DNA from: a virus
Reading direction: 5' to 3' (one strand)
DNA length: 57,089 nt
IMG/VR virus record: IMGVR_UViG_3300025087_001783
Location: 1-57,089 of that record
The notes under the pieces: generated by a model
Databases searched by the model: none
What the model saw: only the letters and a program-made list of their open reading frames with translations
What the model was told of the DNA's origin: nothing
Translations under genes and position numbers: made by a program
Part shown: in pieces, positions 1-57,089 of the stretch
Layout of the letters: each line of letters opens with the position of its first letter
Position numbering within the stretch: position 1 is the stretch's first letter

Positions 1-3000
1 GGAAATCGTGTTATAACACCTGACGATCCTGTTGTGCCGGATGAAGTTTATCATATGACAACCAATTTGTCAGGTATTAGAAAATCAGGAGAAATTAGTG
101 CACGCGGCAAAGGTGGGTTGGGCGGTGATCAGCACGACCAGATTGTGTCAATGACTGTCAATCGTGACGTTGCTGAGCAGTTGGTTGAAGACACGCGCAT
201 GTTATCAACGTTGGCTCACAAGTATGTCCCAACAGGTTATAAGCTCGATTGGTCTGGTAAGGATGGTCCAGTTGATGTCGGACCAATAAAATGGAAATCT
301 CCTGAACATGGAGAATGGTCAAAAGCACTTGTTGCGGATTTGAATGCTCAAGCTGTCAAAGAAGGTTGGGAATTTACGATAGATCATGAGATGCAGTTGC
401 GGGAATATGGCTTCAATGATTGGCAGCGCATGTATTTTACGCAACGTGAGCATAGAGCTAATATTCGTAATCCATTGTTTTACGGTGCAGAAGGATTGGT
501 AAGCATTAATCCTGGAAATATTGGTTACGTTACAATTCCAAGGAACAATTTGCGTACAGGCGCGTTATTGATGGATTTTGATGTTCCTGGCCCAAATGCC
601 AGCCAGTGGGAACGTGAAAATCTTTTGTATGAAATTAGGTTATATGGTGACGTGCCATTGGTTGGTGCAACGTATTACAAGGAAAAGCACACCACAGCAA
701 TCATTGCATTTGATTGTAATGATGCTGCAATCATGGATTTGTGTAAGCATCTGCCAAGCGATCACGTGGATGACTTCCACATCACCCTGGCGTTTATTGG
801 TGATGTTGCTAATATTGATGTTGAAGCACTGAAGAACAAGTTGGAAGCATTTGCTGAACAGCAAGCACCTGTAGACGGCAAATTCAACGGATATGCCTTG
901 TTTGAAGACACAGGGGATGGCATGCCATTGGTGCTGTTGTATGACAGTCCGCAGTTGCCATTTCTCAGGCAGGCCTTGCGTGAGCAGTTCGGTGATTTGA
1001 TACCGGAGCAGGATCACGGATTTACTCCGCACTGCACGTTGTCATATGTTCAGCAACCGTACGAGCTGGATTTACAAGCATTTGACAAAATGTTTGACAA
1101 GATATCCTTGTGGGTTGGCGAGGAGCATTTTGACTATCCGTTGACAGGTAATGTTGTTGAGAAGGGTGGACCAGGTTCTGGCAATAAAGGTCATGCTGGC
1201 AGACCTGGGAAAGTAGGTGGCTCATTGCCATCAGGTGCTGTGACAGTTGGCTATCATAGGACATCATTAAACGCTGCTGATGCAATTCGTGCAAATGGTT
1301 TTTCTTTGGATTATTTTGGCAAAGGTGGTGGTTTTGGTGTTGTTGAAGAACCTGCAGGCATTTTTATTTCTCCAGAAGGCACACAAGGTGATTTTGAGCG
1401 GGAAGTGAATGAACGCGGCTTGGGATTTTCTGACGTCATAAAGGTTGCTGTACAAGACAATAAAGTTTGGCGTCCTGATAAGAAGCAGATGCGTGATGAG
1501 TTTGAAAAAGTCAGACATGCGTATTTGAAGACTAAATTTAATATCAGTGACGAGATTACGTCTTTATTGGAGCGTGGTGCATGGCGTGATATGAAGCGTT
1601 TGGTTGGCGAAGAAGAGTATGCAAATAAGTACAAGAAAATTTTTATGGATTATATTGATACATTGATGGAAGTTGATATCAAGAAAGCTTTTTCTAGTCA
1701 TATAATGCGCATGGGGTACACAGCAGTTGAATGGGAAGAGCCATTGTATCATGTCAGGCAAATGGTTGTACTTGATCCTAGTGCAATTACGATAATTAAG
1801 GATCATGTTGAGAAGGGTGGCGCTGGATCAGGGAATTACGGGCACAGCGGCAGGCCAGGGAAAGTGGGGGGATCAGCAAGTTCTAGTGCATATGATATAA
1901 GTGCTGAAGAGATTGGTATCGTGTATCATGGTGGGAAGTCAAAAGTTCGTGAAGTTGATCCTGAGCTTGTAAATACACGTGATTATGGATATTATGGCGA
2001 AGGATTTTATGTAACAACTGGCAGGGACTATGCAAAGACTTATGGCAGAACGATTTCTGAGTTTAGATTTGCTGACGATACGAAAATTTTACGTTCGGAA
2101 TTGCATGCCAAGAACGCGCATGCTGATCTTGTACGAGACGTTCTTGCCAGGGAATACGAAGTTGCATACCCAAGAATAAAAGGTAATCCAACAAAAGAAG
2201 CCAATTTTGCTGCATATCTTGAAGATGTAAAAGAAAGTCCTGTAGAATGGGCGCGTGTAGTGTATGCGTTTGGTAAGGCAAAAGGTTATGATGTAATCAT
2301 GCATTCAGGTGGGGAAATTGTTGTATTGAATTATGACAAGCTGCAATTTTTGAAAGAGTATGTTGTTGAAAAGCAGCTGCCAATTGACGATGCGAGCAAA
2401 GCTGTGTTATTGGAAATCCGTAAGAACATGTTCAACGACTTGGCAGATAACCTTGCTGATAGAGTATTTACAGGGGATATGACGGTTGGAGCATGGGAAG
2501 AGGCAATGCGTAAGGCAGTCAGGGAGCTGCACGCATCAGCAGCAGCGATTGCCAAAGGTGGTTGGGATCAGATGACGCCACAGGATTGGGGTCGTTTGGG
2601 ACCACAAATGAAGGAGCAGTATCGTTATTTGCATGGTTTTGCTGAGAAAATTGCTGAAAACAGGGACACAATTAGTATTGAGGCAATCAAGGCGCGTGCG
2701 CATATGTACGGTGAAGCAGCCGGCAACACAGCGGCAATCATTGAGGCAGGGGAGTTTGCTGGTGGAACGGAGCGACAGCCTGGCAGGTTCAAAGGATTAC
2801 CATTCATGCCGAAAGACGGCAGCACGGAATGTTTTTTCTGGGCTGACAAGGTTCGAGTATATACGCGCGAGAGAGGGTATGTGCGATTGGCGTCTATATT
2901 AGTTGGTGAGCATGTGTTGACACATAAAGGTCGTTTCAAAGAAGTGTTGACTAATGATTGTAAAGCTGTTAAGGATGTAAATTCTGTTGAAATAGAAGTC

Positions 3001-3756
3001 ATGATAGGCACTAAGTTGCACAAGTTGTGCACTACGCCAGATCATAGATTCTTAGGTGCTGATGGTAAATGGATATACGCGGCAAATTTGAAAGTGGGCG
3101 GCAATCTTGCTAGACTTGGTATGCAGTGTAAGAATGATGCGTGTGATGATGTGACACATCTTCCAAAAGATGGGAAAATGCACTATTGTTCAATGAGTTG
3201 TTCATGTATTGGTGAACGTAAGTATGAAAAAGCGCACGAAAAGGCCAGAGAAATTGAGGTTGATGGTGGTTATTGGCATGGTTCTCCAGAGCGTCAACGT
3301 AGTGATGAAATTCGTGATAATGCCATAATTGAGCAAAAAGATTATGACATATATAGGTTTGATGCATGGGATGTTGTAAAGGATAAGGATTTTATTAAAG
3401 ATCAACTTGTTAGAGCTTTTGCTAATCATGATGGCAAATATATTGCGGTTGGTGATGCAGAGATTATTAGCATAAAAAGAGTTGTAAGATCAGGCACAGT
3501 TAGATGCTTGACAGTAGAAGATGACGAATCTTTTGCAGTAACTGATGGCATAATCAGCCATAATTGCCTGATGTACTGCAAGTGTTACTGGGAACTTGCT
3601 GAAATTAGCAGAAGCAAAACCGCAAAAGTCATCCAAGCTGTGTGGAAACTGTCTCCTGCTGAGCACTGTCAAACCTGTTTGGATCGCAGAAACTATACGG
3701 TGGCGTTGACGGTGCCCTTGGATACAATTGTGCCAGCAACGATAGGTGGATATTGA
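1..3756 (+). CDS. Minor head (Mu gpF-like) protein with ADP-ribosyltransferase-like, 2H phosphoesterase and intein modules; 5' partial
   Basis: The frame is open from base 1, so the true start lies upstream. GTG at 34 is only the first in-window start; residues below count from it. In order: an ART-like segment (about 5-190, beginning VYHMTT); a 2H phosphoesterase domain with HITL (H249) and HCTL (H333); a Gly-rich tag; a second ART-like segment (about 405-590, GYHRTS, GIFISPE); a second tag; a third ART-like segment (about 625-780, VYHGGK, YGEGFYVTT, similar to DUF3990); then a gpF-like head-morphogenesis domain (about 790-932) interrupted by an intein and resuming with CLMYCKCYWEL and AEHCQTCL. 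gpF-like proteins sit in the capsid near the portal, so the enzyme domains may travel inside the virion and be delivered with DNA, as T4 Alt is. The head domain and intein are clear. ART assignments rest on short motifs and fold pattern only. Confidence 0.8.
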   Translation, partial: GNRVITPDDPVVPDEVYHMTTNLSGIRKSGEISARGKGGLGGDQHDQIVSMTVNRDVAEQLVEDTRMLSTLAHKYVPTGYKLDWSGKDGPVDVGPIKWKSPEHGEWSKALVADLNAQAVKEGWEFTIDHEMQLREYGFNDWQRMYFTQREHRANIRNPLFYGAEGLVSINPGNIGYVTIPRNNLRTGALLMDFDVPGPNASQWERENLLYEIRLYGDVPLVGATYYKEKHTTAIIAFDCNDAAIMDLCKHLPSDHVDDFHITLAFIGDVANIDVEALKNKLEAFAEQQAPVDGKFNGYALFEDTGDGMPLVLLYDSPQLPFLRQALREQFGDLIPEQDHGFTPHCTLSYVQQPYELDLQAFDKMFDKISLWVGEEHFDYPLTGNVVEKGGPGSGNKGHAGRPGKVGGSLPSGAVTVGYHRTSLNAADAIRANGFSLDYFGKGGGFGVVEEPAGIFISPEGTQGDFEREVNERGLGFSDVIKVAVQDNKVWRPDKKQMRDEFEKVRHAYLKTKFNISDEITSLLERGAWRDMKRLVGEEEYANKYKKIFMDYIDTLMEVDIKKAFSSHIMRMGYTAVEWEEPLYHVRQMVVLDPSAITIIKDHVEKGGAGSGNYGHSGRPGKVGGSASSSAYDISAEEIGIVYHGGKSKVREVDPELVNTRDYGYYGEGFYVTTGRDYAKTYGRTISEFRFADDTKILRSELHAKNAHADLVRDVLAREYEVAYPRIKGNPTKEANFAAYLEDVKESPVEWARVVYAFGKAKGYDVIMHSGGEIVVLNYDKLQFLKEYVVEKQLPIDDASKAVLLEIRKNMFNDLADNLADRVFTGDMTVGAWEEAMRKAVRELHASAAAIAKGGWDQMTPQDWGRLGPQMKEQYRYLHGFAEKIAENRDTISIEAIKARAHMYGEAAGNTAAIIEAGEFAGGTERQPGRFKGLPFMPKDGSTECFFWADKVRVYTRERGYVRLASILVGEHVLTHKGRFKEVLTNDCKAVKDVNSVEIEVMIGTKLHKLCTTPDHRFLGADGKWIYAANLKVGGNLARLGMQCKNDACDDVTHLPKDGKMHYCSMSCSCIGERKYEKAHEKAREIEVDGGYWHGSPERQRSDEIRDNAIIEQKDYDIYRFDAWDVVKDKDFIKDQLVRAFANHDGKYIAVGDAEIISIKRVVRSGTVRCLTVEDDESFAVTDGIISHNCLMYCKCYWELAEISRSKTAKVIQAVWKLSPAEHCQTCLDRRNYTVALTVPLDTIVPATIGGY
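1162..1224 (+). repeat. Gly-rich tag, copy 1 (minor head protein)
   Basis: This 21-codon motif follows the pattern KGGxGSGNxGHxGRPGKxGGS. It separates the 2H domain from the second ART-like domain. The same motif recurs at 1813, 20844 and 21689 with identical length, so it is a reused protein module and not random Gly-rich sequence. Confidence 0.9.
1813..1875 (+). repeat. Gly-rich tag, copy 2 (minor head protein)
   Basis: This is the second copy of the 21-residue KGGxGSGNxGHxGRPGKxGGS motif, preceded by VEK as in copy 1. It sits between the second and third ART-like domains. Its position at a domain boundary suggests a linker, targeting or processing element. Confidence 0.9.
2830..3564 (+). 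mobile_element. Intein (245 aa) with an embedded EDxHD/Vsr-like homing endonuclease candidate
   Basis: The intein starts at Cys (codon 2830) after DGSTE and ends with SHN (Asn codon 3562) before Cys+1 at 3565. The visible protein-splicing blocks are the N-terminal block (VYTRERGYVRLASILVGEHV), block B TPDHRF, block F LTVEDDESFAV and block G ISHN|C. Removing it rejoins the host protein as DGSTE-CLMYCKCYW. Between the splicing halves is a segment with EVDGGYWHG (D1077, H1082 in GTG numbering) followed by SDEIRDNAI and YDIYRF. That order resembles Vsr/EDxHD-type homing nucleases and not LAGLIDADG. A cysteine pair set lies before it (CKNDAC, CSMSCSC). The splicing assignment is firm; the nuclease type is inferred. 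Confidence 0.9.
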
Positions 3757-3777
3757 GATTTTGCATTTAATTTTTAT

Positions 3778-3812
3778 AACTGGATGCCATTATGGCATCC
3801 AGTTTTGTTTTA
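3778..3812 (+). terminator. Rho-independent terminator after the minor head gene
   Basis: A perfect 12-bp stem (3778-3789 with 3793-3804) with a 3-nt loop is followed by a T-rich run (ttttgtttt). It lies 22 bases after the stop of the minor head gene and immediately before the late promoter, so it separates two transcription units. Confidence 0.9.
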
Positions 3813-3815
3813 ATC

Positions 3816-3834
3816 AAAGTATATATATTATATT
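3816..3834 (+). promoter_or_regulatory. Candidate late promoter, copy 1
   Basis: AAAGTATATATATTATATT is followed directly by CGGAGG and the protease/scaffold start. The same string recurs at 45855-45874 in front of the tail operon. Two near-identical AT-rich boxes before the two late structural operons, with no other role visible, fit a promoter read by the phage sigma factor encoded at 45137. The start site is not known. Confidence 0.65.
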
Positions 3835-3846
3835 CGGAGGATTTGT

Positions 3847-5220
3847 ATGCCTTGGCATAAGCAAACGCGCGGTGATGAGATTTGTGTTACAGATAAGAGT
3901 GGCAAGCAGTTGCATTGCTATCCTAACACACCTGCAGGTGAGAAGCGCGCTGATAAGTACATTGCCGCGTTGTATGCCAATGCTGGTGAGGAAGTCAAAG
4001 AGGTTGGCGAGGGCGTCTTTATTGAAAAAGAAAAGGATGGTCGTTACAGGATCATAGCAGTATCAACAGCACAGCTGAAGGACAGGGATGGAGAAACCTT
4101 TGACGTTGGTGCCATGGACTACGATATTGCTACTGCTGAAACGACTGGTGAGTATCCTGAATTTCGTGTTTTTCATCGCAAAAATCTAGGTATCGGTAAA
4201 GTTGAGAAGATGCGCCGCGTTGGCATTTTTGCGGTTGATGAGGGGCACAGCTACACTGACCCATTTTCATTACAGGTTTGTGAGAAGATGCTCTCCAACA
4301 ATGATGGCAAGTGGAGAGTATCGCGAGGATTTTATGCGCTGGAAGTCAGTGGCGGCTGTCCGCATTGTAATGAAAATTTGCTTGTAGAAAAGCAAAATAT
4401 GGTTGTAGGTTTTCTGTGCCCAACTTGCAAGACGTACCACCCACAGTACAAGGGAGTGCTCAAAGACGTGCACTTTCGTAAGACCAGAACGTTTGATGTG
4501 TCGGTGACAGATGTTCCCTGCGTCCCATACACAGGCGTTACTGCAATGAAGGATTTACCAACAACTGATCTGGAGGATGACATGGCATTAACTAAGAAGG
4601 ATTTGGAGAAAAAGCTGCGGGACGCAGGTGTATCCAAGGAAGCTATTGATGAGCGTCTTGGAAGCCTGACCGACGCGCAGCTGAAGGAGTTTAGCGACAT
4701 CCCATTTGCGCAGGTGCTCAAAGAGCTGGATGTGGAAACTCCCGAGAGCGACGAGCCGGAGGCAGTCGATCTTGACGAGATGCTGAAGGAAATTGCAGCT
4801 ATTGTTCGCAAAGAGGTTGAAGAGGCAGTTGAGGAAAAGCTGCGCACCGTGCTGGATGGCCTGGAGCTGAACGTTCCTGACATCGAGATCCCGGAGATGA
4901 AAGAGCTTGCCAAGATTGTAGAACTGGCTGCGGAAATCACAGAGCTTAAGGAAGCTGTCGAGGCATTGGCTCGTACTGATCAGGAGCGCCTGAAGGAGCT
5001 TATGTCTGACATGCCTCGAAATGGAAAACTGCGCGTGGCACGCTTCAAGGCCAAGAAACCTCCCATGGAGGACGAAGAGGAAGACGAAGAAGATGAAGAA
5101 AGCGAAGAAGAAATGCCCATGGCCCTGCGCAAAAAGCAGCATGATGCTGGAATGCGCATTATCGGCGCAGATGGCTTCAGTGCAGCCAGCATGACCGAAT
5201 TTATCTCGGGAGGTAAGTAA
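3847..5220 (+). CDS. Prohead protease with C-terminal scaffold (fusion/nested)
   Basis: A 457-aa protein just upstream of the capsid gene. The N-terminal part resembles HK97-type prohead serine proteases: FRVFHRKNLGIGKVE with candidate catalytic His110, WRVSRGF with candidate Ser159, and FDVSVTDVPCVP near the end of the fold. An inserted zinc-ribbon-like segment (CPHC ... CPTC, about 176-200) is unusual. The C-terminal half (about 246 on) is charged, helical and acidic, with a run of Glu/Asp near 405-425, as expected of scaffold. ATG 3847 is preceded by CGGAGG at the right distance. The protease would mature the capsid and probably degrade the scaffold. Catalytic residues are inferred from motif pattern. 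Confidence 0.75.
   Translation: MPWHKQTRGDEICVTDKSGKQLHCYPNTPAGEKRADKYIAALYANAGEEVKEVGEGVFIEKEKDGRYRIIAVSTAQLKDRDGETFDVGAMDYDIATAETTGEYPEFRVFHRKNLGIGKVEKMRRVGIFAVDEGHSYTDPFSLQVCEKMLSNNDGKWRVSRGFYALEVSGGCPHCNENLLVEKQNMVVGFLCPTCKTYHPQYKGVLKDVHFRKTRTFDVSVTDVPCVPYTGVTAMKDLPTTDLEDDMALTKKDLEKKLRDAGVSKEAIDERLGSLTDAQLKEFSDIPFAQVLKELDVETPESDEPEAVDLDEMLKEIAAIVRKEVEEAVEEKLRTVLDGLELNVPDIEIPEMKELAKIVELAAEITELKEAVEALARTDQERLKELMSDMPRNGKLRVARFKAKKPPMEDEEEDEEDEESEEEMPMALRKKQHDAGMRIIGADGFSAASMTEFISGGK
4582..5220 (+). CDS. Nested capsid scaffold protein (internal in-frame start)
   Basis: An in-frame ATG at 4582 (MALTKKDLEKKL) has a strong Shine-Dalgarno GGAGG at 4572-4576, five bases upstream, inside the protease gene. 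Translation from here gives a 212-aa product with only the helical, acidic scaffold region. This is the arrangement of lambda C/Nu3, where the scaffold is made in excess from an internal start. The internal RBS and domain boundary are seen directly; separate expression is inferred. Confidence 0.7.
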   Translation: MALTKKDLEKKLRDAGVSKEAIDERLGSLTDAQLKEFSDIPFAQVLKELDVETPESDEPEAVDLDEMLKEIAAIVRKEVEEAVEEKLRTVLDGLELNVPDIEIPEMKELAKIVELAAEITELKEAVEALARTDQERLKELMSDMPRNGKLRVARFKAKKPPMEDEEEDEEDEESEEEMPMALRKKQHDAGMRIIGADGFSAASMTEFISGGK

Positions 5221-5222
5221 CA

Positions 5223-6719
5223 ATGGCTAAAATCCATCGCACTAACAAAAGTCCGTTGATGGGTATTTTCGACGGCATCCGCAGCGACCCTGATGAGCTG
5301 GCACGGTTTGGCGCTGCAATTGGCCTCGGTATTGCGCAGGCGCAGAATGTTGAGCGTGGGCGCATGCTGCCGATGTTCAAAGAGTCTCAGGGTGATATGG
5401 TCCCCAAGACCTATAGCATCTATGGTCGTTACAGCATCTTCGATCCGTGTAGCCCTGGGGACGTGTTTGGGTTGCAGGTGCAGACGGTTGGCCTGATGCC
5501 TTGGCTTGGATGGCGTCCGAATCGGTTCTACCGTCGGCGCGTGGATTTCATTCCTTGGTATGGTCCTGAGGGCACTGTGGCATGTAACAGCACTACTGGT
5601 GCTGGCAATCCATGCGATGACCCCAAGGGATGGGAGTATGGAGTTTGTGGTTATGACCTGGTGCATACCAGCTGGTACCATCGTGCTGGTGATCCCCTCA
5701 ATCCGCACACTATCACTCAGGATCGCTGCGAGACCACGCCGCGCTATCGCCTGAATGGTATGATGATCGCAGATGATGTTGAGTGGCAGATGAATGGTAT
5801 CATGAACGTTCTGCAGCAGGACCTGCGCCGCGACATGATCCACGGCAATCACGACAATGCCTATCAGATGGACGGCCTGGAAAACCTGGTGGTGACTGGG
5901 TACACTAATGATAATGGCACTACATGCCCGCAGATTGACAGCGCTGTTATTGATTGGGCACATGACGATCTGGATGGCGACGTCAACGGGTATGGCAATT
6001 TCTTCAACTACCTGGATGAGCTGGTCACTGAGATCGAGTATCGCGCCAGCGCCATCGGCACCATTGCCGAAACGGACATGGTGTTGCTGACCAGTCGGTT
6101 CATGGCAACCTGTCTGCTGGATGCTTATGCTTGCTACACCACTTGCGGTGTGACGTCTGACAATGACGTTACTGACCAGGCTCTCCGAGGTCAGCAGCGC
6201 GCGGCACGCATGGCGCTGAATGCTGGACCGCTGTATGACGGTGCTTCTGCAGTCGGATATCTGCCGCTGAAGAGCGGTCGGCGCGTCCCGATCATCGTTG
6301 ACGATGCCCTGGATATTGACAAATTCAATACCACATACTGCACTGACATCTACCTGCTGGTCCGCAGGATTGGCAGCATCGACGTGCTGTATGGCGAGTA
6401 TTTGGATCTGCGTGTGTACGAGAGCCGTGTGCGCGCCAAGTTCCCGGACTTCACCGTTCGGGCTGACGCTGCTGGGCGGTTTGTTACCAAAGGCAAAGAG
6501 GACAACTGGTGCTTGCAGCTTCAGATGGGCACCAGCCCTGAAATCTACATTGCTGCTCCTTGGGCACAGGCTCGATTCCAGGATGTCTGCTGCGCACGCC
6601 AGCGCCAGCCTCTGACTGGTGATCCGTTCCTGCCTAACAAGTACTATATGCCTGGTGGCAAGCCGGTACACTCTGCGTGGTTTGACGTTCCTGAAGGCAA
6701 CGATCAGACTGGTCTGTAG
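5223..6719 (+). CDS. Major capsid protein (by position)
   Basis: A 498-aa protein starting 3 bases after the scaffold stop, with an SD (GGGAGG) inside the end of the scaffold gene. It is followed by a strong terminator, as expected of an abundant product. I do not recognise a specific fold motif; the call rests on order (protease-scaffold-capsid), size and the terminator. It is unusually rich in cysteine (about fourteen, e.g. DPCS, NPCDD, TCPQ, YACYTTCG, DVCCAR), which is rare for HK97-fold capsids and could mean disulfide or metal stabilisation. An alternative is a highly expressed decoration protein, but no other capsid candidate is nearby. Confidence 0.72.
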   Translation: MAKIHRTNKSPLMGIFDGIRSDPDELARFGAAIGLGIAQAQNVERGRMLPMFKESQGDMVPKTYSIYGRYSIFDPCSPGDVFGLQVQTVGLMPWLGWRPNRFYRRRVDFIPWYGPEGTVACNSTTGAGNPCDDPKGWEYGVCGYDLVHTSWYHRAGDPLNPHTITQDRCETTPRYRLNGMMIADDVEWQMNGIMNVLQQDLRRDMIHGNHDNAYQMDGLENLVVTGYTNDNGTTCPQIDSAVIDWAHDDLDGDVNGYGNFFNYLDELVTEIEYRASAIGTIAETDMVLLTSRFMATCLLDAYACYTTCGVTSDNDVTDQALRGQQRAARMALNAGPLYDGASAVGYLPLKSGRRVPIIVDDALDIDKFNTTYCTDIYLLVRRIGSIDVLYGEYLDLRVYESRVRAKFPDFTVRADAAGRFVTKGKEDNWCLQLQMGTSPEIYIAAPWAQARFQDVCCARQRQPLTGDPFLPNKYYMPGGKPVHSAWFDVPEGNDQTGL

Positions 6720-6764
6720 TATCGGGTTGATGAGGGTTGTCTCATCTTCCACCCTCCTTTCCTT

Positions 6765-6805
6765 GGGCACAGGGTCTAATAAACCCTGTGCCCTGAATTT
6801 ATTTT
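6765..6805 (+). terminator. Rho-independent terminator after the capsid gene
   Basis: A perfect 11-bp stem (gggcacagggt 6765-6775 with accctgtgccc 6783-6793), a 7-nt loop and a T-rich tail (tgaatttatttt). It lies 46 bases after the capsid stop and ends the late head transcript before the glycan cassette. Confidence 0.88.
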
Positions 6806-6809
6806 CTGA

Positions 6810-6824
6810 CAAGTTTAGTATAAT
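6810..6824 (+). promoter_or_regulatory. Candidate promoter, CAAGTTTAGTATAAT type
   Basis: CAAGTTTAGTATAAT contains a perfect -10 hexamer and lies between the capsid terminator and the glycan cassette. The identical 15-mer occurs at 39511. No clear -35 hexamer is seen at 17 bases, so the upstream CAAGTTTAG part may itself be the recognised element. Confidence 0.65.
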
Positions 6825-6849
6825 GGTGGTATCGAAGCCATCGCGACAA

Positions 6850-6906
6850 CAGGTTGCCTGTAATACTGCGAGTCCTAGCGGAGTCCCGAAAGTGACAGGC
6901 AACCTG
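6850..6906 (+). promoter_or_regulatory. Structured 5' leader with a perfect 12-bp stem
   Basis: caggttgcctgt (6850-6861) pairs perfectly with acaggcaacctg (6895-6906) around a 33-nt apical region. It starts about 25 bases after the TATAAT and ends 23 bases before the first cassette gene, so it is in the mRNA leader. There is no U-tract, so it is unlikely to be a terminator. It may protect the transcript or control translation. No known riboswitch was recognised. Confidence 0.7.
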
Positions 6907-6929
6907 CCTCTTAATACCTGTGTATCCAT

Positions 6930-7775
6930 ATGACAATCATTTTTGCAAAAACACGTTGGCCTTATGACAGCTATCAGGATCTGTGGAAGCTGGTAGAGTT
7001 GTCTGGTTTTCCTGTTTGCTTTGTGGATGAGATGGACATTTTTAACCAGGAGCATACTTATGTCACAGCACCGTTCAATGGCGAGTTGCTGGACTTCATG
7101 AACGATTACAGGCGCAATAACAAGCGCGCTGAAATCGTACTGTGGAATCTGGAGCGTCCTGGTGGCTCAGGTACAATTGAGGAGTACATACGATCCAATA
7201 CAGAGCATATCCATAATGGGCATATCAGCAGGGTCATTGTATCGGACAAACAGCTGGCGCGTGACACAGGCTTCCAGTACGTGACTTTGGGATCGCATCC
7301 TGACCTCGGATCTCCGATTTTCATTCAGGATAAGGCATATGACGTCATACACCTGATGTGTTATAGCAATCGCAGAGGGCCATGGTTCAGCTATCCTGGA
7401 AATGAGTGGCACGCGTTGCAGTATGAGAATGACGTCATAAAAATCGCTCCGAATTGCTGGGGAGAGGAGCGACACAAAGCTCTACAGCAGTCCAGGTTTA
7501 TGCTAAGCATTCACCAGGACGATTTTATGTATATTGAACCATTGCGCCTTACATTGGCAGCTGCCTACGGATTACCAATAATTTCAGAAGAATGTGCGGA
7601 CTATTTCCCATACACGGATTGTGCAAAGACCAGTAATGCGGATGCATTGAAGAATGTTGCGCGATTAGTGAAGGAATATCTGCGTGACGATCACTGGTAT
7701 TTCCAGGGATTGAGGTTGCGAACGTTGATGACAGAAGAGTTTACATTTAGGAGATGCTTGGAGGAGATGCTATGA
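6930..7775 (+). CDS. Glycosyltransferase (GT-B, CgeB/GT1-like)
   Basis: A 281-aa protein, first gene of the glycan cassette. The C-terminal half has the hallmark of family 1/4-like transferases: a stretch reading EPLRLTLAAAYGLPIISEE followed by ADYFPY, where a Glu-containing loop normally binds the nucleotide sugar, then an LRDDHWYFQGLRLR segment typical of the last helices of CgeB-like enzymes. It would transfer a sugar from a nucleotide donor to an unknown acceptor. The N-terminal half is not distinctive. Its stop overlaps the next start (ATGA). The acceptor could be a virion protein or a host glycan. Confidence 0.55.
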   Translation: MTIIFAKTRWPYDSYQDLWKLVELSGFPVCFVDEMDIFNQEHTYVTAPFNGELLDFMNDYRRNNKRAEIVLWNLERPGGSGTIEEYIRSNTEHIHNGHISRVIVSDKQLARDTGFQYVTLGSHPDLGSPIFIQDKAYDVIHLMCYSNRRGPWFSYPGNEWHALQYENDVIKIAPNCWGEERHKALQQSRFMLSIHQDDFMYIEPLRLTLAAAYGLPIISEECADYFPYTDCAKTSNADALKNVARLVKEYLRDDHWYFQGLRLRTLMTEEFTFRRCLEEML

Positions 7776-7972
7776 TTGAATTACCTCCTGGTGCAATACT
7801 GAAAATTGTGGAAGATGCCCTTAAATTTAGAGAGGACAAAGAAAGAGCTGTGTATAATTGTAAATATTTTAAGCGCAAGCTAGTGCTGGATGGGCAATTA
7901 GTACTGCCTGGGTTTGAAGGCATTATGCTAGAAAATCGTTTGGCGCCTTGGGGAATTGAGGTTATACAATGA
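7772..7972 (+). CDS. Small cassette protein with GQLVLPGFE motif (copy 1)
   Basis: A 66-aa product. The start at 7772 is chosen because GGAGGAG lies just upstream and ATGA overlaps the preceding stop; an upstream ATG at 7754 is possible. Function is unknown. Its segment DGQLVLPGFE is repeated in the next gene as SGQLVLPGFE, so the two are diverged tandem relatives. No membrane or signal segment is seen. Confidence 0.6.
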   Translation: MIELPPGAILKIVEDALKFREDKERAVYNCKYFKRKLVLDGQLVLPGFEGIMLENRLAPWGIEVIQ

Positions 7973-8154
7973 GTTATGAGTATGATATTGTGGATGCGTT
8001 TGCATACATTATGGAGAAGCGAGAAATGGCATATTTTGCTAAAATGTTTAAATCTGGTGCAAGATTGTCAGTGTCAGGACAGCTGGTGCTACCTGGATTT
8101 GAGATTATGATTTTGCTCACGTGCCCCTCGTTGAAGAATGTTGAGATAATATAA
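7969..8154 (+). CDS. Small cassette protein with GQLVLPGFE motif (copy 2)
   Basis: A 61-aa product with ATGA overlap to the previous gene, whose stop in turn overlaps the next ATG. It shares the GQLVLPGFE motif at a similar position with its neighbour, suggesting a short-range duplication. Function unknown; possibly a partner or regulator of the adjacent transferases. Confidence 0.55.
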   Translation: MSYEYDIVDAFAYIMEKREMAYFAKMFKSGARLSVSGQLVLPGFEIMILLTCPSLKNVEII

Positions 8155-8891
8155 TGATTGCAGCTTGCTATGTTTTGCACTACGGTAAAGAGTGGTTGCA
8201 GTGGTCCATGCGCAGCGTCAAGGATTTTGTTGATGATATCTATATTTTCTACTCCGCAACCCCCAGTCATGGTCACAGGACCACGATGACATGTCCGGAA
8301 ACTCGCAATGAGCTGTACGATATTGCCAGGGGTGCGTATTGGATCGACTGCGGTCCGTTCGGATGGGAGGGACAGCATCGGGATTTTGCATGCGACACAT
8401 TGAGAGATGCTGGTTACGATCAGATTTTGGTTGTGGATGCAGACGAGATATGGCCACCTGAATTGCTGCACAACTTTATTGAATTTTCAAAGAATAGCAG
8501 TGCCAAGAAGATACGGGTTGGCATGCGGCATTTTTGGCGGTCGCTGAAGTGGGTGTGCGATGACAGCACTGAACCACTCCGCATGTTCAATGTGCATGCC
8601 GACAATAAAGATGAGGTATACTACCCGCTCGATGGTGGAAAGGTCTACCATATGGGGTATGCCCAGAGCGCGACCATCATGCTTTACAAAATTTCCATTC
8701 ATGGGCATAAATCTGAATGGAGAGGAAATTGGTATCAGGAAAAGTTCTTGAATTGGAAGCCTGGTGATCTGGATGTGCATCCAACATGCGAGCGCAACTT
8801 CTGGGATCCGAAACCGTTTGTTGACGAGGATGGTACGCTGGAGTATTTGGTTGGCGACCATCCGTACTATAACCTGGATATTATACGATGA
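8154..8891 (+). CDS. GT-A (family 2-like) glycosyltransferase
   Basis: A 245-aa protein beginning MIAACYVLHYGKEWLQWSMRSV, the usual opening of family-2-like enzymes that act on a chain-end. A metal-binding DxD-type motif appears as VVDADEIWPPE (about 91-101). HRDFACDTL just before it is the common helix preceding that motif. Its start overlaps the previous stop and its stop overlaps the following methyltransferase, so it is co-translated within the cassette. The donor sugar cannot be read from sequence. Confidence 0.7.
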   Translation: MIAACYVLHYGKEWLQWSMRSVKDFVDDIYIFYSATPSHGHRTTMTCPETRNELYDIARGAYWIDCGPFGWEGQHRDFACDTLRDAGYDQILVVDADEIWPPELLHNFIEFSKNSSAKKIRVGMRHFWRSLKWVCDDSTEPLRMFNVHADNKDEVYYPLDGGKVYHMGYAQSATIMLYKISIHGHKSEWRGNWYQEKFLNWKPGDLDVHPTCERNFWDPKPFVDEDGTLEYLVGDHPYYNLDIIR

Positions 8892-9520
8892 TAACAATCC
8901 AGCGTATTGAAGAACTTGCACAGCAGGCGTTGGAACTACCTGTGGGTTGCGGCAATCAGCATCTTGCCTGTTTGCAAGAGAGCTGGGCACCATACTTGCG
9001 ATTTATGTACTTGTGCATCAAAACGTTTGATGTCAAGTTTGCATTAGAGCTGGGAGTAAACAAAGGCACATGCACTGGGCATATGGCGTATGGAAGTTCG
9101 CTGTGCTCAATATTTGGGATTGACATTGAACCTAACATGGACGCGTTGTACATGCAAAAGGAGTTCCCAAATATTAAGGCATTGTACAGAGGTTATACTA
9201 CAGATCCAATTGCTGTGCATATGATAGAGAACGATGTTAGGGAATTTGGTGAGATAGGCTTGATATTCCTGGATTCTACTCATGATGGCGACACGCCGCG
9301 TCAGGAGTTTGAAGCATACAAGCACCTGTTTGCTGACGAGTGTATTGTCGTAGTGGATGACTTGCTTGGGCCACGGCATCTAATGGAAAAGATGCAGGAG
9401 TTCTGGCAGTGGTTACCAGGGGAAAAGGTAGAACTGCATTACCTGCACCCTGTTCCCGATACGCACATCGGCATTATAGATCAGCCAGGGTTTGGTGTAA
9501 GTATTGTGAGGAAGGCATGA
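8888..9520 (+). CDS. Class I SAM-dependent methyltransferase (O-methyltransferase-like), paralog 1
   Basis: A 210-aa protein with SAM-binding motif I ALELGVNKGTCTGHMA (about 55-70), an acidic motif II end (FGIDIEPN), the IFLDSTHDGD motif and VVVDDL. This order is typical of the Methyltransf_24/cephalosporin-hydroxylase-like group that modifies sugars. Four relatives occur at 14077-16472. In this cassette it likely methylates a sugar residue. ATGA overlaps on both sides. Confidence 0.68.
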   Translation: MITIQRIEELAQQALELPVGCGNQHLACLQESWAPYLRFMYLCIKTFDVKFALELGVNKGTCTGHMAYGSSLCSIFGIDIEPNMDALYMQKEFPNIKALYRGYTTDPIAVHMIENDVREFGEIGLIFLDSTHDGDTPRQEFEAYKHLFADECIVVVDDLLGPRHLMEKMQEFWQWLPGEKVELHYLHPVPDTHIGIIDQPGFGVSIVRKA

Positions 9521-10188
9521 TCATATGTGGAATATATATGATAGAAAATCTTGTAAACCACAAAGTGTACATAGGATCATCTATAGATATTGAGAAACGC
9601 ATTTTGCACCATTCTACGGGAGTGGATGGTAAATATACTAGTGCACATTTGCGGAATGCTATTATTAAATATGGATTCGACAATTTTGTGTACGACGTAT
9701 TGATAACTTGTCATCCAGACATGTTATTATATTATGAGCAGCAATTTTTGGATGCAGTGGTGCCTGATTATAATCTCAGCATGATTGCTGGAAAGGTTGA
9801 AATGACAGAAGTTGTTAGAGGTAAAATTGCTGCTGCTATGCGTGGAAGTCGAATTAATGTAGGTAGGAAGCATACGGCAGAATCCAGGCATATAAACTCG
9901 CTATCAAAAATTGGTTTAAGGCATTCTGAAGAGACCAAACGTAAAATATCTGCAGCACAAAAAGGTAAGGCACATACTGTGTTTACGGACGAAATGCGCA
10001 AGAAAATGTCGATATCTCAGACTGGAAGAAAACATTCTGAGGAAACAAGACATAAAATTTCTAATACATTAAAGGGTAATCCTAAACTTAAGACTTGGAC
10101 AGGAAAGAAACACTCAGAAGAGTCCATTAAGAAAATGTCACAAGCACGTAAAGATTACTGGAAACGCAGAAAGGAACTATCATTATGA
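9517..10188 (+). CDS. GIY-YIG homing endonuclease with NUMOD3 repeats
   Basis: A 223-aa protein from ATG 9517, which overlaps the upstream stop (ATGA). The N-terminal GIY-YIG nuclease has CGIY (4-7), VYIGSS (17-22), Arg28 and a catalytic-type Glu in YYEQQFLD. The C-terminal half consists of several NUMOD3 DNA-binding motifs of the form GxKHSEETxxKIS (e.g. LRHSEETKRKIS, RKHSEETRHKIS, KKHSEESIKKMS). It is a free-standing homing endonuclease placed between a methyltransferase and a glycosyltransferase. It has lower GC than its neighbours, consistent with recent arrival. Confidence 0.92.
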   Translation: MIICGIYMIENLVNHKVYIGSSIDIEKRILHHSTGVDGKYTSAHLRNAIIKYGFDNFVYDVLITCHPDMLLYYEQQFLDAVVPDYNLSMIAGKVEMTEVVRGKIAAAMRGSRINVGRKHTAESRHINSLSKIGLRHSEETKRKISAAQKGKAHTVFTDEMRKKMSISQTGRKHSEETRHKISNTLKGNPKLKTWTGKKHSEESIKKMSQARKDYWKRRKELSL

Positions 10189-10919
10189 TTAGTGGCTTTA
10201 CTTTTTGCCATAACAGTTTAGAGGGAGGCTATCCACTTGTAGAGGCTATTGACGCTGTGCGAGGTTGGGTGGATGAGATTGTGGTTGTTGACATGGCATC
10301 AACGGATGGTACTCGAGAGTTGCTGGAGCGAGAACATGTCAGGATTTTGGATGGGGAGTGGTTTGCTGGTAGTGACTGCCTGAAGAAAGCTCACGCCATG
10401 CACACCCAGTGTAAGGGAGATGTTATTATACACTTTGAGGCTGATGAAGTGTACGAAACAGGTTTGATCAGGCAAATTGTTGACATGCTGCATATCTGCG
10501 AGCAGCAGCAATTGAGCGTATGGCGTATACAGGTTGAACAGAATTTCCAGCGCGTGCGTTGGTATCCGCATATTGTGCATAGAGTATTCCCTAAGGGGAC
10601 TGCTATCAAGGATGGCGAGAGTACAAACCTGCGTGGTAACACTGCAGTCATTCCGCAGTGTTTCGGCATGCTGTGGGACATAACCTACAATTTTCGGGAC
10701 AATATTGTTGACAGGTGCGACAACAATGCGTTTTTGCATGGTGGGGATCCTAATTATCTGTTTGCTCCCAGTCATATATGTCAACCCTATCAGCTTACCA
10801 GGGAACAGCTTGTCGATTATCTTGACGAGCCACAGTGGAGATTTGTCAGTACTCCATTGAATATTCCACCTAATTTACGACCATTAGTAGGAAAGACCAA
10901 ATACGAGGCAAACCTATGA
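10185..10919 (+). CDS. GT-A (family 2-like) glycosyltransferase
   Basis: A 244-aa protein. SGFTFCHNSLEGGYPLVEAI at the start and VVDMASTDGTRE (about 36-47) are the family-2 nucleotide-binding segments. HFEADEVYE (about 85) occupies the DxD position. A later VHRVFPKG segment is common in small phage and cyanobacterial GT2 proteins. It overlaps both neighbours by ATGA. Its closest relative here is the gene at 13232, which shares the IVHR/PVHR region and overall plan. Confidence 0.75.
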   Translation: MISGFTFCHNSLEGGYPLVEAIDAVRGWVDEIVVVDMASTDGTRELLEREHVRILDGEWFAGSDCLKKAHAMHTQCKGDVIIHFEADEVYETGLIRQIVDMLHICEQQQLSVWRIQVEQNFQRVRWYPHIVHRVFPKGTAIKDGESTNLRGNTAVIPQCFGMLWDITYNFRDNIVDRCDNNAFLHGGDPNYLFAPSHICQPYQLTREQLVDYLDEPQWRFVSTPLNIPPNLRPLVGKTKYEANL

Positions 10920-11113
10920 AGATTAGAGACCTGATAAAAGCATTACAGTATATCGAAGAATCGTATGGAGATATTGAAGTACAACTACAGTCAGGGTTGC
11001 CGGAAAAAGCTCTTCCTGATTGGGTAAAGTATGTGTCATACCCTGAGTTCTTTGTTGTGCCAGAACTGTATGAAGAAGGTATGATAGTTAATTTGCGCAA
11101 TTGGCCATATTAG
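10916..11113 (+). CDS. Small protein of unknown function
   Basis: A 65-aa protein with ATGA overlap. It starts MKIRDLIKALQYIEESYGDIEV, a pattern found in many short phage proteins (an amphipathic helix, then a strand with GDIEV). It is acidic and has no membrane segment or cysteine cluster. Function is not recognised. Confidence 0.55.
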   Translation: MKIRDLIKALQYIEESYGDIEVQLQSGLPEKALPDWVKYVSYPEFFVVPELYEEGMIVNLRNWPY

Positions 11114-11120
11114 GTGTAGA

Positions 11121-11849
11121 ATGACTGTTGACTTTGTCACCTTTTGCTGTCCTAAGGATGTGCGCAGACTGGCAGTGCCTGGAGAACTGACTAATCGTGT
11201 AAACAGTCATGGTTATAAGTTCGACAATGTGTTTGTCGTCAGGCAGCGTTTGGCGAATGACTTTGACGACATTATCATTTCGTCATCGGATTTTACAGTC
11301 ACGGAAATTCGCAGCGAGGATCATCCCGATATCCTGGCTGAGTACAATATACCGGAGTTTGATGCACGCGCTGAGGATCTTACGCATGGCCCAAGCGCGG
11401 CGCACTACTGGAAGTGGCACGTCATCAACCACCTGATTGGATTGAAAGTCAGCACTGCTGATTACATCGTGTTTAGCGATTGCGATTGCAGGATTATCAA
11501 TCAAAAGTCACCTTGGGTGTTGAAAGCAATTGAGATCATTGAAGCGCACCCACAGCTGGTGTTGATCGTTGGGCCAAGCGATGGCGGTAACATGGCTGAG
11601 AGAATGTTACCAGGTGGCGTGCGATTAACGCAAAACGTTTCTCAGCAAATGTTCTTATGTAAGCGCGCGGTGTTTAAGTCAATAGATTTCGACCATCCAT
11701 GGGATGGTAAATTCACGGCTCCAGGAGGCCCTTTCCAGGAATATTATTGGCTTATGGAGGGTCGTATATGGAGAAATTTGCGAGCGCGTGGGATGTATAG
11801 AGCTATATTGCCAGAGGCATGGAGGTATTGGCATGATGGATGGCACTAG
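11121..11849 (+). CDS. Putative GT-A glycosyltransferase
   Basis: A 242-aa protein with VFSDCDCRI (about 115), which fits the DxD metal-binding site of GT-A enzymes, preceded by a helix rich in aromatic and basic residues (YWKWHVINHLIG). A second conserved-looking block, QQMFLCKRAVF and PFQEYYWLMEGR, resembles the acceptor-side loop. The family is not certain. Its SD is weak (GGTGTAGA), and it begins 8 bases after the previous stop. Confidence 0.5.
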   Translation: MTVDFVTFCCPKDVRRLAVPGELTNRVNSHGYKFDNVFVVRQRLANDFDDIIISSSDFTVTEIRSEDHPDILAEYNIPEFDARAEDLTHGPSAAHYWKWHVINHLIGLKVSTADYIVFSDCDCRIINQKSPWVLKAIEIIEAHPQLVLIVGPSDGGNMAERMLPGGVRLTQNVSQQMFLCKRAVFKSIDFDHPWDGKFTAPGGPFQEYYWLMEGRIWRNLRARGMYRAILPEAWRYWHDGWH

Positions 11850-12351
11850 TGATAGAATGTTTGCAGAGTATTGCTTGACACATATCAAGCAGCTTGGAGT
11901 CTTGCAGTTGACATTTCCCGATACGCTAGACCTTCCAGGTTGTGAGTGCAAAAAGCTGGACGTGTACCAGGACGCGCGTGGAAGCCTAATTGAGCTTGTC
12001 AAAGAGCAATCATCCCTGACGATGTCCTATTGCAGCTACACCAAACCAACAGAAGCCCGCGACATGGATCGCTGGCATCTGCACAGACTTCAAACCGACA
12101 GGTTCTTCATCCTGCAAGGCAACTGCGTGTTTGGCTTGAGTGATGGCGAGAGAACTGTCAGGTTGGTGATGAGTGACGACAAGCCATGCATGCTGTACAT
12201 CCAACCTGGAATTTATCATTGTTTTCTGGCTGGTGCAAACGGAACGTTGTTAATCAACTTCCCGACCCAGCTGTTCAATCCTGATGATGAGTTGCGTATC
12301 CCGTTCAAAAATTTGGAGGCTCCCCACCCATGGAACATACTCGAGTCCTGA
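11833..12351 (+). CDS. RmlC-like cupin (dTDP-4-dehydrorhamnose 3,5-epimerase-related)
   Basis: ATG 11833 is chosen for GGAGG at 11821-11825, giving 172 aa. The cupin core reads DARGSLIEL, then RWHLHRLQTDRFFILQG with two His, then a Pro-rich turn (IQPGIYHCF). This is the RmlC/FdtA-type layout, in which the enzyme epimerises or isomerises a dTDP-4-keto sugar. The gene directly after it is RmlD-like, so the pair would carry out the last two steps towards a dTDP-deoxysugar from a host-supplied 4-keto intermediate. It could also be a ketoisomerase. Confidence 0.65.
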   Translation: MMDGTSDRMFAEYCLTHIKQLGVLQLTFPDTLDLPGCECKKLDVYQDARGSLIELVKEQSSLTMSYCSYTKPTEARDMDRWHLHRLQTDRFFILQGNCVFGLSDGERTVRLVMSDDKPCMLYIQPGIYHCFLAGANGTLLINFPTQLFNPDDELRIPFKNLEAPHPWNILES

Positions 12352-13235
12352 TAACAGGCGCCAGCGGGCTGCTGGGAAAATATTTGTTGGGGTGCGTACC
12401 AGAGGGTGTTGAAGCGTTTGGCACGCATTACTGCAACTTCAATGGCAAGCAGGATTATCATTTGGATGTGCTGAGCACAGATGAAATCAATTATGTGTTC
12501 ATGTACGCGCGTCCGAATATCGTCATTCATTTGGCAGCGATTGGATCGGTTGATTTTTGTGAGCGAAACCCGTTCTTTGCGGACAGGGTCAATATTGGTG
12601 GGACTGCCCACATTGTTGATGCTTGCCAGCGATATGGTGCTAAAATTGTACTGTTGAGCACCAACGCTGTGTTTGATGGAACGCATCCACCGTACAAAGA
12701 GGAAGACCATCGCAACCCGCTTTCGGTATATGGGCATAGCAAAGTCAAGGCTGAGGATATTGTTGCGGAGTGTGATGACTTTTTGGTGGTGCGCACAGCG
12801 CGTATGTTTGGACGTAACTGGCGTGCAGGTAGGGACAACTGGCTGGACATTGTGCCTAATCGGCTGAGTGCTGGTAAGGTTCTTGAAGTTGTAACGGATG
12901 ATATTGGCAGACCAACCTATGCTGGTAATCTGGCTGAAACTGTATGGGACCTGCTAGAAATTGGCGCCAAAGGCTTCTATCACGTGGCAGGTGACGACAG
13001 TATTAGCATGTACCAGTTTGCGCGATTGATTGCCGAGACATACAACGTGTACCATGAGCATCCCCTGGACGTTGATCTAATCAAGCCTGTTACTACCAAA
13101 GAGAAATTTCCACATATTGCTACCAGGCCTGCTAACACAACGTTTGACCTGACAAAGTACTACAATACCAACGTGCGCAAGGTTGGAACCACGCAGCAAG
13201 GCTTGGATCGGATGGCAATACGAGGAGAGTTATGA
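12330..13235 (+). CDS. RmlD-like NAD(P)-dependent sugar reductase/epimerase
   Basis: A 301-aa extended short-chain dehydrogenase. The Rossmann motif is GASGLLG (10-16), there is a catalytic Tyr134-xxx-Lys138 (YGHSK), and STNAVFDGT and IGRPTYAGNLAE match the dTDP-4-dehydrorhamnose reductase subgroup. Length is normal for RmlD. It overlaps the RmlC-like gene by 22 bases and the next GT by ATGA. Role: reduction of the C4 keto group of a dTDP-sugar, supplying a donor for the neighbouring transferases. RmlA and RmlB are not in the window. Confidence 0.8.
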   Translation: MEHTRVLITGASGLLGKYLLGCVPEGVEAFGTHYCNFNGKQDYHLDVLSTDEINYVFMYARPNIVIHLAAIGSVDFCERNPFFADRVNIGGTAHIVDACQRYGAKIVLLSTNAVFDGTHPPYKEEDHRNPLSVYGHSKVKAEDIVAECDDFLVVRTARMFGRNWRAGRDNWLDIVPNRLSAGKVLEVVTDDIGRPTYAGNLAETVWDLLEIGAKGFYHVAGDDSISMYQFARLIAETYNVYHEHPLDVDLIKPVTTKEKFPHIATRPANTTFDLTKYYNTNVRKVGTTQQGLDRMAIRGEL

Positions 13236-14080
13236 AACCTATCAGTGGTGCGACATTCATCAGAGACAACGAGGAAGGCGCGTTTTGCCTGTATGAAAGT
13301 ATGGCAAGCGTATTACCATTTGTTACTGACATGCACATCTTGGATGTCGGTAGTACTGATGGGACATTGCAGTGGCTGCAGTCTATTGCTGCAGTCAACC
13401 CAAAAATACACATACATCAGGGACGTTGGAGTGTTGTAGACGCGAAAGCGTTTGCGGACGCGGCCAATGATGCTATCTTGCTTTGTCAGAATGATGTGGT
13501 GTGGTTTTGGCAAGCGGATGAAATTCCCCACCAAAACGTGTTGAAGATGCTGCCTGAGTATATCAATACCCATGACAACCTGGTATTTTGGCGATATCAG
13601 CTGCGGGACAACTTCCAGGCGATGAAATGGTTCCCGCATCCTGTACACAGAATTGGAACCAAGCGCGACCTGCTATTGGTTGGGGATGGTATGAACACCA
13701 AGAACGTTTTTGGCTATGACGTTATTGGTGATTACAACCAGGGATGGTTCACAAAGTGGGGGACGATGAATGAGTTGGACATTCCTGTTGAGCAGATGGT
13801 GTTGGATGTCAGCCTGGTGGGGGCATTCAGGGAAAACATTATTGGAAGACGTAAACTGCATGCTCCGATGTGGCATGAAACGGATCATATCGAGGGCAAG
13901 AAACCCGACCAGTGGTACAAGGATGCGGTTGCTAATGATGCGTGGACAACGCAAACCACGCCATTCGATCTACCTGAAATTATGCGTTGGCATGTTGGTC
14001 GTGTAAAATATGCTATACGACCGCAGTTGATTGATGCATTGAAAGCTGATAGTACAGAGGAGATAATTGGTCTATTATGA
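13232..14080 (+). CDS. GT-A (family 2-like) glycosyltransferase
   Basis: A 282-aa protein. SGATFIRDNEEGAFCLYESM, then ILDVGSTDGTLQW (about 36-48) for nucleotide binding, WFWQADEIPH (about 91) at the DxD position and PHPVHRIG. It has the same architecture as the gene at 10185 but low direct identity. ATGA overlaps both neighbours. It probably adds a sugar in the same glycan as the other transferases. Confidence 0.72.
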   Translation: MKPISGATFIRDNEEGAFCLYESMASVLPFVTDMHILDVGSTDGTLQWLQSIAAVNPKIHIHQGRWSVVDAKAFADAANDAILLCQNDVVWFWQADEIPHQNVLKMLPEYINTHDNLVFWRYQLRDNFQAMKWFPHPVHRIGTKRDLLLVGDGMNTKNVFGYDVIGDYNQGWFTKWGTMNELDIPVEQMVLDVSLVGAFRENIIGRRKLHAPMWHETDHIEGKKPDQWYKDAVANDAWTTQTTPFDLPEIMRWHVGRVKYAIRPQLIDALKADSTEEIIGLL

Positions 14081-14721
14081 AATTTACAATGAAACAACTG
14101 CAGGAATTGATTGCGATGGCGAAGGCTGATTTTGTCACACCAGATCCATATCTGAATAGTCAGCACGACGCGTCTACAAAGCTGATTGGGCATACCAACC
14201 CGTATTACCCGCTGTTTTATCTCATTTCCAAAACATTTCAGCCGGCAATGGTTGTTGAGCTTGGCAGCTGGCGAGCGTATGGCGCGTCCCATTTTGCTGG
14301 TGGCAATCCTGCTGGTAAGGTGGCAACCATTGACATCCACAAGGACGATCCTCTTGCCCAACAGCTTACGTTGGAAGCCCAGGCGCATTACGGTAACTTG
14401 AGATATTTTCATTCTTGGACGTGGGACGCTGTACCATTACTGCTGGAGCATTATGGTAAGCTGAGCATTGATGTGCTGTTTATTGATGCGTGGCATACCT
14501 ATGAGTATGCTATGCGGGAGTGGAAGCTATTTGGCCCGTACATGGCTGATAACTCTCTTGTGATTTGTGATGATCTGTTCAATGCTGCTGGCGCGTGCGA
14601 AAACATGATCCAGTGGTGGGAAGATTTTCAAAAAGATTCGCATATCAAAGAGAGCTTTCTGGATGGCGGGTTGCATCCTGGTGTTCCTATGGGATTTGCG
14701 AGGTATGTCAAAAATGGATAA
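14077..14721 (+). CDS. Class I SAM-dependent methyltransferase, paralog 2
   Basis: A 214-aa protein. Motif I is VVELGSWRAYGASHFA (about 60-75), motif II end ATIDIHKD, then VLFIDAWHTYEYAMREW (about 130) and VICDDLF. The IDxxHTYE(Y) motif is characteristic of Methyltransf_24-type enzymes. First of four consecutive methyltransferase-like genes, each overlapping the next, which points to local duplication and divergence. Confidence 0.7.
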   Translation: MKFTMKQLQELIAMAKADFVTPDPYLNSQHDASTKLIGHTNPYYPLFYLISKTFQPAMVVELGSWRAYGASHFAGGNPAGKVATIDIHKDDPLAQQLTLEAQAHYGNLRYFHSWTWDAVPLLLEHYGKLSIDVLFIDAWHTYEYAMREWKLFGPYMADNSLVICDDLFNAAGACENMIQWWEDFQKDSHIKESFLDGGLHPGVPMGFARYVKNG

Positions 14722-15337
14722 TGTATTTGCCGATATCAACGAGTTAGTAAAACAGGCTGCGCAACCACTGGGTGATGAGTGGTTGGATGGGTACTACAAG
14801 GCATATCAGGATCATGTCAGCACACGGCTGAATTATTATCGCTTTTTGTATTTGATGGTTATGCATTTCAAGCCTGCTGTTGCTATCGAGTTGGGAGTTG
14901 AATTTGGGTTGGCATCGGCACATATGGCACGCGCTGCCGCCACATATGGTGGGACAGTCATTGGCGTAGATCATAACTATCACTCCGCACCTATGGAGAT
15001 TGTTGCGTATTGCAAGAACTACAACTACAGATTGGCAGATACCGTTGCAGCATTTCCGGATGTTAAGATGCTAGTGGATGGCAGGCCTGTCGGCTTGCTG
15101 TTCCAGGACTCGTCACACCACTATTTGGAGAGCAAGCGCGAGTTCGAGTTGTATTCAACCCTTATGTCAAAAGGTTCGTACTGGGTGTGTGATGACATTT
15201 TGCCAGCGTTCCATGATCCAAAGGTGGATCCTCCTGGAAAGGGGATGGTTGAATACTTTTGGGAATTGCCTGGTTATAAGCGCACCTATCCGGAGGTTCT
15301 AAATAAGGGTAATACTATAGGAATAGTAAAATTATGA
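14714..15337 (+). CDS. Class I SAM-dependent methyltransferase, paralog 3
   Basis: The start at ATG 14714 is preferred over ATG 14705 because GAGG (14700-14703) is correctly spaced only for 14714; the gene overlaps the previous stop. 207 aa. Motif I AIELGVEFGLASAHMA, motif II VIGVDHNYH, then LLFQDSSHHYLESKREF and WVCDDILP. The usual IDxxH is replaced by QDSSHH, so catalysis may differ. Part of the tandem methyltransferase set. Confidence 0.65.
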   Translation: MDNVFADINELVKQAAQPLGDEWLDGYYKAYQDHVSTRLNYYRFLYLMVMHFKPAVAIELGVEFGLASAHMARAAATYGGTVIGVDHNYHSAPMEIVAYCKNYNYRLADTVAAFPDVKMLVDGRPVGLLFQDSSHHYLESKREFELYSTLMSKGSYWVCDDILPAFHDPKVDPPGKGMVEYFWELPGYKRTYPEVLNKGNTIGIVKL

Positions 15338-15900
15338 TCACTGCTGGTCGTATTAGAGAGCTTGCCAAGCAGGCTCCAAATGAAAAAGTTTATCCAGATC
15401 AGCGATTCCCGCCGTCGATATACTACCGATTTATGAAGTTGCTGGCTGCGGAGATACAACCTACGAATAGCGTGGTATTAGGAGTGTGCGGAGGTGGGGA
15501 CTGTTTACATCTGGCGCAGGGATGGCCCGCTGGACAGGTGTATGGCGTAGATTATGCCAGGGATCACGTCGATAACATTAAGCATGTCGAGGCAACGTTC
15601 CCAAATTTTCATTTTCTGTGGAACGACTCGATTGATGTCATTAAATCCTTTGACAAGTTTAGCGGTCCGTGCGTGGATATATTGTTTATTGATACAATTC
15701 ATACCTATGAGCGTACCATTAGAGAATTTTATGCGTGGCAGCGTGTCCTCAATCCTGGTGCAGTGGTTATGCTGGATGATCTGTACAGGGATGGCATGCT
15801 TGCAGCATGGACAGATTTGCCTGGAGCAAAAATCCGATTGGACGAGTTGCATCTAGGTGGAAGTCCTACAGATGGCGGGTTTGGGGTGATATTGCTATGA
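15334..15900 (+). CDS. Class I SAM-dependent methyltransferase, paralog 4
   Basis: A 188-aa protein with SVVLGVCGGGDCLHLA at motif I, where the usual acidic residue is replaced by VVLG; YGVDYARD at motif II; DILFIDTIHTYERTIREF (about 115-130) and VMLDDLYRDG. ATGA overlaps on both sides. Same family as its neighbours by motif order. Confidence 0.68.
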   Translation: MITAGRIRELAKQAPNEKVYPDQRFPPSIYYRFMKLLAAEIQPTNSVVLGVCGGGDCLHLAQGWPAGQVYGVDYARDHVDNIKHVEATFPNFHFLWNDSIDVIKSFDKFSGPCVDILFIDTIHTYERTIREFYAWQRVLNPGAVVMLDDLYRDGMLAAWTDLPGAKIRLDELHLGGSPTDGGFGVILL

Positions 15901-16472
15901 GTGATGCACAAAACGTTGTTCAGCATTGTATAAAGATTGGTCTAGAGTACGATCCTCCCAAAGAGATATTGGAGTATTGTGGTGCGTATTATTCGCCGTA
16001 TTACAACTTTGCGTACGCGATGATGTGCGCTGCTGGAACGTATTGGCCATCGGTGGTTGCTGTAGAGTTGGGAGTTGAAAAAGCGCGCTGCTCTTTCAGT
16101 ATGCTGCAGTACGAAAATGGTATCGTGATCGGATTAGATACCCATCCAACTGTTGAAGCCAGCAGGCTGGCATTGCGAGAGCCACGCTTCATCTACCTCA
16201 ATCAACCCAGCTCCCAGGTTCCAGTCAATATACTTGAGCACAAGCGCATTTCCATTTTGCATATCGATACAGAGCATTCTTACGGCATGGCGAAAATGGA
16301 GTTTGAGGCATATTTCCCGTATTTGACGAATCCTGCATTTGTGTTGTTTGATGATATTCACGCCATGAACGACGATGTGTTGAAGTTCGTCAAGGAGCTG
16401 CCGTACTATAAAGTTATTGAAGATCGCTTGCATCCAATTTGTGGTTATGCTGTTGTGGCTGTGGAGACGTAA
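15897..16472 (+). CDS. Class I SAM-dependent methyltransferase, paralog 5
   Basis: ATG 15897 overlaps the previous stop, giving 191 aa. Motif I AVELGVEKARCSFSM lacks the usual glycine-rich turn; motif II is VIGLDTHPT; then ILHIDTEHSYGMAKMEFEAY and VLFDDIHAMND. The degenerate SAM loop suggests it may bind a different cofactor or be a non-catalytic partner. Last gene of the tandem set before a transferase. Confidence 0.62.
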   Translation: MSDAQNVVQHCIKIGLEYDPPKEILEYCGAYYSPYYNFAYAMMCAAGTYWPSVVAVELGVEKARCSFSMLQYENGIVIGLDTHPTVEASRLALREPRFIYLNQPSSQVPVNILEHKRISILHIDTEHSYGMAKMEFEAYFPYLTNPAFVLFDDIHAMNDDVLKFVKELPYYKVIEDRLHPICGYAVVAVET

Positions 16473-16473
16473 A

Positions 16474-17031
16474 ATGATTGTAAGTATTGTGACCGGCACC
16501 TATAATCGTCTCCAGCATTTGCACAACATGATCTACAGCGCGCGCAACTCAATTGGGTTGGGTATGGAGTATGAGATTATCGTTGTAGACGGTGGTAGTA
16601 CGGATGGCACGCTTGAATGGTGCAAGGAGCAGCCCGATGTCAAGCTGATTGAGCATGGGGAGCTGCGTGGCGCTGTGAAGGCATTCAATGATGGAGCGCG
16701 TGCCTCCAGTGGCTTGTATGTCATATTGGCGAATGACGATATCGTTTTTATTAACGAGAGTATCATGACAGCCGTGGCCTTTATGCAGGACAATCCTGGT
16801 GTTGGTATCGGCTGTTTTTATCAGGATCGTTACAAGCAGGATTGGCATGTTGAGCAAATGCCGGCAGTAATAAACGGACGCCAGATTAGCGCGTATTATG
16901 GGCAGGTTTGTATCGTACAACGTTGGTTGGGGGATCTTGTAGGTTGGTGGGGGGACTATTTGCGCACATATGGCGGGGATAATGAGCTGAGCTGCAATGT
17001 GCTGGAGGCAGGTTATAAGTACTGCCGATAG
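16474..17031 (+). CDS. GT-A (family 2) glycosyltransferase, N-terminal half of a frame-disrupted gene
   Basis: 185 aa from ATG 16474. It opens MIVSIVTGTYNRLQHLHNMI, followed by VVDGGSTDGTLEW (about 33-45) and YVILANDDIVF (about 80-90), all classic family-2 segments. The reading stops at TAG 17029 right after GYKYCR. The other frame continues without a gap as PIECAQIHDTTPMDGLRKINND, the expected continuation of a family-2 domain. So this and the next gene were one gene, or still are through a -1 shift near 17025. Confidence 0.72.
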   Translation: MIVSIVTGTYNRLQHLHNMIYSARNSIGLGMEYEIIVVDGGSTDGTLEWCKEQPDVKLIEHGELRGAVKAFNDGARASSGLYVILANDDIVFINESIMTAVAFMQDNPGVGIGCFYQDRYKQDWHVEQMPAVINGRQISAYYGQVCIVQRWLGDLVGWWGDYLRTYGGDNELSCNVLEAGYKYCR

Positions 17032-17060
17032 AATGTGCGCAGATACATGATACAACTCCC

Positions 17061-18149
17061 ATGGATGGTTTGCGCAAGATCAATAATGATAATGTTATAA
17101 AACGTGGTAAGCACCCTGACACGGAGGCATTCGTCAAGCATTGGACACATGCAAATGGTAGAAAGGGTGCTATCATCAATTCCAAGCCGATACCTCGTCA
17201 GGATGTGCAACGCTTTCGGCGCGTTCTGTACGCACCAATTTACGAGCCAGGATACAGCATACAGAAGAAATCCAAACGAGGTTTGCGTGATGCACTGGCG
17301 AGGCGCATGTTGGTTGTGGAATGTGATTATGTTGCACAAACGTTCGATTATGTGTTCGACCTGGCGAACGCGTTTGATCCGGACCTGATTATCACTCAAA
17401 TTCAAAGCGTTGACATCAAGCTGAATGCTGAGACTATCAGGGAGTTACGCCACGAGCACCCAGGCGCCAAGTTTGTAAACTGGAATGGCGATTATCATCC
17501 TGAGCATCTATATAGTCCGGATTATATAGCTTTGCTTAAGCAGTTTGACTTGAATGGCTTTTGCACAACAGCAATTCAAGACAGGTACGAAGCGGAGGGA
17601 GTGCGTTGGTTCTACTGGCAAATAGGTTGCGAAGAGACCAACGTTGCATCTGATAAGTTTACACCCTGTTACGATTTGTTATTCTTGGCAAATGGTTATA
17701 GTGATGACCGCAAGCATCTGGTTGACATATTGCGTAGGCAGCGATTTACAACAGGTTTGTACGGTATTTGGCCTCCAGAGTATGGATCTAGAGGTAACAA
17801 CCTGTACGATTTTGACGGTGGTGCCAGGTTGTATCAGGCAAGCAAATTGGCACTGAGCGATAGCCAGTGGCCAGATGTGAACGGATATTGCAGTAACAGG
17901 CTGTTCCAGGCTATGGAAGCTGGTGCGTGCTTATTGCAGCAGCGGTTTGCAGGTATGGAGGAGTTATTAGGATTGGTGGATGGCGAGAATATCGTGGTTT
18001 GGGACAAGGCTGAAGATCTGCTGGATAGGATAGATTATTACTTGCACCATGACGAGGAGCGTCGCACTATAGCCAGGAATGCACGTGAGTTTATGCGTGC
18101 ACATCATAGCTTTGATGTGCGAGTGCAGGAATTGCTGGCGTATGTATAA
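17061..18149 (+). CDS. GT-B glycosyltransferase (Glyco_trans_1_2/CgeB-like), C-terminal half of a frame-disrupted gene
   Basis: 362 aa from ATG 17061. This ATG has no Shine-Dalgarno, and the frame is already meaningful from 17025. The end of the protein carries the CgeB-like signature CSNRLFQAMEAGACLLQQ, then MEELLGLVDGENIVVWDKAEDL and HHDEERRTIARNAREF. The first half has a GT-B N-domain pattern (FDPDLIITQIQS, FVNWNGDYHPEHL). Two-domain GT2 plus CgeB-like proteins are common in glycan loci, which supports a single ancestral protein of about 558 aa. Whether both halves are made separately is unknown. Confidence 0.7.
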   Translation: MDGLRKINNDNVIKRGKHPDTEAFVKHWTHANGRKGAIINSKPIPRQDVQRFRRVLYAPIYEPGYSIQKKSKRGLRDALARRMLVVECDYVAQTFDYVFDLANAFDPDLIITQIQSVDIKLNAETIRELRHEHPGAKFVNWNGDYHPEHLYSPDYIALLKQFDLNGFCTTAIQDRYEAEGVRWFYWQIGCEETNVASDKFTPCYDLLFLANGYSDDRKHLVDILRRQRFTTGLYGIWPPEYGSRGNNLYDFDGGARLYQASKLALSDSQWPDVNGYCSNRLFQAMEAGACLLQQRFAGMEELLGLVDGENIVVWDKAEDLLDRIDYYLHHDEERRTIARNAREFMRAHHSFDVRVQELLAYV

Positions 18150-19413
18150 CGTCACGATTATCATCCCAGTTTATTGTACCAATCAGCAGGGATTGAATTG
18201 GCTGGATGAGTGTTTGCAGAGTGCATTGGCACAGGAATGCGCAGTGGTGGCATATGACGATGGATCTACGGTAAATGTTAGGGAGGTGCTAAGTAAATAT
18301 AATATAACATATTCCTATCGCGACGAGCACCTGGGTGTTAGTGCAGCAAGAAATGCTTGTGCTGAGCTTGCAAAAACATCGTTGATATTACCATTAGATT
18401 GTGATGACAGGCTCAAACCTGGTGCTGTAGAGAAACTGGTGTATAGATGGGCAGGTGTGCCAGTATACCCAGACCTGGAGAAATTTGGTAAGGTCCGTGA
18501 TCCGCATTACAGGTTGATGGATTTTCATTGTGATCACGTGCTAAACTATGTAGGATTTACAAGCGTGAACGTGCTGCACTCTGTAGAGCAGCATAAGGCA
18601 ATTGGTGGTTGGGACACCAGCCTGGATTTTTATGAAGATGGCGAGTATAATGCCAGGCTGTTGGGAACATATTGTGGACTTCATCTTGCGGAGCCGTTGG
18701 TTGAATACAGGATACATGACCACCAGCGCACGCAACAATATAAGAAGCAAGCAGCCCAGTACACAGCTGTCTTGCTCAATAAAATTAGGAGTTATGAAAT
18801 GGCCTGTAGAACATGTGGTGGAAAGCGCAGAACGGGTTTTGGCAACGATCCTACTCGTCCTGCTGCACAGACTAGTACACTCAATGCAACAGCTACTACG
18901 CGCGGTCCAATTGTTCAGGTGTCAGTTGGGGAAAGCTGGCGATCCTTGCCAAGCGAGTTCGAGGGCAGGATTTTGGCGCGTTATGTTGGCGGCAAGGGCA
19001 AAGGTCGGCATTACTATCAGGGTAAAATCTCTAACATTCCATATCGTGTTACTCATGGAGACGTGCTGTACGCGGACGCGCGGGATGTTCGGGATGCCGA
19101 GAACACTGCTGACACTCGCCAGCTGGTGCGTATCAAGCAGGAAGAGCTGGCGTCCAAGCCAGAGCCGGCAAAGGTTGTAGAGCCGGAGCTTCCCCAACTT
19201 GTTGAAGAGAAAGTTGAGCCGACTCCTGAACCTACTGCTCCAGTTGTCAAGGAGCTGCCTGAATTGAGCAACATGACAGTGGATGACGTGCTGGCACTGG
19301 ATTTGAGCGAACATGATGTACCAGCAATGATCCGTTCCGAGGCACGCGGCAAGAATCGCAAGGTTGTTATCAGCTACCTGAAGAACAAGGTGAAGCGTGG
19401 TGGAGCTAAATGA
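18142..19413 (+). CDS. GT-A glycosyltransferase fused to a phage structural-type domain
   Basis: ATG 18142 overlaps the previous stop; 423 aa. Residues 1-215 are a family-2 transferase: NVTIIIPVYCTNQQGLNWL, VVAYDDGSTVN, GVSAARNACAEL, LPLDCDDRLKPGA and GGWDTSLDFYEDGEYNARL. From residue 220 it changes character: MACRTCGGKRR, an Ala/Thr/Pro-rich stretch, a small beta-rich segment (RYVGGKGKGRHYYQGK) and a Pro/Glu-rich linker to a helical end (LSNMTVDDVLALDLSEHD). The second part resembles short phage head proteins that follow the capsid gene. The fusion joins the glycan cassette to the head module. Confidence 0.65.
   Translation: MYNVTIIIPVYCTNQQGLNWLDECLQSALAQECAVVAYDDGSTVNVREVLSKYNITYSYRDEHLGVSAARNACAELAKTSLILPLDCDDRLKPGAVEKLVYRWAGVPVYPDLEKFGKVRDPHYRLMDFHCDHVLNYVGFTSVNVLHSVEQHKAIGGWDTSLDFYEDGEYNARLLGTYCGLHLAEPLVEYRIHDHQRTQQYKKQAAQYTAVLLNKIRSYEMACRTCGGKRRTGFGNDPTRPAAQTSTLNATATTRGPIVQVSVGESWRSLPSEFEGRILARYVGGKGKGRHYYQGKISNIPYRVTHGDVLYADARDVRDAENTADTRQLVRIKQEELASKPEPAKVVEPELPQLVEEKVEPTPEPTAPVVKELPELSNMTVDDVLALDLSEHDVPAMIRSEARGKNRKVVISYLKNKVKRGGAK
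18799..19413 (+). CDS. Possible separate head protein from an internal start
   Basis: An in-frame ATG at 18799 (MACRTCGGKRR) has AGGAG at 18787-18791, seven bases upstream, exactly where the transferase domain ends. It would yield a 204-aa protein with a CxxC pair near its N-terminus and a charged C-terminal helix. This looks like the original, free head gene, with the upstream transferase gene later running into it. Independent translation is inferred from the RBS only. Confidence 0.5.
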   Translation: MACRTCGGKRRTGFGNDPTRPAAQTSTLNATATTRGPIVQVSVGESWRSLPSEFEGRILARYVGGKGKGRHYYQGKISNIPYRVTHGDVLYADARDVRDAENTADTRQLVRIKQEELASKPEPAKVVEPELPQLVEEKVEPTPEPTAPVVKELPELSNMTVDDVLALDLSEHDVPAMIRSEARGKNRKVVISYLKNKVKRGGAK

Positions 19414-19732
19414 TCTGATTGCCGCAATATTGATTGGGCTTGCCACATTCGCAATAACTTACCTGGTGCAGTGTACAGATGGCCCATTCAATATTTTCAA
19501 CAAGTTTAGGTTAATAGCAGGTATTCGCACGGAAACATACAATAAAGGCACTCCTGGCGAATATGCTATAGAGGTTGTGGATGACAAATTCTTTGCTAAA
19601 CTTGTTAGCTGCTGGTGGTGCATGAGCACGTGGGTGGCATTGGTGCTGACGTTGGTCACACTGTCGCACCCTGTTGCGTGGCCTGCAGCAATTGGGTTGG
19701 CAGGCCTTATGCATAAAATTGTGGAGGATTGA
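19397..19732 (+). CDS. DUF1360-like small membrane protein
   Basis: A 111-aa protein with GTG start (19397 or 19400), overlapping the previous gene. One N-terminal transmembrane helix (about 6-25), a central polar part, then the motif KLVSCWWCMSTWVAL, which matches the CxxC-x-W membrane segment of DUF1360 proteins, and a last hydrophobic stretch. Such proteins occur in phages and Gram-positive bacteria; their function is unknown. In phages they often sit near structural genes. Confidence 0.6.
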   Translation: MVELNDLIAAILIGLATFAITYLVQCTDGPFNIFNKFRLIAGIRTETYNKGTPGEYAIEVVDDKFFAKLVSCWWCMSTWVALVLTLVTLSHPVAWPAAIGLAGLMHKIVED

Positions 19733-20811
19733 TGGCTCGTTACACGGATGGCATTCTCCCAACTGGTCAAACCCTCCGATTATCATTAGACAGATATCAG
19801 GAGCTGATGCGCTTGCCGGAGGCATCATTCAATGGCATTTACCGTTCCACGGATGAGAGCTGTTACGACTGTGCACAGATCTGGAAACAGTACGATCGGG
19901 ATGCTATCGCAATCGCAATCGGGCAAGCTGAGGAGATGCGCGAGAGTGAGCTTGGTTATCATTTGGCGCCTGTGTACTTGAATGATGAGGAGTATGATTA
20001 CGACTACCCGATGATCCTCAAGAGGAAGCATCTGATTGAGATTGGCGAAGAGGCATCATCGGACATTTCCCTGGCAGCCGCGTTGACTTTGAGCGTTGGT
20101 GCAGTTATCAATGATCCTGTGGTATTGACGGTTGCTACCACAGTTACCTCCACGAGCGAGATAAAAGTTTATTATCCTGGAGAGGATGTTGAGATTCGTC
20201 CAAGCAGCATTTCCATTAGTGGAGGCGTGGCCACGATCAACATACCTCGCTCCAGGCTTTTGGATCCGGATATTGACACAAACTGCACTGAGCCAAATTA
20301 CGACGACGATAGCAATTTCATAACCACGGTTGATGTAAAGCGCGTATACAATAATGTCGAAGGCGCGTATTTTGTGTGGTTTGGGGATTGCGCAGTATTT
20401 TGCAATACGTCGTTCACGGAAACAACCCAGCTTGCATACCCTAGGATTACAGACACGCGGCTGAGCGTTGTTGAATTTTACCCTGCAACGCATTCAGGCA
20501 CGACCTGGTCCAGTGCCAACTGGTCAAAGTGCTGCTATCCGTGCAGGGTGCGTGTAAGTTATAAAAGTGGTAGGCAGTCCTCTGTCAGCACAGAGCTGCT
20601 GACATCGCGACTGGCGCATACGCTGCTGTCGGATATGTTGCCGAAATCCCAGGATCCTTGTGCCGACTGCTACAAGGATGATCGTATCAGGGATGCCAGC
20701 GAGTTGATAACTCCATATGGTACAGCGTCTGGTGCTATCAAGGCTTGGATGGCTGACAGCCGCGCAAAAATTGGTCAGGGATCAAAATTTCCTCGCGTAC
20801 GTTCTTGTTAG
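19732..20811 (+). CDS. Putative head or connector structural protein
   Basis: 359 aa from ATG 19732, with GGAGG at the correct spacing. The first 100 residues are acidic and helical. The middle is beta-rich with alternating Val/Thr/Ser (about 110-250). The end has paired cysteines (KCCYPCRVRVSY, DPCADCYKDDRI). I recognise no family. Position after the capsid region and size fit a head-tail connector or head-completion protein; a capsid-surface protein is equally possible. Cysteine richness parallels the capsid protein. Confidence 0.45.
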   Translation: MARYTDGILPTGQTLRLSLDRYQELMRLPEASFNGIYRSTDESCYDCAQIWKQYDRDAIAIAIGQAEEMRESELGYHLAPVYLNDEEYDYDYPMILKRKHLIEIGEEASSDISLAAALTLSVGAVINDPVVLTVATTVTSTSEIKVYYPGEDVEIRPSSISISGGVATINIPRSRLLDPDIDTNCTEPNYDDDSNFITTVDVKRVYNNVEGAYFVWFGDCAVFCNTSFTETTQLAYPRITDTRLSVVEFYPATHSGTTWSSANWSKCCYPCRVRVSYKSGRQSSVSTELLTSRLAHTLLSDMLPKSQDPCADCYKDDRIRDASELITPYGTASGAIKAWMADSRAKIGQGSKFPRVRSC

Positions 20812-20822
20812 AGAGAGAGATT

Positions 20823-21215
20823 ATGAAATACAAAATCGTGCTCAAAGGTGGCGCAGGATCAGGAAACTATGGTCATGCAGGTAGACCTGGTAAGATAGGT
20901 GGAAGTTCCGAAGGTGGTGGAAAGGCATTTAGTCTTGATGATACGCGGATTGAAGACATAACAAAAGTTGCGTTTCCTAAAAGATATGGACGCAAAATGC
21001 GTATCACACAAAGATATGACACAAATGACGAAGCGCAATCCACTATACGAAAGATAGATAGAAATTTACGTAGGGATGGGTGGAAATATGTTGGAATTGT
21101 AGATACACACGCTGCAGCTAGACGATATCAAAAAGATGGTAGTGTTCTTGATATTAGCAAGCAGTGGATGCCCAGGTATGGTTACACTGTGCATGCGCAG
21201 TTGATAGAGGAATAG
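20823..21215 (+). CDS. Tag-bearing small protein (possible virion cargo)
   Basis: ATG 20823 after a purine-rich RBS (agagagagag), giving 130 aa. Residues 8-28 are the KGGxGSGNxGHxGRPGKxGGS tag found twice in the minor head protein. The rest (VAFPKRYGRKMRITQRYD ... ARRYQKDG) is basic and of unknown fold. Shared tag and location in the head region suggest it is packaged with the minor head protein. Function otherwise unknown. Confidence 0.7.
   Translation: MKYKIVLKGGAGSGNYGHAGRPGKIGGSSEGGGKAFSLDDTRIEDITKVAFPKRYGRKMRITQRYDTNDEAQSTIRKIDRNLRRDGWKYVGIVDTHAAARRYQKDGSVLDISKQWMPRYGYTVHAQLIEE
20844..20906 (+). repeat. Gly-rich tag, copy 3
   Basis: The third 21-codon copy of the KGGxGSGNxGHxGRPGKxGGS motif, here seven residues after the start codon (MKYKIVL-tag). 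It differs from copies 1 and 2 by a few residues but keeps every Gly, Asn, His, Arg and Pro of the pattern. Confidence 0.9.
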
Positions 21216-21236
21216 TGGCAAAGATGGAGAATACTC

Positions 21237-21668
21237 ATGGACAACTTGATTAACACGCTTTGGCTCGTATTTGCTGCAGCAATGCTCGTGCTGCTATTTG
21301 CAGGAGCAATGGAAATCAATAAATACCTGCTCAAAACCGGCAAGCACCCTGCACTCAGGCACTGGATGGCCCAGGCAATTACCCTGGCATATAAGACCAG
21401 CGACCAGGTATTTGATGCCACCAACCAGCGCCTATATGGAGTTGACAAGGTTGGGATTATCAAAATCATCTACACTATGCTGCCTGAAGTGATCATCGTG
21501 TTTGGGTTGAGGATGTACTGGAAGCGTTATGTCAGTCAGGACATGTTCGTTGCCCAGGTAAGTAAGTACTACGATGAGCTGGTGGAGCAGTATCATCTTG
21601 TACAGCATGCAGTATTGCGGGAAATGATCGAAGCTGTCGGTGCCGAAATGCCTGTTGTGGAGGACTAA
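21237..21668 (+). CDS. Small membrane protein
   Basis: 143 aa. A clear N-terminal transmembrane helix (about 7-26, WLVFAAAMLVLLFAGAMEI), a second hydrophobic stretch (about 78-96, IIYTMLPEVIIVFGL) and an acidic helical C-terminus. Its size and first helix would fit a holin or a membrane-anchored virion protein, but no endolysin is nearby and no holin family is recognised. Its stop overlaps the next ATG. Confidence 0.6.
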   Translation: MDNLINTLWLVFAAAMLVLLFAGAMEINKYLLKTGKHPALRHWMAQAITLAYKTSDQVFDATNQRLYGVDKVGIIKIIYTMLPEVIIVFGLRMYWKRYVSQDMFVAQVSKYYDELVEQYHLVQHAVLREMIEAVGAEMPVVED

Positions 21669-22061
21669 TGAAATGCAAAATTAGACTCAAAGGTGGTCCA
21701 GGAAGTGGAAATAGAGGCCATGCTGGCAGGCCAGGGAAAGTTGGAGGCAGTTCTAGTGCTGGCGGTGGTGCAAATAAGGTGCGTGGCGTTAATAGTTATG
21801 GAGTTGATCTTGACAAGGTTATTATACACATGGGGGAGAAGTGGTCATGATTACAAAGGTGGCACAGTAATTAGTGTTGAAGATAGTGATTATGGGGCAT
21901 CGTTTAAGGTCACGCTTGGTTTGCACATTCCTGGTACCAAGCCTTATGTTGTAGAAGTACCCGATTGGAAAATCCGCAGGTTGACAGGTTCTGTAGATGA
22001 CATTTCGGATATTCCTGAAGATGTGCCATTTGATCTGAGACCGCATCTTACAGGCCTGTAA
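21668..22061 (+). pseudogene. Tag-bearing small protein interrupted by a frameshift
   Basis: The first frame gives MKCKIRL, the Gly-rich tag (residues 8-28) and then VNSYGVDLDKVIIHMGEKWS before TGA at 21848. A different frame then continues in good coding style (HDYKGGTVISVEDSDYGASF ... PYVVEVPDWKIRRLTG) to the stop at 22061, with no start codon or RBS of its own. The frames meet at a run of five G (21832-21836); one G fewer would give a single 130-aa protein of the same size as the tag protein at 20823. So this is either a broken gene, a sequencing error in the G-run, or programmed shifting. Confidence 0.65.
21689..21751 (+). repeat. Gly-rich tag, copy 4
   Basis: The fourth copy of the 21-residue motif, again starting at residue 8 of its protein. 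Identical in plan to the copy at 20844 and followed, as there, by a short Ser/Gly-rich spacer. Confidence 0.9.
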
Positions 22062-22081
22062 TATTACGGATAAGTTATAAG

Positions 22082-22123
22082 CAAGTTTAGTAATATAGGC
22101 AGCACTCCCACTGCCTATATTTT
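22082..22123 (+). promoter_or_regulatory. CAAGTTTAG element with overlapping 11-bp hairpin
   Basis: CAAGTTTAGTAATAT (22082-22096) is a variant of the element at 6810 and 39511. It overlaps a perfect 11-bp stem (22092-22102 with 22111-22121) followed by a short TTTA. It lies between the tag-protein gene and the helicase operon. It could be a promoter with a 5' stem-loop or a weak terminator; because the -10-like bases are inside the stem, both cannot act in the simple way. Confidence 0.5.
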
Positions 22124-22140
22124 ATCCCCGTAGGTGGCAT

Positions 22141-23499
22141 ATGGAACTCAGCATTATTGCTGGCGACGTAAACTGCTCCGTGGCCCAGCCTAGAAATCAT
22201 TTGCATGCTCTGGCAATTATCCGCAATGTTTGCAGAGCGCGTCCTAATGGCTATCAATTCATGCCGCGTTACAGAAAAGGCATGTGGGATGGTTACATCA
22301 GCCTTATGCAAGGATTCTCCAAATTCCCAACGGGTTTGCTGCCATTGGTGGAGAAAACTTTGCTGGAGGCTGGTTACAATCTTACGATCAGTGCTCATAT
22401 CCCAGAAGATGCACAATATACAATCGAAGATGACTGTTTGAATGGCATAACTCTGAGAGACTACCAGATAGAAGCTGCACAGGCATTACTGCAAGCGCGG
22501 CGTGGTGTTGCTAAAATGGCGACCAATGCTGGTAAGACCGAGGTCATGGCTGCGATTATCAAACAGTTGCATGTCAGGACCATGGTGCTGGTGCATCGTA
22601 AGGAGCTGTTGTATCAGACTGCGCAGCGTTTTGAGCATCGTCTAGGTATACGTGTAGGTAAGATAGGAGATGGCATTCAGGACGTGCAGGGTGTTACTGT
22701 TGCCATGGTGCAAACATTATCAAAACGTATGCATGAGATCGACCTCAGCGATATTGGTTTGGTGATGGTGGATGAGTGTCACCATATGAGCAGCGACCAG
22801 CATATGGACTGCTTGCAGCATATACCTGGCGCGTATAGGTTCGGCTTTAGTGGTACTCCGCTCAAGTACGATCAGCTGAATGATCTCAAGCTGATTGCTG
22901 CAACTGGTGATATTGTATATGAAGTCACCAACAAGAACCTGATTGAAAATCAATATTCAGCAAAGCCTAAAATATGCCTGTGCGAGATGATTGATCTTGA
23001 GCGCAAGTCCTGGAAGCAGAAGTATTCCAGCGCGTACGAGGATTTGATCGTAAATAATAGCAGGCGCAACCGTAAGATTGCTAAGTTCGCCAAGGAAGCA
23101 ACAGGAACTGTGTTGGTGCTGGTGAATAGATTGGATCATGGTGAGAAACTGGCGAGCATGATTGTAGGCAGTCAGTTTGTGCACGGCAGTGATACAACAG
23201 ATACCAGGCAAAATATATTAGACGAGATGCGATCCGGTGCAGGTGGAGTGTATGTGGCGTCACCTATATTTGACGAGGGAGTTGATGTGCCGGCATTGGA
23301 CTGCGTGATATTGGCAGGAGGAGGAAAAAGTCACATAAAGCTGTTACAGCGTTTGGGCAGAGGCATGCGCAAGAAGGATAGAAATAACGTATTGTTGGTG
23401 TACGACTTCGTAGACAATACCAACCGATATTTGTATAATCACAGCCTTGCGAGGATAGCCACCTATGAAGAGGAAGAATTTGAAGTCCAACGCATTTGA
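22141..23499 (+). CDS. SF2 DNA helicase, T4 UvsW-like
   Basis: A 452-aa protein. Walker A is ATNAGKT (127-133), the DExH box is DECH (211-214), motif III is SGTP, and motif VI is QRLGRGMRKK. An N-terminal region before the first motif (with YRKGMWDGY) matches the DNA-binding domain of UvsW-type helicases. It would unwind branched DNA and promote annealing during replication and recombination. First gene of the replication module, and it overlaps the following gene by 35 bases. ATG 22141 has a modest SD (GTAGGTGGC). Confidence 0.88.
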   Translation: MELSIIAGDVNCSVAQPRNHLHALAIIRNVCRARPNGYQFMPRYRKGMWDGYISLMQGFSKFPTGLLPLVEKTLLEAGYNLTISAHIPEDAQYTIEDDCLNGITLRDYQIEAAQALLQARRGVAKMATNAGKTEVMAAIIKQLHVRTMVLVHRKELLYQTAQRFEHRLGIRVGKIGDGIQDVQGVTVAMVQTLSKRMHEIDLSDIGLVMVDECHHMSSDQHMDCLQHIPGAYRFGFSGTPLKYDQLNDLKLIAATGDIVYEVTNKNLIENQYSAKPKICLCEMIDLERKSWKQKYSSAYEDLIVNNSRRNRKIAKFAKEATGTVLVLVNRLDHGEKLASMIVGSQFVHGSDTTDTRQNILDEMRSGAGGVYVASPIFDEGVDVPALDCVILAGGGKSHIKLLQRLGRGMRKKDRNNVLLVYDFVDNTNRYLYNHSLARIATYEEEEFEVQRI

Positions 23500-24040
23500 A
23501 CCACAGCTGGTAGGGTTTTATAGGAGCGCCAACAAGCAGACGTTTGGAGCGCTGGTGCGCGTGCCATCTAGGCATTACAAACGCTTCAAGGAGTTTGAGC
23601 ACGTGCTGCAGGATATGAACATAAGCTGTCGGGAGTATGCGTATGCAACAGTCAAAATGCTGGAAAGCTGGGTGCATAAGAAGGGATTATCTTACGTTCC
23701 TGTGAACACATTTACAGGAACATGGCTGTTGACACGATATTTACGCACAGTCAACAGCGAAACAGTCAGCATTGATGTTACTAATGATAAAGATGACATG
23801 CTGTTACACAGCGAGTTGCAGGTTGCAAGGATGTACATCTATCATGGTGGTACGCGCCGCATGAGTGATGTTGTGAACGATTTGCGCCCATTGCTGCACG
23901 ACGAGTGGTTGGATGCATATGCTCGTGGCAGCGGCAGGCCTATTGCGCAAGCTCTTGAAATGCTCAGCAACGAATTTGGTATACATGCCAGCTCCTATGC
24001 AGATATCGTAACATGGCAGACAAATACAGCTACCCATTAG
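23465..24040 (+). CDS. Protein of unknown function between two helicase genes
   Basis: 191 aa from ATG 23465, within the end of the UvsW-like gene and preceded by CGAGGATAGCC. The first 70 residues are basic (MKRKNLKSNAF, RHYKRFKEFEHVL); the remainder is mixed alpha/beta without known motifs. Tight overlap with helicase genes on both sides suggests a replication accessory such as a helicase loader, but nothing in the sequence proves this. Confidence 0.6.
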   Translation: MKRKNLKSNAFEPQLVGFYRSANKQTFGALVRVPSRHYKRFKEFEHVLQDMNISCREYAYATVKMLESWVHKKGLSYVPVNTFTGTWLLTRYLRTVNSETVSIDVTNDKDDMLLHSELQVARMYIYHGGTRRMSDVVNDLRPLLHDEWLDAYARGSGRPIAQALEMLSNEFGIHASSYADIVTWQTNTATH

Positions 24041-25290
24041 AGTTTCGTAGGAAAGTCCTGGCCCTGATGCTGGACAACGTTTGGTTGTCTAGATTTGGCA
24101 TTGGTATCATCAAGCCGGAGTACTTCGACACGGATCAGGAAGAGCGTGTTGCCAGGGCCATCGTGCAATACAGGCAAACCTATGGCATAGCACCCAAGGA
24201 TCCTGACGATGTTATTATGATGGCTGGTGCTGGCACGGAAGACCTTGTACACGAGATCTACGAGGAGCAGGACAGCTATGACACTAAACTGGCAGAGGAC
24301 ATCGTTATCCAGTTTGCCAAAGAGCAGAGTGTAAAATTAGCAATTGTAGAGAGTATAGACGATATCCAGCGTGGGGATTTGAAAGCACCCCTGGCGCGTA
24401 TGAAGGAAGCTGTCAGTGTTGGAGATAGCATCCTTTCCCCAGGAATAGACCCGATTGCAGATATTGATAAATGGCTGTACGATTATTGGAGTAGCAAAGT
24501 TCCAACAGGTATGCCGCATGTCGATAATATTTTGGAGGGAGGACTTGGCCCTGGAGAATTGGGATGTATGCTGGCGCCACAGAACAAGGGCAAGAGTTTA
24601 TCATTAATCAACATAGGCTATGGTGCAGCCAGTATTCTTGCTGGTAAAAACGTTGCACACTTTACGCACGAGATGAGCACATCCCAGGTTGCCAAGCGTT
24701 ATGCGGCGCGTATGTGTTTCAGATTTCCATCCAAGACCGATGATCTGCAGGAGTATGCTGAAGAGGTTATTGAGGCAGCGCGCAAGTTACTGCCTGGTAA
24801 GATACGCGTTATTGGTGGTGCTACGAGGATGTCATCGCATGAGATTGATGCGCACATGGAACGACTGGTTGCGGAGGGATTTGAGCCTGGGCTGATAGTT
24901 GACGATTATGCGGATTTGATTGTACCAACCAGGCACTATAATGAGCGCAGGTTTGAGATCAGCGCCAATTTCGAGTATTTGCGAGGCCTTGGGGACAGGT
25001 TTGGTTGCCCAGTTTGGACAGCCAGCCAGTCGACGCGTGCCTCGCATTCTAAGGAACTTATCACGCTGGCAGATTTTGCGGAGGATATCGGCAAGGCCTC
25101 TGTTAGCGATGTTGTAATATCGTTATGCCAAACCCGTGAAGAGGAGGAGACCGAACGTTGTCGGTTGTATATGGCAAAAGTCCGAGACGGTCGCAACCAC
25201 TCTACAATCGCTGCTAAGTACTACAGCGATTGTCAGGCAGTTATTACTACGGGATTAGTGAAGTACAAGAAGCAGGAGCGCGATGTTTGA
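24013..25290 (+). CDS. Replicative DnaB-like (SF4) helicase
   Basis: A 425-aa protein. Residues 1-120 form a helical N-domain like that of DnaB. The RecA-like core has PQNKGKS as Walker A (K194, S195), THEMS after the second strand (Glu for catalysis), LIVDDYADLI (D297) as Walker B, and ASQSTRAS as the following sensor motif. It would be the hexameric fork helicase working with the primase encoded just after it; the two genes overlap by 8 bases. Walker A is slightly atypical (no second Gly before GK). Confidence 0.85.
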   Translation: MADKYSYPLEFRRKVLALMLDNVWLSRFGIGIIKPEYFDTDQEERVARAIVQYRQTYGIAPKDPDDVIMMAGAGTEDLVHEIYEEQDSYDTKLAEDIVIQFAKEQSVKLAIVESIDDIQRGDLKAPLARMKEAVSVGDSILSPGIDPIADIDKWLYDYWSSKVPTGMPHVDNILEGGLGPGELGCMLAPQNKGKSLSLINIGYGAASILAGKNVAHFTHEMSTSQVAKRYAARMCFRFPSKTDDLQEYAEEVIEAARKLLPGKIRVIGGATRMSSHEIDAHMERLVAEGFEPGLIVDDYADLIVPTRHYNERRFEISANFEYLRGLGDRFGCPVWTASQSTRASHSKELITLADFAEDIGKASVSDVVISLCQTREEEETERCRLYMAKVRDGRNHSTIAAKYYSDCQAVITTGLVKYKKQERDV

Positions 25291-26152
25291 CGTTGTCAGC
25301 TTTGTAGAGCGCAATTTCCCTGAGTGCAATCAATCTGGATTTGAGCTGCAGGTTTGCTGTCCTATGTGCGATGACAGCAAACAGCACTTATACATCAACA
25401 CCCAGCGCCAGGTTTGTCATTGCTTCAAGTGTGGATACAGCAATAACTGGGTTGGGTTGGTGATGGACGTCACAGGCTTGCCGTACTACAGAGCAATCGG
25501 CGAGTTGTACCACGTCCCTCGCATGCGGGATTTTCATTCAAAGATTGAAGTTAAGCAGGATGCCAGACCTGCTGTGCAGTTACCTGAAGGCTTCAAGAAC
25601 ATACTGCTGGCAGAGGCCAAGCGTGCTAGAACGTATTTGAATAATAGAGGTATTACTGACAAGCAAATAGCACATTACAACCTCGGGATTGCTGTTAGCG
25701 TGCCAGGTAGGATTATCATTCCGATTGAGTTTGACTATTGGCAGGGAAGACGGTTGTACAAGTGGATGGATCCAAAATACATAAATCCAAAGAATCCTGC
25801 CAAAGAAGCTGTATTCAACAGTATTGCGTTGTCATTATATGAAGAGGTTGTTATTTGCGAGGGAGCATTCTCTGCCATGGCTGTGGGGGATAATGCTACT
25901 GCACTGATAGGTAAGGAATGCCCGCAGGAAAAGCTGGAGCGATTTGGTGGCAGTAAAGTCAGCAAATTTGTTGTAGCACTGGACAGTGATGCCAGAAAGC
26001 ATGCTATGATTTTAGCTGACAAGTTAAGTAGATTAGGGAAAGACGTCGAAATTTGGGAGTTTAACAGCGGTGATCCTGCAGAGAACGATGGAACTGTTCG
26101 TAAGCAGGATTACAATTTCAAGACGAAAGTGGAGGCTATGTTACGAAAATGA
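25283..26152 (+). CDS. DNA primase (CHC2 zinc finger plus TOPRIM)
   Basis: A 289-aa protein. The N-terminal zinc-binding site is CCPMC (25-29) with CHCFKC (45-50). The TOPRIM catalytic motifs are ICEGAFSA (E193) and ALDSDA (D234, D236). It is short for DnaG and lacks the helicase-binding C-terminal domain, like several phage primases. It partners with the DnaB-like helicase. The stop overlaps the next start (ATGA). Confidence 0.88.
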   Translation: MFDVVSFVERNFPECNQSGFELQVCCPMCDDSKQHLYINTQRQVCHCFKCGYSNNWVGLVMDVTGLPYYRAIGELYHVPRMRDFHSKIEVKQDARPAVQLPEGFKNILLAEAKRARTYLNNRGITDKQIAHYNLGIAVSVPGRIIIPIEFDYWQGRRLYKWMDPKYINPKNPAKEAVFNSIALSLYEEVVICEGAFSAMAVGDNATALIGKECPQEKLERFGGSKVSKFVVALDSDARKHAMILADKLSRLGKDVEIWEFNSGDPAENDGTVRKQDYNFKTKVEAMLRK

Positions 26153-26364
26153 TTAAGCATATTGTAAAATCGTTTGATTTGTTGGTTAAGCTCATGGATG
26201 CAGCAAATATACTGCAAGTGCCATATGAAGTCACGAAAACGTATATTGACAAGAAACGTGGTGATGGATCTGTTGATGGAGTTGCACAATACACGATTAC
26301 TATCCACTCAAACGAGAATGAGACTCGTGAATTGCAGGAATCAATTTGGGACGGTATGCGATGA
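26149..26364 (+). CDS. Small protein of unknown function
   Basis: 71 aa, overlapping the primase stop and the dCTP deaminase start (ATGA at each end). An amphipathic helix at the N-terminus is followed by a strand-rich segment ([11 protein letters not shown]). No motif is recognised. Its place in the operon points to a replication or nucleotide role only by association. Confidence 0.6.
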
Positions 26365-26963
26365 TTGGTCCAATGAGCGACAAGCGTATCAGGGAATTAT
26401 GCACTGGCGACAATCCAATGATCGAGCCATTTGTTGATGAGAATGTGCGAGAAATCAGTGGTGCATCGACTGGAAATTACAGGTTTGCTAAGAAAGTTAT
26501 ATCCTATGGGTTGTCCTCGTATGGGTATGATATGCGTTTGGCAACCGATTTCAAGATAGTTACCAGCTTGTATGCTGGAATTATCGATCCGAAGAACATT
26601 GATGCCTTGCACATGCATGAAGAGCATTCAGAGGACTATATTATCATTCCACCAAATGCGTTTGCTTTGGCTCACACGGTTGAATACTGGCGCATCCCTC
26701 GCAACGTGGTAGGTATCGTGCTTGGGAAGAGCACGTACGCGCGCTGCGGGTTGATCGCAAATGTCACAGCCCTGGAGCCAGGCTGGGAGGGGCATCTGAC
26801 GATTGAATTATCAAACAGTGCTCCCCTGCCGCTGAAGGTGTATGTTGGCGAGGGAATTGCACAGTGCATCCTGTTCGAAGCCTCCGAAGAGTGCGAAGTG
26901 TCCTACGCTGACAAGCAGGGAAAATACCAGGCGCAAACAGGTATTACCCTGCCGCGATTGTGA
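26361..26963 (+). CDS. dcd: dCTP deaminase / dUTPase-family trimeric enzyme
   Basis: 200 aa from ATG 26361 (ATGA overlap); ATG 26373 is an alternative. Dcd signatures: [25 protein letters not shown] with catalytic-type Glu149, and a QAQTG end that closes the active site. Length fits Dcd (about 190 aa). The enzyme converts dCTP to dUTP (or dUMP in bifunctional forms), feeding thymidine or modified-thymidine synthesis. That suits a phage that also encodes candidate hydroxymethyluracil-processing enzymes. Confidence 0.88.
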
Positions 26964-26995
26964 ATCTTTTAAGGTTCGATTTGTGAAATCTAGAG

Positions 26996-27029
26996 TATAA
27001 TAAAAGTGCGAGGAAGATTCACCCTCGCA
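26996..27029 (+). promoter_or_regulatory. Promoter -10 box followed by a leader hairpin
   Basis: TATAAT (26996-27001) in the context CTAGAGTATAAT resembles the TTTAGTATAAT elements. A 7-bp stem (27007-27013 with 27023-27029) follows at the expected mRNA 5' end, then the RBS of the next gene. No consensus -35 hexamer is evident. It likely drives the operon of genes with the AGGAGGCTGCAATG start site. Confidence 0.6.
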
Positions 27030-27039
27030 GGAGGCTGCA

Positions 27040-27180
27040 ATGTTAAAGAACCTTTACCAGCTAATTTCTGAAGCGCAAGACTATGCAGAGGCATACGCTC
27101 GGCAGTATGCCATCACCGACCCTGATCTACTCAAGGCGATTTACGTCACGCACCTTGCGTACCTCTTGAACGAAAAGTAG
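27040..27180 (+). CDS. Very small early protein (46 aa)
   Basis: ATG 27040 is preceded by CAGGAGGCTGCA, the same RBS block used by the next four genes in the operon. The 46-aa product is helical with many Ala, Tyr and Leu (YAEAYARQYA, HLAYLLNEK). Too short to classify. The strong RBS and promoter proximity suggest high early expression. Confidence 0.7.
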   Translation: MLKNLYQLISEAQDYAEAYARQYAITDPDLLKAIYVTHLAYLLNEK

Positions 27181-27189
27181 GAGGCTGCA

Positions 27190-29481
27190 ATGTCCACCGA
27201 GCGATTTACGGTCGCTGAATTTGAAGAGGTTTTGAACAAAGCGTGCCAGGGGGACGAGGATGAGGATTACACGCTGGAGCTGCGCAAGCGCGGCATTCAG
27301 GCTGGCGAGTACAGATACCAGATCGTGGCCCATAATACGGGGCACGGTCTGGTTTTCGTTGAAATTGCCAGCAGTATAGGTCCCAGCGGTATTGCCGACG
27401 ATACGGGGGAGAACAGCATCCGGCTCTGGCTGACTGGAGAAGACGGCATGCCGATGGGAAACAAGATTTCCCGCTGGGTCACCAGGGTAAAGAACTGGCA
27501 GGACAGGCTCTTCGATCAGTTGGACAGGCTTATCAGCATGGCGCAGGCTATTCGCTGGTGCGATAAATGCCTCTCTTTGGAAAAGGTCTTCATCGTCAAG
27601 AAGGAAGGACCAAACAAGGGCAGATTGTTCATCAAGTGCAACTGCCCCAACAGTTTTGACTGGCTGGAGGAAACCGACCAGGAGGATGAGCCAAAGCTGG
27701 TCAAGGCAAATGAAAAAGCACCGTATTGCCCAAAGTGCGGTGGCAAGATGGTCAAGCGCAACGGAAAGCGCGGACCATTTTACGGATGCTCGTTGTACCC
27801 TGCCTGTACTGGCACTCGGGATATCGAGGACGTCAAGTCCGACCAGGAGGCTGAGCGGGATATGAAACAGGCCTTTGCCAAGCGCGAGGTTGAACAGGAG
27901 CGCAAGGCATTCGAGAGCGATCCCGACATGGTGCGGATGGCGCAGGAGGATAAGCGCGCTGCGTTGCTCAGCAAGCTTGCGAAAACCGATGTTCAGCCAG
28001 TTGCGCAGTCAAAACCTGCCGGCAAGAAGTTTACCCCCACTCCCCAGCAGCTGGCGATTTTCAATTGGGTGCAGCAGAACGTTTTGAAGAAGACCGGCAA
28101 GAGCTTGGTCGTCAATGCTGGACCTGGTTGTGGAAAGACCAGGACTGGCATCGAGTGCACGTTCTTGATCCCCTCTTCATTCAAGGTTGCCTTCACAGCT
28201 TTCAACAAGCATATCGCAGCCGAGTTGCAGGAGAAGGCTCCAAAGCACGTGCGCTGTTGTACGCTTAACAGCCTGGGTTTTGCTGCTTGCCGCAAGGCGT
28301 TCGGGAACAGCATCACGGTAGACGAGTACAAAACTACTCGCATCCTTGAGACGGTGCTGGATAAGTACACCCACAAGCACTTGTATCCGGCAATCCTGCA
28401 ACTGGTATCGCTTTGCAAAGCCAAGCTGAGCGGTGCGACGGCTGCGGAACTGACCGAGATTGCGGATTATCATGGTATCGAGCTGAATGGGGATGCGGAT
28501 ACGGTTTTCGCGGCAGTGGCGATCGTTCTCGAGCAGGATATTGCGATGACAGGTGTTGTAGACTACGATGATCAGGTTTTCCTGCCGGTCTACTATAACC
28601 TGCCCTGCGAGAAGTTTGACGCAATCCTCGGTGACGAGTTACAGGACTTCAACAATGCCAATGCTGCGTTGATTATGCAGAGTCTGAAACCCACTGGCAG
28701 TTTCATCGGGATCGGGGACACCAATCAGAGCCTGTACGGATTTCGTGGTGCCAACGTTGATGCGATCGAGAATGTAGTGAAAATGCTTGATGCTGAGCAG
28801 CTGCCCCTGTCAGTAACATTCCGGTGCCCAAAGAGCCATGTACGTCACTGCAACGAGCATCGTCCGGATATTCCTCTGGCAGCTGCAGATTGGGCAATAG
28901 AAGGCACGCTGCGGTTTGACGTCACGGAAGAGCGCGCCCTTATGGAGTACAAGAGCGGTGACATGGTGATCTGCCGAACAAACGCTCCCCTGGTGGCGCC
29001 AGCGTTTGCTCTGATCCGCAAGGGGATCAAGGCCACGATCCGCGGCAGGGATATCGGCAAAGGCCTGACAGTGCTGATCCGCAAGCTGAAAGCACACGAC
29101 CTGTTTGACCTGATGAGGAAGTTGGAGGAGTACTCGGAGGTGGAGGTTGCTAAACTCATGGCTGCGGAGCGCAGTGCTCAGGCACAGACCCTGCAGGACA
29201 AAGTTGAAACGATAATCGCCTTGAGCGATGGTGTTTCTACGATCAGCGAGTTGGAGGATCGGATCGAGACAATCTTCAGTGACAAGGCAGAAGGCGTGGT
29301 ATTTTCATCTATCCACCGTGCAAAAGGCTTGGAGGCCAAAAACGTTTATATCCTACACCCAGAACTTATCCCGCACCCGATGGCGAAGAAGGAGTGGGAA
29401 CAGCGACAGGAAGGCAATTGCTGGTGGGTATCACGTACTCGCTCGTTGGAAAACCTGACAATCGTTCTTTCAGAAAGATAG
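27190..29481 (+). CDS. SF1 (UvrD/Rep-like) helicase with N-terminal zinc fingers
   Basis: A 763-aa protein. Residues about 120-155 are a zf-GRF-like finger (WCDKC ... KGRLFIKCNC); 180-205 are a topoisomerase-type C4 finger (CPKCGGKMVKRN ... GCSLYPAC). After a charged linker the helicase core has Walker A AGPGCGKT (about 312), GDELQDFN as motif II, GDTNQSLYGFRGA as motif III, SSIHRAKGLEAKNV as motif V and WWVSRTRS as motif VI. Zinc fingers normally bind single-stranded DNA, so this may target the helicase to gaps or recombination intermediates. ATG 27190 follows TAGGAGGCTGCA. Confidence 0.87.
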   Translation: MSTERFTVAEFEEVLNKACQGDEDEDYTLELRKRGIQAGEYRYQIVAHNTGHGLVFVEIASSIGPSGIADDTGENSIRLWLTGEDGMPMGNKISRWVTRVKNWQDRLFDQLDRLISMAQAIRWCDKCLSLEKVFIVKKEGPNKGRLFIKCNCPNSFDWLEETDQEDEPKLVKANEKAPYCPKCGGKMVKRNGKRGPFYGCSLYPACTGTRDIEDVKSDQEAERDMKQAFAKREVEQERKAFESDPDMVRMAQEDKRAALLSKLAKTDVQPVAQSKPAGKKFTPTPQQLAIFNWVQQNVLKKTGKSLVVNAGPGCGKTRTGIECTFLIPSSFKVAFTAFNKHIAAELQEKAPKHVRCCTLNSLGFAACRKAFGNSITVDEYKTTRILETVLDKYTHKHLYPAILQLVSLCKAKLSGATAAELTEIADYHGIELNGDADTVFAAVAIVLEQDIAMTGVVDYDDQVFLPVYYNLPCEKFDAILGDELQDFNNANAALIMQSLKPTGSFIGIGDTNQSLYGFRGANVDAIENVVKMLDAEQLPLSVTFRCPKSHVRHCNEHRPDIPLAAADWAIEGTLRFDVTEERALMEYKSGDMVICRTNAPLVAPAFALIRKGIKATIRGRDIGKGLTVLIRKLKAHDLFDLMRKLEEYSEVEVAKLMAAERSAQAQTLQDKVETIIALSDGVSTISELEDRIETIFSDKAEGVVFSSIHRAKGLEAKNVYILHPELIPHPMAKKEWEQRQEGNCWWVSRTRSLENLTIVLSER

Positions 29482-29490
29482 GAGGCTGCG

Positions 29491-29694
29491 ATGAAGAAAG
29501 TTATTACTATTACGGTTATTGTTGGGGATGTGCATACTGATCTTGATAAGATGAATCCCCATGATATCGAGCGCGCGGTGCGGGAAGGATGCGTGGAAGT
29601 GCGCCTCCCGAATGGGAGCATTTTCCTTAGTCCTCGCGATGACGACGTTGCTGTAAGTGTATTGGAAATATTCCCCTATCGAACAGGAGGATGA
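29491..29694 (+). CDS. Small protein of unknown function
   Basis: 67 aa; ATG 29491 follows TAGGAGGCTGCG, one base different from the repeated RBS block. It has a beta-strand start (KKVITITVIVGDV) and a short acidic middle. No family recognised. Confidence 0.65.
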   Translation: MKKVITITVIVGDVHTDLDKMNPHDIERAVREGCVEVRLPNGSIFLSPRDDDVAVSVLEIFPYRTGG

Positions 29695-29695
29695 T

Positions 29696-30073
29696 ATGAA
29701 GCTAATCCTTGTTGTGAAGCGTAAAGGCGCACCGGACTCCAGCGCGTGGGAAGAGACACTGGATGTTCCAAGAATGCCGGATGATGGTGCATACGATTAT
29801 GCGGAGGCAATCATCCGCAGGTTCAATAATACGCTTAAGCCAGGTGAAAGTCCGCGTGCATTGGTTGACTTGTATGAGGATATTGATGCAAAGGAGGTTA
29901 TTGAGCACGATTGGGAAAAGACCAATCTTATTACGATTAATGATCGCAATGGCCTGTATGATGCCTATCGCTGTTGCAAGTGTGGTATTACCGGCAAGCG
30001 GTTTGGTTTGGGTAGAAACGTCACACGTGATGGAAAGTACTCTGCTAAGAAGTACGAAAATTGTAAGGAGTAG
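29696..30073 (+). CDS. Small protein with a CxxC pair
   Basis: ATG 29696 is selected because AGGAGG (29685-29690) is five bases upstream; 125 aa. Starts with a beta strand (MKLILVVKRKG), acidic in the middle, and ends with YRCCKCGITGKRFGLG, a possible half zinc site with a later Cys (YENCKE). Function unknown; member of the early operon. Confidence 0.65.
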   Translation: MKLILVVKRKGAPDSSAWEETLDVPRMPDDGAYDYAEAIIRRFNNTLKPGESPRALVDLYEDIDAKEVIEHDWEKTNLITINDRNGLYDAYRCCKCGITGKRFGLGRNVTRDGKYSAKKYENCKE

Positions 30074-30082
30074 GAGGCTGCA

Positions 30083-30904
30083 ATGGCAAACACGATTTGT
30101 GTGAGTTGGAAGGTTATCAATCATAATTACACTACTCATCATTTGGCATATGCTGGTGCTGATGAATGCTTGTGCGGTGCGGTAATTCCCGAGTTTGCGG
30201 AAAAGGTTGCATATGACGAAATGAAAATTTGTCAGCGGTGTAGATGTTTACATCATAAGCATGCGCACCACGCAGAAAAAGTTGCTGTCAAGTTTAGTAC
30301 AATAGAGGACGAGATGATGGGATTTGCGCAATATTTGGCAGCAAGAAATGCAGGAGAGGTTGTTCTAATGGAGCAGGACGAGCTGGTTGGTGAGCTGTGT
30401 GAGGAGATTGTTAAGGGTTTGCGTTACTACGCTGACAAAGACCTGACCGACGATCAGCTGAAAGCAGTCCTGCGCAAGATGATGGACAACCGGATAGCTG
30501 AGTTGCGATACAGGCACTACGTTACTCATCGTGCTGCACTCATTGGAGCAGCGTCTCTATGCGACGATGATGCGGAGTTTATTACCTCGGACGACATTAC
30601 CCCCGACCAGGCCTATGCCAGTATGGAATATGTCGATGGTGTACGTGCGGCGCTGTCGGATACTGCTGCGAAAGTGTTTGATGCGCTTGTTCATGGCACC
30701 AGTGAGAAGCTGGGAGTGTTGGTTTGGCTATCATGCGTGCGAGCCAATACAGTGCATGCCAATAGCAAAGCGGTATTAAAATACTGGCACGTTGCTCAAG
30801 CGCTGGACATGGACGAGCGCACGGTGCGTGACGCGTTCAATGAGATACGGGCTGTTATGGTGTATGACACCCCGATGGTAAGCAACCAGATCGAATATAC
30901 ATAG
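30083..30904 (+). CDS. Putative transcription factor, sigma-like C-terminal region
   Basis: 273 aa; ATG after TAGGAGGCTGCA. The N-terminal 75 residues hold a Cys/His cluster (CLCGAV, CQRCRCLHHKHAHH) that could bind zinc. The C-terminal 130 residues (ELRYRHYVTHRAALIG; SDTAAKVFDALVHG; KYWHVAQALDMDERTVRDAFNEIR) have the helix-turn-helix spacing of sigma region 4-like or related phage regulators. A candidate internal promoter motif lies at 30289. Identification is weak: the fold is suggested, not shown. Confidence 0.45.
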   Translation: MANTICVSWKVINHNYTTHHLAYAGADECLCGAVIPEFAEKVAYDEMKICQRCRCLHHKHAHHAEKVAVKFSTIEDEMMGFAQYLAARNAGEVVLMEQDELVGELCEEIVKGLRYYADKDLTDDQLKAVLRKMMDNRIAELRYRHYVTHRAALIGAASLCDDDAEFITSDDITPDQAYASMEYVDGVRAALSDTAAKVFDALVHGTSEKLGVLVWLSCVRANTVHANSKAVLKYWHVAQALDMDERTVRDAFNEIRAVMVYDTPMVSNQIEYT

Positions 30905-30915
30905 AGGAGGTTCTT

Positions 30916-31377
30916 GTGACTGCTGCAGTGGATGAGGTCAGTAAGCAGTTTACCAAAAAGGAACTGCACAAGATTGCCGAGGAGCTGGAGATTGGCGTTG
31001 ATATCGGAGCTAGTGCTACCAGCATTGTCTCTACCGTCATTGGCGATCTTGACGAAAATGGAGTTCCCGAGATTGAGGATTGCAGCGACCTGCTCGCAGA
31101 GTTCCTGGTTGCTGCCGAGTATATTGACGAGAATGGAAATCCTGTCCAGGAAGAGGAGGAAAAATCATCAGAAGAACCTGTCATTGATGATGCTAAGAAA
31201 CCGGAGTGTTTCGGATTTCAAGACAGCCGCGATCCGGCGTGTGCAAAGTGCAAGGTTGTTGCAGCGTGCACCAAAGAGCGTGTCCGAACACGCCCAACGT
31301 GTTTTGGTAAGTTGTTCAAAGCGCATGATCCTGAGTGCCAGGCATGCCTAGAGTTTGCAGAATGTAAAGGAGCGTGA
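30916..31377 (+). CDS. Acidic protein with two repeated cysteine motifs
   Basis: GTG 30916 follows AGAGGAGG; 153 aa. The first 100 residues are acidic (QEEEEKSSEE). The end has two copies of a CFGxxxxxxDPxCxxCxxxxxC motif: ECFGFQDSRDPACAKCKVVAAC and TCFGKLFKAHDPECQACLEFAEC. Each would supply four Cys to a metal ion or cluster. This motif pair is seen in other phage proteins of unknown role near replication genes. The stop overlaps the region before the next start by a few bases. Confidence 0.65.
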   Translation: MTAAVDEVSKQFTKKELHKIAEELEIGVDIGASATSIVSTVIGDLDENGVPEIEDCSDLLAEFLVAAEYIDENGNPVQEEEEKSSEEPVIDDAKKPECFGFQDSRDPACAKCKVVAACTKERVRTRPTCFGKLFKAHDPECQACLEFAECKGA

Positions 31378-31381
31378 AATT

Positions 31382-32125
31382 ATGGGAAAGCGACGTCGCA
31401 TTGTTCGTCGGAGTGGTAGTGCCTCGAAACCTGCAGTGTCCGATCAGGACCTCGAAGAAGAGGAAGATCTGGAAGTCGAAGGCGAAGAGCCTGAAGACGA
31501 GTACGACGAGGAAGATCTGGAAGTCGAAGATCTCGAAGAAGAAGATGAGGACGAGGAAGAAGAGGAAATTCCTGTTCGCAAGAGCAAGACCGTTGCTCCT
31601 CCGGCAAAGCCTGCCTCCAAGAAACCCGCACCGGCAAAGCCCGCTGTCAAGAAACCTGCCAAGCCCGTTGATGAGGACGAAGACGAGGATGAGGAAACTC
31701 CTGCCCCTGCCAAAGTCACCATCAAGAAGATCGACCAGCAGATGGCTGAGCTGACCCTGACTGGGCTGCTGGAAGCCATGGACGACGGCAACAGCCTGCT
31801 GATCACCAAGCTGGAAACTGGCAAGTGGCAGATTTCCACTACTGATGCCAAGGTTGTTGGTCGTGGATTCAAGCGTGGTAGGGATTACGATATGGAAGTC
31901 GAGGATCCGAAATTCCACGAGTGGCGTGATGAGTGGCGCGCGCTGTCTTTCGAAGAGAAGAAAAAGCGTGCCAAGAAAGCTGGCGCCACTTGGGAGCCGC
32001 ACGACAATCCTCAGATCGAGGTCATCCGCATGGCAGAGGCCTATCGCGCCAAGCTGGGCATCCACAAGTACAAGCCAGAATATCGGACCTACGCTGCACG
32101 CGCAGCTGTCCGCGCTGGCAAGTAA
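31382..32125 (+). CDS. Acidic/basic low-complexity protein with a C-terminal domain
   Basis: ATG 31382 is preceded by AAAGGAGCG; 247 aa. It begins basic (MGKRRRIVRRSG), then has a long Glu/Asp tract (about 20-65), a Pro/Ala/Lys tract and a folded C-terminal domain (about 115-247) with a strand block (SLLITKLETGKWQISTT) and Arg/Lys-rich helices. The alternating charges suggest a nucleic-acid or histone-like binding protein. Function unknown. A long hairpin follows the gene. Confidence 0.6.
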   Translation: MGKRRRIVRRSGSASKPAVSDQDLEEEEDLEVEGEEPEDEYDEEDLEVEDLEEEDEDEEEEEIPVRKSKTVAPPAKPASKKPAPAKPAVKKPAKPVDEDEDEDEETPAPAKVTIKKIDQQMAELTLTGLLEAMDDGNSLLITKLETGKWQISTTDAKVVGRGFKRGRDYDMEVEDPKFHEWRDEWRALSFEEKKKRAKKAGATWEPHDNPQIEVIRMAEAYRAKLGIHKYKPEYRTYAARAAVRAGK

Positions 32126-32145
32126 TATCAACTATCTGTTTTGGA

Positions 32146-32183
32146 AAACCATGCTGCCTGTGTCATTCCAGGCAGCATGGTTT
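32146..32183 (+). terminator. 15-bp perfect hairpin between genes
   Basis: aaaccatgctgcctg (32146-32160) pairs perfectly with 32169-32183 around an 8-nt loop. It lies in the 70-base gap after the acidic protein. Only three T follow and then GGG, so it is a poor intrinsic terminator. It may instead be an mRNA 3'-end stabiliser or processing site. Confidence 0.55.
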
Positions 32184-32195
32184 GGGAAATAAACA

Positions 32196-33254
32196 ATGGC
32201 CTCCGCGATTAAAGACAACCCGTTCTCCGCAGATTATCATTTACTGTATTTTGCTGAATTTGTGAAAGCTGTGCAGGATGCTGGTGGAACCACACCGCAT
32301 ATGCTGATGACAGTCGAGTCCGCAAGGCGCCAAAAGCACACGGATGAAAAACTGTGGTGGGCAGGTTGTTATGCGTTCGTGTACAACTACGCCAGCGCGG
32401 AGGTTTTATACAACCACTGGCGTCCAGGAGAATGGACTGTGGACGAACTATCTAAGTGGATTGGCGAAAACTGGAAGGGCATTAAGTTTCGCAAGGAGCG
32501 CAAGGCTGCTAGGAGCGTGGCGCGCTTGACAACTTGCATGCAAACGTACTATGATTTTATGGAGCGCGTTCCGGATCGTGATTGGTTCCGCAGCAAAAAT
32601 GGGTATTCCGGTGGGGAGCGTTATAACGCCGCGTTTGAGGATATATGCAACAATGTAAAGTACATGGGCAGATATATTGCAATCCGGTGGTTGGAGGTTG
32701 TGCGGCGCGTGTTTGACATCGACATGGAGATGCCTGACTTGCGGTCCAGGGATGGCGATCATCCTCGCAAGGCATTGGCACTGATGTATCCGGAGCATCT
32801 GACTGCACTGATGGGTGGCAACTCTGATGCTGAAATTGCTGAAACGGATGAGGTTGTTGAGATTTGCAAAGAGGACTTGCGCAAGCTGTATGGCGTCAAA
32901 ACGGATTATTACACCATGCAGTCGCTGCTGTGCGAGTATAAGCAGAGCTGCCTTGGGCGCAGACAATATCCTGGCAAGTCCGTTGACAGCGAGTTGTCAT
33001 ACTTCGAAAAGGTTTGCACGGATTGGTGGGGGGATGCGTTTCGTGAGCAGACAATCATGTACGACGTTCGTAGAACGATATTTCCATCCTACATGCTTGG
33101 AGAGGTCCAGGGTTGGAGTGGAGTACGCGAGGAGCTGGGTAATGTGCTGGTTGACCATGGCTATACTTGGAGTGACAGGGTGTATAATTATGTCAAAACC
33201 AAGGATTTTTCCAATCCTGTGTTGCGGTCTAGCAAGGTTACGAGTATTCTATGA
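32196..33254 (+). CDS. Candidate DNA-base hypermodification enzyme (ADDT / aGPT-Pplase-like)
   Basis: A 352-aa alpha-helical protein, Trp/Tyr-rich, directly followed by the phosphatase, kinase and 5-hmdU-kinase helical genes. The segment SLLCEYKQSCLGRRQYPGKS followed by VDSELSY resembles, from memory, the LC.YK...GRRYxG...D pattern of amino acid:DNA transferases and the alpha-glutamyl/putrescinyl thymine pyrophosphorylase families of hypermodifying phages. If so, it would attach an amino acid or polyamine to activated hydroxymethyluracil in DNA. This is an inference from context and partial motif, not a firm family call. Confidence 0.45.
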   Translation: MASAIKDNPFSADYHLLYFAEFVKAVQDAGGTTPHMLMTVESARRQKHTDEKLWWAGCYAFVYNYASAEVLYNHWRPGEWTVDELSKWIGENWKGIKFRKERKAARSVARLTTCMQTYYDFMERVPDRDWFRSKNGYSGGERYNAAFEDICNNVKYMGRYIAIRWLEVVRRVFDIDMEMPDLRSRDGDHPRKALALMYPEHLTALMGGNSDAEIAETDEVVEICKEDLRKLYGVKTDYYTMQSLLCEYKQSCLGRRQYPGKSVDSELSYFEKVCTDWWGDAFREQTIMYDVRRTIFPSYMLGEVQGWSGVREELGNVLVDHGYTWSDRVYNYVKTKDFSNPVLRSSKVTSIL

Positions 33255-33685
33255 GAGCCACACCTATTTTACCAGGGAAATTATACCAGGGTCCAGAGTT
33301 CGGTAACAGGCCTTTGCAGGAGAAATTATCATTAATCAGGGATAATAGGATTGATGTCGTAATTAATGTTTACAAGAATCCTGATGTCAAGTTGCGAGAG
33401 AGGATGTACGAGTATATCTATTTCCCTATGTCGGATGGAAAAACATTCAATGCACTGGAGCTGATGGATCTTGCGGAGCGCGCTGCGGATTTGCTCAGGG
33501 CAGGTTATGTTATTTATACCCACTGCCATGCTGGCAGGAATCGCAGTGGATTCCTGAACGCGTTGATTGTTAGGGACTATTGCAATATTCCCGGTCATCA
33601 GGCATTGCAGCATGTCAGGCAAATGCGACCGCGCGCTGTTGACAACGAGTATTTTGAGTGGTTCTTAGAGGAGATTGATGCATGA
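33251..33685 (+). CDS. Dual-specificity-type phosphatase
   Basis: A 144-aa protein with the cysteine phosphatase loop HCHAGRNRS (C92, R98, S99; CX5R) and a candidate general acid in FPMSDGKTF (about residue 60). It starts within the previous stop (ATGA) and overlaps the kinase gene after it. Its place between two predicted DNA-modification enzymes suggests it removes a phosphate from a nucleotide or DNA base intermediate; a protein phosphatase role cannot be excluded. Confidence 0.8.
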   Translation: MRATPILPGKLYQGPEFGNRPLQEKLSLIRDNRIDVVINVYKNPDVKLRERMYEYIYFPMSDGKTFNALELMDLAERAADLLRAGYVIYTHCHAGRNRSGFLNALIVRDYCNIPGHQALQHVRQMRPRAVDNEYFEWFLEEIDA

Positions 33686-34287
33686 TCATACAGTTGCGCG
33701 GCACATCAGGATCAGGCAAAACCTATACCGCTCGATCGTTTATGGAGTGCTATGCTCCCGACATTCAAATTTGTGATATTGGCGGCAAGACTGTTGCGCA
33801 TTGCGTGTATTGGGAGATGCAACCTGTATACTTGTTGGGCAGTTACAAGAATGTTTGTGGGGGATGCGATAGCATCAGCAGTCAGGACATGGTTTGCAGC
33901 CTGGTGCGGCATTTCAGCCAGTTTGGGCATGTAATTTTCGAGGGCCTGATAATGTCGCACTTATACGCGCGCTATGCAGCGTTGGCAGATGAGATGTCAG
34001 AAGCTGGGGATGTATTTACGTTTGCGTTTATGGATACTCCACTAGAGTTGTGCTTGGAGCGTATCGTACAGCGCAGGATTACCAAAGGTAATTATAAGGA
34101 GCTTAATCCTGACAATACGATTGGCAAGTACGAATCTACGCATGCTGTGGCAGAAAAGCTCAGGAAAGCTGGGTACAACGTTGTTTGGATCAATCATAAG
34201 AAAACTCCTGTTACACAGCTGATCAGTTTGCTGCATAAAGACAACATACCATTTGAGCAGTCCTATCGGGAGGAAAGTTTCCGATGA
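33682..34287 (+). CDS. P-loop kinase, candidate 5-hydroxymethyl-dU DNA kinase catalytic subunit
   Basis: A 201-aa protein with Walker A GTSGSGKT (7-14), a lid-type segment RIVQRRITKGNYKEL and a typical AAA_33/zeta-like kinase core. ATGA overlaps both sides; the next gene has the helical domain characteristic of phage 5-hmdU DNA kinases. Those kinases phosphorylate hydroxymethyluracil already in DNA, activating it for further modification. Here kinase and helical parts are separate proteins that probably form one complex. A nucleotide kinase is an alternative. Confidence 0.65.
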   Translation: MIIQLRGTSGSGKTYTARSFMECYAPDIQICDIGGKTVAHCVYWEMQPVYLLGSYKNVCGGCDSISSQDMVCSLVRHFSQFGHVIFEGLIMSHLYARYAALADEMSEAGDVFTFAFMDTPLELCLERIVQRRITKGNYKELNPDNTIGKYESTHAVAEKLRKAGYNVVWINHKKTPVTQLISLLHKDNIPFEQSYREESFR

Positions 34288-35174
34288 AGCTGAAAGCGTC
34301 GCATGTTGCTAGATATTTTCAATTCTGCGCAGAACGGCATGCAATATATGCATGTAGGCAACGCGGCGATGAGTGGCCATGGACAACCAACGAAATCCTG
34401 AAAACATACAAGTTTACCAATGTATACAGAGAGTTAGACATTGGGACGGTATGGTTGCGAGAGAACATTCGTGGGCCGTATGCTGATGATCCGGAGCTGT
34501 TTTTCAATATTGCATTGTATCGCAGGTACAACTATTGGCCCATGGCTGAATGTATAGGATATGTTGATGTTTACGAGGAAGTGCTACAGCTTCCTGACAT
34601 AGCGCGCTCTTACAAAACGCACGGTGGGCAGGTGTTTACAGGTGCGCACATGATTAACTGCCCAAAACCGTTCAAAAGCAAGATCGACTACGTGTTTGAT
34701 ATTGGCGCCAAAGAGCTGTGGGAAAAGCGCAGGGGTATAGAGGATTGTCATTCATTGCAGGAAGCGTTCAACTGGCTGAAAACATTGGGAGGTTTTGGCC
34801 CATTTATTAGCTATGAGGTTGTTACAGATTTGCGTTGGACGCGCTATTTACAAGACGCTCCTGACATAAATACTTGGGCAAACCCTGGTCCTGGGGCACA
34901 GCGTGGTATATTGCGGTTGATGGACTACCCTATCAACAATCATGCAGGCCTCCCAAAGCTACCACCAGGGGTAAAGTGTCCTGGCAGCTTTATTGCTGCA
35001 ATGCAGGCACTGTTAGAAAAATCCAGGAGCGTTCTGCCTGATTGGATGCCGGCATTTGAATTAAGGGATGTGGAGCACAGCTTGTGCGAATTTGACAAGT
35101 ACGAGCGTGTCAGGACTGGCGAGGGTCGTCCAAGAAGCAAGTTCGTACCGCCACATTTACGCGATCAAGTTTAG
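34284..35174 (+). CDS. 5-hmdU DNA kinase helical-domain protein (HMUDK_hel-like)
   Basis: A 296-aa protein with the signature of this family: AERHAIYACRQRG, WPWTTNEILKTYKFTNVYRE, a later FGPFISYEVVTDLRW, ANPGPGAQRG and VEHSLCEFDKYERVRTGEGR near the end. These blocks are conserved in proteins of phages with hypermodified thymine. In other phages the domain belongs to 5-hmdU DNA kinases; in this window the kinase core is the preceding gene. It probably binds the modified base in DNA. The last codons contain CAAGTTTAG. Confidence 0.75.
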   Translation: MKLKASHVARYFQFCAERHAIYACRQRGDEWPWTTNEILKTYKFTNVYRELDIGTVWLRENIRGPYADDPELFFNIALYRRYNYWPMAECIGYVDVYEEVLQLPDIARSYKTHGGQVFTGAHMINCPKPFKSKIDYVFDIGAKELWEKRRGIEDCHSLQEAFNWLKTLGGFGPFISYEVVTDLRWTRYLQDAPDINTWANPGPGAQRGILRLMDYPINNHAGLPKLPPGVKCPGSFIAAMQALLEKSRSVLPDWMPAFELRDVEHSLCEFDKYERVRTGEGRPRSKFVPPHLRDQV

Positions 35175-35180
35175 TTAAAT

Positions 35181-35465
35181 ATGAACACCAAGCAATATTA
35201 CCTAGAGCTGACAGATAAGGAAAAAGAAGACGCCAAGAATTTCCATAACGCTGTTGTTGCTGCGGTTGATAAGTTTGCGGCAACCTACGGATATATGCCA
35301 AGCTGTGTGTATATGCGCGAGGATCAGATAATTGATGGGTTTGTAATACCTGCGAAAGTTGCTCCGCAGCCGCCATACCATATCATGCTTGGCCCATATG
35401 TAATTGCTCGCACCCCTAAGATATTCATAGGAGTTAGAAATGGAAAACGAAATCACAAAAGCTAA
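35181..35465 (+). CDS. Small protein of unknown function
   Basis: 94 aa from ATG 35181, six bases after the previous stop. There is no Shine-Dalgarno (TTTAGTTAAAT precedes it), so translation may depend on coupling. The N-terminal helix is charged (LTDKEKEDAKNF); the C-terminal part ends basic. It overlaps the next gene by 26 bases. No family recognised. Confidence 0.5.
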   Translation: MNTKQYYLELTDKEKEDAKNFHNAVVAAVDKFAATYGYMPSCVYMREDQIIDGFVIPAKVAPQPPYHIMLGPYVIARTPKIFIGVRNGKRNHKS

Positions 35466-35877
35466 GACTCTTGAAGTCACTGCTGACGATTTGTACAAGG
35501 ATTTATCTGGAAAGGCTGGTGATCATGTCAATGATGTCAATGTGCTGATGTCATTGCTGCACAACCTACACGTTGCCAAGGAGCGAGTGTACAATTTATC
35601 ATTTTGCCGGAGAGGTCTGGTTGGAGTTTGGATGAACCTGGCTCGCAAGTATGACAGGATCGATGCCATGTCCTGCTCCGAAGACTATCGCAATTTTACC
35701 TATATTGACACGCTATTTGACACGGCTGCGTACGCGCTGAAGATGATTGATATCCTGCGCAAGATGTACCCAGAGGCATTTGACAAGTGGCTGGAGAACG
35801 TGTATTGCGAATACACTGGACATAGTATCACTCACGTTCGTAAGATACTGAATGGGGATGGAAATGAACAGCGATAA
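35440..35877 (+). CDS. Conserved phage-type protein, possibly DUF1599/nucleotide-modification associated
   Basis: 145 aa, with RBS ATAGGAG. The segment GVWMNLARKYDRID followed by YIDTLFDTAAYALKMIDIL resembles the pattern KxxRL ... DTL.DLANYAL of DUF1599/MazG-like proteins that occur beside nucleotide metabolism and DNA modification genes in phages. If right, it may act on nucleotides. The match is by eye only. Confidence 0.4.
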   Translation: MENEITKAKTLEVTADDLYKDLSGKAGDHVNDVNVLMSLLHNLHVAKERVYNLSFCRRGLVGVWMNLARKYDRIDAMSCSEDYRNFTYIDTLFDTAAYALKMIDILRKMYPEAFDKWLENVYCEYTGHSITHVRKILNGDGNEQR

Positions 35878-36052
35878 GGATGTATACATCGAGATTGATG
35901 TTATTAAGCTGATGATCACGACAGCGGCAGCACTGTCGTTTTGCATGACAGTTATCTTGTTTATTACTGGGCTTATACTGCTGTGCGTTTTGTCGTTGCT
36001 TATTACGCTGCCTCTTTGCATGCTATTCCTAGCATACGTTATGGAAGCGTGA
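35864..36052 (+). CDS. Small membrane protein (62 aa)
   Basis: ATG 35864 is chosen over 35852 because GGGGATGG precedes it. One or two hydrophobic helices fill most of the protein (about 15-58; SFCMTVILFITGLILLCVL, then ITLPLCMLFLAYV). It overlaps the previous gene by 14 bases and is two bases before the polymerase start. Possibly a membrane anchor or superinfection protein; no evidence for either. Confidence 0.6.
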   Translation: MNSDKDVYIEIDVIKLMITTAAALSFCMTVILFITGLILLCVLSLLITLPLCMLFLAYVMEA

Positions 36053-36053
36053 T

Positions 36054-38609
36054 ATGAGCAATCCTTCTGAGACCAACGAGGTTTGCATAAAGTGTGGATT
36101 GTGGAAGGGATGCAAAACACCATTTATGCCCGCTCATGGCCCAGAGGATGCAAAGCTGACGATTGTAGGAGAGGCTCCTGGAGCACAGGAGGATGAGATT
36201 GGAATACCGTTTGTTGGACAGAGTGGGGAATTGTTGCGTAATGTATTGCGGGAGGTTGGTTTTGATCCTGAGAAGGATGTCAGATATACGAACGTCGTAC
36301 GTTGCAGGCCTCCGGACAATAAACTAGGTTCGAAGGCGATTATCAAAGCCTGTAGCCAATTTGCCCATCAAGAGCTGGCTGGCACCCCACAAGGGCAAAT
36401 TTGGTTGATGGGAGGCAGTGCTCTCATGGGGATTCTAGGAGAAGTTGGCATCACTGCTTGGAACGGGATAAAGGTAGAAAAGGGTGGAAATACCTTTGTC
36501 CCACTCTATCACCCTGCTTATATTCTGCGCAATATGAACATGCTGGACGAGTGGTTGGATGCCATGCTGAAGGCAGTAGATGGAGAAGAGGAGCGTAAGG
36601 GTTTTGAGCGCGTGATTATCAATACTGTGCAGGGCATGCTAGAGATGCAGCTGGACCTCGCGGAGTATGATGTTATCAGTTACGACACAGAGACCAGCGA
36701 TCTCAATCCATATGCTGAGTACAGCTTCGTACTGTCTGCCAGCTTTGCCAGGCCTGGACGCGCGTACGCATTTCCATTAGATCATCCAGAAACACCATGG
36801 TCTGTAGCTGAGCGGGAGCAGGTATATGATATATTATGCGATGTATTGATGTCGCATAACGGTCGTGTTGTTGGACACAATATCAAGTTTGACCAGCTGC
36901 ATACATTGGCTTATGCGGACATAGATTTTGCTGCTGGTGGGGACAGCATGCTTATCAGCCACTTGCTGGATAGTCGCAGAGGTATTCATGGATTGAAGCA
37001 TTTGGCAGGTATGCACCTAGGAATGTATGAGTATGAACAAGAACTATCTATTTATATTAACAGTCATCCAGAGGCAAACCCACATAAAGGTGGTTCGTAT
37101 GCTTTTGTACCTTTGGACATTTTGTTGCCATATGGTGCTATGGATGCAGAGGCCACGTTATTACTGGTTGAAAAGTTGTATGATAGTTTATCGGACGCGC
37201 AGCGGACGCTTTATGACGAGATGGTGATACCTGCCAGCAATGTACTGTGTCGTATGCAGAGTAATGGGTTGAATCTGGACACGTACATTGCAGCGCGTTA
37301 TGCTAAGATTTACAACTGGCGCCAGCATCGTTTGTACGAGGAGTTGCAAAACGATCCTAAGGTTCGTAGGATGGTCAAAAAACATGCTACGAACAAGAAA
37401 TGGAAATTCAACCCAAACTCGTCGTACCACTTGTCAGAGCTGTATTTTGAGCAGTATAAAATACCTGTTGTTGGAGAAACTCCAAAGGGCAGGCCGTCCA
37501 CAAGCGCGAAGCTGTACAAGAACCTTGAGGAAAGATTTCCAATATTACACAAAGTGCGATATTATAAGTTGCTGACAAAAATGCTTGGGACATACATTGA
37601 GCCTGTACAGGGGAAGTGGTTGTCAGCAGATGGTAGGGTGCGTTCTACATACTTGCTGCACGGGACTGTTACCGGCAGGCTTGCCTCTGAGCAGCCAAAT
37701 TTACAAAACATTCCCACACCCGAAAAAGAGCCAGGTACATTGCTGGAAACCTTGCCAATCAAGAATGTGTTTACTCATACCTACAAGGGTGGGTTGGTGA
37801 TGAGTGTTGACTATAGTGGTATGGAGCTGAGAGTATTTGCAAGCGTTGCAAAATGCATGTTGATGATATCTATTCACAAGAGCGGGCTGGATTTCCATAG
37901 AATGGTTGCAGCTTTGAGCTTGCGCATGATCAGCAAAAACGATATGCTGCAGGTGGATGATTGGGCATATGCAAAAGCACAATTCCAGCCAATCATAGGA
38001 CAGATAGACAAGCCGACGCGTTATGTTTACAAATGGACGAACTGGACATTATTGTACGGTGGCGACGAGTACACGTTGCACCGTATGTACGACGTGCCCA
38101 TTGAAGACGCGCAGGAAACCGTGCGTATGTATTATGACATGTTCCCAGAAGTGCTTGAGTACAGGGAAAGTTGTAGGGAGTTTGCTGAGGATCATGGCTA
38201 TATAGAGAGTCCGTTCGGGCGCAGGGCACAATTGCCGTACATCAATGACAGAGATAATGGAAAACGCAACAAGGCTGTGCGAGAAGCAGTCAATATGCCT
38301 GTGCAGTCAGCAGCCAGTGATACACTGTTGTGCGCTGCTATTATCATTAATAGGTATATGCAAGAGCAATGCATGAAGTCTATGCTTGTAAATACTGTGC
38401 ACGACAGCTTGATGATTGACGCGCATCCAAAGGAAATAGAGCATTTGGCATATCTGTGCAAGACTCGTATGGAGAATATCAGTAAGTACGCGGCAGTGCA
38501 AATGCCAAATGTGGATTTCAGCTGGCTTATAAGCCCGCTTAAGGCAGATGTAGATGTCGGCACCCATTATGGTGTCATGGAGGATATTGACGAATGGATG
38601 AAAAAGTAG
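36054..38609 (+). CDS. DNA polymerase I with N-terminal uracil-DNA glycosylase domain
   Basis: An 851-aa protein. Residues about 8-180 are a family-4-like UDG: CIKC (11-14), VGEAPGAQEDEIGIPFVGQSG, NVVRCRPP, a further Cys in ACSQ (possible iron-sulphur ligands) and PLYHPAYIL. Then a 3'-5' exonuclease (DTETSD, D211/E213; GHNIKFD; YGAMDAEA) and a family A polymerase: VDYSGMELR as motif A, RYVYKWTNWTLLYG as the O-helix (K660, W664), and VHDS (783-785) as motif C. The O-helix Phe is Trp and the usual HDE is HDS. A UDG-PolA fusion occurs in the hydroxymethyluracil phage SPO1, in line with the modification genes upstream. Start ATG 36054 after GAAGCGTGAT. Confidence 0.9.
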   Translation: MSNPSETNEVCIKCGLWKGCKTPFMPAHGPEDAKLTIVGEAPGAQEDEIGIPFVGQSGELLRNVLREVGFDPEKDVRYTNVVRCRPPDNKLGSKAIIKACSQFAHQELAGTPQGQIWLMGGSALMGILGEVGITAWNGIKVEKGGNTFVPLYHPAYILRNMNMLDEWLDAMLKAVDGEEERKGFERVIINTVQGMLEMQLDLAEYDVISYDTETSDLNPYAEYSFVLSASFARPGRAYAFPLDHPETPWSVAEREQVYDILCDVLMSHNGRVVGHNIKFDQLHTLAYADIDFAAGGDSMLISHLLDSRRGIHGLKHLAGMHLGMYEYEQELSIYINSHPEANPHKGGSYAFVPLDILLPYGAMDAEATLLLVEKLYDSLSDAQRTLYDEMVIPASNVLCRMQSNGLNLDTYIAARYAKIYNWRQHRLYEELQNDPKVRRMVKKHATNKKWKFNPNSSYHLSELYFEQYKIPVVGETPKGRPSTSAKLYKNLEERFPILHKVRYYKLLTKMLGTYIEPVQGKWLSADGRVRSTYLLHGTVTGRLASEQPNLQNIPTPEKEPGTLLETLPIKNVFTHTYKGGLVMSVDYSGMELRVFASVAKCMLMISIHKSGLDFHRMVAALSLRMISKNDMLQVDDWAYAKAQFQPIIGQIDKPTRYVYKWTNWTLLYGGDEYTLHRMYDVPIEDAQETVRMYYDMFPEVLEYRESCREFAEDHGYIESPFGRRAQLPYINDRDNGKRNKAVREAVNMPVQSAASDTLLCAAIIINRYMQEQCMKSMLVNTVHDSLMIDAHPKEIEHLAYLCKTRMENISKYAAVQMPNVDFSWLISPLKADVDVGTHYGVMEDIDEWMKK

Positions 38610-38827
38610 ATGGACCGCAGGTTATTAGGATTCCCGTTGATATGCGCGGCAAGCAAGTGCTGGTGTTTAGCAACTTGCCGGAGTTTATCGACAAGCAAAA
38701 ATTGTCGGAGGACGTTCGCGCATGGCTCAATAGTGACGATCCTATTTATGCAGTGTTTTCCAATACTGATATTAGGGTTGAATTGGTGAGGATTTCCAGA
38801 GGAAGGAGAAACGGTCATGGGCGATGA
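38594..38827 (+). CDS. Small protein of unknown function
   Basis: 77 aa from ATG 38594, overlapping the polymerase end by 16 bases. A beta strand (QVIRIPVDMRGKQVLVF), an acidic helix and a basic tail (RISRGRRNGHGR). It overlaps the next gene by 11 bases. Function not recognised; co-translated with polymerase. Confidence 0.6.
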   Translation: MDEKVDGPQVIRIPVDMRGKQVLVFSNLPEFIDKQKLSEDVRAWLNSDDPIYAVFSNTDIRVELVRISRGRRNGHGR

Positions 38828-38972
38828 ACCATTCTATTACAATTCAGAGGATTTCAAGGACTTTCCAGAAGTGACAAGCCAGGATGGGGAAACGTACACT
38901 GGTATTGACACTGTCATCACCTACGATAATGATGGGGAACAGCATGTGGAGGTTATTGTAGATGAACGATGA
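38817..38972 (+). CDS. Very small acidic protein (51 aa)
   Basis: ATG 38817 has a strong RBS (GGAAGGAG). The 51-aa product is highly acidic (SEDFKDFPEV, YDNDGEQHVEV, IVDER) with no cysteine or membrane helix. It could be a DNA-mimic type inhibitor or a polymerase accessory, but only the charge supports that. Confidence 0.6.
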   Translation: MGDEPFYYNSEDFKDFPEVTSQDGETYTGIDTVITYDNDGEQHVEVIVDER

Positions 38973-39519
38973 TATTATCCATGAGATTTCTGGAACACAG
39001 ATATCAGTTGTTGATATGCGTGGCAAGCTGCGCACGTTCGACATCGGCGATATTTTCAATATTGACGAGAGTAACATCAGCAAGGAATTTACCCAGCAAG
39101 CAAGCCTGTACGCGTTCTTTGCAGCATTGGCTGCTACTGCTGAGAAGAAAGCTGCTGATGCGGACTTCTTGAAAGACCAGGAATATGCTCAAGCCGATCA
39201 AGCCAGCCGCGAGGATTTGGAGGAGCAGAGTATCAAATATACTGAGGCAGTTATCAAGTCCATGGTCGTCACGGATGCAGGTTATACCAAGCGTGTGCGC
39301 AATCATATTATTGCAGAGTACGATTACAGGTTATTGAAGGCATTGGCATCCGCGCTGGAGCAGCGTGCAAATATGTTGATTAGTTTGGGGGCATACTTGC
39401 GGCACGAGTTGGATCAGACTGCTATGAATATCAAACGTGCTCAGACTGATGGAGCTGTTGAGGAAGCCAAACGTTTGATGCGTGAACGTAAAGGCGATAA
39501 AAATAGTGGGCAAGTTTAG
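38962..39519 (+). CDS. Conserved-looking helical phage protein
   Basis: 185 aa; ATG 38962 after GTGGAGG. A short beta-rich start (ISVVDMRGKLRTFDIGDIF) is followed by long charged helices (FFAALAATAEKKAADADF, ALASALEQRANML, EAKRLMRERKG). Such recombination-module proteins sometimes act with SSB, the next gene, but no family is recognised. Its stop codon is inside the CAAGTTTAG promoter element. Confidence 0.55.
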   Translation: MNDDIIHEISGTQISVVDMRGKLRTFDIGDIFNIDESNISKEFTQQASLYAFFAALAATAEKKAADADFLKDQEYAQADQASREDLEEQSIKYTEAVIKSMVVTDAGYTKRVRNHIIAEYDYRLLKALASALEQRANMLISLGAYLRHELDQTAMNIKRAQTDGAVEEAKRLMRERKGDKNSGQV

Positions 39520-39525
39520 TATAAT
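39511..39525 (+). promoter_or_regulatory. Promoter, CAAGTTTAGTATAAT type, for the SSB operon
   Basis: The identical 15-mer is at 6810. It overlaps the stop of the preceding gene and lies about 95 bases before the SSB start. The TATAAT is perfect; no consensus -35 is seen. Confidence 0.7.
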
Positions 39526-39529
39526 AGAG

Positions 39530-39576
39530 TTGCCTAGGAGTTGTGGTTGGCAGCCTCTACTGCAATTCCTAGGCAA
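39530..39576 (+). promoter_or_regulatory. 5' leader stem-loop of the SSB transcript
   Basis: A 14-bp stem (39530-39543 with 39563-39576, one G-U pair) and a 19-nt loop. It begins about five bases after the -10 box, so it forms the very 5' end of the mRNA. No T-run follows. Likely an mRNA-stabilising structure for an abundant protein. It is followed by three short ATCACTC-like direct repeats before the RBS AAAAGGAG. Confidence 0.65.
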
Positions 39577-39620
39577 TCTAATCACTCGATCACTCAATCA
39601 CTAACAAAAAGGAGTACGAA

Positions 39621-40508
39621 ATGGCTGTAACAAAGAAACCCGCAAAAATGGATCGTGGCGCGAGGCTGGCTGCTTTGCGCGATAAGATCAAGAACACCGA
39701 TCTTGGAGGCGGTGGGGGTGCTGGATTTTGGTCGCCGAAAGAGGGCGCCAACGTGATCCGTATCCTGCCTGAGGTTGGAGACATGCCGTTCTTTTTCCAA
39801 ACGGTCGGGCGGCATTACTTCCCTCCGGATGGTAAGAAGAACGTATATTGCCCAAAGTTTACCACCGAGGGAGAGCGCGAGTGTCCAGTCTGCGAAATTG
39901 TAGAGGATCTGTATAAGAGTGGTGATGCTGCAAACAAAACGCTTGCTGGCCAGCTGCGAGTTCGCAAGCAGTACTGGATGAATGTCATCGATCGCAGTGC
40001 TGACAAGGACAAAACTGCTCCGCTAATCTACACCCCTGGCCAGAAGGTTTTCGGATCGATCGTGGCACTGATCCAGGATCCGGATTATGGTGACATCCAC
40101 GACATTGAGCAAGGCCTGGATATTACCATTAATCGGTCAGGTAAGGGTTTGGAGACCGAGTATGAAGTGGTTCCACGGCGCAAGGCCTCCCCTCTCAGTC
40201 AGGATCCTGACAAAGCTGCTGAATGGATTGAGAAAGCCAAAGACCTGTCCTGGGCGGAAGTCAGTGAAGATCCCGATGAGGATAAGGAGCTGTCCAGCGG
40301 GCATGCTGTGTATATCCTGCCGTATGATCGTATCGTCAAGGATCATGATCTTGACGATCCGGACTTCATCACTGACGAGGAAGAAGATGATGATGTCGAT
40401 GAAGAAGACGAGGACGAAGATGAAGATGAGGACGAGGAAGATCCACCGACCACTCGTCCTGCTCGTCGAGCACCTACTCGCACGGCGCGACGTTCTACCA
40501 GGCGATAG
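39621..40508 (+). CDS. Single-stranded DNA-binding protein, T4 gp32-like
   Basis: A 295-aa protein with RBS AAAAGGAG. It begins basic (KKPAKMDRGARL). The core has a zinc-binding-type set like that of gp32: GRHYFPPDG, VYCPKF, ECPVCE. A long acidic tail (about 250-278) is typical of gp32 for recruiting partners. Unusually, the acidic run is followed by a basic Arg/Thr/Pro-rich extension (RPARRAPTRTARRSTRR). It coats ssDNA in replication and recombination; next to it are SbcD and RecA. Confidence 0.85.
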   Translation: MAVTKKPAKMDRGARLAALRDKIKNTDLGGGGGAGFWSPKEGANVIRILPEVGDMPFFFQTVGRHYFPPDGKKNVYCPKFTTEGERECPVCEIVEDLYKSGDAANKTLAGQLRVRKQYWMNVIDRSADKDKTAPLIYTPGQKVFGSIVALIQDPDYGDIHDIEQGLDITINRSGKGLETEYEVVPRRKASPLSQDPDKAAEWIEKAKDLSWAEVSEDPDEDKELSSGHAVYILPYDRIVKDHDLDDPDFITDEEEDDDVDEEDEDEDEDEDEEDPPTTRPARRAPTRTARRSTRR

Positions 40509-40517
40509 GGTGCAATA

Positions 40518-41726
40518 ATGCAGCCAGTCCGCATCATTCACTTTGCAGACCTCCACATAGGCGTAGACCGCAACGGTCCTGTCGATCCGGAAACAGCTAT
40601 CAACGGCAGAGTGTTGGACTTTCTGGACGCGTTGGATGCTGCAGTGGATTATGCTGTAGAGAATGATGCGGACTTGGCATTGTTTGCTGGGGATGCGTTT
40701 CATAAGCACAACCCTGACCCAACATATGTCAGGGAGTTTGCAGAGCGTATTATCCGACTGGCTGAGCAGTGTCCGGTTGTGCTATTGCTTGGAAATCATG
40801 ATATGCCAGGAATTATCGAGAAGGCCACTGCGATCGACATGTTTGATGTATTCAACGTGCCAAATGTCATAGTAGGTTGGCGAGACGAGTTACACATTAT
40901 CAAAACCAAGCGTGGTAGTGTGCAGGTTGCTACTGTGCCATATCCTATGAAACAACAGCTGCTAACTGCCAAACAGCTGCGTAAGTGTAAGGACGTCAAG
41001 CAATTATTGCAAGCTGCCGTCAAGCGCATTATCATTAATCTTGCAGAGCAGGTTGTTGACACCATGCCGGCAGTGCTGGTTGGGCACTTTTCAGTAACCA
41101 ACGCGACGTACGGCAGTGAGCGCATGCTATCATTGGACAACGGTGCAGAGGTTGCACTGGAGGATTTACTAGATCCGTGGGACTACGTGGCATTGGGGCA
41201 TTTGCATATGCAGCAATGCTTGACAGAGGATTATGAGGATGCAGCTCCTGTAGTTTACAGCGGATCATTGGAGCGCGTTGATTTTGGGGAGGAGCATCAG
41301 CCCAAGGGTTTTATGTGGGTGGAAATCGGGGATGAGATTGCCTACGATTTTGTAGAGGTTGATGCGCGTCCATATGTTACAATTGACGTGAATGTGTCAA
41401 AGTCTAAGCACCCCACAGAAAAGGTTTTACAGCGTATACAGGCAATGGATTTACAGAGTGCGGTTGTTAGGATAAGGATTAATGCAGTAGACTCCTCCTA
41501 TTTGCAAGAGGAGCGTATACATCAGGCAGTTATACAGGCAGGCGCGTATTTTGTGCACTCATTGAGCATCACTCGCAGGCCTGTTAAAACAGAGACGCGT
41601 TTGGCAGACGTTAAGCTATCAACACTGCCAGCGATTGATGCGTTACAGGTATACCTGGAAGAAACAGGGGCGAAAAACATTCCAGGATTGCTGCAGTTGG
41701 CGAGGGAGGTTATGTGTGATGGATGA
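40518..41726 (+). CDS. sbcD: SbcD/Mre11-type DNA exonuclease subunit
   Basis: A 402-aa metallophosphoesterase. The metal-binding motifs are in order: HFADLHIG (D10, H12), FAGDAFH, LLGNHDMPG, VGHFSV and ALGHLHM. This is the Mre11/SbcD (T4 gp47) nuclease that works with an SbcC/gp46 ATPase to process ends for recombination. The partner is not in this window. ATG 40518 lies 10 bases after the SSB stop. Confidence 0.88.
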   Translation: MQPVRIIHFADLHIGVDRNGPVDPETAINGRVLDFLDALDAAVDYAVENDADLALFAGDAFHKHNPDPTYVREFAERIIRLAEQCPVVLLLGNHDMPGIIEKATAIDMFDVFNVPNVIVGWRDELHIIKTKRGSVQVATVPYPMKQQLLTAKQLRKCKDVKQLLQAAVKRIIINLAEQVVDTMPAVLVGHFSVTNATYGSERMLSLDNGAEVALEDLLDPWDYVALGHLHMQQCLTEDYEDAAPVVYSGSLERVDFGEEHQPKGFMWVEIGDEIAYDFVEVDARPYVTIDVNVSKSKHPTEKVLQRIQAMDLQSAVVRIRINAVDSSYLQEERIHQAVIQAGAYFVHSLSITRRPVKTETRLADVKLSTLPAIDALQVYLEETGAKNIPGLLQLAREVMCDG

Positions 41727-41928
41727 TATTATCATTATATTGACGGTGATTTATGTATTGATAGGTGTTGGTATAATGTCGGCTGTTATGACATCACTGT
41801 CGTCAAAGCTGCACAAAGACAACCTACTGTACACAATCGTTGCAGTAGTTATGGCTATTATATTGGGCCTATTATGGCCAGGATTCGTGGCATATGTGCT
41901 ATTCTCCCCAACCTCCATCAAGCGCTGA
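41719..41928 (+). CDS. Small two-helix membrane protein
   Basis: ATG 41719 overlaps the SbcD stop; 69 aa. Two hydrophobic helices (about 3-24, IIIILTVIYVLIGVGIMSAVM, and about 36-60) joined by a short basic loop. No family recognised. Confidence 0.6.
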   Translation: MDDIIIILTVIYVLIGVGIMSAVMTSLSSKLHKDNLLYTIVAVVMAIILGLLWPGFVAYVLFSPTSIKR

Positions 41929-42016
41929 CGACTCTCCAGTGCTGGACAATGAGAGTGACGGTTGTGATATTTGCGACGACGATTATCATCAGAGCCTGCA
42001 TGATTGCGAGGAGTGA
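41894..42016 (+). CDS. Possible very small Cys/Asp-rich protein (40 aa)
   Basis: An ATG at 41894 opens a 40-aa frame ending at TGA 42014: Ser/Pro-rich, then acidic with a CDICDDD segment and a last Cys. It fills the gap between the membrane protein and the next gene. Support is the cysteine pair and acidic composition; the RBS is weak (GTGGCAT), so it is uncertain. Confidence 0.35.
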   Translation: MCYSPQPPSSADDSPVLDNESDGCDICDDDYHQSLHDCEE

Positions 42017-42019
42017 ACA

Positions 42020-42466
42020 ATGTCATTAGATGTGTGGTTGGAGCTTGATGGATATGGTACCATTTGTAAAAATGGTATGATCCCTATCCGAGAGAATGGA
42101 AGGACTGTAGAAATTACTCGTGATGAATGGGACGCGCGCTATCCTGGACGAGAACCTGTAATTTGTAGTGTTGATGACAATACTGTATTTAGTGCAAATA
42201 TCACACATAATCTTGGTCGTATGGCCAATGAGGCAGGTATATACAAACACTTGTGGCGTCCAGAAGAAGTAAATACTACTTTGGCAAAAGATCTTATTGA
42301 GCCATTGCGTGAAGGATTAAAAGTATTACAAGGTGATCGTGAGCGTTTCGAGAAATTTAATCCAGAAAATGGTTGGGGGGATTATGATGGCTTGGTGAAT
42401 TTTGTTAGTGGATATCTTAGAGCTTGCGAGGAATTTCCTGACGCTAAAATTAGGGTGTGGAGATAA
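42020..42466 (+). CDS. Widespread phage protein of unknown function
   Basis: 148 aa; ATG 42020 after GCGAGGAGTG. The pattern MSLDVWLEL, VFSANITHNLGRMANEAGIY, LWRPEE and NGWGDYDGL recurs in many phage and prophage proteins whose role is not known. It overlaps nothing upstream and ends at the RecA gene's RBS. Function unknown. Confidence 0.75.
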   Translation: MSLDVWLELDGYGTICKNGMIPIRENGRTVEITRDEWDARYPGREPVICSVDDNTVFSANITHNLGRMANEAGIYKHLWRPEEVNTTLAKDLIEPLREGLKVLQGDRERFEKFNPENGWGDYDGLVNFVSGYLRACEEFPDAKIRVWR

Positions 42467-42471
42467 TGTAT

Positions 42472-43482
42472 ATGAGTAAATCTAAGGATTTGGTTGACGC
42501 GCTCAGCGGTGGGAAATTACGGTTGCCTGTGTCGTTGTTAAGCGATGATAATTCCCCGTGTATTGTGTCGGAGTGGTTGCCTAGTGGATGCCTGTCTTTG
42601 GATAAAATTCTTGGGGGAGGATTTCCTGTAGGTAGGATCACGGAGATTTTTGGTGATACATCCACTGGCAAAAGTCTGATTGCAGCACAGGTTATTGCGC
42701 TTGCTCAGCAGGATGGGCACATATGCGTGCTGGCAGATACGGAAACTGCAACCAGCTTGCCAATTATGCAAGCGGTTGGGGTTGATCCTGACAACCTAGT
42801 ATACGCGGCTCCTGATACTATGGAGGACGTGTTTACAATCTTCGAGAACGCGATATTATCAAAACCCAAGGACAGCTTGCTGTTGCTGGTGTGGGACAGT
42901 GTTGCTGCGAGTTCCACGCGTAGGGAGATGGAGAATGAGTATGGCAAGGCCTCTATGGGTGGAGGCGCCAATATTCTCAGCCAGGCGCTGCGTAAAATCA
43001 CGCGTATGGTTGGCAAGCAAAGAGTTTGCGGCATTTTTCTCAATCAAGTGCGTGAGAAAATTGGAGTTATGTTCGGAGATAACGAGACAACCTATGGGGG
43101 AAAGGCTTTGCCGTACTACGCCAGCGTGAGGCTGCGCCTGAAGCTGGGACAGAAGATTAAGTCAGGTAAGAAAATCGTAGGATTATCAACTCGTGCCAGC
43201 TGTGTAAAAAACAAGGTTGCCATGCCATTTTTGGGTTGCGAATTGCCGATTTATTTTGGGCATGGTATCGATGATCCGGAGGCAACTCTGTTGTACCTGA
43301 AGGCATCAGGACTTGTTACAGGCGCAACCCACAAGCATATTACCATTAATGGAGAGGATTGTTCATTCACTTCCAGCAACTGGCCTGATTTGTACGATGC
43401 GCAATATGATGCCATTGCAGATATAATTATGACACACGATGCGGACTCGGACGAGGTGTTTGATGATGCTACTGCTGATTGA
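42472..43482 (+). CDS. recA: RecA/UvsX-type recombinase
   Basis: ATG 42472 is chosen over 42466 for RBS spacing (GTGGAGA at 42457-42463); 336 aa. Walker A GDTSTGKS (K67), catalytic-type Glu in ADTETA, Walker B LLLVWDSVAA, and FLNQVREKIGVMFG as the loop L1/motif region of RecA. Slightly shorter than bacterial RecA (about 350 aa). It catalyses strand exchange in recombination-dependent replication with the SSB, SbcD and UvsW-like proteins nearby. Confidence 0.88.
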   Translation: MSKSKDLVDALSGGKLRLPVSLLSDDNSPCIVSEWLPSGCLSLDKILGGGFPVGRITEIFGDTSTGKSLIAAQVIALAQQDGHICVLADTETATSLPIMQAVGVDPDNLVYAAPDTMEDVFTIFENAILSKPKDSLLLLVWDSVAASSTRREMENEYGKASMGGGANILSQALRKITRMVGKQRVCGIFLNQVREKIGVMFGDNETTYGGKALPYYASVRLRLKLGQKIKSGKKIVGLSTRASCVKNKVAMPFLGCELPIYFGHGIDDPEATLLYLKASGLVTGATHKHITINGEDCSFTSSNWPDLYDAQYDAIADIIMTHDADSDEVFDDATAD

Positions 43483-44437
43483 TGGGAACAACCTGGCGCA
43501 CCGCTGTCGGCATGTATTTTCATTATCGAACAGGGGCAAAGATGTCAGCGTGACATATGGATTTTTGCGCACGTTATACTCTTACTTGCGCAAGTATGAG
43601 CCACAGTGCGTAGTAGTGTGTTGGGATGGGGGAATCCCGAAATTCAGGGTGGCGGCAGTACCAGAGTACAAAGCCAACAGGCACAAAGACGACGATCCTG
43701 TTGAGTATGAGGATTTTCTGCGACAGATGCGAGAGCTGAGCGACTACGCGCTGCCTATGTTGGGAGTGGTGACGGTGCGCAAATGGGGTGTGGAGGCAGA
43801 TGACCTGATCGCAGCAGCCGCGCGGCTGAGTACGTTTGGTGATACGATGATTGTGTCATCGGATAAGGATTTATTGCAATGCTGTGATAGGCACGTTACT
43901 GTAGTGCGCCCAAGCACCAACGGCAAAGATGACAAGATTTACGATGTTGATACGGTAGAGCAAGAATTTGATGTAGGGTTTGAGCATTATGTCGAATGGC
44001 GAGCGCTGCAAGGTGATAAGAGTGATAATATTCCTGGAGTTCCAGGTATAGGCGAGAAAACTGCTAGCAAGCTGTTTAGACAATATGGGACGTTGACAGG
44101 CATAACCAACGCGGCAGCAGGTATAAACCCTGCTGGGACGATTGATGGCAGGCTTGGGGAAGCCATTATGCAGTTTGGCTTTGACCGCATAGCCAGGAAC
44201 ATTTTCATTACGTCCCTGCATGCAGATAGAGTTGGCGCCAAAGCCGCGTTGTTAGATGCGGTGGAGGTGTGGAAGCCTGCCAACAAGGATCGGATGAAAA
44301 AGTACTTTTATACGAATGCGTTTATGTCATTGCTAGATGGGGATTTTATTGGTAGGTTGCTGAAGCTGCGACCTCCAGTCCTACTGAGTAATATGACTGT
44401 GCCAAAGGTTTGCCACAAGAGATTTCCAATAGTGTAG
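43463..44437 (+). CDS. 5'-3' exonuclease / flap endonuclease (FEN, T5 D15-like)
   Basis: ATG 43463 follows GAGGT; 324 aa. The FEN metal ligands appear as LLIDGNNLAHR, VCWDGGIPKFR, VEADDLIAA and SSDKDLLQ, and the helix-hairpin-helix as GDKSDNIPGVPGIGEKTA. The polymerase here lacks the Pol I 5'-nuclease domain, so this gene supplies that activity for removing RNA primers. It overlaps RecA by 20 bases. Confidence 0.9.
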   Translation: MMLLLIDGNNLAHRCRHVFSLSNRGKDVSVTYGFLRTLYSYLRKYEPQCVVVCWDGGIPKFRVAAVPEYKANRHKDDDPVEYEDFLRQMRELSDYALPMLGVVTVRKWGVEADDLIAAAARLSTFGDTMIVSSDKDLLQCCDRHVTVVRPSTNGKDDKIYDVDTVEQEFDVGFEHYVEWRALQGDKSDNIPGVPGIGEKTASKLFRQYGTLTGITNAAAGINPAGTIDGRLGEAIMQFGFDRIARNIFITSLHADRVGAKAALLDAVEVWKPANKDRMKKYFYTNAFMSLLDGDFIGRLLKLRPPVLLSNMTVPKVCHKRFPIV

Positions 44438-44448
44438 TGGAGGATTAT

Positions 44449-44673
44449 ATGTTGAAATCTGTAACAAAAGTTGGATGTATAAATGTGCTTGCAGGTATCA
44501 TAGCTATAATTTTATATTATGTGTACGTAGGTATACACACGCCAATATTGGCAAGATCGCCAGAAATGTTACAGGATGCAATTAGGAGCGGTGCCTGGGT
44601 TGCATCTACGGCAGGTGTAATACAAGGTTTGCGATGCTTTTTCAATAAGATTAATAGGCATATTGGTATATGA
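44449..44673 (+). CDS. Small membrane protein (74 aa)
   Basis: ATG 44449 after GTGGAGG. An N-terminal transmembrane helix (about 8-28, INVLAGIIAIILYYVYVGI) and a weakly hydrophobic second segment. The stop overlaps the next start (ATGA). No family recognised. Confidence 0.6.
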   Translation: MLKSVTKVGCINVLAGIIAIILYYVYVGIHTPILARSPEMLQDAIRSGAWVASTAGVIQGLRCFFNKINRHIGI

Positions 44674-45140
44674 AGTGCTACATAGGCATTGATCCTGGTA
44701 AAGCAGGGGGAGTGGCAGTTATTGCAGATAATGGCATTGACTGTATATTTCCAATACCTTTGGCTGGTAAGGACATCGATGCTGCAATGTTGGCTGCGAA
44801 AATATATGACTTGAGTGAAGTGTACGATTGCGTTGTTTGCATAGAGAAAGTCACAGCTATGCCAGGGCAAGGTGTCACATCAACATTTTCATTTGGAGTT
44901 GGGTTTGGGATTTTACTAGGTATTTGTGCAGCGTTGGTGCTGCCAGTGCACCTGGTCACACCGCAAGCCTGGAAAAAAGTCATCCTGGCTGGTACAACCA
45001 AGGACAAAGCGGCAGCAATCAGTTACGTGTCTAGAGCATATCCAGGGGTGAGTTTGCTGGCAACAGCGCGCTCTAGGAAGCCACACGACGGCATTGCAGA
45101 TGCAATCTGCATTGCGGAGTATGCCTCTAGAACCTATTGA
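44670..45140 (+). CDS. RuvC-like Holliday junction resolvase
   Basis: A 156-aa RNase H-fold protein: YIGIDPGKAGG (D8), VCIEKVTAMPGQG and HDGIADA supply the expected acidic residues in the right order for RuvC-type resolvases. It would cut four-way junctions before packaging. Its stop overlaps the next start (TTGA). Confidence 0.85.
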   Translation: MKCYIGIDPGKAGGVAVIADNGIDCIFPIPLAGKDIDAAMLAAKIYDLSEVYDCVVCIEKVTAMPGQGVTSTFSFGVGFGILLGICAALVLPVHLVTPQAWKKVILAGTTKDKAAAISYVSRAYPGVSLLATARSRKPHDGIADAICIAEYASRTY

Positions 45141-45853
45141 CTATTATCTTCGATAATGACGCGACCACCAAGCTGGTGCTTGAATGGCAGCAGAGCGGTG
45201 ATCAAGAAGTTCTAGACGCAATCTTCCAAAATACCAGGGCATTAATTGAGGCAATTGTTAGTTCGTACGATTCTACATGTAGAGCGGACTTAATACAAGT
45301 TGCATCAGTTAAGTTGCAGTATGCCTTGAAGTATTTTAATCCGAGGATTGCGTGTCTTCACACATATTTTACTACTGTAATCCATAATGAGTGCAAAACC
45401 TATGTGCGTAGGCACGCGCGTCAAGACGGCATGCTGGATAATTTGGAGATGTTCGAAGAATGTGCAGGTGATTTGGAGCCAACGCTCGATGATGACAGCA
45501 TGCTGGAGGATCTTATGCTGCGCAACCGTAGACGATTTCCAAGTTTTGACACATGTGTAATTGATGACATTACCACATATATCTATGACGCGTTGCAAGG
45601 TAATTTGTTTAGTAGTACACGCAAACTGATAGCAGACCTCGTGCTGCGGTATGATTTGCCAAAGCCAGTGGCGACCATTGTGTATCAGAGCACCTTAGTT
45701 TACCTGCGATCATTAGCGATGACGAAAATCGTACGGTCTGAGTGCAAGCTGGACGAGTTTTCCATTCACCAGGATTTGAGAGAGATAATGGGGGAAGATG
45801 TATATGCAAAATTGTCGTTATTGTTTAGCAATATCACCCTAAAATTGAATTAG
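45137..45853 (+). CDS. Phage sigma-70-type factor (late transcription)
   Basis: TTG start overlapping the previous stop; 238 aa. Region-2-like sequence: RADLIQVASVKLQYALKYFNPRI, LHTYFTTVIHNECKTYVRRHAR, the same order as sigma-70 DLxQE...A..F.P..G.F.TYA...I.N.....R. The C-terminal part (KLIADLVLRYDLPKPVA) could be region 4-like but is weak. It ends two bases before the second copy of the AT-rich late promoter candidate. It would redirect host RNA polymerase to the head and tail operons. Confidence 0.72.
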   Translation: MTIIFDNDATTKLVLEWQQSGDQEVLDAIFQNTRALIEAIVSSYDSTCRADLIQVASVKLQYALKYFNPRIACLHTYFTTVIHNECKTYVRRHARQDGMLDNLEMFEECAGDLEPTLDDDSMLEDLMLRNRRRFPSFDTCVIDDITTYIYDALQGNLFSSTRKLIADLVLRYDLPKPVATIVYQSTLVYLRSLAMTKIVRSECKLDEFSIHQDLREIMGEDVYAKLSLLFSNITLKLN

Positions 45854-45854
45854 C

Positions 45855-45874
45855 AAAAGTATATATATTATATT
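45855..45874 (+). promoter_or_regulatory. Candidate late promoter, copy 2
   Basis: AAAAGTATATATATTATATT then TTGGAG and the first tail-module gene. It matches the element at 3816 over 19 bases, extending with one change through the RBS. It starts two bases after the sigma gene stop. Confidence 0.65.
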
Positions 45875-45884
45875 TGGAGTATGT

Positions 45885-46403
45885 ATGTCTATTGTGTTCA
45901 AAGCTATCAAGCCTTCAAGATTACGACAGGATGCCATGCGTTTGGCCATGCTGAGTTTGATGCACAGGGTTGGGCGGGAAATGAAAAAGGATTTTGAGGC
46001 AACACAGGACACATGGCAACCAGAAGACAAGGCAAAGTTTGATTCCTTGATTAGTATGTCAGGTGGTGGTCCAACAGTTGTTGTAGCACCTAACGAAAAT
46101 GGTGATGTGTGGACGATAGTTAATAACGGTGCACCTCCGCATGACATACCGCTTGAGCCAAAGACAGATGGATTCCTGGTTTTCCAAACAGGTTATAAAC
46201 CCAAAACCGTACCAGGAGTGATCGGCAGTGTACAGGGTGGAAAATTTGGAGGTTATACCAAGCGCAAAAGCGTGCATCATCCAGGGCACGAAGGCAGGAA
46301 ATTTACAGTTGCAATACAGAAAAAGTGGCTCCCGAAATTCAAGCGCATGGCAGAAGACACCATGCGTGAGGTTGCCAAAAAGTCCGGTCATGGAGTGCGT
46401 TGA
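45885..46403 (+). CDS. Neck/tail-completion protein (HK97 gp10-like)
   Basis: A 172-aa protein with RBS TTTGGAG. Basic and Gly-rich end: HHPGHEGRKFT, KKWLPKFKRMAEDTMREV. A small phage protein with a PGxxGRxF segment, immediately before tail genes, is typical of HK97 gp10-type head-tail joining or tail-terminator proteins. It would sit at the neck. Confidence 0.55.
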   Translation: MSIVFKAIKPSRLRQDAMRLAMLSLMHRVGREMKKDFEATQDTWQPEDKAKFDSLISMSGGGPTVVVAPNENGDVWTIVNNGAPPHDIPLEPKTDGFLVFQTGYKPKTVPGVIGSVQGGKFGGYTKRKSVHHPGHEGRKFTVAIQKKWLPKFKRMAEDTMREVAKKSGHGVR

Positions 46404-46756
46404 TGGATGTAAAAATTGTTGGCAGGGAAAATGGAAAAGTACTTGTTGAGTGGCGCGAGGATGGATGTTTGCGTCGTGGCATAGTCCCAGAGGAGGTTGT
46501 GAATGGAGAAGTCATAGACGATGAGTTGCTGTCGTTGGCAATTACTTACGGCATCGATTTCGAGTTCTTGTTAGAGCAAGCCTTGGACAATGTCACACCG
46601 CAAGCCATTACCTGCCGGCTCCATAATGCAGGTATTTGGACTTATGAAGACATGCGCGCTAATCCTACGGTGGTGCGTGGGGTGATCATGGCCGCGTATG
46701 GCGTTGATTTTCAAACACTGTATAGAATTGCAGAAGAAAACAAGACCCGGAGGTAA
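46403..46756 (+). CDS. Small tail-module protein
   Basis: ATG 46403 (a TTG 46400 also possible); 117 aa. A beta-rich start (MDVKIVGRENGKVLVEW) is followed by helices (ELLSLAITYGIDFEFLLEQAL). Its position between the neck and tail tube genes suggests a tail terminator or joining role. No family recognised. Confidence 0.5.
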   Translation: MDVKIVGRENGKVLVEWREDGCLRRGIVPEEVVNGEVIDDELLSLAITYGIDFEFLLEQALDNVTPQAITCRLHNAGIWTYEDMRANPTVVRGVIMAAYGVDFQTLYRIAEENKTRR

Positions 46757-46758
46757 AC

Positions 46759-48258
46759 ATGGGCGATTTTGCATTAGCAGGTGAGGGTGCCATCTGGGTA
46801 CAAAAAGATGGCCCGAACACGGAACCAAAATATATGGGATGTCACGAAACTGGTGACATCTCCGAGCCGCGTGGCGATGTCAAGCTGTACTACTGCCCTG
46901 ATCCCAACCAGATCAACAAGTGGGTAGTGTCTGACAGCGGTCAGGGTGCGCCAGGGCTTGTTACTACCAGTATTGCCACCAGGCTGCGGGCAGTCAAGGA
47001 CGAGCTGGACTCCATGGTTTGTCCAGGAGCCATCTATGTCCATCATGTCAGCTGTGGCAAGCCAAACGTTTTCGACGCGTATGACTACACGTTCCTGCTC
47101 CGGCGACCGCGCGTCACTCAGCGTACATTATCAAAACTGACTGCCAGGGTGCCTGATAGTCAGGATGAGAGTCTGAAGGCATACGAAATCAGCGCTGAGA
47201 GCATTGACGATCTGTTCAAATTCACGCTTACCAGTGTTGAGAATTCGCAGGTTGACAGCTTGCTGGACGTTACCAGTTGCGACGCGGAGCAGTGTGCTGG
47301 CGACTGCGGTGATGCAGTGCGCCTGGGAACTAACGTGTATGGCGCCAGTGGTACGCGCTCCGGCTCTCCTGTCAACATGAGCGAGGTTATCAACAGCGAT
47401 GATGGTGGCGGCACGTGGTCAGCGCTGGCACAATATCCATTCCTGGCTGGCGAGGTTATTGCATCCATCCGCTGCATGAAAATCGATGACGAGACTACTC
47501 GTATCATCGTGGCGCGTGGTACGATTGATGCAGCCAACCCGATGGAAATCGCGTACAGTGACGACGGTGGGGCAACCTGGACACACGTTGATGTTGGTAG
47601 TACCAACGGGCAGTATGCTCTTGGTCCCAAGGCACTGTTCGTCCTGGATTACTACAATATCTGGCTGTGCACCAGCGGTGGTTACATCTATTTCTCTAGC
47701 GATGGCGGTGCTAGCTGGACCGCTCAGACCAGCGGTGGCTTGACCACCCAGGATCTGCGCGCTATTGAAATGGCAGATGAGAAAAACGGATGGGCTGTTG
47801 GCGACAGCAATGCTATCCTCAAAACCACCACGCAGGATGCCAACGGGCAAAATATTTGGGCAGTGGTGACTGGTCCTGCGGGACAGGCTGCTGACAATAT
47901 TTACTCTGTGGCAGTGTTTAGCCAGTATCGTTGCTGGATCACCTACAGCGACAACGAACTGTGGTACACTCGTGATGGCGGTGACAACTGGAGCCAGCGT
48001 ACTTATGGCGCAGTGACTGGTGGAAGCGTGTCATACATCAGCTTTTACGACGAGTGGGTTGGCGTGCTGGTGTACAACTCCGCAGCATCTGTTGGTACAC
48101 TGTATGTAACCATCAACGGTGGCTATACTTGGAAGGCGCTGAGCACCCCAACTAATGCTGGGCTGAACGCGGCCATCATGCCGACGCCGACCCTGCTGTA
48201 TGCGGTTGGAAATGTGTACAGTGGTTCTGCCATGATCATTCGCGGCAGCGGTGGATAA
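46759..48258 (+). CDS. Major tail (tube) protein with a C-terminal BNR/Asp-box beta-propeller
   Basis: A 499-aa protein followed by a strong terminator. Residues about 1-200 are a tail-tube-size domain. Residues about 205-499 contain repeated Asp-boxes: SDDGGGTW, SDDGGATW, SSDGGASW, TRDGGDNW and TINGGYTW, the blades of a sialidase-type or Ycf48-like propeller. Such a domain would decorate the outside of the tail and could bind host glycans. The tube assignment is by position just before the tail chaperone genes; the propeller is clear from sequence. Confidence 0.7.
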   Translation: MGDFALAGEGAIWVQKDGPNTEPKYMGCHETGDISEPRGDVKLYYCPDPNQINKWVVSDSGQGAPGLVTTSIATRLRAVKDELDSMVCPGAIYVHHVSCGKPNVFDAYDYTFLLRRPRVTQRTLSKLTARVPDSQDESLKAYEISAESIDDLFKFTLTSVENSQVDSLLDVTSCDAEQCAGDCGDAVRLGTNVYGASGTRSGSPVNMSEVINSDDGGGTWSALAQYPFLAGEVIASIRCMKIDDETTRIIVARGTIDAANPMEIAYSDDGGATWTHVDVGSTNGQYALGPKALFVLDYYNIWLCTSGGYIYFSSDGGASWTAQTSGGLTTQDLRAIEMADEKNGWAVGDSNAILKTTTQDANGQNIWAVVTGPAGQAADNIYSVAVFSQYRCWITYSDNELWYTRDGGDNWSQRTYGAVTGGSVSYISFYDEWVGVLVYNSAASVGTLYVTINGGYTWKALSTPTNAGLNAAIMPTPTLLYAVGNVYSGSAMIIRGSGG

Positions 48259-48281
48259 GTAGTAGTACGCTCGGGTTTTAT

Positions 48282-48345
48282 ACCAGTCATTGGGATGGAT
48301 GCATTGGGACGTCTCCCAGTGGCGTCCCAGTGACTGGTTTTATAT
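48282..48345 (+). terminator. Rho-independent terminator after the tail tube gene
   Basis: A 14-bp stem (48282-48295 with 48325-48338, one T-G pair) closes a loop that can form a smaller second stem, followed by tttat. It lies 24 bases after the tail tube stop and 20 bases before the chaperone gene, allowing high tube expression relative to downstream genes. Confidence 0.75.
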
Positions 48346-48366
48346 TAGGAGAGGAGCAGTAAGGAA

Positions 48367-49014
48367 ATGAAGGGATACAATAAAAAATCGAATAATGGAA
48401 ATAAGGGGAATCAGCCAAAGACCAAGCGCGTGTTTCATACTACATCTACCGGCAAAACTGTGGAAATCGTTGGTATTGATCCAATGCTGCTTGACAGCAT
48501 CAGGGAAAGCATCGATTGGCCAGAGCATCCTCAATACAGCATCAAGATTGGCACGTCTGAGGAATGGCACGATCTCGATGAGGAAGTTGTCAAGCAGGAG
48601 GTTGAAGCTGGTAACATAGACCTGGCCCAGGAGTATCAGGCATTGCTGGATGGACACAAGCGCGCGCTCGTGGATGCCAATGCACTGCTCAATACGCGTG
48701 TCACACGTGCTATCCTGACAAAAGGTATCAAGGTTGATGTTGAAAATGACGAGGACTGGGCTGACACCCAGGAGTTCCTCGGCGTCGGCGCTGGAAAGAA
48801 CAAGCTGCAGCGCAAATACGATTACATTGTGTCGCAGGTTATTGGTATTGACACTGACTTATACGATCTAATGGAAAAAGTTATGGCACATACAGGTGTC
48901 CCACAGGAGCATCTGGACACTGCCAGGAGCATGTTTCGGGATCCGGTGGACGAAGGGAAAGAAAAGAACACCACTGGCGAAGCTGCCAAAGAAACAGGGC
49001 AATTGGGAGTATAA
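48367..49014 (+). CDS. Tail assembly chaperone (lambda gpG-like, short form)
   Basis: A 215-aa protein between tail tube and tape measure, the standard position for gpG-like chaperones. It starts basic (MKGYNKKSNNGNKG) and ends acidic/polar (DEGKEKNTTGEAAKETGQLGV). RBS AGGAGAGGAGC. The stop at 49014 is overlapped by an open frame continuing to 49201, so a longer shifted product is expected. Confidence 0.75.
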   Translation: MKGYNKKSNNGNKGNQPKTKRVFHTTSTGKTVEIVGIDPMLLDSIRESIDWPEHPQYSIKIGTSEEWHDLDEEVVKQEVEAGNIDLAQEYQALLDGHKRALVDANALLNTRVTRAILTKGIKVDVENDEDWADTQEFLGVGAGKNKLQRKYDYIVSQVIGIDTDLYDLMEKVMAHTGVPQEHLDTARSMFRDPVDEGKEKNTTGEAAKETGQLGV

Positions 49015-49201
49015 CGCCAGTTTTGCATTGCTGCACACAGTCTTTGAATGGAAAAGGTTGCCATCGGAATTTGGTTTGTGTAAGCCGGACGAGGATTTGG
49101 TAATGATGATGGCATACAGTTCTGCAATTGAGGAGATGAAATCGTACGAGGCAATGGTTGCTGAGGAAGAGGCAGAACTGCGAAACGCTAGAGGTGCATG
49201 A
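48367..49201 (+). CDS. Tail assembly chaperone frameshift product (gpGT-like)
   Basis: A second open frame overlaps the end of the chaperone gene and continues as LPKKQGNWEYNASFALLHTV ... SSAIEEMKSYEAMVAEEEAE, with no start signal of its own, stopping at 49199-49201 over the tape measure ATG. In most siphoviruses this part is reached by ribosomal frameshifting. The two frames here differ by +1 or -2, not the -1 usual in lambda; an A/G-rich stretch (gggaaagaaaag, about 48957-48968) is one candidate slip region. The exact site is unknown. Confidence 0.65.
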
Positions 49202-52200
49202 TGGAAGAAGTTGGTGTACAAGCTGTAATGAACACTGGCAGGTTCGATGCCGGTGTGAAATCGTACATTGCAGGTTTGGAAAATATGCGTATGCGAACAT
49301 TAGCGTTCGCAGTTACGGTTGGTAACCTCGCATCCAGAGCAATAGAAACGCTTGTACAAAAGCTGTATTCGTTCCTGCGTGGTGCTGCCGATGTTGCAGC
49401 ACGTGCGCAGTCATTGAGTTATGTGTTACAGATTGTTGGGCAGCGAGCAGGTTATACTGTAGAACAATTGGATGGGTATGTAGAGGCCTTACGTCAGACT
49501 GGTATTCAGACTGACGAGGCCTCTTCAGCCATCGTTCAGTTTATCAAAAATCAGCTGGATCTGACGCAAGTTACAAAGCTGGCGCGTGTTGCGCAAGATG
49601 CTGCTGTTATTGGTAATGTAAACTCCTCAGAGGCATTCAACAGAATTATTTATGGTATGACAACATACCAGACTGAGATCTTGCGTGGTATTGGCATACA
49701 GATACGCATGGATGATGCCATGAAAAAGTATGCTGAGACTATCGATAAGACAGCAAGTTCGTTGACAAACGCAGAGCGCACGCAAGCAATTATGAACGCC
49801 ATCCTCGAAGAGGGTGAGAAGATTGCTGGCTCTTATGAAGCAGCCATGCAAACGCCAGGAAAACAACTCAGCTCTTTGTCACGTGATATCTATGAGTTGA
49901 CGCGCGTTGCTGGCGAGCCGTTCTTGGTTGCGTTTGCTAACATTGTTGGTATTATGCGTGAAGTTGCTCAGGCAATGCGTAAGTTGTTAGAAGAGGGCGG
50001 TGCTTTGCATGGAGTGATGGTTGCGTTGGGTGGCGCGCTTGCCGCACTAACAGGAATATTGCGCGACAATGTTTCAGCTTGGTTGAAGGTTGTAACAGGT
50101 GCAGCCGATTTTTCATCAATCGTATCTAGTGCATTTGATACGGTTGCTGGCGGTATGAGCAGGGCTGCTAGGAATGTTGGCAAAACGCTTGATGGTACAT
50201 CTCAAGATTTTGATGAGATGGCAAGGCGCATGACAGAAGCTGGCGCGGCTGTTGCCAGGAGCGTTGAAGAAACCCACAAGACCACTGCTGAAGAGTTTAT
50301 TGATATGGCTGCAGACGCTGCAGATTGGGGTGCTAACATTGTCATTAGCTTGGCAAACGGCATTATAGCAGGTGCCACAGCTGTTATCAATGCCATGGCT
50401 TACATCTACCAGATTATTGCCAGCCTGTTGATGCCAGGTTCTCCTCCTAAACTACTGCCTGATATTGATAAATGGGGTGCTGCAGCGATAACTGTATACA
50501 TGGAAGGTTGGCGTAATGCCGACTTCTCTGTGTTCAAGGATATTTCCAATATCGTCAGCAGCTTTTTGCGGTCGTTGGGTGATAATGATATTGCAGAAAA
50601 GGATGTTATTCCAACGATCCTTGGCTCACGCGCTGCAATTATGGATACCATCAATTTAGTCAGGGCAACTGGCAAAGTCACTGATGACATGCTGTCCAAT
50701 TTGATGAGCAAACTTGGGCCAGTGTCTGACGAGTTTAGTGCCTTTATCAAGAATACATTGATGCAAGAGGCAGCATCTAAGAGACTGGCTGACGCTCAAA
50801 AACGCTTGAATGACGTCACGATGTTCTATGATGATGTATTACGAGAGCTGAACGCACAGCTTGCAGATGCATCTGATACCTATGATGAGAACAAGCGTTT
50901 GGTGGAAATTGAAGAGGCTATGGCATCGGGTTTGCTGACGCAAAGCGAGATGGCAGACCTGTCAAATGAGCGACGTAAGATTCTGCTGCGCCAGCAAATA
51001 CGAGATGTTGAGGCGCTGAAGGATACAGCAGTTGCTGCTGAGGAGGAGAAGGTTGAAGCTGCTGCCGATGAAGTAAACGCGATAGCAATGCAAATTGCTG
51101 CACAAAAAGAGCTGATTAATGTTCAGATAGAGCAAAACGAGCTGATTAAGCAGCAGATTGCATTGATGGAGCGTTTGGCAGAATCCGCAAAGCGTGGAGG
51201 TGGAGGAGGTGGAGGAGGTGGTCAAGAACTGCCTATACCTGCTGGTGGAGGTGGCGGTGGTGATCTGAGTATTACTGATGCCATGTCAGATGCTATCAAA
51301 AAAGCTGAGCGCAGGATCCGTATCAGGTTGATGCTGATGTGGAAAAACATTGCCAGCAGTTTCAGAGAGAGCACTGCCCCGCTTACAGAGGCTTGGAACA
51401 ATATACAGGAAAAGTTCTCTGTTATATTTGATCCTATCAAAGAAATTGCCATTAATGCATTTAACGCTATTGGAAATGCACTGTCGTATGTTTGGACACA
51501 GTATATTATGCCAATTGTTAATGGCATTATTGATCTTTTCCAATGGCAGTTACCAGAGGCAACATCTGTATGGCAAGATGTGCTGGCAAATACTTTTGCG
51601 CCAGCCATTGAAAAGATTTGGTTGGCCATACAAGAAAATCTTATGCCTATATTGGCAGAGTTGAAGGCATGGCTGGATACCAATCTGCCGATTGCTATTG
51701 AAGTTGCTAGTGCATATTGGAAAGAAGTATTGTGGCCAGCAATCAGCGAGTTGATGACGTACATATACGAAACGGTGGTGCCGTTATTAGCAGATCTGGT
51801 TGTTTGGTTGATAGAGCAGATTCCAGTTGCGTTGCAAACAGCCAGTGATTACTGGACAGACGTATTGCAACCAGCACTAGAAGCTGTGTGGGATTTCATG
51901 TCCACAAAAGTCATCCCGACTGTTGCTGATATTGTCAATTGGTTGGCAGTAAATGTTCCTGCTGCAATTAGCACATCCAGTGATTTTTGGACTGGAACGT
52001 TGCAACCTGCTATGCAAAGCGTTTGGGATTTTATTGATACATATTTGCTGCCAATATTTAGTGTGGTTATCGATATTGTTGAGATAACTCTTGGTATTGC
52101 ACTTGAAAATTGTGCAGTATCGTGGGGTATTGTAGTTGCTGCCATGATTGGTGTGCGCAACTACATTCAAGAAGATCTTGGTCCGAAAATTGAATGGCTT

Positions 52201-52713
52201 ACAGATAACGTGCTAACACCGTTATTTGAATTTGTCAGGGATGATCTTGGTCCGAAAATACAGTGGTTGAAGAACAGCGTGTTTGTACCTCTTGGCACTG
52301 CATTGGAGGGTGGCGTAAAGCGCGCGTTGAAGTGGGTGTATGACATGCTAGTGAACCTTAAGGAATTGCTAGGTAATTTTGAATTACCACCTTGGTTGCA
52401 ACCAGGCAGTCCTACACCATTTGAGAATGGGTTGGTAGGAATTGGCCATGCACTGAAGACGCTGTATGACAAGGATTTGCCAAGGTTCAGCGGTGTTTTG
52501 GAACACAAGTTTGCAAACCAAGATATGAGTGCTATGCTTGGTATGGTACGAGGATCAATGCGATCTGCGTCAACGGCTGTTAACAATGTGTATAACAACA
52601 CTACTGTGCAACGCAATATTACTATGGATATTGATCCACATTATCAAAACAGTCAATCTCCTGCTGACATACGCATGGATGTCAGTGCAGCGTTGTTTGC
52701 AATGAGGATATAA
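49198..52713 (+). CDS. Tape measure protein
   Basis: An 1171-aa protein with ATGA overlap to the chaperone frame. Long helical stretches, a hydrophobic central region (about 375-425), a coiled-coil part (about 535-660), a Gly-run linker (about 663-685) and then tandem repeats of about 43 residues (about 810-945), each with a W-plus-P pattern such as YWKEVLWPAI, YWTDVLQPAL and FWTGTLQPAM, plus two DLGPKIxWL copies. Tape measure proteins set tail length and are injected with DNA. By the usual rule of thumb this length would mean a tail roughly 170 nm long (inference). Confidence 0.9.
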   Translation: MMEEVGVQAVMNTGRFDAGVKSYIAGLENMRMRTLAFAVTVGNLASRAIETLVQKLYSFLRGAADVAARAQSLSYVLQIVGQRAGYTVEQLDGYVEALRQTGIQTDEASSAIVQFIKNQLDLTQVTKLARVAQDAAVIGNVNSSEAFNRIIYGMTTYQTEILRGIGIQIRMDDAMKKYAETIDKTASSLTNAERTQAIMNAILEEGEKIAGSYEAAMQTPGKQLSSLSRDIYELTRVAGEPFLVAFANIVGIMREVAQAMRKLLEEGGALHGVMVALGGALAALTGILRDNVSAWLKVVTGAADFSSIVSSAFDTVAGGMSRAARNVGKTLDGTSQDFDEMARRMTEAGAAVARSVEETHKTTAEEFIDMAADAADWGANIVISLANGIIAGATAVINAMAYIYQIIASLLMPGSPPKLLPDIDKWGAAAITVYMEGWRNADFSVFKDISNIVSSFLRSLGDNDIAEKDVIPTILGSRAAIMDTINLVRATGKVTDDMLSNLMSKLGPVSDEFSAFIKNTLMQEAASKRLADAQKRLNDVTMFYDDVLRELNAQLADASDTYDENKRLVEIEEAMASGLLTQSEMADLSNERRKILLRQQIRDVEALKDTAVAAEEEKVEAAADEVNAIAMQIAAQKELINVQIEQNELIKQQIALMERLAESAKRGGGGGGGGGQELPIPAGGGGGGDLSITDAMSDAIKKAERRIRIRLMLMWKNIASSFRESTAPLTEAWNNIQEKFSVIFDPIKEIAINAFNAIGNALSYVWTQYIMPIVNGIIDLFQWQLPEATSVWQDVLANTFAPAIEKIWLAIQENLMPILAELKAWLDTNLPIAIEVASAYWKEVLWPAISELMTYIYETVVPLLADLVVWLIEQIPVALQTASDYWTDVLQPALEAVWDFMSTKVIPTVADIVNWLAVNVPAAISTSSDFWTGTLQPAMQSVWDFIDTYLLPIFSVVIDIVEITLGIALENCAVSWGIVVAAMIGVRNYIQEDLGPKIEWLTDNVLTPLFEFVRDDLGPKIQWLKNSVFVPLGTALEGGVKRALKWVYDMLVNLKELLGNFELPPWLQPGSPTPFENGLVGIGHALKTLYDKDLPRFSGVLEHKFANQDMSAMLGMVRGSMRSASTAVNNVYNNTTVQRNITMDIDPHYQNSQSPADIRMDVSAALFAMRI

Positions 52714-52717
52714 GCTC

Positions 52718-53653
52718 ATGCATCGATCACAGCAAATAGAGTTCCACGACTATATATCTCCTGATGGGCGCACATATCGGTTTGATAATCGTAACGATAG
52801 ATTTGTGTATGCGTTTGAGGGTGATGGCATGCCTGACATAGACTACATCACTCAGCAAGGTCCTGGTCAGCATGGCGAGACAGTTATTGATTATCAATTG
52901 AAGCCCAGGACTATACAGTTATTGCACAGGCGCAATGGTTGTGGTAGAAGTAATTATTGGGACAACCGTGCTGACATGTTGAATTTACTACGTCCTAACA
53001 GGCAGTCCTACGGTAGTGTTAATCCAGGCAGGTTGCGCAGACGTTTGCCTGGTGGGACAGTGCGAGATATTGATGTATTTATCATGCCAACCACTCCCAA
53101 GTTCTCGGCGCGTCCTGAAGATTCCTACGATGAGTTTGGCATTTCAGAGGTGATTAGATTTTACGCACCTGATCCAACATACTATGATCCCACGCAGGTT
53201 TGTTTGGAGTGGACATTAGCATCGCAAGATCATCTAATATTTCCAATAACGTTTCCTATTATGTTTGGCACGTCTGTTATCGATGCAGATCTGGTGGTGA
53301 CGTATGCAGGGACGTGGTTGGCATATCCAACTATTGAGATCACTGGTCCAATTTCAGGTTTGGAAATAATCAATGAGACATTAGGTAAAACCTTGGCACT
53401 CAATTATGTGATCTCAGCTGGAGAAACCGTCACGATTAATTTAGCGTATGGCAACAAATCCGTCACCAGTGATATTGCTGGTAATCTTATTGGAGCATTG
53501 AAGGATGACGGTGAAGACCTGGTAGGGTTTTACTTGGCTCCGGATCCGGAGGCCAGCGGTGGCGTAAATGCATTGAATGTTGTTGGGGCAAGTGCGATTG
53601 TTGGTACTACGTCTGTTGAGATTGCGTATTATACGCGATACATAGGCATATGA
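52718..53653 (+). CDS. Distal tail protein (Dit-like)
   Basis: A 311-aa protein directly after the tape measure, the usual Dit position. The N-domain pattern (IEFHDYISPDGRTYRFD, RRRLPGGTVRDIDVFI, EVIRFYAPDPTYYDP) resembles Siphovirus tail component proteins, which form the hub ring at the tail tip. The C-terminal half is a beta-rich domain (WLAYPTIEITGP). RBS is weak. Confidence 0.7.
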   Translation: MHRSQQIEFHDYISPDGRTYRFDNRNDRFVYAFEGDGMPDIDYITQQGPGQHGETVIDYQLKPRTIQLLHRRNGCGRSNYWDNRADMLNLLRPNRQSYGSVNPGRLRRRLPGGTVRDIDVFIMPTTPKFSARPEDSYDEFGISEVIRFYAPDPTYYDPTQVCLEWTLASQDHLIFPITFPIMFGTSVIDADLVVTYAGTWLAYPTIEITGPISGLEIINETLGKTLALNYVISAGETVTINLAYGNKSVTSDIAGNLIGALKDDGEDLVGFYLAPDPEASGGVNALNVVGASAIVGTTSVEIAYYTRYIGI

Positions 53654-53668
53654 GATTGGAGGATTGTC

Positions 53669-54469
53669 ATGACTGAGAAAAGTTTTGTTTGGGGTGGAAT
53701 TTCTGTCGGGGATGCTACACTTGCACCCTATGATGATGATGAGTTTAGCGACATGTTGGCATTGCTGCTGCAATATGACAGGACTGTGCAGGGTATTGTC
53801 AAAACTGCGCATACATCGTACAGCAGCAATCTAGAGGTCACCAACCCAGCTGGTGATACAATTCGAGTTGGCACTGGTGCAGCGTTTGTCGATGGGAAAC
53901 TGTACACAAATAACGCAGCAATAGATTTTGACTTTTCTGCCTATGCAAATGGAACGTATTATGTTGCATTGCGCAAGGCTTTTGCTGCACAAACTGTCAG
54001 GGCTGTAATCGTGTCAGGTGTTACTCAAACCGATGGTTCTACGTGGGAGATTGCCATTGCTACGGTTGTGAAGGCTGGTGCAGGATCCTATACCATCACT
54101 GACACTCGCAAATACCTGCCATCTACTGCTGCACCTGTATATAAAGGTAGGCAGGGTGGGGATGCCAGTGATTGGAATGTTTATGGTACAACTGATTATG
54201 TACCAGGTAATGTGATTATTCAATCCGGATTTTGTGCCATTGATATTGCGAATGGTAATACTGATGGTCCATACGGTGTCACATTTCCAAAACCATTTTC
54301 GCAGCCTCCACACGTGTTTGCTGTTCCATCATCTTCCATAGACCCTGACACTGCTGCAGTTATGATTAGTACTGTCACAGCAACAACCGTTGTCATTATT
54401 GCAAATCGTGCTGGAAGTACTGGCGATATTACAACTGGTGTTTATTGGATGGCTATAGGACCTGAATAA
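53669..54469 (+). CDS. Baseplate/receptor-binding protein with a lectin-like C-terminus
   Basis: A 266-aa protein with RBS TGGAGG. The N-terminal part resembles phage baseplate proteins with VGTGAAFVDGKLYTNN. The C-terminal 80 residues (VIIQSGFC, VTFPKPFSQPPHVFAVPSSS, VYWMAIGPE) match the H-type lectin fold pattern found on tail fibres. It would bind host surface sugars at the tail tip. Confidence 0.65.
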   Translation: MTEKSFVWGGISVGDATLAPYDDDEFSDMLALLLQYDRTVQGIVKTAHTSYSSNLEVTNPAGDTIRVGTGAAFVDGKLYTNNAAIDFDFSAYANGTYYVALRKAFAAQTVRAVIVSGVTQTDGSTWEIAIATVVKAGAGSYTITDTRKYLPSTAAPVYKGRQGGDASDWNVYGTTDYVPGNVIIQSGFCAIDIANGNTDGPYGVTFPKPFSQPPHVFAVPSSSIDPDTAAVMISTVTATTVVIIANRAGSTGDITTGVYWMAIGPE

Positions 54470-54473
54470 TTAT

Positions 54474-56759
54474 ATGGCATACAAGGTCTATGTTGCCACA
54501 GAAGATTTGGGGGTGTACTATTCATCCGATTTTGAATTGGATGGAGGACAGCCAACATGGACTGCTGTCAACGATGGTTTGCCCACTACGGATGTGCTGC
54601 AATTTGATGTTGCGCACATGCACCCATACAGGTTGACAAAGCAATTTCTCATTTTGGAAGGCACTCGCACAATATATCGCAGGCTTGGTTTTGGACTTTG
54701 GAGTCCGATACTTACGGTTGCTGAAGCACGAGCACGTGTAGGTGTGCCGGATGGGAGCTTGCATTGGGTTGCTACAGATACAGTCATCCCTGGTGTTGTG
54801 TATGCGTTGTTTTATTATGGTATCATCTTCACAGGTGCTGGAATATACGTCCTGAAATCAACAGATTGGGGAGATAGCTGGTCCGTGCTACCTGTTGTTA
54901 CACTGGTAGATTATGGATACATACATGATGTTGGTAACATGATGGCACGTAATGGGCATGTATGGGTTGGCGGTAATGCAGGTGGTTATGCTGGGGCAGG
55001 TAGGGTGTTCTACAGTGCAAATGGGGGAGAAAGTTTTGCTAATACTACCACGCTTGGGTCGTCGGACTGGTCACCGTCTGTGTATTCTCCTGCCGACGAA
55101 CCAAATGTTTGCTATGCATATGATCGCAGTGGTATTACATATGGATTTATTAAGGTGCTAGATAGCATGGCATGGAGCTATGTACGTAGTGCTGGTTTGG
55201 GTGACGCGCCTCTAGGATCTGATAGATTGTGGATAAATCCAAATACATATCTGCGACAGCGCCAACGCTTTAGTAACTCGTTGTATTATACGCATGATGG
55301 ATGGGCATCGGAGACTATCAGTACTGTAAACTACTCTAGTGTCAGAGGATTATACACTGTCCCGCAAAATAATACTCATATTGTTGTTGGTCGGATATCA
55401 TCATCGACTGATCCATCAATTGCAGTAATGCCGGAAACAGGATTATCATTATTAGGTCGTGCGGGATCTGGCTATAGTGCATCACCATATACTGACTCCA
55501 TACCAAAACCAACAGTTTCTGGTGGTGTTAGTAATTGGGGTATACAGATCGTTTCCGGATGGCAAGATCAGGAAACTGCGAGTTGTTATGTCGCTACATC
55601 TTCGTTGGAATCTGTGGCAAGGCGTTATTATGGCAGGCTGCGAGATCAAAATGGAAATGTTGTTGCCATATTTGACAATTGGTTGGCATTGGAGTATGGT
55701 CGCACGATTGATGATGTTGATTATGCTGTTATGCAATTGGATGGAAATGATACTCGCAGAGACCTGTTTGAGCTTGATGGACAGTTTGAAATTATGTGCT
55801 CTGTGCCTGGATGTGATGTTGGTTGGTACAGGGATTTTATTGGATTATTTCGCATGCCAGAGCGTGAGACATTGCCTAACAATAGCAAATATTTTGTGGC
55901 GCATTTTGTTGGGCTGAATGATTTGCTGGCACGCACAGCTATAGCTTACAAGGGTGGTACGATTCGTGCTGAAAAGAGCGACGTTGCAGAAACTGTCATG
56001 AAAGAGTATGTTGAGGAAAACTGTGGTCCTGGTGCGACTGTTGCCAATGGTAGGGAGTATGACGGTGTACTGCCGTATTTTATAGTTGATACGGATGGTG
56101 GAGAGGGTGTATTATGGCGCGGCACGCGCGAGTTTGCTAATCTATTGGATGTATTGAAAGATATTTCCAATACACGTGGTATAGACTTTGCTGTTGAATA
56201 CACAGGGTATCCGGAGTTTACGTTCAAAACCTATGTAGATCAGTTGGGGAGTGATCGCACGAAAACAGGCCTGGATCGATCAACCGGATTGAACGCATAC
56301 GGAAATGTGCCTGTGTCGTTCTCAATACCGCTTGGCAATGTGCAAAAGATGAAATACACTAAGGATCGACGCGCGGAGATTAACGTTGTGTACGTATTGG
56401 GTAAAGGGGAGCGCTCCACCAGGCAAATTGTAGTGCGCACCAACTTGGATGCCATGGTAGACAGTCCGTGGAATCGTAGAGAATCGTCTCGCAGTGGCTC
56501 ATCGCAAGACTATACATATCAGCTTAATCAGCTTGGAGATGAGATGTTGGAGCAATGCCAAGCAGTTGAGAAGCTAGAATTTGAACCGCTTCAGCAGCCA
56601 AGTTGCTTGTATGGCAAGCACTATTTTCTTGGTGATAGGGTTGTGGCTATATATGATGATATAAGCATGGTCAAACGCCTGACTGGTGTAAAGGTTGGCA
56701 TGGCAAGCAACCGTCATACAATTTCTCTGACATTCAGCGATGTTCCGAGGTTGGTATGA
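54474..56759 (+). CDS. Tail protein: N-terminal beta-propeller plus ReqiPepy6 Gp37-like domain
   Basis: A 761-aa protein. The first about 340 residues contain Asp-box-like elements (STDWGDSW, SANGGESF, THDGWAS) of a propeller similar to that on the tail tube protein. The C-terminal about 380 residues follow the Gp37-like siphovirus pattern: RDQNGNVVAIFDNW, FELDGQFEIMC, KYFVAHFVGLNDLLARTA, FEPLQQPSCLYGKHYFLGDRV. Such proteins form the tail-tip hub. The propeller may contact host glycans during adsorption. Confidence 0.75.
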   Translation: MAYKVYVATEDLGVYYSSDFELDGGQPTWTAVNDGLPTTDVLQFDVAHMHPYRLTKQFLILEGTRTIYRRLGFGLWSPILTVAEARARVGVPDGSLHWVATDTVIPGVVYALFYYGIIFTGAGIYVLKSTDWGDSWSVLPVVTLVDYGYIHDVGNMMARNGHVWVGGNAGGYAGAGRVFYSANGGESFANTTTLGSSDWSPSVYSPADEPNVCYAYDRSGITYGFIKVLDSMAWSYVRSAGLGDAPLGSDRLWINPNTYLRQRQRFSNSLYYTHDGWASETISTVNYSSVRGLYTVPQNNTHIVVGRISSSTDPSIAVMPETGLSLLGRAGSGYSASPYTDSIPKPTVSGGVSNWGIQIVSGWQDQETASCYVATSSLESVARRYYGRLRDQNGNVVAIFDNWLALEYGRTIDDVDYAVMQLDGNDTRRDLFELDGQFEIMCSVPGCDVGWYRDFIGLFRMPERETLPNNSKYFVAHFVGLNDLLARTAIAYKGGTIRAEKSDVAETVMKEYVEENCGPGATVANGREYDGVLPYFIVDTDGGEGVLWRGTREFANLLDVLKDISNTRGIDFAVEYTGYPEFTFKTYVDQLGSDRTKTGLDRSTGLNAYGNVPVSFSIPLGNVQKMKYTKDRRAEINVVYVLGKGERSTRQIVVRTNLDAMVDSPWNRRESSRSGSSQDYTYQLNQLGDEMLEQCQAVEKLEFEPLQQPSCLYGKHYFLGDRVVAIYDDISMVKRLTGVKVGMASNRHTISLTFSDVPRLV

Positions 56760-57089
56760 GTATCGCACAACTGACAAATATTATACAGGCATTGGCAGAT
56801 CGCATACGGCAGTTGGAGCGTATTGAGGTGCGAGGATATATTGGTTCTGGCACTCATACGGAATTGACTATTAGTGGCGGTGTTATTACCATTACAGCCA
56901 TTACCAGCTATCACTCTGTAGATACAGAAAGTGATGCAGCCTCGGACGATTTGGATACCATTAGCGGTGGTATAGAGGGTATGCTGCTGTTTATTTGCGC
57001 TGAGGACGATGCTCGTACGGTAGTTGTAAAGCACGGCACAGGTAATATATTGTTAAGCGGTGCTGCAGATTTCAGCTTGGACAGCTCAT
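56756..57089 (+). CDS. Distal tail/fibre protein, 3' partial
   Basis: ATG 56756 overlaps the previous stop and the frame is open to the end of the window (111 codons seen). It begins with a short coiled coil (LTNIIQALADRIRQLERIEV), then beta-rich sequence (ELTISGGVITIT, VVVKHGTGNILLSG) as in trimeric tail fibre proteins. The C-terminus is missing. Confidence 0.65.
   Translation, partial: MSIAQLTNIIQALADRIRQLERIEVRGYIGSGTHTELTISGGVITITAITSYHSVDTESDAASDDLDTISGGIEGMLLFICAEDDARTVVVKHGTGNILLSGAADFSLDSS

Follow-up and report, generated by a model that had tools for sequence, protein, structure and literature searches.

An intein in the gpF protein (Mu gp30) of a Mu-like prophage of Methylococcus capsulatus has been known since 2004 and is degenerate, without a recognisable endonuclease (PMC517821). 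Gordonia phages Nordenberg, Sitar and Lennon carry an intein in a MuF-like minor capsid protein, which in Nordenberg lies just before a CRC motif. The prototype of the EDxHD homing endonuclease family, I-Bth0305I (PDB 3r3p; review PMC3943268), is intron-encoded ('mobile intron protein'). The locus described here lies in IMG/VR virus record IMGVR_UViG_3300025087_001783, of which positions 1 to 57,089 were analysed; this whole stretch of 57,089 nt is referred to as the window.

Like the M. capsulatus intein, the window intein sits in a gpF-type head-assembly gene. The former resembles archaeal IF-2 inteins, whereas the latter has a visible EDxHD/Vsr remnant and relatives that are mostly phage-borne (PMC517821). 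The Nordenberg intein, of 275 residues, is unmatched by the nuclease profile, unlike that of the window. I-Bth0305I is the best profile and fold match of the intact related nucleases; the window copy keeps the second half of such a domain and is without the first helix and strands that carry the E and D. Similar in type are environmental inteins at the CRC site of gpF (L072, L011, L064, and the mini-inteins L122 and L152), which have the splicing domain type, Cys1 and HN/C+1 of the window intein; the full-length ones also have its zinc finger and nuclease type. These environmental inteins are mostly intact (about 330-434 residues) and precede the CRC of a Pfam Phage_Mu_F domain, whereas the 245 residues of the window intein lie in a divergent gpF-like domain. 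In all likelihood, a class 1-type intein with an EDxHD/Vsr-type nuclease entered a gpF-like head gene and subsequently suffered an in-frame deletion of about 150 codons, leaving an element that would still splice and be dead for homing. Coordinates of the features are given in Table 1.

Table 1. Features of the intein-bearing gene in the window.
Feature	Position	Strand	Evidence
Host gene: ORF of several domains (LigT/2'-5' RNA ligase-like module, ART-like module, G-rich linkers, gpF-like domain at the C-terminus)	34..3756	+	
N-extein part of the gpF-like domain, ending ...PKDGSTE	2362..2829	+	phrog_24776, E 1.9e-17; aligned with intein-free homologues
Intein, 245 residues, Cys1 to Asn245	2830..3564	+	PF14890, TIGR01443; Hint fold by Foldseek; empty sites
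N-terminal splicing region: block A Cys1, block B TPDH (3034-3045)	2830..3120	+	Family N profile, E 3.2e-23
Zinc-finger-like CX4C...CX3C (CKNDAC...YCSMSC), from the DNA-binding region of the homing nuclease	3127..3201	+	Alignment with intact inteins
Linker remnant ERKYEKAHEKARE, like KKAHEKTRE-type stretches of intact inteins; putative homology of a short piece	3214..3252	+	
Second half of EDxHD/Vsr-type nuclease (EVDGGYWH, D159, ...NH), profile positions 38-98/98	3241..3435	+	E 1.1e-10
Putative in-frame deletion join, just before IEVDGG; about 70-200 codons, typically about 150	3250..3258	+	
C-terminal splicing region: block F (Cys at F:4), block G ISHN	3436..3564	+	TIGR01443; family C profile, E 4.7e-13
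C-extein from Cys+1: CLMYCKCYWEL...AEHCQTCLDR	3565..3753	+	Alignment

The segment at 2830-3564 is an intein, as the original prediction had it, and its boundaries are exact. Its translation runs from C1 to SHN and is followed by Cys+1 at 3565; the blocks C1, HKGRF, T69-P-D-H72, VRCLTVEDDES and SHN/C can all be read, and the predicted complete splicing blocks and Cys1/SHN-Cys+1 frame are correct. Two intein profiles match over their cutoffs, PF14890 (Intein_splicing) on the window ORF only barely (E 7.7e-9, 36.0 bits against 35.8) and NCBIfam TIGR01443 (intein_Cterm) with 31.2 bits against 15.6. In the AF2 model of the intein the Hint parts mostly reach pLDDT 78-93 (72 for the first ten residues), and the best PDB matches of this model in Foldseek are inteins or Hint domains only (gp41-1, Ssp DnaB, Npu DnaB). 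The intein has a GC content of 39%, against 50% in the N-extein; a second low-GC region of the contig (37-40%) is found at 9350-10390. A close relative of the window intein was not found by exact-peptide searches of viral and genome contigs, tblastn against named phages gave weak Hint matches only, and PDB sequence searches with the intein or the nuclease stub returned nothing useful.

All class 1 splicing residues are present (C1, T69PDH72, H244, N245 and Cys+1), and from C1, TPDH, HN and Cys+1 we infer class 1 protein splicing. By sequence the intein appears competent to splice, and it can probably still excise itself. Position F:4 is Cys, as in L085 and L157, while Asn or Asp is usual in the family. 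A class 3 intein, which would have the WCT signature (W at B:12, Cys at F:4, T at G:5) and lack Cys1, was considered for this residue and dropped, as only the F:4 Cys fits: position B:12 is F, SHN has S, and there is a Cys1.

The host frame is open from 1 to 3756, through the insert, and because it is open from base 1 the true start of the gene may lie off the contig. Two genes downstream, at 5223-6719, is a capsid-like protein, for which a relative's homologue weakly matches a major head protein. Through this protein eight related viral contigs (64-75% identity) were located. The C-terminal domain of the host protein is present in seven of the eight (47-62% identity) and the intein in none; a Hint or nuclease match was sought in all eight loci and none was found. 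The extein flanks align gap-free across the junction in the seven close homologues and in the distant L002 and L003 (33% identity), with KDGSTE^CLMYCKC in the window against KDGSTECLVGCKC at the empty site of L176. The insertion is thereby confirmed to lie exactly before the first Cys of the cluster, as predicted. Judged by this alignment the insert is not part of the conserved head protein, because all nine intein-free homologues, which lack the segment, read through the junction without a gap. The same gapless reading goes against a non-spliced or self-cleaving Hint domain, of the BIL kind, retained in the head protein. The F:4 Cys in place of Asn or Asp and a long branch in the intein tree would suit such a domain; with the class 1 splicing residues complete, HN/C+1 included, and many inteins at comparable sites, it is nevertheless very unlikely.

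The extein itself was predicted to be a gpF domain, and this is plausible from its Cys motifs and gene neighbourhood. 'gpF-like' is used here as a label read from those two features, because PF04233 (Phage_Mu_F) gave no Pfam match in the window ORF, L175 or L176 and because the Cys pairs are in swapped order. Matches to phrog_24776 (unknown function) are found for the window domain, L002, L004, L020 (weakly), L175 and L176; tblastn of the extein against named phages gave no match. Cys157, Cys163, Cys191 and Cys194 are invariant in a nine-sequence alignment. Their pairs run CxxxCxC...HCxxC in the window clade (window 2818-3690; L002, L175-L181) versus HCxxC...CxxxCxC in L004 and L020, which looks like a circular permutation.

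The ORF that encodes the head domain has, further upstream at 34-1950, a domain like LigT/2'-5' RNA ligase (E 2.4e-13; weakly similar to Acb1) and a DUF3990/ART-like domain, which may be ejected along with the DNA. Modules of this ORF are set apart by two linkers of almost the same sequence (GGxGSGNxGHxGRPGKVGGS), at 1165-1224 and 1816-1875. Similar linkers occur in L020, L175 and L176, where the surrounding modules differ (ART-like, LigT-like and, in L176, HEYAH zincin-like). The pattern resembles an exchange of modules in a virion polyprotein.

Related inteins were collected with a DNA pattern, DGxYWH and HNC at the right distance, which found 72 viral stretches, most of them contiguous inteins. 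With further searches this gave 91 non-redundant candidates with the same splicing domain type, a count that hinges on the search patterns and is not a frequency. Of the 91, 68 are matched by a nuclease profile that was made from 13 intact domains. The full architecture comprises splicing blocks A and B, a zinc finger, a long basic linker, the nuclease, and blocks F and G, in about 330-434 residues. Within intact nuclease domains E5, D31-F32, E42, D44-G45 and Y47-W48-H49 are invariant. In Pfam the intact domains match DUF559 (1.9e-14) and, under the cutoff, Vsr (1.7e-4); their profile finds I-Bth0305I in the PDB (3r3p, E 4.9e-14), followed by a Neisseria endonuclease-like protein (1.9e-11) and Vsr (1.5e-6). 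An AF2 model of the L020 nuclease domain (pLDDT 89.5) has I-Bth0305I as its best Foldseek match (E 4.8e-7, TM 0.84). In VIA-align I-Bth0305I scores Z 14.4 (96 residues, 2.4 A), with 3hrl tied at 14.3 and Vsr at 13.1. Because of these profile and fold matches of the intact domains to I-Bth0305I and Vsr, the nuclease family of these inteins is of EDxHD/Vsr type.

CRC directly follows the intein in 34 of the 91 candidates. Ten host proteins were scanned for Phage_Mu_F, which was matched in eight and over the Pfam cutoff in six; CRC follows the intein in seven of the eight, and L049 has CRS. An intact intein of 430 residues in L020 sits at KDGTSE^CLSACKC, a motif equivalent to that of the window, and L122 and L152 have inteins of 147-148 residues at the CRC site without a nuclease. 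These data suggest that contiguous inteins equipped with an EDxHD/Vsr nuclease occur widely among phages, with a preference for the invariant Cys of gpF-type head proteins. The original prediction, which regarded Vsr-fold homing nucleases as rare and mostly linked with split inteins and introns, was wrong on this point for environmental phage contigs, where dozens are contiguous and most of these are in virion genes. In the tree a long branch carries the window intein, which is placed, without full support, beside L085 and L157, inteins at another host-gene site; a grouping with L020 was considered and receives no support. Related inteins were also seen in bacterial MAGs (L158, L159, L161, L163, L164), before a CRPPxNRxP motif that resembles one of uracil-DNA glycosylase; with 146, 251-252 and 350 residues they are perhaps another decay series. 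In L093 an ORF at 2752-6753 has an ADP-ribosyltransferase domain and matches Intein_splicing over two stretches, of which one spans residues 16-49; this protein may contain two inteins.

The predicted EVDGGYWHG motif is present in the window intein at residues 143-151, and neither LAGLIDADG nor HNH is matched by Pfam in the insert, again as predicted. When the middle piece is searched in isolation it finds PF18741 (MTES_1575; E 1.8e-4, from profile position 42 of 96) and PF04480/DUF559 (E 0.019, from position 57 of 109), both under the Pfam cutoff. The family nuclease profile matches well (E 1.1e-10) and over positions 38-98 of 98 only. Across the 68 inteins that it matches, the match starts at or before position 18 in 65, and later only in the window (38), L049 (44) and L093 (51). 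From zinc finger to E-x-D-G-x-Y-W-H there are 18 residues in the window, whereas 46 other inteins have 90-221 there (median 167), and alignment with intact inteins displays a clean join, ...KAHEKARE/IEVDGGYWH.... The window copy lacks the E5-bearing first helix, the strands with D31 and almost all of the linker; it keeps D145, H150, D159 and N199-H200. The catalytic set, with the letters of 'EDxHD' assigned from the alignment, is incomplete: E5 and D31 fall within the absent positions 1-37 and the later D/H/D remain. Thus of the predicted EDxHD/Vsr-like nuclease the kinship stands, through PF18741, DUF559, the family profile and the matches of intact relatives to I-Bth0305I and Vsr, and a working enzyme does not, as the motif E, the first D and the front half of the fold are missing. 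Descent of the insert from EDxHD/Vsr nucleases, for the second half only, is supported by these comparisons.

By PD-(D/E)XK-like enzyme logic, a nuclease without these residues should be inactive. The retained EVDGGYWH, H150, D159 and zinc finger could be taken to mean that the short nuclease suffices and the element still homes as an EDxHD-type intein, perhaps by dimerising or by using substitute residues. This is very improbable with the invariant Glu of the first helix, the Asp of the DF strand and their sheet gone, nearly all of the linker lost and the remnant modelled with low confidence (pLDDT 37-67, no strand at IEVDGG, in a short segment). A profile search for a split or complementing nuclease piece elsewhere in the window gave no match, and tblastn of the nuclease part against named phages gave nothing credible. 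The nuclease is incomplete and very probably homing-dead, and the intein can probably no longer spread. Since the sequence is a metagenomic contig from an IMG/VR virus record, the deletion might also be an artefact of assembly, in which case the real element would be full-length, an EDxHD homing intein of the L020 kind; a join in frame and free of stops, together with independent truncations and mini-inteins within the same family, renders this extremely improbable.

The reading favoured here, entry of an armed intein followed by loss of half its nuclease, can be put as a series of steps. An intein armed with an EDxHD/Vsr-type nuclease would have entered the gpF-like head gene of the phage lineage, a full-length ancestor presumably homing into the window site. 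An in-frame loss of about 150 codons would then have taken most of the linker and the first helix and strands of the nuclease. Excision would proceed by an acyl shift at Cys1, transfer to Cys+1, cyclisation of Asn245 and ligation to ...GSTE-CLMY.... The trimmed nuclease would no longer cut empty alleles, because the deletion removed its first helix and strands and most of the linker. The intein would be retained because the phage needs its head protein in frame; the nuclease is dispensable for that and so would decay. The homing-cycle model predicts such nuclease decay in retained inteins, and decay is seen elsewhere in the family in the truncated L049 and L093 and the nuclease-free L122 and L152. 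Several points sit less easily with these steps. EVDGGYWH, D159 and NH are intact in the remnant, which would be surprising were it free to drift; perhaps the deletion is a recent one. The long branch and the missing grouping with L020 leave descent from an intein at the window site a presumption. The Cys in block F departs from the Asn or Asp usual in the family. From this Cys and those at both junctions a different role can be drawn, in which the trimmed insert is kept for use, zinc finger and nuclease stub together forming a switch that responds to redox state or metal and holds back head-protein splicing until assembly; such a role is highly unlikely.

Inteins in gpF are as such already known, and a side result of this comparison is that phage head genes widely harbour contiguous inteins of the EDxHD/Vsr kind; in the open-access literature, which was partially covered, no description of widespread EDxHD/Vsr phage inteins at the gpF Cys was found. 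Taken with its relatives, the window intein offers a snapshot of the homing cycle in phage head genes, from the empty allele (L176 and others) and the intact intein at the equivalent motif (L020) to the later stages of a half-deleted nuclease (the window, L049 and L093) and the mini-intein (L122 and L152).

Follow-up and report, generated by a model that had tools for sequence, protein, structure and literature searches.

The window examined here, a 57,089-nucleotide stretch of viral DNA (positions 1 to 57,089 of IMG/VR record IMGVR_UViG_3300025087_001783), carries a four-gene cassette of the known kind for thymine hypermodification, in a branch where a phosphatase is conserved. The observations comprise gene content, homology, intact catalytic motifs, conserved gene order, gene fusions, and branch specificity, and the pathway proposed below is the explanation that fits them best; from them we infer every reaction, above all the nucleophile and the substrate of the phosphatase. 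Judged from sequences and structural models, there is about an even chance that the operon encodes a variant M6/YuA/PaMx11-type pathway in which the dual-specificity phosphatase (DSP) would catalyse a later or parallel step dedicated to one transferase branch, ADDT-A.

Genes of the cassette and its surroundings

Four open reading frames are present on the plus strand, and neighbours overlap by ATGA. The first (32196..33254) encodes a 352-aa ADDT / aGPT-Pplase2-type transferase of branch ADDT-A (PF18724, E=1e-14, 55 bits, cut-off 26). The second (33251..33685) encodes the 144-aa DSP (PF00782, DSPc, E=1e-9, 38.8 bits, cut-off 33.5), in which the sequence of the active-site loop, HCHAGRNRS with Cys92 and Arg98, lies at 33521..33547 on the same strand. 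The third (33682..34287) encodes a 201-aa P-loop 5-hmdU DNA kinase core (PF18748, HMUDK_HMUD1, E=2e-6, 28.0 bits, cut-off 27.0), and the fourth (34284..35174) a 296-aa HMUDK_hel / aGPT-Pplase1 protein (PF18723, E=1e-46). All four proteins score above the Pfam cut-offs, and the four overlapping genes and identities given in the first-pass annotation are thereby confirmed. Its assignment of the genes to thymine hypermodification is likewise supported, both by the ADDT, kinase, and HMUDK_hel profiles and by the fold match of the transferase to 8z2m.

A DNA polymerase A gene (36054..38609, plus strand; PF00476, 8e-72) lies just downstream of the cassette, and the order relative to polA is the same in the window, SN1, YuA, and Pam3. 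The polymerase has an N-terminal uracil-DNA-glycosylase-like domain (PF03167, 2e-25) that is conserved across the window's clade. Between cassette and polymerase, also on the plus strand, are a small 94-aa protein with no assigned function (35181..35465), noted by position only, and a protein related to Pam3_54 ('nucleotide modification'; 35440..35877; 50% identity over 28 aa). An ORF of 87-104 aa occupies the former position in loci L013 and L019, and homologues of the latter protein are found near polA in most related loci. A dCTP deaminase / dUTPase-like protein (26346..26963, plus strand; PF22769, 1e-34) is a plausible source of dUMP. No PLP, radical SAM, or FAD tailoring enzymes were found in the cassette or in the window ORFs scanned; the DSP occupies the slot. 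Elsewhere, the window contains an island (6930-19413) of glycosyltransferases, repeated Methyltransf_24 genes, RmlD and FdtA-like enzymes, and a GIY-YIG/NUMOD3 nuclease, as well as a single large ORF (34-3756) with 2H/LigT phosphoesterase, ADP-ribosyltransferase-like (DUF3990), and intein/HINT-like matches.

A search of the rest of the genome for a dUMP hydroxymethylase had been proposed in the first-pass annotation. None was found in the 57 kb record, which has no PF00303 match, and the absence is explained by truncation. Two relatives of 76-79 kb that are syntenic with the window (G002 and G004) encode a thymidylate-synthase-family protein that matches the hydroxymethylase alignment; its gene lies 3-6 kb left of the match to the window's left-end gene. 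About 26 kb of G002, from a sigma-like gene to this left-end match, is missing from the window record and includes the thymidylate-synthase-family gene. Because the record stops short of this gene, the putative hydroxymethylase would lie just beyond the truncated left end, and its absence was rejected as evidence against the pathway. The tail module (45885-57089) is placed differently in the window than in G002 and G004, which reflects either a genuine rearrangement or an error of assembly. A Tet/JBP oxygenase was rejected as the hmU source in the window phage; Tet_JBP gave no match in the record, a weak negative, as the positive control gave no signal.

The AlphaFold (AF2) model of the window transferase is of moderate confidence (pLDDT 79). 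Its top match among solved structures is 8z2m, the PaMx11 gp46 5-PmdU glycinyltransferase (prob 1.00), and its first three solved matches are all this PaMx11 5-phosphomethyl-dU glycinyltransferase (8z2m/8z2n). The link is one of fold: no relative among solved structures was found with a sequence profile of the ADDT-A branch. A comparison of the ADDT-A and mixed ADDT alignments was left out of the evidence as circular, the window protein being in both. The window transferase is 31-64% identical to those of related cassettes; the closest, from L157 (64%), has a glycosyltransferase-like fragment upstream in place of the myo-inositol-1-phosphate synthase (MIPS) gene discussed below. No relatives of the ADDT-A alignment were found in GTDB genomes, and a profile comparison of HMUDK_hel with ADDT, run to look for common ancestry, returned a probability of 2%.

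The window DSP has a complete HCX5RS loop (THCHAGRNRS) and an upstream-loop Asp, D62. Its AF2 model, built from 33 homologues, has a pLDDT of 97 and a TM of about 0.8 to solved DUSPs. The protein belongs to the dual-specificity phosphatase superfamily (PF00782) and is predicted to be active; the nearest folds are protein phosphatases, and the fold does not reveal the substrate. Relatives have a homologue in the same place (51% identical in G004), and the CX5R motif is retained by 56 of the 57 distinct homologues, with LC replacing HC in some (L013 and L099). Fusions of the phosphatase were found to the transferase in two lineages (L174/L177 and L207/L208) and to the kinase in one (L152/L186); Pfam confirmed one fusion of each type. 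The DSP-bearing loci are all metagenomic contigs, and tblastn with two different DSP queries gave no match in 50,697 phage records. Scans of viral contigs with the single window DSP or helical protein also gave no match, and alignments were needed to find relatives. One PHROG named thymidylate synthase, phrog_17568, matches the window DSP (5e-5), so that its name looks doubtful.

Two transferase branches and their partner genes

Loci were gathered by searches with alignments of the clade's polymerase, DSP, and ADDT and were scored with profiles built in this analysis; they come from IMG/VR, and the 46 ADDT-A loci counted below are distinct and have enough flanking sequence. A DSP was found next to or near the transferase in 40 of 46 ADDT-A loci, a set whose search seeds all carried a DSP, as compared to 0 of 17 loci in ADDT-B, the M6/PaMx11 branch (Fisher p=1e-10, which overstates the significance because the loci are related by descent). 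When ADDT-A was clustered at 50% identity, the DSP was present in 27 of the 31 clusters. This supports, and together with the fusions to both transferase and kinase extends, the initial suggestion that a phosphatase in the middle of such a cassette is new. PLP and M6-type radical SAM genes display the reverse pattern across the two branches. Cassettes also swap at one locus of syntenic phages, where M6-like replacements (G010 and G011) have no DSP. The helical-gene cassettes at this locus (G002 and G009) likewise have none, and no transferase or kinase was found in them. In G005, a DSP lies beside glycosyltransferase-like genes, and no kinase was found in its 40.7 kb. Tet/JBP is present in 11 other ADDT-A loci, three of which were checked by Pfam. 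As some ADDT-A cassettes carry Tet/JBP and not a hydroxymethylase, the hmU source differs among them, whereas the pairing of transferase and phosphatase is kept.

The MIPS gene (PF01658, 4e-38) is present in 17 ADDT-A loci and in none of the ADDT-B loci. All 17 also have a DSP. Relatives of the window with MIPS include G001, G004, G007, L099, and L100. MIPS is often directly upstream of the transferase, as in the orders MIPS-ADDT-DSP-kinase-helical (L013), MIPS-methyltransferase-ADDT-DSP-kinase-helical (G004), and MIPS-ADDT-DSP::kinase (L152). Some of these loci add a methyltransferase (PF05050 or PF08241) or a SPASM radical SAM protein. The product of MIPS is an inositol phosphate, which makes a partner phosphatase a natural next step. 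The inositol link accounts for only part of the cases, since MIPS gave no match in the window record and is absent from 23 of the 40 DSP-bearing loci.

Taken together, these partnerships permit a tentative joint reading, to which we give clearly less than an even chance: many uncultured phages may carry an inositol-thymine, and the window phage would belong to the same branch, possibly with another or a host-supplied phospho-nucleophile. Under the inositol-thymine reading, inositol phosphate would displace the phosphate of 5-phosphomethyl-dU and the DSP would then remove the second phosphate. The attached inositol could be O-methylated or oxidised by the methyltransferase or SPASM radical SAM protein of some cassettes. 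Judged by title and abstract, no paper in the literature search linked inositol to hmU or hypermodified phage DNA. No prior description of a DSP/MIPS branch was found in the literature searched, with Lee 2018, Lee 2022, Wen 2024, and Iyer 2013 outside its scope.

The proposed pathway and the role of the phosphatase

In the proposed pathway, a thymidylate-synthase-family enzyme encoded outside the truncated record would hydroxymethylate dUMP, and hmdU would enter the DNA. The kinase, together with HMUDK_hel, would convert hmdU in DNA to 5-phosphomethyl-dU, and the ADDT-A transferase would replace this phosphate with a small nucleophile. In the ADDT-A branch the nucleophile would be a different one, probably phosphorylated, and the DSP would most likely strip phosphate from the nucleophile or from the finished DNA adduct. 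This phosphate may be that of an inositol phosphate in the MIPS-encoding phages and of a host-supplied or other phospho-compound in the window phage.

The strongest competing role is close to that given in the first-pass annotation, in which the DSP removes phosphates from the base intermediate. Here the enzyme would reset unreacted 5-phosphomethyl-dU in DNA to hmdU, as proofreading or density control. Such a role is possible, and it agrees with the position of the DSP, which is nearly always near the pathway kinase or fused to the kinase (L152) or transferase (L174 and L207), and with its presence in cassettes both with and without MIPS. However, it is less likely, as the kinase product occurs in the M6/PaMx11 branch as well, none of whose 17 loci yielded a DSP, and as the DSP of G005 is present where no kinase was found. 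Since the kinase product is common to both branches and the DSP is confined to one, a branch-specific substrate fits better than a general reset.

Two further roles are each considerably less probable. The DSP could act as a phosphatase on nucleotides and thereby shape the dNTP pool, for example by removing dTMP, like the HD-domain 5'-deoxynucleotidases of YuA, SN1, and Pam3. These HD proteins are encoded near the hydroxymethylase in YuA-like cassettes, and none is found beside the window cassette. However, many DSP cassettes also have an HD protein (L162, L168, L174, L183, L198, L204, and L207), and the fusion partners of the DSP are DNA-acting enzymes. Similarly, the DSP could be a protein phosphatase for host or phage proteins that merely travels with the operon. 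Protein-acting DUSPs are indeed its best fold matches, but the ATGA overlaps, the three lineages with fusions, and the tight linkage to one branch argue against a passenger.

If the branch-specific role is right, thymine hypermodification in phages would include a dephosphorylation step and, very likely, a DNA substituent of a new class; the known ADDT family would also split in two, each branch having partner enzymes almost exclusively its own. The DSP would then be a candidate enzyme for taking phosphate off modified bases in DNA. One group has reported that first attempts to dephosphorylate phosphorylated hmU DNA with a phosphatase, and to glycosylate hmC DNA, were unsuccessful (PMC6457204).

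The kinase core has an intact Walker A motif (GTSGSGKT) and is 61% identical to the kinases of G004 and G001. At E<=1e-5, HMUDK_hel matched 135 phage records; roughly half belong to YuA/M6-like Pseudomonas phages. The first-pass annotation had regarded the split between kinase core and helical protein as new, and this was not borne out: separate adjacent genes are the usual state. They are separate in YuA, the M6-like SN1, PaMx11, Sonora, and Pam3, a kinase fusion was found in 0 of 116 distinct helical proteins examined, and the two are listed as separate genes upstream of the polymerase gene in the SN1 cassette (PMC9476957). A newly split 5-hmdU kinase, to which the separate ORFs of the window might point, is therefore scarcely credible.

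HMUDK_hel was also seen beside glycosyltransferase-like genes in two records where no kinase was found, G002 (L014/L111) and G005 (L019/L110); the G002 cassette also has a SPASM radical SAM gene. These two records suggest that HMUDK_hel is more than a kinase subunit. Many phage records label a hypermodification kinase 'terminase small subunit', as for YuA gp13 (NC_010116), PaMx11 gp49 (NC_028770), and Cr30 gp114 (NC_025422). PHROG 800 (phrog_800), which also matches the window kinase (6e-19), is perhaps the source of this misnaming.

Comparison with known systems

The modified base of Pseudomonas phage M6 is 5-NedU. The cassette of M6, YuA, and Sphaerotilus phage SN1 resembles that of the window in having ADDT and a separate kinase and HMUDK_hel upstream of polymerase A (PMC9476957). 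M6-like cassettes differ in containing a PLP enzyme, a radical SAM protein, Nmad5, and a hydroxymethylase, with no phosphatase, whereas the window carries the DSP instead, and its record contains no hydroxymethylase. Pseudomonas phage PaMx11, of the glycine branch, shares the fold and family of the transferase. Its kinase and helical protein are 36-39% identical to those of the window (tblastn), and its transferase about 16%. Unlike the window, PaMx11 has no DSP and carries an FAD oxidoreductase (gp47) and an acetyltransferase in the slot of the window's DSP.

The closest cultured relatives of the window transferase (29% identity over 222 aa) are in the JBP-type cassettes of Gordonia and Rhodococcus phages (Wooper and Tonitrus). 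These also have a 5-hmU kinase but differ from the window in having a Tet/JBP oxygenase and no DSP. In Caulobacter phage Cr30, an ADDT-like protein (gp123, 52.6 bits), MIPS (gp121), and a P-loop kinase of the L152 type (gp114) are encoded within about 6 kb. No DSP was found anywhere in the Cr30 genome, and no DNA chemistry of matching kind was found for Cr30 in the literature searched. Near its MIPS and kinase, gp118 (L160 8865-9254) displays, by eye, a DxDG motif close to the N-terminus, which suggests a putative HAD-type phosphatase in this DSP-less phage. Because Cr30 is in culture and encodes a transferase, an inositol synthase, and a kinase, it offers a direct experimental entry and a testable proxy for this branch.
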